Source: a virus
Virus record (IMG/VR): IMGVR_UViG_3300028384_000302
Span: 1 to 24,288 of that record
DNA: 24,288 bases
Reading direction: 5' to 3' (one strand)
Shown: in pieces, positions 1 to 24,288 of the stretch
Numbering within the stretch: the stretch's first letter is position 1
Layout: each line of letters begins with the position of its first letter
Program-made: the position numbers and the translations under genes
Notes under the pieces: model-generated
The model's input: the letters and a program-made list of their open reading frames with translations, nothing else
Databases searched by the model: none
What the model was told of the DNA's origin: nothing

Positions 1-2
1 CG

Positions 3-1466
3 ACCAATACATACAAGACACTCCAGGATATTATTGGTATTGATTTCAAAACATTCTCCCAGTTGGTATATCAGAATACAAACAGTAGTTTGCAGTTTCT
101 TACTGCTACGGATACGAACCGCAAGAAGTTTCTTATCGAACTACTACATTTAGATCACTATGTAAGATTATTTGATATTTTTAAAGAAGAAGCCAGAAAG
201 TCTTCTTTGAACCTAAACTCAATAGAGTCAAAAATAGCAACGATAGAAAAATGGTTGCACGATAACAAATTGAGTGATACAACCATACTGCCATTGGAAA
301 ATATTTCTATTGAGACGGTAGAAGACGAACAGCAACTCGCTGCTCTTACGATTGAAATTAAAAATATCTCTGAGAAAAATAAAAAGATTTCTCAAAATAA
401 TACTTATAAAAATATGCTGGCCAAGATAGATGTGCAGTCAGCCCAAAACTGTAAAGTATCTGCAAAAGAATCTTATGATGATTTGCAGAGTGAGTTAGGG
501 GCTCTTAGCGGGGTCGTAACGGGGTCTAACAATATTTTATATAAGCTAAATAAACTAGGAGATCATTGTCCGACTTGCGAGCAATCTGTCGACAGTTCGT
601 TCAAGCAAGGGCTAATTGATACAGAAACTCAAAAAGTCGCAGAAGCACAAGAGAAACAAAATGAAATTGAGCGAAGAATATCAGAAATTAAACGAAACAA
701 TGCAGAGTTCGAATCTGCACGAAAAGTTCAGCGCGACTGGGAAGATTTATTCCGAAGTATTGACGAAAGTTTACCGTCAGAGCTCTTGGATCCTGCAGAG
801 CTTAGGGCACGGGCTGACGGAATCTCGCAGAGAATATCGGATGCTAAAGAACGGATGGTTCGAGTCTCACGAGAAAATGAGCGAATCACTAAACGAAACA
901 CCCGAATCCAAGTAATTCTTGAACAGACAGATGAGTTTCAGTCCGAACTATTCGAGCTACAAGAAGTTCTCGACCTTGAGAGCGAAACTGCAAGCAATTT
1001 AGAAGTGTTGAAGAAAGCATTTAGCACAAACGGATTGCTTGCCTACAAAATAGAAAACTTAGTAAAAGAGTTAGAAGAACTTGTTAATCATTATTTAGCA
1101 GAGCTTTCCGATGGCCGATTTACACTGGAGTTTGTAGTAACAAATGATAAACTTAATGTCCAGATTACTGATAATGGTAACATTGTCGATATTCTTGCTC
1201 TATCTTCAGGTGAGCTTGCTCGCGTCAACACTGCTACATTGATTGCTATACGTAGATTAATGAGCAGTATATCAAAGTCAAAGATTAATATTCTCTTTCT
1301 AGACGAAGTTATTGCGGTGTTAGATGATGCAGGGCGTGAAAAGTTAGTAGAAGTTTTATTAGGCGAAGATTTAAATACTTATGTAGTCAGTCACGGCTGG
1401 ACTCATCCACTACTTGATAAGGTAGAAGTAGTTAAGTCAGGTAATGTTAGTAAGTTGGAGGTATAG
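3..1466 (+). CDS. gp46/SbcC/Rad50-like recombination ATPase subunit, 5'-truncated by window edge
   Basis: The reading frame is open from the first bases, so the N-terminus with the Walker A motif lies before the window; about 487 residues are visible. Seen: long Glu/Lys-rich coiled-coil stretches on both sides of a zinc-hook motif CPTC (cysteine codons at 567 and 576), an ABC signature LSSGELARV (around 1200-1226), a Walker B strand ILFLDEV with a following LDDAGREKL D-loop (around 1288-1345) and a switch histidine in VVSHGW near the end. This order is that of SbcC/Rad50 and T4 gp46. Known role: with an Mre11/SbcD/gp47-type nuclease it resects DNA ends for recombination-dependent replication. 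The nuclease partner is not visible and probably lies upstream. The gene ends just before a GGAGG and a GTG codon. Family assignment is firm; gp46 rather than SbcC is inferred from the phage context. Confidence 0.9.
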   Translation, partial: TNTYKTLQDIIGIDFKTFSQLVYQNTNSSLQFLTATDTNRKKFLIELLHLDHYVRLFDIFKEEARKSSLNLNSIESKIATIEKWLHDNKLSDTTILPLENISIETVEDEQQLAALTIEIKNISEKNKKISQNNTYKNMLAKIDVQSAQNCKVSAKESYDDLQSELGALSGVVTGSNNILYKLNKLGDHCPTCEQSVDSSFKQGLIDTETQKVAEAQEKQNEIERRISEIKRNNAEFESARKVQRDWEDLFRSIDESLPSELLDPAELRARADGISQRISDAKERMVRVSRENERITKRNTRIQVILEQTDEFQSELFELQEVLDLESETASNLEVLKKAFSTNGLLAYKIENLVKELEELVNHYLAELSDGRFTLEFVVTNDKLNVQITDNGNIVDILALSSGELARVNTATLIAIRRLMSSISKSKINILFLDEVIAVLDDAGREKLVEVLLGEDLNTYVVSHGWTHPLLDKVEVVKSGNVSKLEV

Positions 1467-1669
1467 TGGGACACGTAAGACGTATGCAAAGTAACCGTCG
1501 CAGACAGATTTGGGAAATGACCAAGGAGAAATACAATGAAGAACGTAATAGCAGACAGCATGATGAGCTATCTAGCGGGGAAAGTGAAATATCACAAGGC
1601 GAATGTGCTGGTCTACCTGCAGAATCCTGTGGGTATCGGGGAGCATCCAGATATAATGGCAGCGATTGA
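1466..1669 (+). CDS. possible small basic protein in an overlapping frame (uncertain)
   Basis: A GTG codon directly after the gp46-like stop is preceded by GGAGG at 1457-1461, four bases away, which is a strong ribosome binding site. The 67-residue product begins VGHVRRMQSNRRRQIWEMT and is very basic, then becomes polar and Gly/Ser-rich. Its last 134 bases overlap, in another frame, the better supported gene starting at 1536. The first 25 or so residues look like protein, but the tail looks like out-of-frame translation of the next gene. It may be a true overlapping gene, a short leader coupling translation to the next gene, or the remains of a frameshifted N-terminal extension. I do not recognise a family. 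Confidence 0.3.
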   Translation: MGHVRRMQSNRRRQIWEMTKEKYNEERNSRQHDELSSGESEISQGECAGLPAESCGYRGASRYNGSD

Positions 1670-1754
1670 AGAAGAGCTAGCAAAGTGTGCCGAGTATCAC
1701 GAAAAGTACGAGATGTTAGGCGAAATCTTAATGGGTAATGATGTAGATGGTTGA
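1536..1754 (+). CDS. small conserved phage protein of unknown function
   Basis: A 72-residue protein with ATG start and AAGGAG at 1523-1528, seven bases upstream. It contains a GKVKYHKANVLVYLQNPVG stretch followed by IGEHPDIMAAIEEEL and a charged helix that ends in KYEMLGEIL. From memory it resembles small hypothetical proteins of T4-like marine phages, which share the pattern 'K..KH..NV..YL.NP.GIGEH.D...AIE.EL...A.Y...' and are carried among replication genes. No catalytic motif is visible; it looks like a two- or three-helix protein. Its stop overlaps the start of the next gene by 8 bases, so the two are probably translationally coupled. Function unknown. Confidence 0.75.
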   Translation: MKNVIADSMMSYLAGKVKYHKANVLVYLQNPVGIGEHPDIMAAIEEELAKCAEYHEKYEMLGEILMGNDVDG

Positions 1755-2193
1755 TAGTAGGGCAAAAGGCGCTAGGGGTGAGTATCTTGTAAGAGATCTA
1801 TTGCGCCAAGCCACGGGACATCAATTCGAGAGAGTGCCTAGTTCGGGTGCTCTTGAGTACTTAAAAGGAGACTTGTATGTCCCTCACGCTGCAAATAGGT
1901 TCTGCATAGAGGTCAAAAACTATGAAAACAGTCCTCTATCGGACAAAATATTTACAGCTCCTAGAACCAATAATTTAATTAAATGGTGGAAGAAGTTAGA
2001 GCAACAAGCAGAAGGCGGTAACCAGGAGCCTTTATTGTTTTTTAAATACAATCGGTCAGAGGTATTTGTTGTTACCAATCTACTTCCACAAAACACAGAC
2101 CACTGGATACATATTGAGTGGTTAGACTGCTACGTTCTTCTTGCAAAGACGTGGCTGGAAAAAGAAAATGTGGAGTTTTTAAATGGCATTTAA
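1747..2193 (+). CDS. PD-(D/E)XK endonuclease, Holliday junction resolvase-like
   Basis: 148 residues. The N-terminus AKGARGEYLVRDLL, then PSSGA, KGDLYV and IEVKNYEN follow the pattern of archaeal Hjc-type resolvases and other PD-(D/E)XK nucleases: a helix glutamate (E12), a metal-binding aspartate (D42) and the E-x-K pair (E55, K57). Lys7-Gly-x-x-Gly-Glu fits the conserved N-terminal basic/acidic patch. The C-terminal half (aromatic-rich, including a WWKKLE helix) is not diagnostic. Expected role: cleavage of branched DNA during recombination or before packaging, which fits its place between a gp46-like ATPase and a flap nuclease. Starts inside the previous gene and overlaps the next by 11 bases. 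Nuclease fold is well supported; the exact substrate is inferred. Confidence 0.8.
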   Translation: MVDSRAKGARGEYLVRDLLRQATGHQFERVPSSGALEYLKGDLYVPHAANRFCIEVKNYENSPLSDKIFTAPRTNNLIKWWKKLEQQAEGGNQEPLLFFKYNRSEVFVVTNLLPQNTDHWIHIEWLDCYVLLAKTWLEKENVEFLNGI

Positions 2194-3019
2194 TCTTACA
2201 GATAAGATTGTAAATGATACCAACTCTACTCTAGTTGTCGATGCGTTAAATCTCGCATTTCGATGGAAACACCAAGGACGCACTGATTTTCGATACGAAT
2301 ATCAAAGCACAGTAAAAAGTTTAGCGAAGTCATATGATTGTAGAAATATTATTATTACTGCTGATTGGGGGTCTTCTACTTACCGTAAGGAAATCTCTCC
2401 AGACTATAAGCAGAATCGAAAAGACAAACAAGCCGAACAAAGCGAAGAAGAAAGAATTGCATTCGAAGAGTTCTTCGAAGAGTTCGAAGCCGCACTCGAC
2501 GTACTCGAGGAAGACTACCCAGTCCTCCGATATCGAGGAGTTGAAGCGGATGACGTCGCAGCGCACTTGGTAAAACACAAAGATAAGTACAATTTAGAGT
2601 ACATTTGGCTCATTTCAAGTGATCGTGACTGGGATCTATTGATTCAAGAAAAAGTAGGCCGCTTCTCTTACGTCACAAGAAAAGAAGTACGTTTGGATAA
2701 TTGGAGAGAACATTACGAAGTCACACCAGAAGAGTATATCTCGATGAAGTGTCTTACTGGTGATAAAGGTGATAATGTTCCAGGCATTCCTGGTATCGGC
2801 CCAAAACGAGCAGTACAGCTTATAAGGGACTATGGAGATGCGATGGATATATACAATGCTACGCCTATTGAGAGCAGATACAAATATATTCAGGCACTCA
2901 ATGAAAATGCAGAGCAACTGCTCGTCAATTACGAGCTTATGGATTTGATGACATATTGCGATGATGCAATTGGTCAAGACAATATTGAAGATATTGGGCG
3001 GAAATTAAATGGAAGTTAA
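2183..3019 (+). CDS. 5'-3' exonuclease / flap endonuclease
   Basis: 278 residues, the usual length for phage FEN-type nucleases such as T5 D15 or T4 RNase H. Metal-binding acidic residues occur in order: D20 in VVDALN, D61 in TADW, YKQNR at 75-79 (helical arch), E121/D123/D124 in GVEADD, D147/D149 in SSDRDWD, then TGDKGDNVPGIPGIGPKRA at 192-210. The last block is the helix-3-turn-helix DNA-binding motif with D194 and D197. Known reaction: 5'-3' removal of RNA primers and 5' flaps from nicked duplex. It starts after GGAG at 2172-2175 and overlaps the nuclease gene upstream and nrdA downstream (11 bases), consistent with one operon. High confidence in function; T5-like versus T4-like subfamily not decided. 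Confidence 0.93.
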   Translation: MAFNLTDKIVNDTNSTLVVDALNLAFRWKHQGRTDFRYEYQSTVKSLAKSYDCRNIIITADWGSSTYRKEISPDYKQNRKDKQAEQSEEERIAFEEFFEEFEAALDVLEEDYPVLRYRGVEADDVAAHLVKHKDKYNLEYIWLISSDRDWDLLIQEKVGRFSYVTRKEVRLDNWREHYEVTPEEYISMKCLTGDKGDNVPGIPGIGPKRAVQLIRDYGDAMDIYNATPIESRYKYIQALNENAEQLLVNYELMDLMTYCDDAIGQDNIEDIGRKLNGS

Positions 3020-4310
3020 TATAGATTTCAAAAGAGACCGCTATCTGTCTCCGTTTAGTATAAAAACTTTGCAGGACAGATATCTGGTAAATGGAGAAGG
3101 TTCTCCACAACAAGCGTTTGCACGTGCAGCTACAGCCTTTGCTGACGATGAAGCACACGCACAGCGATTGTATGATTATGCGAGTAAGCTGTGGTTTATG
3201 TTTTCTACGCCCATACTCTCAAACGGAGGCACGAAGCGTGGTTTACCTATTAGCTGTTTTCTCAATTATGTGGACGATAGCCGTACTGGTATCACCGGTC
3301 ATTACACGGAGAACGCATTTTTATCCTCTGTTGGTGGCGGTATTGGTGGTTACTGGGGCGATGTTCGTTCTGTAGGCTCTAAGACTTCACACGGCTCAGA
3401 GTCAACAGGAGTTGTACCCTTTATGAAAGTAGTGGATGCAGAGATGCTAGCATTCTCTCAAGGAGTAACAAGGCGAGGAAGTTATGCTTCATATTTACCA
3501 ATGGATCATCCAGAAATTGAAGAGTTTTTGGATATACGTAAACCAACCGGAGGCGATATTAACCGTAAGTCTACTAACTTGCATCATGGGGTTGTTATAC
3601 CTGATTCGTTTATGGAGCTGATTGAAGGTGCGACTCGTGAAGAAGGTTTTGACGATAGTTGGCCTTTGATTGACCCGCACACGAATAAGGTGATCAAAAC
3701 TGTATCTGCAAAAACACTGTGGGTAAAGTTGATTCAAAATCGTGTTGAGACTGGCGAGCCCTACATTATGTTCGGTGATACAGTACAGGAAGGTATGCCA
3801 GAGTGTCAGAAAGAGCTCGGACTGAAAGTAAATCAGTCAAATCTTTGTAGTGAAATTACACTACCAACAAATGAAGATAGAACAGCAGTATGTTGTTTAT
3901 CAAGTGTAAACTTAGAAGAGTATGACGAGTGGAGTAATGATCCTAACTTTATTCCTGATCTAGTACGTATGCTTGATAATGTACTTACATACTTTATTGC
4001 AAATGCTCCAAAAGAGCTGGAGAAGGCACGTTATAGTGCGGAGAGGGAGAGATCAATTGGCCTGGGTGCGATGGGGTTCCATGCCTATTTACAACGGCAC
4101 AACATTCCGTTTGAATCGGCAATGGCGAAAGGACGTAATATGGCTATGTTCAAGCATATTAAGTCAAGTGCGGAGGCTGCTTCAAGAGCTCTTGCACTGG
4201 AGCTCGGAGAAGCGCCTGATGCACAAGGCACGGGTATGCGTAATTGTCACTTGCTGGCTGTTGCTCCAAACGCTTCGTCTAGCATTATCTGTGGCAACAC
4301 TTCTAGCTAG
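3009..4310 (+). CDS. nrdA: ribonucleoside-diphosphate reductase large subunit, N-terminal part (interrupted nrdA)
   Basis: 433 residues of a class Ia NrdA. Radical and substrate residues are present: C83 in LPISCFLNYVDDS, N278/C280/E282 in NQSNLCSEITLP and C295 in AVCCLSSVNL, matching the E. coli C225, N437, C439, E441 and C462 positions. The protein begins close to the catalytic barrel with RYLSPFSIKTLQDRY, so the N-terminal ATP-cone that senses dATP in many NrdAs is absent. The frame ends at ASSSIICGNTSS then TAG (4308-4310). Family members continue from NTS into a PSIEP-type motif that contacts substrate phosphate; that motif and about 35 residues are missing before homology resumes at 4310-4313. 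Natural deletion, a split gene or an assembly error are all possible. The family is certain; activity of this allele is doubtful. Confidence 0.92.
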   Translation: MEVNIDFKRDRYLSPFSIKTLQDRYLVNGEGSPQQAFARAATAFADDEAHAQRLYDYASKLWFMFSTPILSNGGTKRGLPISCFLNYVDDSRTGITGHYTENAFLSSVGGGIGGYWGDVRSVGSKTSHGSESTGVVPFMKVVDAEMLAFSQGVTRRGSYASYLPMDHPEIEEFLDIRKPTGGDINRKSTNLHHGVVIPDSFMELIEGATREEGFDDSWPLIDPHTNKVIKTVSAKTLWVKLIQNRVETGEPYIMFGDTVQEGMPECQKELGLKVNQSNLCSEITLPTNEDRTAVCCLSSVNLEEYDEWSNDPNFIPDLVRMLDNVLTYFIANAPKELEKARYSAERERSIGLGAMGFHAYLQRHNIPFESAMAKGRNMAMFKHIKSSAEAASRALALELGEAPDAQGTGMRNCHLLAVAPNASSSIICGNTSS

Positions 4311-4315
4311 GAATG
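4296..4315 (+). other. nrdA junction: expected segment of about 35 codons absent
   Basis: After the Asn-Thr-Ser codons (4296-4304) come AGCTA and then GGAATGGACAAT, where C-terminal NrdA homology resumes as G-M-D-N-D-E-V-W. Stops occur in both the left frame (TAG 4308-4310) and the right frame (TAG 4304-4306). The junction contains the 8-base palindrome CTAGCTAG (4303-4310). There is no room for an intron or homing endonuclease gene. Confidence 0.75.
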
Positions 4316-4687
4316 GACAATGATGAAGTTTGGAAAAGCATCGTCACAAACGGTGGATCAGTACAGCATCTTGAGTTTCTTGATGACTGGACAAAAGATG
4401 TTTTTAAGACTGCCGTAGAGATTGATCAGCGATGGGTCATTGATATGGCGGCAGATAGACAAAAAGAAATCTGTCAGAGTCAGTCTCTCAATGTCTTCTT
4501 CCCAGCAGATGTATCAAAGCAGGAGCTTCACGCAATTCATATGCAAGCGTGGAAGCAGAAAGTAAAAACGTTATACTACTTGCGAAGCGAAGCATATAAG
4601 CGAGCGGAGAAAGTATCTGACGAGGCGCTACGACAGCGCATTTTTGAATCTATTGATGAAAATGCTTGTCTGGCTTGTGAGGGATAG
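4313..4687 (+). CDS. nrdA: ribonucleoside-diphosphate reductase large subunit, C-terminal part (interrupted nrdA)
   Basis: 124 residues continuing the NrdA fold: TNGGSVQHLEFLDDWTKDVF, a DQRWVIDMAADRQ block, QSLNVFFPADVSKQELH, the paired radical-transfer tyrosines Y88/Y89 in KTLYYLRSEA (E. coli Y730/Y731) and the C-terminal redox pair C119/C122 in ACLACEG that is reduced by glutaredoxin or thioredoxin. It lies in a different frame from the N-terminal part, whose stop is two bases before this ATG. The frame is closed upstream by TAG at 4304-4306, so simple frameshifting cannot join the two. There is no properly spaced ribosome binding site (AGGA touches the ATG), so translation would rely on reinitiation. 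It is either a separately made C-terminal subunit, as in split phage NrdA, or a fragment of a damaged gene. Confidence 0.9.
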   Translation: MDNDEVWKSIVTNGGSVQHLEFLDDWTKDVFKTAVEIDQRWVIDMAADRQKEICQSQSLNVFFPADVSKQELHAIHMQAWKQKVKTLYYLRSEAYKRAEKVSDEALRQRIFESIDENACLACEG

Positions 4688-4688
4688 T

Positions 4689-4913
4689 ATGCAAGTAGAG
4701 ATTTACGGAATGGATGGATGCGGCTTTTGCGAAAAAGCCGTAGACCTTGCAGAAGAACTCTGCCTTGATTATACATATATTGATGCTAATACAGCAATGA
4801 TTGAGTTTAGTAGATTATTCCCCAGTGCCAAAACTGTTCCACAGATTGTTGTGGATGGTGAATGGGTTGGAGGATATAGCGACTTCGAAGAAGTCATGGA
4901 GCACTTTGAATGA
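4689..4913 (+). CDS. grx: glutaredoxin
   Basis: 74 residues from the ATG at 4689, chosen because GAGGG at 4679-4683 lies six bases upstream and because homology starts there (MQVEIYGMDGCGFC); an upstream ATG at 4644 would add 15 residues that merely overlap nrdA. The active site is C-G-F-C (variant of CPYC), followed by a DYTYIDAN strand, a cis-proline loop TVPQIVVDG and GGYSDFEE for glutathione binding, all standard for a minimal glutaredoxin. Known role: reduces the C-terminal cysteine pair of NrdA after each turnover. It sits between nrdA and nrdB, and its stop overlaps the nrdB start (ATGA), which supports this role. Confidence 0.93.
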   Translation: MQVEIYGMDGCGFCEKAVDLAEELCLDYTYIDANTAMIEFSRLFPSAKTVPQIVVDGEWVGGYSDFEEVMEHFE

Positions 4914-5869
4914 ATCTTCTCACAGAACGAGAATATTATAAACCTTTTAACTACCCTTGGGCGTTTGAACACTACAAGACCCAACAGCATATGCACTGGT
5001 TACCCGACGAGGTAAACCTTGCAGATGATTTGAGAGACTATCGTGAAAAACTTACTCCGGGCAATAAAAAACTTATTAACCAAATATTTCGATTCTTTAC
5101 GCAGGCCGATGTTGATGTTTGTTGTGGTTATGCCAAGCATTACCTTCCCACTTTCAAACAGCCAGAAGTAAGAATGATGTTGTCTGCTTTCGCCGCAATG
5201 GAAGCAGTACACCAAGAAGCATACTCACTCCTACTAGAGACACTTGGCTTTGGTGATGATGAGTATCAAAAGTTCATGGAACACAAAGCAATGATGGATA
5301 AGCACGAGCATCTATCGAACTTTGGCATGGACACAAAAATGAATATTGCAAAGACTATGGCTATCTATAGCGGCTTCACTGAAGGCGTTCAGCTCTTTAG
5401 TTCTTTTGCAATTTTACTCAACTTCCCACGACACAACCTTATGAAGGGTATGGGTCAGATTGTAACTTGGTCTATTCGGGATGAGACCCTGCACGTAGAA
5501 GGTATGTCACAGTTGTTCCGTACTTTCATTGCAGAAAACCCAGAGTTGTGGAATGATGAGTTGAAATATGAAATCTACTGCGCCGCAGAGCGTACCGTAG
5601 AATTAGAAGATGCTTTCATTGATCTTTGTTTTGCAGATGCGGATGTGCCTGACCTTACTGCAGACGAGGTAAAAGAATACATTCGTTATATCGCAGATCG
5701 ACGACTACTCGGTCTCGGTATGAAGAAGATTTTTGGAAGCGAAGAAAATCCTCTACCATGGCTCGACTATATGTTGAACGCTGTAGAGCACACAAACTTT
5801 TTCGAAAACCGCGCCACCGAGTATGCACGCGCAAGCACTACCGGAAACTGGCAAGATATTTTTAAATAG
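4910..5869 (+). CDS. nrdB: ribonucleoside-diphosphate reductase small subunit
   Basis: 319 residues, class Ia small (R2) subunit. All diiron ligands are visible with E. coli spacing: D67 in FTQADVD, E98 and H101 in MEAVHQEAY, E158 in GFTEGVQ, E192 and H195 in RDETLHVEG. The radical tyrosine is Y105, seven after E98, as in E. coli E115/Y122. It generates the tyrosyl radical that is passed to NrdA during dNTP synthesis. The ATG overlaps the glutaredoxin stop, and GGAG at 4899-4902 is a well placed ribosome binding site. The C-terminal tail NWQDIFK, which would dock on NrdA, is intact. All residues needed for activity are present, in contrast to the broken nrdA next to it. Confidence 0.96.
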   Translation: MNLLTEREYYKPFNYPWAFEHYKTQQHMHWLPDEVNLADDLRDYREKLTPGNKKLINQIFRFFTQADVDVCCGYAKHYLPTFKQPEVRMMLSAFAAMEAVHQEAYSLLLETLGFGDDEYQKFMEHKAMMDKHEHLSNFGMDTKMNIAKTMAIYSGFTEGVQLFSSFAILLNFPRHNLMKGMGQIVTWSIRDETLHVEGMSQLFRTFIAENPELWNDELKYEIYCAAERTVELEDAFIDLCFADADVPDLTADEVKEYIRYIADRRLLGLGMKKIFGSEENPLPWLDYMLNAVEHTNFFENRATEYARASTTGNWQDIFK

Positions 5870-5878
5870 GATTCTATA

Positions 5879-6112
5879 ATGGACGAACCAACACCAGTTG
5901 AACAAACCGTTACTATTGACGGAACACAATATGCAGTCTCTCGACTTTCTGAAACTGCAAAATATTGTTTGAATAATATTCAAGACCTTCAAAACCAACA
6001 AGCACAAGCTCGAGCTAGAGCTGATCAGTGCGAAATGGGAATACAAGGGTTTATGAATACTTTAAGGCAAGACCTTGAAGTAAATTATGAAGACGAAGAA
6101 GGGGGCGAATAG
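5879..6112 (+). CDS. small acidic phage protein of unknown function
   Basis: 77 residues, ATG preceded by AGGA at about 5868-5871. It starts with an acidic tail, then TVTIDGTQYAVSRLSETAK and a long helix rich in Gln/Ala/Arg (residues about 25-65), and ends in a Glu/Asp run. From memory the layout (short beta strands 'I.IDG..Y....L', then one amphipathic helix with 'R..E') resembles small phage hypothetical proteins, often near nucleotide genes; I cannot name a domain with certainty. It is the last gene of the rightward operon, nine bases after nrdB, and its stop codon lies inside the terminator hairpin. Confidence 0.7.
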   Translation: MDEPTPVEQTVTIDGTQYAVSRLSETAKYCLNNIQDLQNQQAQARARADQCEMGIQGFMNTLRQDLEVNYEDEEGGE

Positions 6113-6122
6113 CCCCCTTTTT
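6101..6122 (+). terminator. rho-independent terminator at the end of the rightward operon
   Basis: GGGGGC (6101-6106), loop GAATA, GCCCCC (6112-6117), then five T. The stem is perfect. The stop TAG of the preceding gene (6110-6112) is part of the loop and stem. On the opposite strand the same hairpin is followed by TTCTTC, so it may also slow leftward transcripts that end at 6124. Confidence 0.9.
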
Positions 6123-6123
6123 C

Positions 6124-6666
6124 TTATGTGAGTTTTCCTATTCTCACTCGGAGTGTTCCACTCGAGTCCTTGATATCAATACGGTTGTTACCGCCATCAA
6201 AGAACATCGAACTACTGTTTGAAGTATTCGAAGAAACTTGTAGTGAGCTTGCAGTTACAGCATCTGCTTTTATGTTTGCAGCACTGACGCTCTCTGCAGT
6301 AAGAGTTCCTGAGAATGTACCAGACGCACCGGATAAAGCGCCTTTGAAGAACGCAGCTCCATTAGTATCAATATAGAAGTTTTTAGAGTGAAATGAGCCA
6401 TTTCCACTACCATTTATACTGATACCAGTTGTAGTGTATCCACTAACATCTTTTGTACCTGTAAAGAGTGTAGAAGAATCAATAGTCCATCCACCGATAC
6501 TACCAGAGTTAGCAGTAATAGATCCCGTAAAACTACCGCTCGTGGCAGTGATATTACCTGTAATGGTAGCATTTGTAGCTGTCAGAGCACCCGCTGTGGT
6601 GACTCGGAAAGGTGCGCTACCGAATGTATTATTACCTAAATGAATACCACTCGTAGCTACAGATAG
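6124..6666 (-). pseudogene. distal C-terminal module of tail fibre protein J, out of frame
   Basis: Minus-strand frame encoding SVATSGIHLGNNTFGSAPF, then GALTATNATITG, GSIGGWTIDSSTLF, FYIDTNGAAFFKG, GTFSGTLTAESVSA and the end NRIDIKDSSGTLRVRIGKL-T. Such an ending is typical of the C-terminus of siphovirus J/central fibre proteins. An ATG at 6711 gives a 195-residue frame, but its first residues are out-of-frame translation of the neighbouring module, and no ribosome binding site is evident. The segment is in the same frame as the main J gene, but is separated from it by a +1 shift near 6665 and a -1 shift near 7686. Most likely it is the true C-terminus of J, disconnected by two one-base errors or mutations. 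Confidence 0.7.
6534..6664. repeat. 131-bp direct repeat, copy B
   Basis: Matches 7555-7685 at a constant offset of 1021 bases, with a single mismatch that I can see (6565 G versus 7586 A). Encodes the SVATSGIHLGNN/APFRVTTAGALTATNATITG block on the minus strand. The reading frame breaks exactly at its right edge. Confidence 0.95.
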
Positions 6667-7687
6667 GTGTTGCATTACCAGCATAGATACGATACGTACT
6701 ATCTGCACCATCTAAAACACCTACATTATTTCCGGTACCTGCAGTAATAGTAGTTGCAGAGGATATTTCCGTACCTGTAATAGTGCTTGCTACAATATTT
6801 CCAGCACTAATAGATTGTGCTGTCAATGATCCCGAGAAAGTACCCGTAGCGGCAGAGAGATCGCCCTTAAATACAGCATTTCCATCTGTATCAATATAAA
6901 ACTCTTTGGAGTGTAATGACCCCGCAGAGCGCATTGTAATACCTGCAGAACTATACCCAGAGTTAGAAGTAACCTTTGTGCCTGAGTAAATTGCGTCAGA
7001 GTCAATAGTCCAGCCGCCTGCACTACCATTTATAATATCTCCGCCTTCTTGTAATGGTGCAGCTCCAATTGTACCTAATGCTACCCAATCTACATCAAAA
7101 TCATCTGAAGCTGTATTACCAAAATCAAAACGTAATCCGGTAATATTAGTTGAAGTAATCCAGTCATCGCCCCCTGCACTGAGATTTGACATATCCCACT
7201 CTGCAACTACCCACTCATTTAGAATAGTTGGATCTGGAATTGATTTAGTAAAGGAACCACTTTCTCCATGAGCATTTGCTCCTGTTGTTACATAATATGC
7301 GCTACCTTGCCATTGAGTTCCTCCAGTACGACGAATACGAACTCTTAGAATATGATTCTGAGTACCATCAATAGAAAGCCCTGATCTATCAAATCGAGGA
7401 TCAATAGCAGTCGCGTTTAGACTTAGATATCCTTGGGAATCGTGAGTAAGTGTACCATTATCTAAAACCCATCCTTCAGCGTCTTCTCTGAAGCTCCAAG
7501 CAACACGAGCACCAAACTGTGTGCCTCCTCCTATACTAACACTATCGGAAATTGTACCGCTCGTGGCAGTGATATTACCTGTAATAGTAGCATTTGTAGC
7601 TGTCAGAGCACCCGCTGTGGTGACTCGGAAAGGTGCGCTACCGAATGTATTATTACCTAAATGAATACCACTCGTAGCTACAGATCT
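6632..7687 (-). pseudogene. middle C-terminal module of tail fibre protein J with jelly-roll-like domain, out of frame
   Basis: The minus-strand frame is open from before 7687 to 6632, but there is no credible start: the first ATG with homology is internal, at 7192. In order it encodes VATSGIHLGNNTFGSAPFR, a domain of about 150 residues beginning WSFREDAEGWVLDNGTL and ending FDVDWVALG, which looks like a carbohydrate-binding jelly roll, then GGWTIDSDAIYSGTK, FYIDTDGNAVFKGDLS, GTFSGSLTAQSISAGNI, TITGTEISSATTI and YRIYAGNAT. The last blocks are paralogous to the end of the main J frame and to the module after it. The frame is -1 relative to J. It is probably part of J rather than a separate gene. 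Confidence 0.65.
7555..7685. repeat. 131-bp direct repeat, copy A
   Basis: Partner of 6534-6664. Its right edge (7682-7685) is where the main J frame runs into TAG. A shorter third copy, about 36 bases identical, follows at 7700-7735, offset 119 bases from copy A. Both 119 and 1021 are non-multiples of three, but their sum, 1140, is a multiple. Confidence 0.95.
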
Positions 7688-10600
7688 GTGATATCTCCAG
7701 TAATAGTAGCATTTGTAGCTGTCAGAGCACCCGCTTGAGTGACTCGGAAAGGTGCACTAGAAGCAGTAGCATTACCTGCATAAATACGAATAGTACCTGT
7801 TCCGTCAAGAGCACCGATATTATTTCCGCTACCTGCAATAATTGAAGTGGTAGAACTTATCTCTGTACCTGTAATTGTACTTGCTGCAATTTTTGCCGCA
7901 GTAATCGCATTTGCTTGAATCTTATCCGCAGTAACTGCTGAAGCAGAAAGTTTGTCAGTTGTAATCGCACCTGCCTCAATCTTATCCGCAGTAACTGCTG
8001 AAGCAGAAAGTTTGTCAGTTGTAATCGCACCTGCCTCAATCTTATCCGCAGTAATCACTGAAGCACTAATTGCTGAAGCAGTAATCGCACCTGCCTGAAT
8101 TGCTGAAGCTGTAATCGCTTCTGCCTGGATAAGGCTCGCAGTAATTGAGTCTGCGCGAATATTCAGAGCACCTACTGAAGATGTAGACCCTACAACATCA
8201 ATATGATCTGAAGTACTAAAATCAAGCTCAAGAATTGTACCGCCAGTAATATGACCGTCAATATGGCTCAGGCTTCCGATCATCTTGAATGAGTTGCCTA
8301 CAGGATCAATTATATCTGCTTCTGCAATACCTCCAATTGGGCTTGTAAGAGCATTCGAAAGATCCTTGTGGTGAAGCACTGCATTGGTATTATCCCAAAC
8401 AATATGAGAGTTTGCAGCAGTAAGCTGAGTTGTAGGACGAGTGCCTGCACCTACAAAACTTGCATCGAATACTCGATTGCTGTTTACAGTCAGTGCTCCG
8501 GCATTATTAAAGGTCATTTCATTGCGGCCAGCATACCCTGCCACAATTCCTTGGCCTGCATCCGCAGTCCAGTTATTTGGGTGTGTTATAATATTTACGC
8601 CGCCTTCTGCACCAAGATACAGTATTTCGGAAGCCATATTTCTACCCGCAACGATCTGACTTCGAGCTTCACCAGCACCGATAACTAGTCCATCATCTGC
8701 TCCAAAAGAAACTGCTCCGTTCGAAGAATGACGACGCAGAAGCGTTTTTGTGCCATCAAGAGTGATTAAATTAGACGCAGAAGTAGAAGTATCAAAATTA
8801 AGTGCTCCACCGCTGTTAAGTGTAAGTCCTTTATAAAGTGTGCTGTTTCTCCATTTTTCTACAAAGTAACCACTCTCATCAAAACCGCTATTATAGTTCA
8901 TTAACCAGAGAGAGTTAATTCGGAAGTACATCCCACTAGTATTCGCAGGGTTTGCCAGAGTATAACGTACTTTCTCTACACCGTTTGCATCATTGCCTGA
9001 TACTTGTCGGGCTACTACGTTTTGTTGTTGATCTGTGAGATCACATTCAGTTTGCCATGCTCCGTTTCTGAAAGTTTCAATTTTTACGTCGCGTGCTCGG
9101 AAACTACTATTTCCAAAAGTAATTCCAACAAAAGCAGTGAATAATACCGTAGGGCTAATGTCTTCAATCGTAATAATAACTTGAGAAGTAGAAGAAGATA
9201 CAGTGAATTGAGTTGGTATACTATCTCCAATGAACGCACTATCCGAAATACTTGTGCCAGTACCTCCATTTGTTGCAGTAACGTTAAACTTCTGGTTTGA
9301 ACCTGCAAGACGATTCAGTAGCCCATAGTTTTTGAAGCCATTATCTTCAATTGCAATATTCGGAACCATACCAGATAGAATTGTACCAGTATGATTTGTG
9401 GCAGTCAGACGCCCTACAAGACGATCAGTATATGTCTGAATATATCGCGCACTGTTTGTTATTGTTAGATCAATAAAGTTACTTATACTGTCAGGGTCTT
9501 TTACTCGAGTTGTAATCGCTGTTCCAGATAAGTGCAGATCATTGAAGCGAGCAGTAGAACCTCCTAAATCCAGTGTTCCGTCAAGTGCGGATGTAGGAGA
9601 AAGTTGAGAGTTTGTAAGTACAATAGTTTTTCCGGAATTAGAAAGAAGTAAATTACCACTGTCATTAGTAGAAACACTACCGTTTGTAATACCACCATTT
9701 CTAAAACGCAGGCTTGGACTACCAGTTGAATCATTGATTACAATTTCAGCTTCCGCACCGCTTCCAGAAACTACGAGTGCTTTGTCGGGATCGGTCGTTC
9801 CAATACCAACAAATCCTGTATCACGCTCAAACACAACCGCTTCGAGAACGCTTCCCGAGGTACCTTTCATAACGTCAAGTGCAACTCGTGGAACACCTCC
9901 GCTGGTTGACTTAATCTTCAGTCCTGCTCTCCAGTGAGATGATCCAGCATCTCCCGACTGAAGAACTAAACCAGAGTTTTGGTTGCTTGCATAGTTTCCA
10001 CCGCGAACTGTAAGACCTGTAGATAGATTCGTATCTTCGTTGATACCTACACTCGAAGCAACACCCGCAGCACTTCTACGGAATGTCATCGCATCTTGTA
10101 CTGTACCCCCGGAACTTATCATTGAGAAGTTTACAAGTGCTTCGTCTGAAGTACCACGACCAGCTGTAATTGCAATACCACGATCGTTTGAGTGATTTAT
10201 AATAATTCCGGCCGCAGTATTATCCGCGTCGTTTCCTGCTTGGAACCGAGCGACAATGTTTCTCTGTCCTGTAGTTGTGGGGCCTACTACGTGAAATAAT
10301 GCATCGGCAGAAGATAAGCTATAGTCTCCTAAACCTCCGGGCGACGTAGTGCCTATACCAACATTGCCGTTTTCAGCATTGATAAACATTTTTGTATCTT
10401 GAGCACCATCTTGGAAGTAGATACCTTCACTACCACTTCCTCCGGTACGTAAAACTACATCATCTGCTCCTGCTTTTAATACTAAATCTCCGCCATTAGA
10501 AATTATAGAATAAGCTGAAGTAGCTGCGTCTCCCGCTTGTACTTTTAGTCGTCCATTAACTTCTAGTTTTTCTGACGGTAAAGTAGTACCTATGCCCATA

Positions 10601-13600
10601 CTACCAGTAGAATCTACTCTTACAAACTCGGTCGTTGTAGTTCCATTAAACCCATTAATATTGAAAATACCATTACTTGTATTATTTTGGGTTGTAATTG
10701 ATGTAGATCCGCCGCTTTGAGTAAAGTAAGTCTTCTGATTCGTACCATCTACGTCTGACATTACAATACGAGCGTAACCACCTGCTTTTCCAGCAATATG
10801 AAGCTTGGCTGTATTATCTAGGGATGTATCTGTTCCGAGCATAAAGTTGCTCGTAGTATTGATATAACTATCTCGATTCGATACTGCCGAGATTCGTACA
10901 TTTCCATTTGTAGTAGTAGTCCCACCAGATGCACTTGTTTGAGAGTTTGGCTGACTGTATATAATAAAATCTGTACCACGCTCATCTCCATTAGTTGTTG
11001 CTATAGTTTCCCAAGAGCGTACACGACCACCAGCAGCACTTCCGCGACTTACTAAGAAAGACTGACCATAGCGAGCCGTGTTAATCTCAAGTCGATCATT
11101 ACTGTCATCGTCTGTGTAAATATTATATAAAGGACTATCAGGGTTGTTTGATAAAGTACCTAATTTGAGAACAGCTGCTTCTGCACTACCAGTACCTTCG
11201 CCATATAACCACGTAGTACCATGAACTTCTAATTCTTCTCTTGGATTAGTGGTACCAATCCCTATGAAACCTGTGTTTGAACCACTTCCACTGATAAACA
11301 GTCGAGTTACTTGATTTGTACGAATATTGAGATGGCTTCCATCTAGTGTTCCGAAGTAAGCATCATTAACTCCGCTAAAGAACATCTCATTATTGTCCAT
11401 CGTGATACCGCTTGATGTACCGATACGTAACCAACCATTTGCATAAGTACTAGAACCGATTGTGCCTGTGCCGTTTATAACTACTCCGGCAGCAGTTACA
11501 TCTCGAACATTTACTTTTCCGCCGACTGTTGCTCCGCCGCCAATAACAAGCTCTGCACTGGAGTGCGTTGTGCCGTTTGCTTGTAGTTGCATTTCGGCAC
11601 CGCCACTACCTGTAACAGTCCAGGTTAGCTTATTATCCGTTGCTTGATAGTTCCACCAATTATAAGCGCCATCAACATTATCAAATATAAGCAGACCGGC
11701 TGTGTTACTTGATTCTGTCTTGATAGTAAAGTTTTGCCTATCAACAGTAACTTGACCTTTTCGGAAGAATACATTATTTGTACGAAAGTCTACAGAGCTC
11801 CAATCATTACTTGCATTATCTGCTGAAAGTGAAGCACCTCCAATTACAAGCTGTTGAGTACCTGCCGTTACGGATCGTAAATACGCTGTAGCTCGATTGA
11901 ACTCAATACCGAAGCCACGTACTTCGGTATACGAGTTATCAGAATAATATACACGAGCTCTAGTATCAGTAGTTCCATCCCCCACCTGTAGCGTTGTAGA
12001 GGGATTAGTAGCGCCCCCGATACCGACGTTGCCGCTTGCGTCTATGCGCATCCTCTCGCCGTTGTTGGTATGAAGTGCAATTTCTCGGCTACTACCGAAT
12101 GCTTTTAGATTTAGGTCATCGTTCGCAGTAGTAATCTCAAACACTGTAGTCACGTTATCAGAAGACAGAGTATTTCGGAAACGAATAGCATGGTCATCGT
12201 CATCGGTATTATCATCGAGATTGATTATGCCCGAACCGCCAGTGCCTACGGTTAGTACACCCTGTACAACCGTGTTCCTATTTAGTATCCACTTTGTTCC
12301 ACTGTTAGAGTATAGAATAGAAGCGTCTGCGCCTTCTACAAAGAGACCTGCACCATCTGCCTGTGAGCTAGTTGTAGCGTTTCGTGCAACTGTAATTGTT
12401 TTTGCCGAAACAGATACTACAGAAGAGTCAATTGTAGTAGTTGTACCATTTACATCCAAATCTCCAGAAACAATAAGATTACCTGTTACAGTACCTCCTG
12501 CCGTTGGCAAGTAGCTAGTACTATTGAAAGCGTTTGTACCTAAAACTCGCCTGCCGAGAAGTCCTGCGGTATCGTTCCAAGTTACAACTTCTGTTTCTGC
12601 CGCAGTTGTAGCGATATTAGGAAATCTTATAGCATTTCCATTGAAATCAAGAGCTGCCTCATCAGCACTGGTGCTAGTAAAAGAAACTTTGAATGCTGTT
12701 TCATCAGTAGATGTTCTTATCTCAAAGGGTGTGTCGTCCTCTGCATCAAATATAAAAGAGTTTTCGTAATACGAGAAACGAGTTGCGTTTCCTCCGGCAC
12801 GATACAAACGAGATGCCGGCCCTCCCGCACTGGATGAAGCAAATAGAACTCCGTGATTATTAGCAAAAGTAATTTCACCTGCCGCGCTGTCGTCTACATC
12901 AGAGCGCAGGAACTGGGTACTACTTAAGCCACCCAGTGTACTTGCGTTATCCGCACTTCCAGAACCTACAGTCGTAGTACCAGAAGCAGGTTCAAGTACA
13001 GAAGCTTCAAAGGCTGTTGGCGAAATAGCTAAAGGAGTAGATCCAGTTGATTGAAACTCAATAGCCCAATCATAGTCTGTAGCTTCTGTTAATACATCAA
13101 CTGACTGACTTGAGTAAAGATTTAAAGCATAAATAAACTGACTTTCACCAAACAAATCAATAAAGTATTCATCAATAACCCAGTTAATTGCACTACCCGC
13201 ATTTTGCCAAGCACCAGCGTCATCTGTTCTATACAAGAATTGAGCAGTTCCTGAACGGTTAGCAAGACTATAAGAAAGGAATCCATCCCAAGAGTGAGAA
13301 ATATTTAGAACAAGAGTCTCAACTCCAGGTCCTGCAGTTACATTTGCTACACTACTTCCATTTCCATCTTTATCTAGAGCAAAGAAAGTTGACGCACTTG
13401 TTCCCGAATATTTTGTAGCTGCAGTATTTCGAACGTAGTATCCAGGAAAGGAAGATCCTACAGTGCTACTTACACGTCCGTCAATAAGATTAAGTACATC
13501 TTGTCCGAGAGCGGCGACATTTACACCTCCAGCTTTTACTGAAGTAGCTTCTAAATCTCCTACGATAGCTGCTGAAGAGCTTAGAATTAGAGTTCCATCT

Positions 13601-16600
13601 TGATTAATTCTTACAGAGGAAGCAGATATATCGCCTTTTATTTCAAGACTGCTTCCAGTCCATCGCATACTTTGATTCGAGTCTCCAATATGGAAAAGCG
13701 CGGCTGTACTATTACTCTCATCTGCATCAAAACCTAAGTAGAAACCTGCTGTGGCTGAGTTAGAGTACGAGGTTTTTCCTGCCTTAATATGTCCAAGACC
13801 TGCACTATCTAGAGTGATTTGTCCTGTATTAATATTTGCGCCGTGTATTTCAGTAGTGCCCGCCGCCGATAGATCAGTAAATGAAACTACTCCGGTAAAC
13901 TCTGTGAACTGAATTGCACTCGCGGAATAAGTAACATTTAGAGTAAGGCTCTCCGCGGTAGCTTCCGTGCCAGAGTATCGCAAAATATAGTGTACGTTAC
14001 TGGACGTAGGATCTTGAGTACGAGGCTCGTTTGTCCACACATCTACTCCAGTTCCTATTCCTGTTCCGCTGACAAGACCTGTAGAAAACGTGTAAGTTGT
14101 TCCTGCAGGTGGAGAAGGCTCACCTGAAGTGCTTTCATAATATAGATTGCCTTGCACAGTTCGAAGGCCAGGAGCACCTGCTGAACCGCTCTCTCCATCT
14201 TGAGAAAGAACAACAGGACTGCTCCACTCCGCAGCAAGAACAGTATCAGTAGAAGAAGATCCATCAATACGACCTGCAGCAGTTGCGGCAACTACATAAA
14301 GAGGGTTATTTCCAGAAGGAATTACGCTAGACCAACTATTTCCCAAGTTTGCAGTAATAATTTGTCCAGTAGATAGGCTTACAACAGTATCTCCAGGATT
14401 ACTAGTAAGCGTAGTAGCTGATCGTTGATATGCATATACAACAGCCGTTGTTACACCAGCTTCTCCTGCCGAACCGCTAGTTCCATCTTTTAATTTGGAA
14501 AGATTGAAAGAAATGCCTCTCTGAGCAGCAGTATTTGAAGCTTCTCGAACACTTGCAGTAATTGTTTGCAGACTATTACTGTCGTATGCTACTGCACCAT
14601 TAGAGTCTGCTGTGAAACTATAGACTGTGGGATCTGCAGTATTCGAAGTAGTAAACGTAGATACGTCTGTACCGTCCAAACCTCCCGTTGTTGTAATTCT
14701 AAACTCAGGTGAAGTAAATCCAATTGCAGATACTGTTGCTGTTATTGCAGAAGGAGTATTTGTTTGAGATCCTGACGAGTCATATGTTAAGCTAGAGGGG
14801 GATACGTTAATTTGTACCGAACGCCCTGTAGAAATACTTTCGTCGATTGTAATAAACTTCTCTACGGAGTACACTGCTGAAGTAGATTCAGTTACGTGTG
14901 CAATTGCTGCGTCTAAGTCGTAATCTGGTCGATAGTCGTACACGTGTGCTGCTACAGAAGTGAGCGCACTACTGAATGTTCTATCAATTCTTAATTCTGT
15001 ATCTGAGATAATCGCAGTTACGAAAGCACCCTTCGCACTATTACTAAAGTCAAGACCTTCTAGCTTAAGTAGATCATTCACTTGTATAGTAGAGTTTGAA
15101 ACAAAGTTAGTTCCAGTTACAGTAGTAGTATTCGCAGAAATACTTACATTTCCTACGGAAGTCCATCCACTTGAAAGAGAGGCATTCCCTGTTCCTGCGT
15201 CTCTCCAATACTCTACATCTCGTATAGCTTCTGCTTCCCATTTTACTAGTTTAATAACGGAAGCACTTTGATCTAAAACAATGTAATAATCTTCTTGGAA
15301 CTCTACATCTGCAAAAGACAGCGTATTATTAGTAGTAGTAACAAGAGTTTCTTTATCGCCCACAGAAGAAGCCACGAAAGCCGCATCAAGAAAAGCAAAA
15401 TCTGTAGAAGTAGTTAAACCTGCAGGACTACTAGATAAAATACCTTTTGGCATACCGCCTTGTACTCTATCAACATTTTGCTTATATTTGTCTCGAATAG
15501 CATAAGGTAAACTTATCCAATCAGATACATTACCTTTTGCAGATACGGCACGAATCTTAAATAGATAGTCTCCATTTGGCACATCAGAAAAAGCTAGGCT
15601 TCCTCCTTTTGTAGTTAAAGTTTGCGGCCTTCCGGGAACATTATGACGAACCTCATAGCCTGATAAATAAGAGATTGTACTTTCACTGGCAGGAGGAAGA
15701 GGATTATCCCACTCTAATAAGAAATTACGAGGACTTAGTGTTCCTTTGGGCAAAACTACTCGAACATTTCGAGGAACAGGAATGTTTGCAGGCTCTTTGT
15801 CTGCGTAAATTGTATCAGGCAAGTATCCTAGAGTATAATTTTTATCTACTGCATCATACTTTTCGTTGTAGTGCTCTACACCACTTACAGTGTACTCATT
15901 GTTACCATCTTCAGTTATTGACAGTACTTTATACTCTTTGAACGAGCCATTGACCTCTAAAGAATCACTAGTTTCTTTCAGTGCCCAAACTGTTTGAGGA
16001 GAAGGGACAACATTAAATGCGGTTACAGAAATAGTATCAGTATTTCCAGAGCTAGTAGTTACCGCATTGTTTTCAATATAAGTATAAGGTTTCCATACTG
16101 TAGGAACAAGCTCTCCGCCAGAAGCCGCAGTAAACGCATTTGAAGCAGCAGACTCTGAATCTAAAGCCGTTAAAGTTCCATTTACAAACGCTTCTGGTAT
16201 TCTTTGACCGGGCTCATAAACTACTGAGTTAATTGTTACTGAATCTGTATCTGCTAAGAATGCCGCAGGTTGCGCAACAAGAGTACTCAACTCATAAGTT
16301 GATCCAAAGTTTAACTCAATTGTTCTATCAAGTTTAATAGTTGTAAGGGCGTCTACATATGTACCTGGAACGGTCTGCTGATTGTAATAACGTAAGTTTG
16401 TAGTGGGAGGCACAGGCCAAGCATTAGTAGAATAGTTACCTGCAGTAGAGCCATTAGACTCGCCCCATCCGCCAGCATCTCCACCTGACCAAGTTCCTCC
16501 AAGAGAGGTATTTGTTTCGTTTACATAAAGTATGTTGTCAATCCAAAGACGTATAGTTCCTGGGCTATTTACAAACTCCCAGACAACAGTATGCGTTCCT

Positions 16601-19227
16601 CCATCAAACTGAGGAATCTTCGAGATTGGTACTTCTGCAATAATAACATCTGTTGCTACTGGAGTGGGTGAACCGTCTCCTGCTCGAATTACAAGATTGT
16701 ACTCTCCGCTAATCTGTCGAACACCGACCCAACATCCTTGACCTGTAGCACCATGCTCAAAAAGAACTGCATCTTGAGTGAAAGTCGAAGGAAGCACTGC
16801 TTGTCCTCCGAAGATTGCAGGCTGACTTCTCTCAGTAACTGTAAACTCTGATCCGTTAACTTGTCCCGGAGTAATAGTACGAGAAAGTGTTAGAGTTCCT
16901 TCAGGGTCTGTTCCTTTTGACACTCGACCACTGTATTGTAAACCATAACGATCTGCGTCTTGAACATTAATAACATCGCCAGGTTTTATATACTGAGCAG
17001 CAAGAGATGTTTTAAATTGTACTATCTCAGTCTGATTTTGAGCTGTCCACAACTTCCATCGACCATATCGGTACGCTTGTGCTTCAGAAGTCGCACCAAA
17101 TGCTACGGCGGCTTCTGATATAATTCGTCCTGCTTTCAGAATAGCATTACGATCCTCTACGATTAAAGGAACCGGAGCAAAGTTTGCTTCTGGATCGTTC
17201 CAAGTTACAACTACTTGGTTAACTCGTGTACGTGCACCTGTGCTCTCATACGCAAAAGAACCATCAATTACATTTCCTTTTGTAAAGTTATATACAGGAT
17301 CTTGTGGAGCATCTTGGACTGCAACAAGTTTACTATTCTGCCAATACATTATTCCAAGGAAGACTGTTGCCATATCCTTTAAAACTTTGTAAACATCTGT
17401 CGCTTTTGTGAGGAAAATATTTGAGCGGAAACGTGGCTCTAATCCACCACTCCCATCGTCTACTAGCTCGTCACAATATCGAGCAACACGATACAGAGCA
17501 TACTTATCTATCTGCTCTTCAGTCATCCACTTTCCTGCTCCGTAACGATTATTTATTACTATATCGTAAAATACCCAAGCAGGGTTATCAGTGTAGTACT
17601 TTGCTTCTCTGAATGTTCCGTCCCAGAATCCTTCGTACTTTGCTACACCATCTTTCGTATATTCTCTAGGAGTGTAGGTATTTGGAATCTGAACTTTTAA
17701 TCCTTCCAGCAAATAGCTTCGTGGAGGTAAGCTGTCGTAATCTGCCGAGTCAAAAGATAAAGACACTAATGAGCTGTAAGGGTAAGCAAGCCTATCCTTG
17801 ATTACAGCACCCATAGCAGAAATAGCGGCAGTACCATTCATCTGCCACTTTTTCTTGTTACCGTCAATATCGTTTGCAGTTCCTCTACTTGTTCCGTCAC
17901 TTCTTACTGGAATACCGATTTGACGAGTAGCCCGCATAATTCTTATCTGAAAATCAGAGAAAGGACGGTACTGATTGATATTAATTGTGTGTTCGAAATC
18001 TACAGGAGAGCTTGTATTGCCTTTATGCTTGATATAAGTTCCTTCGTTCGGGAATAGCTGAACAAAGTTACCCCAAGATCCACTTCCGTCTCCTGTATAA
18101 GAATCCTCCTTGAAACGTATTTCCATCTTATAAAATGCGTATGCATCTTCTTTATCTCCTTTCTGCAGGTTAATTACCTGTAAAGAAGGATAACGAATAG
18201 TAAATGAAATCTCATCTGCTTCTGCAAGTTTTGCTTCAGTATTTAAACCAAAGTTAGCCGCATTCAAATAAGTGGGTTGCGTAGTTGCATACTCATCTAT
18301 ATCGGGGTTTCCAGGGTACGCTTTTTTATCAGTTCCTTGTATGTTTGGAAGTCCATTAATATCAATAGGTGAAAAAGTGTCGCCATTATAAGTACCGGCT
18401 TTTAATATTCTCAAGTCTTGTGTAGACGGAGGAGTTCCTTCAATACCGATTGCTGCTCCTACGCCGCCTACTTCATTTAGAGGAGTTTGATAAAGAGTAC
18501 CGCTTCTGAACTGTACGTTAATATCATTAATTTTAGGAGCAAAAAGTCCTTCATTAAACGTTTGTGCTCCTGTATCATTTACTTGATTTTGGTTTGTTAT
18601 ATAAAAGTTATAAGTACCATCAGGGACTGTACCTACAACCGTTAAAGTGCTATTACTTGTAAACTCAGTGATTCTAAACGCTTTTGCTAAACCAATATTC
18701 CAATCTGTTTTTGTTACATCAATACCTGTAGGAGCAGTTGCCGTGAATAACCCGTTAGGCTGACTTCCAGAAATTACTCCAAAAGTTCCCTTAATAGTCT
18801 GACCCTCTCGATAAAGGTATACTGATTTATTTGTGTAATTACCTAAAGTTCCCCACTCCGCTGTTGTAAAAGGAGCGCCTGTAATTGCAGATGCACTATA
18901 TCTTTCTCTACCGTTTCCTACAAAGTTAGAGGAAAGGCTTACTGCGTGTGATTCATAACGAGTAAGAACTAACGATCTTCCTAGTTCAGGATTGAATACT
19001 AAGTTTGCAGGTAAATCTTCAGAGGTTGTTCCAACCCCTGATACAAAAGTAATAAGTCCTGATGATACAGTACTAACGGGAATATATTTAGAAAACTTAC
19101 CGTCATCTACTGCTACATCATCAATATACACGCCCTGTAAATCCCCGACAAGACCTCGAATAGGTCCTTCGCATATTAAGTCTACAGCGTTAATATTTTG
19201 GGTTTTACTTCCTGTTCTTTCTGCCAT
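7678..19227 (-). CDS. J: giant tail-tip/host-specificity protein J fused to a long tail fibre
   Basis: 3849 residues. Residues about 1-780 follow lambda J: a start SKTQNINAVDLICEGPIRGL, then SYLLEGLKVQIPNTY, DNPAWVFYDIVINNRYGAG and IKPGDVINVQDADR, the baseplate-hub-like part. About 790-950 is a LamG/ConA-like insertion (VVWEFVNSPGTIRLWIDN). About 1150-1245 is a fibronectin type III domain (FLLEWDNPLPPAS). Near 2100 lies the fibre motif NASTLGGLSSTQFL. Residues about 2400-3150 hold five spaced GxxGIGTT-P repeats (e.g. GFIGIGTTNPREELEV). About 3690-3790 holds tandem A-[DS]-x-I-x-A-x-AIT repeats. A moderate ribosome binding site (AGGA) precedes ATG 19227. It would form the trimeric tail tip and contact the host receptor. 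The frame ends at GDITDL just where homology continues in another frame, so the real protein is probably about 4370 residues. Confidence 0.9.
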   Translation of the reverse strand: MAERTGSKTQNINAVDLICEGPIRGLVGDLQGVYIDDVAVDDGKFSKYIPVSTVSSGLITFVSGVGTTSEDLPANLVFNPELGRSLVLTRYESHAVSLSSNFVGNGRERYSASAITGAPFTTAEWGTLGNYTNKSVYLYREGQTIKGTFGVISGSQPNGLFTATAPTGIDVTKTDWNIGLAKAFRITEFTSNSTLTVVGTVPDGTYNFYITNQNQVNDTGAQTFNEGLFAPKINDINVQFRSGTLYQTPLNEVGGVGAAIGIEGTPPSTQDLRILKAGTYNGDTFSPIDINGLPNIQGTDKKAYPGNPDIDEYATTQPTYLNAANFGLNTEAKLAEADEISFTIRYPSLQVINLQKGDKEDAYAFYKMEIRFKEDSYTGDGSGSWGNFVQLFPNEGTYIKHKGNTSSPVDFEHTININQYRPFSDFQIRIMRATRQIGIPVRSDGTSRGTANDIDGNKKKWQMNGTAAISAMGAVIKDRLAYPYSSLVSLSFDSADYDSLPPRSYLLEGLKVQIPNTYTPREYTKDGVAKYEGFWDGTFREAKYYTDNPAWVFYDIVINNRYGAGKWMTEEQIDKYALYRVARYCDELVDDGSGGLEPRFRSNIFLTKATDVYKVLKDMATVFLGIMYWQNSKLVAVQDAPQDPVYNFTKGNVIDGSFAYESTGARTRVNQVVVTWNDPEANFAPVPLIVEDRNAILKAGRIISEAAVAFGATSEAQAYRYGRWKLWTAQNQTEIVQFKTSLAAQYIKPGDVINVQDADRYGLQYSGRVSKGTDPEGTLTLSRTITPGQVNGSEFTVTERSQPAIFGGQAVLPSTFTQDAVLFEHGATGQGCWVGVRQISGEYNLVIRAGDGSPTPVATDVIIAEVPISKIPQFDGGTHTVVWEFVNSPGTIRLWIDNILYVNETNTSLGGTWSGGDAGGWGESNGSTAGNYSTNAWPVPPTTNLRYYNQQTVPGTYVDALTTIKLDRTIELNFGSTYELSTLVAQPAAFLADTDSVTINSVVYEPGQRIPEAFVNGTLTALDSESAASNAFTAASGGELVPTVWKPYTYIENNAVTTSSGNTDTISVTAFNVVPSPQTVWALKETSDSLEVNGSFKEYKVLSITEDGNNEYTVSGVEHYNEKYDAVDKNYTLGYLPDTIYADKEPANIPVPRNVRVVLPKGTLSPRNFLLEWDNPLPPASESTISYLSGYEVRHNVPGRPQTLTTKGGSLAFSDVPNGDYLFKIRAVSAKGNVSDWISLPYAIRDKYKQNVDRVQGGMPKGILSSSPAGLTTSTDFAFLDAAFVASSVGDKETLVTTTNNTLSFADVEFQEDYYIVLDQSASVIKLVKWEAEAIRDVEYWRDAGTGNASLSSGWTSVGNVSISANTTTVTGTNFVSNSTIQVNDLLKLEGLDFSNSAKGAFVTAIISDTELRIDRTFSSALTSVAAHVYDYRPDYDLDAAIAHVTESTSAVYSVEKFITIDESISTGRSVQINVSPSSLTYDSSGSQTNTPSAITATVSAIGFTSPEFRITTTGGLDGTDVSTFTTSNTADPTVYSFTADSNGAVAYDSNSLQTITASVREASNTAAQRGISFNLSKLKDGTSGSAGEAGVTTAVVYAYQRSATTLTSNPGDTVVSLSTGQIITANLGNSWSSVIPSGNNPLYVVAATAAGRIDGSSSTDTVLAAEWSSPVVLSQDGESGSAGAPGLRTVQGNLYYESTSGEPSPPAGTTYTFSTGLVSGTGIGTGVDVWTNEPRTQDPTSSNVHYILRYSGTEATAESLTLNVTYSASAIQFTEFTGVVSFTDLSAAGTTEIHGANINTGQITLDSAGLGHIKAGKTSYSNSATAGFYLGFDADESNSTAALFHIGDSNQSMRWTGSSLEIKGDISASSVRINQDGTLILSSSAAIVGDLEATSVKAGGVNVAALGQDVLNLIDGRVSSTVGSSFPGYYVRNTAATKYSGTSASTFFALDKDGNGSSVANVTAGPGVETLVLNISHSWDGFLSYSLANRSGTAQFLYRTDDAGAWQNAGSAINWVIDEYFIDLFGESQFIYALNLYSSQSVDVLTEATDYDWAIEFQSTGSTPLAISPTAFEASVLEPASGTTTVGSGSADNASTLGGLSSTQFLRSDVDDSAAGEITFANNHGVLFASSSAGGPASRLYRAGGNATRFSYYENSFIFDAEDDTPFEIRTSTDETAFKVSFTSTSADEAALDFNGNAIRFPNIATTAAETEVVTWNDTAGLLGRRVLGTNAFNSTSYLPTAGGTVTGNLIVSGDLDVNGTTTTIDSSVVSVSAKTITVARNATTSSQADGAGLFVEGADASILYSNSGTKWILNRNTVVQGVLTVGTGGSGIINLDDNTDDDDHAIRFRNTLSSDNVTTVFEITTANDDLNLKAFGSSREIALHTNNGERMRIDASGNVGIGGATNPSTTLQVGDGTTDTRARVYYSDNSYTEVRGFGIEFNRATAYLRSVTAGTQQLVIGGASLSADNASNDWSSVDFRTNNVFFRKGQVTVDRQNFTIKTESSNTAGLLIFDNVDGAYNWWNYQATDNKLTWTVTGSGGAEMQLQANGTTHSSAELVIGGGATVGGKVNVRDVTAAGVVINGTGTIGSSTYANGWLRIGTSSGITMDNNEMFFSGVNDAYFGTLDGSHLNIRTNQVTRLFISGSGSNTGFIGIGTTNPREELEVHGTTWLYGEGTGSAEAAVLKLGTLSNNPDSPLYNIYTDDDSNDRLEINTARYGQSFLVSRGSAAGGRVRSWETIATTNGDERGTDFIIYSQPNSQTSASGGTTTTNGNVRISAVSNRDSYINTTSNFMLGTDTSLDNTAKLHIAGKAGGYARIVMSDVDGTNQKTYFTQSGGSTSITTQNNTSNGIFNINGFNGTTTTEFVRVDSTGSMGIGTTLPSEKLEVNGRLKVQAGDAATSAYSIISNGGDLVLKAGADDVVLRTGGSGSEGIYFQDGAQDTKMFINAENGNVGIGTTSPGGLGDYSLSSADALFHVVGPTTTGQRNIVARFQAGNDADNTAAGIIINHSNDRGIAITAGRGTSDEALVNFSMISSGGTVQDAMTFRRSAAGVASSVGINEDTNLSTGLTVRGGNYASNQNSGLVLQSGDAGSSHWRAGLKIKSTSGGVPRVALDVMKGTSGSVLEAVVFERDTGFVGIGTTDPDKALVVSGSGAEAEIVINDSTGSPSLRFRNGGITNGSVSTNDSGNLLLSNSGKTIVLTNSQLSPTSALDGTLDLGGSTARFNDLHLSGTAITTRVKDPDSISNFIDLTITNSARYIQTYTDRLVGRLTATNHTGTILSGMVPNIAIEDNGFKNYGLLNRLAGSNQKFNVTATNGGTGTSISDSAFIGDSIPTQFTVSSSTSQVIITIEDISPTVLFTAFVGITFGNSSFRARDVKIETFRNGAWQTECDLTDQQQNVVARQVSGNDANGVEKVRYTLANPANTSGMYFRINSLWLMNYNSGFDESGYFVEKWRNSTLYKGLTLNSGGALNFDTSTSASNLITLDGTKTLLRRHSSNGAVSFGADDGLVIGAGEARSQIVAGRNMASEILYLGAEGGVNIITHPNNWTADAGQGIVAGYAGRNEMTFNNAGALTVNSNRVFDASFVGAGTRPTTQLTAANSHIVWDNTNAVLHHKDLSNALTSPIGGIAEADIIDPVGNSFKMIGSLSHIDGHITGGTILELDFSTSDHIDVVGSTSSVGALNIRADSITASLIQAEAITASAIQAGAITASAISASVITADKIEAGAITTDKLSASAVTADKIEAGAITTDKLSASAVTADKIQANAITAAKIAASTITGTEISSTTSIIAGSGNNIGALDGTGTIRIYAGNATASSAPFRVTQAGALTATNATITGDITDL
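7921..8054. repeat. 60-bp tandem repeat inside J
   Basis: Two perfect 60-base copies, 7921-7980 and 7981-8040, then a 14-base start of a third that continues as a degenerate copy. They encode a 20-residue unit with the pattern ADKIEAGAITTDKLSASAVT. The length keeps frame, so copy number could change without breaking J. Confidence 0.97.
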
Positions 19228-19247
19228 GATTATAATTTCCTAAGCGA

Positions 19248-20552
19248 TTACTTGTTATGGGTAACTACGCCGTTTGCGATATATGTATTATCGCCTGTTA
19301 CTTTAATTGTGAATACTTCTGCTGAAGGCATATCCTGTACTTCCAAAGATTCTACAAGAACTGTAAGTCCATTATGCATTACTAAGTTTAATCCTTCTAC
19401 TAGTGGTATAATTCCTAAATCGTCTTCTTGTACGTTTTGTGCTGCTTCTGGATCTGCAGCGGCCCAGCCTTCTGTAGTCATTACAGGGTGAGAATCTGTC
19501 ATAAACAAGAGTCCATCATTTACTGAAATAACGCTAGAAACACCAAAACTTCTTGTGGACAGAACAGTATTTTCTGCACCATCTCCAGCAAGTACTAAAT
19601 CTCCTACAACTATATCTTCAATAGCAACCAAGCCTCTATTAGTTGTTAAAATCTCTGTTCCTGCTAATAAACAGTTGTCATCATACTGATTGTCATCCGC
19701 TGGAAGGCCGGGGCTTCCATCTGGATTTGTTTCTGGTGGATTAGGATCTGAGCTTGGAACGGTATCTCCCTCATCTGTGTTTGTACCGGCCTGCGACTGG
19801 CCCCCATCATTATAGAACGCCCGCTGTCTATTTCTCTGTTGGAAACTTACTAAACGTCCTGGAACTCTTAGTTTTCCGTACAAAATAGGAACAGGATCTC
19901 CTTCAATTATGGTTTGACCGCTTCCCTGAAATAAGTAAGAATCTTCCTGTTCATCACCTGCAGGATCGGGAGCAAGTAGTTTTTGTAATCCAGCAACCGC
20001 TAAGTTTGCAATAATACCATATCCCATCTGCTTTGCAACGCCTGCAAGAGTAAGTCCTTCTTTTGCTGCTGCAGCCCCCTGAGCACCTCCAGCGGCTCCA
20101 GCGGCTCCTCCAGCGGCTCCTCCAGCGGCTCCTGCACCTCCAGCGGCACCTCCAGCGGCTCCTGCACCTCCAGCGGCACCTCCAGCACTACCTGCACTAC
20201 CTGCTGCTGCAGCGGTACCCGTGCCTGCTGTTGCTACAGTAATAACTACGATTGCCGCAATTGCTGCTAACGCCTTTGCTCCGTCAGACTTTGATCCTAC
20301 AGGCCGAGGACTTATATAGAAATCCCCTTCCGTAAACTTCATTACTGTTTCTTCTTCTCGAGCAAGAGGTGTATTCCCTACCCGACACATAAAACCAATT
20401 CCTTTTTCTTCGCAGTCAAGAATGTACTTGCGAACTCCATTAAAATTAGCTTCAAGACAGCTAAAGACATCCATAATTGTAGATGCCTCCATTGAAAGCT
20501 CAGTGCCATACTTTGCTCCCAGTTCTCCGTCTAAAAATACTTTACGTTTCAT
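19248..20552 (-). CDS. I: tail assembly protein I with C-terminal Hint (intein-like) domain
   Basis: 434 residues. Residues 1-90 and the motif VPILYGKLRVPGRLVSF (221-237) are those of lambda gpI-like tail assembly proteins; an Ala/Gly-rich, partly hydrophobic stretch (about 90-163) lies between. Residues 294-433 form a Hint domain: C294 starts CLLAGTEILTT, IEDIVVGDLVLAG follows, T352-x-x-H355 is block B (TDSHPV), and the end is TYIANGVVTHN, then K434 and stop. The Hint catalytic residues (first Cys, TxxH, terminal His-Asn) are all present, but the residue after Asn is Lys, not Cys/Ser/Thr, so splicing is unlikely. Cleavage, as in bacterial intein-like proteins, is possible. The start overlaps K by 11 bases; J starts 20 bases downstream. 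Lambda I is about half this length. Domain calls are strong; the processing is inference. Confidence 0.9.
   Translation of the reverse strand: MKRKVFLDGELGAKYGTELSMEASTIMDVFSCLEANFNGVRKYILDCEEKGIGFMCRVGNTPLAREEETVMKFTEGDFYISPRPVGSKSDGAKALAAIAAIVVITVATAGTGTAAAAGSAGSAGGAAGGAGAAGGAAGGAGAAGGAAGGAAGAAGGAQGAAAAKEGLTLAGVAKQMGYGIIANLAVAGLQKLLAPDPAGDEQEDSYLFQGSGQTIIEGDPVPILYGKLRVPGRLVSFQQRNRQRAFYNDGGQSQAGTNTDEGDTVPSSDPNPPETNPDGSPGLPADDNQYDDNCLLAGTEILTTNRGLVAIEDIVVGDLVLAGDGAENTVLSTRSFGVSSVISVNDGLLFMTDSHPVMTTEGWAAADPEAAQNVQEDDLGIIPLVEGLNLVMHNGLTVLVESLEVQDMPSAEVFTIKVTGDNTYIANGVVTHNK
20084..20190. repeat. Ala/Gly-coding low-complexity repeat in gene I
   Basis: Short GC-rich repeats of CCTCCAGCGGCT type. 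A 30-base unit at 20131-20160 is followed by a near-complete second copy at 20161-20187. It encodes alternating GGA/GAAGGA residues of protein I (about 121-157). GC is far above the rest of the window. Confidence 0.9.
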
Positions 20553-21228
20553 GTCTATAAATACTCATTAGGTGCTTACCCCAGAAAGGGTATAAAGACT
20601 CTCGACAAGAGAGTCTGTTTACAGCGTGGTGAAAAAACACATCATCTCCAAGATATACTCCACAATGATTTCCTACTTCAGACTTTACATTGAAAATAAG
20701 TATATCGTTTTTTCGTGCTTCTTCTACTCTTCGAAATCCCCACTGCCCCAGAACTTCATCGTTAAAATAATCTAATCCTTTTTCCCACCAATCGTCTTCA
20801 AAAGAACCGCGGGCAGGAACATTTATCCCTTCGTTTGCGAGCCAGTCTCTCATTGCTTCAAAGCAATCTGTAACTCCAAACTTATACTCTCTTCCTATAA
20901 GAGGGTGAAATACTTGCTTTGGTTCTACTATATTTAATTCCATTTCTGGGTAACTAAAAATATAGTAAGGTATTCCCATTGCATTACAGCTATCTATATC
21001 GTACTGACTTGGTTTATTGCTTGCGTCAGGATGGCTGTGTACTACTGCTATTATATCTGATTGCTGTCTTGCATTTATCCAGTCTTCAGACGATATCACA
21101 AAATCATCATCATTCTCTGCTACGTTTCTGCAAGGGAACCACCTCTTTTCCCCCTTTACTACTCCTATTACGCCGCAACCTTCTCTTGGATATTCTTGTT
21201 CAAAATGCTCTTCAATCTCACGAATCAT
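20542..21228 (-). CDS. K: tail tip assembly peptidase K (JAMM plus NlpC/P60)
   Basis: 228 residues with two peptidase domains as in lambda gpK. The N-terminal JAB/MPN (JAMM) domain has E16 in PREGCGVIGV and the zinc motif H64-x-H66 with S74 and D77 (VVHSHPDASNKPSQYD). The C-terminal NlpC/P60 domain has catalytic C122 in VTDCFEAMRDWL and H188 in NHCGVYLG, with a following FFHHAV strand. Known or proposed roles: processing during tail tip assembly and local peptidoglycan cleavage at infection. The start overlaps the L stop (ATGA), and the stop overlaps the start of I. All catalytic residues that I can recognise are present, so both domains should be active. Confidence 0.94.
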   Translation of the reverse strand: MIREIEEHFEQEYPREGCGVIGVVKGEKRWFPCRNVAENDDDFVISSEDWINARQQSDIIAVVHSHPDASNKPSQYDIDSCNAMGIPYYIFSYPEMELNIVEPKQVFHPLIGREYKFGVTDCFEAMRDWLANEGINVPARGSFEDDWWEKGLDYFNDEVLGQWGFRRVEEARKNDILIFNVKSEVGNHCGVYLGDDVFFHHAVNRLSCRESLYPFWGKHLMSIYRHET

Positions 21229-22172
21229 CTAAACTTCTTCGTTCCTGGGAACGCTCCAAAAGGTAGAGGAGTTGAAGTATCTAAATTAGTATTGCTATTA
21301 TTTCCTTGGAATCGAATCTTACAAGAGTTTAAAAGTTTTCCGCATAAGTCTACTCTTTCCCAGTATATAGGATTTGCAGACGGCTCTTTGTTCAGTGGAA
21401 CAGTTCGTACTGCCTCCCAAACTTGTATATAACCATTTGTATCTGTTTGTACTCTATCTCCTGCCACATAGCTAGAGTTATCTGAACTCCAAGTAGCAGT
21501 TGCTGAAATATTTATACTGCTATCAGAAACAGTAAAGAATCTTCCATTTCCATCAAGAGGCCAAGTACATCCACCGTCTGATGCGAGTTCTACGCCTTGA
21601 TATCTCCAAGAGCAGTACTTACCTACTACTAGCCTATTTGGAAGCACAACTCCTTCAATATCCATAGGACTTGCAAGTTCAAATTGTACTACAATATTAC
21701 TCTCTGAAGAAACTCGATCAATGTAATACGTATGAGTAGGAAACTCTGTCGGCAAAGCGGCAGCTGCGCCAGAGCTTTGAGTATACTTTAACAAGGTTCG
21801 ACGATAAGTTACTTTCGTATTGATAAGATCATCGTTTCTTGCTACACCTTCCGCTTCGAGAATGTCGAGCATTGTGTCTTCGTTTGATGCAATACTTCTT
21901 GTAATCGTTGGCAAGTTTGCAAGTGATAAAGTCGGACGAGACTGAGGCCCGTCACTGTTTAACTCAATTCCATCTATTTCAATTGGGATTGCAACGTACT
22001 CATTCAAAACGGTGCCCGCTTTGTTCGAAAAGTATATGCTATCTGTTCCTTGCTCTAAACCGTTGTGTAGGTGTATTTCATTACCGCTCGGCAAGACTAA
22101 ATCAAAGAGCTCGACAAGAGCATCTCCTACAGATTGTAGTTGCACTGTATTAATTAAATCTAATTCTGACAT
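21225..22172 (-). CDS. L: tail tip protein L with Fe-S cysteines and a CBM-like insertion
   Basis: 315 residues. The N-terminal two thirds (IPIEIDGIELNSDGPQSRPT, ASPMDIEGVVLPNRLV) match lambda gpL-type tail tip proteins. The four conserved cysteines that bind a [4Fe-4S] cluster in lambda gpL are at C187 (GKYCSWRYQG), C202 (GGCTWPL), C277 and C284 (DLCGKLLNSCKIRF). Between C202 and C277 there are about 75 residues, far more than in lambda. They include WSSDNSSYVAGDRV, YIQVWEAVR and PIYWERV, a pattern like chitin-binding modules of CBM families 5/12. The C-terminal LPFGAFPGTKKFR is typical of L. It plugs the tail tip between tape measure and J. The start is two bases from the M stop, and its stop overlaps K. 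Confidence 0.92.
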   Translation of the reverse strand: MSELDLINTVQLQSVGDALVELFDLVLPSGNEIHLHNGLEQGTDSIYFSNKAGTVLNEYVAIPIEIDGIELNSDGPQSRPTLSLANLPTITRSIASNEDTMLDILEAEGVARNDDLINTKVTYRRTLLKYTQSSGAAAALPTEFPTHTYYIDRVSSESNIVVQFELASPMDIEGVVLPNRLVVGKYCSWRYQGVELASDGGCTWPLDGNGRFFTVSDSSINISATATWSSDNSSYVAGDRVQTDTNGYIQVWEAVRTVPLNKEPSANPIYWERVDLCGKLLNSCKIRFQGNNSNTNLDTSTPLPFGAFPGTKKFR

Positions 22173-22173
22173 A

Positions 22174-22569
22174 TTATGGCTCGTATACTCTTACAAAAGT
22201 TGTCGAGAGAGTGTGAGTACCTTCTCTCGCGTATCCAATATTATAGCCTTGAGAGATTACTTTTAGCGTCGTATCGCCTGATTGATCTGTAACGGTAAAG
22301 TCAAAGCTGTCTGCGGCTTTCGCATCTAAGTATGCTGCAAGTAAGTTTATACTTGAAGCAGATCTATTTTTAAATGACACATTAAATGCATCATTCTTTG
22401 TATTGATTCCGTCAAGCACTCTTTGCTGGTATCCGTCTCCGAAAGCTGCAGTAAGTACTCGATGTGAAGTAGAGCGGCCCATGCCTCTATCGACAGTGTA
22501 CTCAATAGGAGCCGCAGGGACTCCGCTCGATACTCCATTTGTGGGAATTGTGAGTGAAAATTGTGCCAT
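22174..22569 (-). CDS. M: minor tail protein M
   Basis: 131 residues, the size of lambda gpM (about 109) plus a short N-terminal extension. It contains the family blocks HRVLTAAFGDGYQQRVLDGI, NVSFKNRSASSINLLAAYLD and DFTVTDQSGDTTLKVISQG with a final THTLSTTFVRVYEP, typical of phage minor tail M proteins. It forms part of the tail tip together with L. The ATG overlaps the tape measure stop by one base (TAATG), so translation is coupled. Gene order H-M-L-K-I-J supports the assignment. Confidence 0.9.
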   Translation of the reverse strand: MAQFSLTIPTNGVSSGVPAAPIEYTVDRGMGRSTSHRVLTAAFGDGYQQRVLDGINTKNDAFNVSFKNRSASSINLLAAYLDAKAADSFDFTVTDQSGDTTLKVISQGYNIGYAREGTHTLSTTFVRVYEP

Positions 22570-24287
22570 TATGATACTCCGTATGGGCTAAGTATTCCAC
22601 CTGGACGCTTCTGATTCTGTAGTTCTTTTTGTACTGAAGCTGCCAGTATTTGTCCTAAGTTCTGACCACCACCGCCTTGTGCTATCTGCGTACTTGCTTG
22701 GCCGTCTGCAACATTTACGTTTACGACAGTGTTATTTGTTTGAACACCACCGCCTCCCTGCATTTGTACAGGGATTGCATTTCCATTTGGAAGAGGTACT
22801 ACCGCTTCTTTTCCATGAAGCATTGCAAGGTGCCCTTTCTTTGAGCCTTCCGCAATACCTCCAGAAGAGTAGCTAGGCATAGCGATACCCCCGTCCTTGA
22901 ATCCAACAAGAGATGCGAGGAACCCGCCTGCTCCTCCCATGCCGCCAAACATACCGCTGAACATACTGCCAAGGCTGTCTTTCAAACTTGAGAAGATTCC
23001 TCCAAGAGGTCCATTTGCTCCGAACAGATCTGAGAAGAAAGATCCGAAAGGCCCGCCTTCTCCGAAGAAACTGCTGAAGTTATCTTTGATGCTTGTGAAC
23101 AATCCTGACTCTTTTATTTCGTCTTTTAAGTCAGATACGTCTAGTTTTGGCAGAAAACCTTCCATGCCCATGCTATTTACGTCGCCAGGATCTCCGAGTC
23201 CATTATCCATTGCTACTTTTTTGCTAAGAACTGGGAGCTCTCTTTTCACGTCTTCCATAACTCCAGCTTTTTGCGCGTCATTGATTGACTTCATGGTAGC
23301 GCCTTCCAGAGTTTGTGGCTCATACGCGGTTGTTTTTGAACCTGTAGGAGTATCAACTGTTACGCCTTCGGGCGCAGTTGCTGCTGCGCTACAGCATTGA
23401 GTTTTCATCTCTGTGCTTTCAAGCTTTGTCTTTAACTGTTCTGCACCTTCTTGAATACCCATCTTGACTTGGTTTTTAAATCCTTTTTCAGGATCAGTTA
23501 CCGCATCTATAATAGCTTGCTTTGGATCTTGCTTCTTGCTTCCTGTCATTTCTCCGAGGAAGTCCATTAGAGGAGCTACAATTAACATTTCAGTAACTGC
23601 CTCTTGTATTGTTGTTAAGAGCCCTCTTCCAATTTCTTTCATTGCATCTGAAACTTTGAGAGTTTTATCATACAAAGACTGGAATCCTACATTGATTGCA
23701 TCAGTTAATCCAGAACGGAAAGCATCTACAATTGAAGCAGTTACCTGTCTCATGTAATCAAACTTGTCTTCCAGTTGATCCGCTTGTAGTAGAGCAAGTT
23801 CAAAATCAAGAATCTTTTCACCTCTTTGAAGCTCTAGTAATTGTAGGGCTAGTTGCTTCGGTGCGCTCACATCAACGTTATCAAGAGCATCTGCTAGATT
23901 TGATAGCGCGGTTCCCTGTAGCTGAGATTCCGAGTCATCAACCGCTTTGAGTTCTATTGCTAACTTTCTCATTTCAGCAACTTGGAACTTTTTCTTTGCT
24001 TCTAATAATGCATATTCTGCTTCAATAGCTTGTCGTCTTAATTCAAACTCTTGGTCAACAGTTGATTGGCCTCGAGCAGCAGATGTACGAAGATTCTCTG
24101 CTTCATTTAGTGCTGTTGCTCTTTCAACATTGAACAGCGGATTTGCACGAGCCTGTCTACCTACAGCTATCTTTGACTGCTTCTTTGCGATATTATCTTG
24201 AGTTTTATTAATATCTTGTAAGAGTTTTAGCTCTTTCTCTCGCTCTTTTCTTATTTGTGTGATTCCGCTTAGGATTTTCTCTTCAAA
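22569..24287 (-). CDS. H: tape measure protein H, C-terminal part (start beyond window)
   Basis: About 572 residues are visible; the frame is open to the window edge, so this is the C-terminal part. The first 150 residues are a Glu/Lys/Gln/Ala-rich coiled coil. Next comes VDAFRSGLTDAINVGFQSLY and a hydrophobic helix, VTEMLIVAPLMDFLGEM, as in lambda-type tape measure C-termini. A Gly/Phe-rich stretch (FFGEGGPFGSFFSDLFG, MFGGMGGAGG) could be membrane-active. Near the end is the conserved SYSSGGIAEGSKKGHLAMLHG, with EAVVPLPNG, found at the C-terminus of many tape measure proteins. It sets tail length and is thought to be ejected into the host. An internal ATG at 23972 is not the start. A CC pair (TQCCSAAA) is unexplained. 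Confidence 0.93.
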   Translation of the reverse strand, partial: FEEKILSGITQIRKEREKELKLLQDINKTQDNIAKKQSKIAVGRQARANPLFNVERATALNEAENLRTSAARGQSTVDQEFELRRQAIEAEYALLEAKKKFQVAEMRKLAIELKAVDDSESQLQGTALSNLADALDNVDVSAPKQLALQLLELQRGEKILDFELALLQADQLEDKFDYMRQVTASIVDAFRSGLTDAINVGFQSLYDKTLKVSDAMKEIGRGLLTTIQEAVTEMLIVAPLMDFLGEMTGSKKQDPKQAIIDAVTDPEKGFKNQVKMGIQEGAEQLKTKLESTEMKTQCCSAAATAPEGVTVDTPTGSKTTAYEPQTLEGATMKSINDAQKAGVMEDVKRELPVLSKKVAMDNGLGDPGDVNSMGMEGFLPKLDVSDLKDEIKESGLFTSIKDNFSSFFGEGGPFGSFFSDLFGANGPLGGIFSSLKDSLGSMFSGMFGGMGGAGGFLASLVGFKDGGIAMPSYSSGGIAEGSKKGHLAMLHGKEAVVPLPNGNAIPVQMQGGGGVQTNNTVVNVNVADGQASTQIAQGGGGQNLGQILAASVQKELQNQKRPGGILSPYGVS

Positions 24288-24288
24288 C

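Follow-up and report, generated by a model that had tools for sequence, protein, structure and literature searches.

A Hint domain ending in His-Asn-Lys on the tail tip protein gpI of a marine phage, and related domains on other phage proteins

Inteins, Hedgehog proteins, BIL domains and polymorphic toxins all include Hint domains. The window analyzed here (the whole stretch of 24,288 nucleotides, from a virus described as a marine phage) encodes such a domain at the C-terminus of its tail assembly protein I (gpI), where a single lysine and then the stop codon take the place of the intein nucleophile and the C-extein. The question is what a Hint domain of this kind could do on a protein of the phage tail tip.

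The gpI gene and its C-terminal Hint domain

The tail genes of the window follow the order M-L-K-I-J. The features relevant to gpI are listed below.

22174..22569, minus strand: gene M-like minor tail protein (Phage_min_tail, E 1e-16)
21225..22172, minus strand: gene L-like minor tail/hub protein (Phage_tail_L, E 9e-25)
20542..21228, minus strand: gene K, JAB plus NlpC/P60 peptidase (Pfam Prok-JAB, 1e-13; NLPC_P60, 1.5e-10)
19248..20552, minus strand: gene I, an ORF of 434 aa for gpI, the tail tip assembly/plug protein, with the Hint at its C-terminus (phrog_32; 8iyk profile match)
20298..20552, minus strand: N-terminal ubiquitin-like (beta-grasp) domain of gpI, approximately residues 1-85 (modeled strands and helices, pLDDT 73-90)
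19824..20015, minus strand: conserved TAPI-C/plug region of gpI, approximately residues 180-243 (alignment of 16 homologues; homologous to the lambda plug region by the 8iyk profile match, PMC10721106)
19674..19823, minus strand: variable Pro/Asp/Asn-rich linker of gpI, residues 244-293, 50 residues (16-homologue alignment; no secondary structure predicted)
19251..19673, minus strand: Hint domain of gpI, residues 294-434 (Pfam, phmmer, profile, AlphaFold2, Foldseek)
19671..19673, minus strand: Cys294, the Hint Cys1 and putative thioester residue (invariant in Hint alignments A1 and A2)
19488..19499, minus strand: block B, T352-x-x-H355 (T and H both conserved to 90% or more in Hint alignment A2)
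19254..19259, minus strand: His432-Asn433, the Asn cyclization pair (invariant in Hint alignment A1)
19251..19253, minus strand: Lys434, codon AAG, the sole residue after Asn433 (sequence; +1 Lys counts in phage Hints)
19248..19250, minus strand: stop codon TAA, directly 3' of Lys434 (sequence)
7678..19227, minus strand: gene J-like central hub/fiber protein, 3849 aa (Phage-tail_3, E 7e-20; after I as in lambda)

The host protein has the features of a lambda-type tail assembly protein I: a ubiquitin-like N-domain, a plug/TAPI-C region and a gene located between K and J. Its N-terminal part matched phrog_32, the family of tail assembly protein I (E 5e-24), and the lambda gpI structure 8iyk was retrieved with a profile of protein I homologues (E 3e-14). 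The columns P195-D196-P197, G218, P220, Y225-G226, R229 and P231-G232-R233 were invariant among the 16 homologues. The protein I family has been described as ubiquitin-like at its N-terminus, with gpK as the predicted processor of that domain (PMC1779556); the JAB module of gpK in the window carries an HSHP motif with SxxD downstream. The J-like hub would be the partner of gpI in the tail tip. Elsewhere in the window, on the plus strand, the large subunit of ribonucleotide reductase is split between two ORFs (3009-4310 and 4313-4687) that match phrog_84 at 187-676 and 697-795, the second beginning 2 bases past the end of the first.

The Hint domain comprises 141 aa (CLLAGTEIL...TDSHPVMTTEGW...GDNTYIANGVVTHNK*, translated ORF), with the motif stretches CLLAGTEIL, TDSHPV and YIANGVVTHNK, the last followed by TAA, and contains neither an insertion nor a homing endonuclease domain. 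Searched as a single sequence, it gave a weak Pfam match under the cut-off (Hint_2, E 3.5e-4), while phmmer of gpI against the PDB retrieved the gp41-1 intein (3.9e-5) and the Clostridium BIL 2lwy (8e-4). A profile built from 42 relatives matched 2lwy at 5e-29 and the BIL2 domain of BUBL1 at 1.5e-23. The structure prediction proposed in an earlier, sequence-only reading of this DNA yielded a Hint fold: the AlphaFold2 model, made on the alignment of relatives, had a pLDDT of 97 and a pTM of 0.89, and its best Foldseek matches in the PDB included 6y75/6tmm (BIL2, E 8e-11), 6qaz (gp41-1 intein, 6e-9) and 2lwy. A model of full-length gpI had an overall pLDDT of 49 and was used for the N-domain and linker only; its Hint part was poor because gpI homologues lack the domain. 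From the agreement of the phmmer matches, the 42-relative profile and the AlphaFold2 model, the predicted Hint fold in gpI is certain.

The sequence-only reading had described a complete Hint/intein-like domain appended to protein I, and this description held: its coordinates were exact, the fold was recovered by profile, AlphaFold2 and Foldseek, and the N-part belongs to phrog_32. C294, T352/H355, H432-N433, K434 and the stop are each as it stated in the translated ORF, and it was also right that a splicing nucleophile is lacking, the +1 residue being Lys, then stop, with no Cys, Ser or Thr. The predicted beta-fold, Cys1 and TxxH place the domain in the Hint (Hedgehog/intein) superfamily; the terminal His-Asn with a +1 residue other than Cys/Ser/Thr, and the location in the variable gpI linker with no homing endonuclease, are features of an A-type BIL. 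It does not qualify as a class 1 intein, having no ligatable C-extein beyond the terminal Lys, nor as a BUBL-type Hint positioned directly behind a ubiquitin-like domain, as the latter covers residues 1-85 and the Hint begins at 294. Read-through of the stop, fusing I to J, was rejected: past the TAA, the frame meets a second TAA ahead of the start of J (SLRKL*), and J is read in a different frame.

The same reading had proposed a survey of I homologues for the domain. A gpK-based search provided 80 tail loci, 71 with a complete gpI gene, and none of these 71 homologues beside a related gpK carried a Hint (by regex or HMM). Whole-gpI searches of viral contigs and of cultured phages likewise returned no other gpI with a Hint, and the gpI of the window is the only one known to bear it across the viral contigs, cultured phages and 80 gpK loci covered. 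The Hint on gpI is an accessory, not a core part of protein I. Hint-less homologues terminate within the same variable linker (16-homologue alignment) and are mostly 219-287 aa long, so that cutting at N293/C294 would leave a near-ordinary gpI of 293 aa.

Two of the 71 complete gpI proteins have other C-terminal additions at the place of the Hint, namely Big_9/cadherin repeats in L132 (E 8e-48) and a long repeat-like tail with no Pfam match in L103, and the gpI tail is therefore a site of domain gain. The Hint could accordingly be regarded as one more surface module, which stays unprocessed and chemically silent on gpI as Ig/cadherin-like repeats would on other gpI proteins; these additions in relatives, and a variable linker as the natural site for gaining a domain, both favor such a display role, which is weighed below against the conservation of the domain.

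The sequence-only reading had further held that gpI is not found in the mature lambda tail, as in older literature (PMC1779556), and had pictured a self-processing step in such a protein as a new timing device. Neither point is supported. In lambda, two cryo-EM studies, together with mass spectrometry, locate a trimer of gpI at the tip of the mature tail; it is resolved there as a plug beneath the tape measure protein, and its later strands run between the gpJ hub domains and FNIII (PMC10721106, PMC11101478); since gpI remains resident in the mature tip, the frame of a transient factor is wrong.

A terminal lysine in phage Hint domains

Relatives of the gpI Hint were collected from phages by scans that used N-terminal or block-B motifs and were blind to the C-terminus, with an HMM score of at least 80 required. 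Among 42 non-redundant phage Hints the +1 residue was Lys (34 Hints), Arg (3), Ile (2) or, once each, Gly, Leu or Ala. These counts are drawn from related and hence not independent sequences, for which reason a binomial value calculated on them is no true probability, and they were scored by an HMM itself built from mostly Lys+1 Hints. Only one of 11 bacterial Hint homologues had Lys at +1, the other residues being A, T, S, I, E, M and Q. That one (L198, on a Flaviramulus contig) is a 1554-aa protein whose terminal Hint ends HNKLGY-stop, and is possibly from a prophage. The Lys+1 phage Hints share a mean pairwise identity of 40% (minimum, 21%) and occur mostly on uncultured-virus contigs. Judged from these comparisons, the terminal lysine is a signature of a wider phage Hint class and not an incidental leftover.

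Bacterial leucyl/phenylalanyl transferase marks N-terminal Lys and Arg for ClpAP. With Lys the commonest and Arg the next commonest +1 residue, cleavage might conceivably serve to expose an N-degron; HNK-stop proteins, however, would free a mere lysine, and in the proteins with N-terminal Hints described below the hub itself would be destabilized, which makes this idea barely credible.

In a tree of the domains with weakly supported deep branches, 2lwy fell among bacterial Hints (99/84), apart from the phage Hints with Lys+1. The window Hint appeared as sister to L001 (93/65), a weak placement; given this and the weak deep forks, we argue neither for one origin of Lys+1 nor for several separate gains. 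A hand-typed Hint consensus searched against phages found mostly inteins in helicases or terminases and hypothetical proteins, and was left out of the evidence. The literature searched (subscription journals and preprints being outside its scope) contained no report of phage-tail Hints or of Lys+1 BILs. A "Hint domain containing protein" is already annotated in uncultured Caudovirales, and many predicted phage Hint proteins are present in BFVD. Since the domain type is known and phage Hints have been annotated before, while the Lys+1 HNK-stop class is not in the literature searched, we regard the class as a variant of a known domain.

Protein-ending Hints were sought with a pattern that leaves the final residue free, [N]G[IVM][IVM]VHN-X-stop. 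It matched 20 stretches; X was Lys, encoded by both AAA and AAG, in all 16 that bear a Hint, of which some are near-copies, and the remaining four were short chance ORFs. A search for HN followed directly by stop gave one match, which was not a Hint, and no Hint ending HN-stop. The two open patterns (16/16 HNK-stop, 0 HN-stop) rule against a chance origin, and indicate that the +1 Lys is selected.

In total, 21 non-redundant HNK-stop Hints were found on seven unrelated N-exteins, of which the window gpI is one. The others are as follows (L186, a truncated copy of the largest family, is not counted separately).

L001: protein with a T4-type baseplate-wedge domain
L252: J-like protein (hub), weak Phage-tail_3 match
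L283: virion structural protein, phrog_10938
L005 and relatives: largest family, 600-790 aa, with one or more tandem Hints
L218 and L229: two proteins of no recognized kind

Beyond gpI, no fewer than six unrelated proteins of virion type from uncultured phages would then have this ending. For the L005 family the virion role is putative, and the genes that flank it (L005, L006, L024, L015) belong to almost no known families. In tandem arrays (L005:4123-6474, L011, L195, L191, L180, L181), Hint1 ends LAHN-R or LVHN-R and Hint2 ends HNK-stop; Hint1 is itself preceded by a further ...VHN-AP end, which may mark a third Hint that has degenerated. The +1 residue of inner Hints may be Arg, Leu, Ile, Phe, Gly or Ala, and Lys is therefore not required at every position.

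This recurrence bears on the suggestion that the gpI Hint is the remnant of a mobile intein, its C-extein lost and the element on its way out. Phage Hints that have lost the C-terminal His-Asn do exist (L052, L068, L076 and those of Achromobacter phages JWF and 2-1). In gpI, however, the splicing motifs are all intact, no endonuclease domain is present and the Hint lies in a variable linker instead of a conserved active site; the same exact HNK-stop end on seven unrelated proteins likewise makes a remnant very improbable.

Other class members are N-terminal. In L220 (4126-), L239 (1762-), L246 and L281 the Hint is preceded by Met-Cys or Met-Cys-Cys only, and in L261 and L266 by Met-Gly-Gly-Gly-Ser. 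These Hints end HNK-GG(G) and are followed by a region resembling the gpI plug and a J-type hub (phrog_31 for L239). As they precede plug-J, and the window Hint follows the gpI plug, Hints of this class cap one and the same tail-tip module at one end or the other. GNAT-like genes apparently lie directly upstream of several of these hub genes (by eye).

The residue before Cys1 (-1) was Cys, Ser or Thr in 33 of 44 Lys-class Hints, compared with four of 44 at position -2 and a background of 17%; in the window gpI it is Asn (N293), unlike the usual residues of the class. Both junctions therefore look selected, as the -1 residue is constrained in addition to the +1 Lys. Pairs of closely related Hints had dN/dS values of 0.12-0.36, which indicates that they are under purifying selection. 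In 12 of the 44 the -1 residue is Cys, forming a vicinal Cys-Cys1 pair (L185, L195, L002, L181, L193, L229, L180, L220, L252, L239, L246, L268), conceivably a redox switch of the thioester.

The active site and the residues on either side of the domain are all constrained, and we infer that this would be difficult to account for unless a reaction took place at each junction. A silent surface module on gpI is for this reason unlikely: all catalytic residues and the +1 Lys are kept, both junctions are constrained and dN/dS is low, while a binding module has no need of Cys1, the block B His, His-Asn and Lys jointly.

Candidate reactions of the gpI Hint

The reading we prefer, at a probability of roughly 55% from sequence and model, is that of an active autoprocessing domain, in which Cys294 would form a thioester with Asn293 and the Hint would then leave a 293-residue gpI. 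The separation might be hydrolytic, or Lys434 might attack first and Asn433 then cyclize, which would amount to excision with a one-residue C-extein; Lys434 would act either as the acyl acceptor before Asn cyclization or as a residue needed for the geometry of the junction. That Asn and Lys are conserved with only one residue following makes sense chiefly if a C-terminal reaction matters. Conservation of catalytic residues would not by itself prove cleavage in vivo. In lambda the C-terminal strands of gpI run between the gpJ hub domains towards FNIII, so a C-terminal addition would most likely lie towards the outside of the tip; if gpI of the window is similarly oriented, the event would take place on the outer side of the tail tip, during or after assembly with gpJ.

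A more specific version is that the side-chain amine of the +1 Lys takes the N-extein from the Cys1 thioester, whereupon Asn cyclization frees the Hint, a separate class of splicing. The product would be a lysine attached through an isopeptide bond or, for internal copies, a C-extein joined in that way, and virions would make covalent links of their own. Arg cannot serve as an acyl acceptor as Lys does, and its presence at +1 of certain inner Hints favors a role in charge or geometry, at least there. We consider a true Lys acceptor quite unlikely.

Alternatively, the domain may act as a ligase that passes the Cys294 thioester to a lysine of gpJ, of a fiber or of a host surface protein, fixing gpI covalently. 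The top structural match, BIL2 of BUBL1, is reported to make Lys isopeptide bonds, conjugating ubl4 to ubl5 and Ras (PMC8616854); with a one-residue C-extein the fate of the N-extein alone matters; the C-terminus of lambda gpI lies among gpJ domains (PMC10721106); and members of the class are found on tail and baseplate proteins. On the other hand, BIL2 has Met at +1, so the common fold does not bring the Lys signature, the N-terminal Hints of L220, L239, L246 and L281 have an N-extein of about Met-Cys and hence nothing to ligate, and no acceptor lysine could be pinpointed. Ligation by gpI appears rather unlikely on balance. Release of the Hint and ligation through the C294 thioester, both put forward in the sequence-only reading, remain the best mechanisms on offer, the precedent for ligation being by analogy with BIL2 (PMC8616854).

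The recurrence of HNK-stop suggests that phage particles may host a self-processing or ligation chemistry that is so far unstudied. No function was stated in the literature searched for a Hint class on virion-type proteins with a near-invariant Lys at the place of the intein nucleophile and often no C-extein. If any of the processing or ligation readings is true, phage tails hold a self-processing or self-linking step that is absent from models of their assembly, and a new tool for Lys-directed ligation may be possible.

Comparison with known systems

Lambda gpI (8iyk) has the same ubiquitin-like N-terminus, hydrophobic region, plug and K-I-J gene order as the window gpI; unlike the latter, it ends at residue 223 without a Hint. 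In Achromobacter phages JWF and 2-1 a Hint is located in a tail-fiber-like protein beside the hub gene, but it lacks the terminal His-Asn and +1 Lys, and is neither on gpI nor C-terminal. The JWF domain is annotated as a Hom_end-associated Hint. The tail-fiber-like proteins of L068, L076, L086, JWF and 2-1 (L328) have a Cys-rich lead (CNCNCAC or CNCDCNCS), with Cys1 present and no terminal His-Asn.

The gp41-1 intein (6qaz) and other mini-inteins have the Hint fold and motifs in common with the gpI domain; the latter differs in the absence of Cys/Ser/Thr at +1, in having no C-extein past one Lys and in its position outside the conserved site of an enzyme. The best profile match, the A-type BIL 2lwy of Clostridium thermocellum (5e-29), shares with the gpI Hint a His-Asn end without a +1 nucleophile. 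BILs sit in variable regions of non-conserved proteins (PMC7765530), a location that the gpI Hint resembles. In contrast to gpI, the bacterial BIL-like homologues have varied +1 residues, and none was found to end one residue past Asn.

The closest structural relative is BIL2 of BUBL1 from Tetrahymena thermophila (6y75, 6tmm), the best Foldseek match (E 8e-11, TM 0.84) and the second-best profile match. BIL2 is eukaryotic and not a virion protein, has Met rather than Lys at +1, and is flanked by Ubl domains on both sides, whereas in gpI some 200 residues separate the ubiquitin-like domain from the Hint, which is C-terminal and has a single residue behind its Asn. BIL2, solved as the C1A-N143A variant, has Cys1, the block B His and the His-Asn end in common with the gpI Hint, as well as a +1 residue other than Cys, Ser or Thr, and it too accompanies ubiquitin-like domains.
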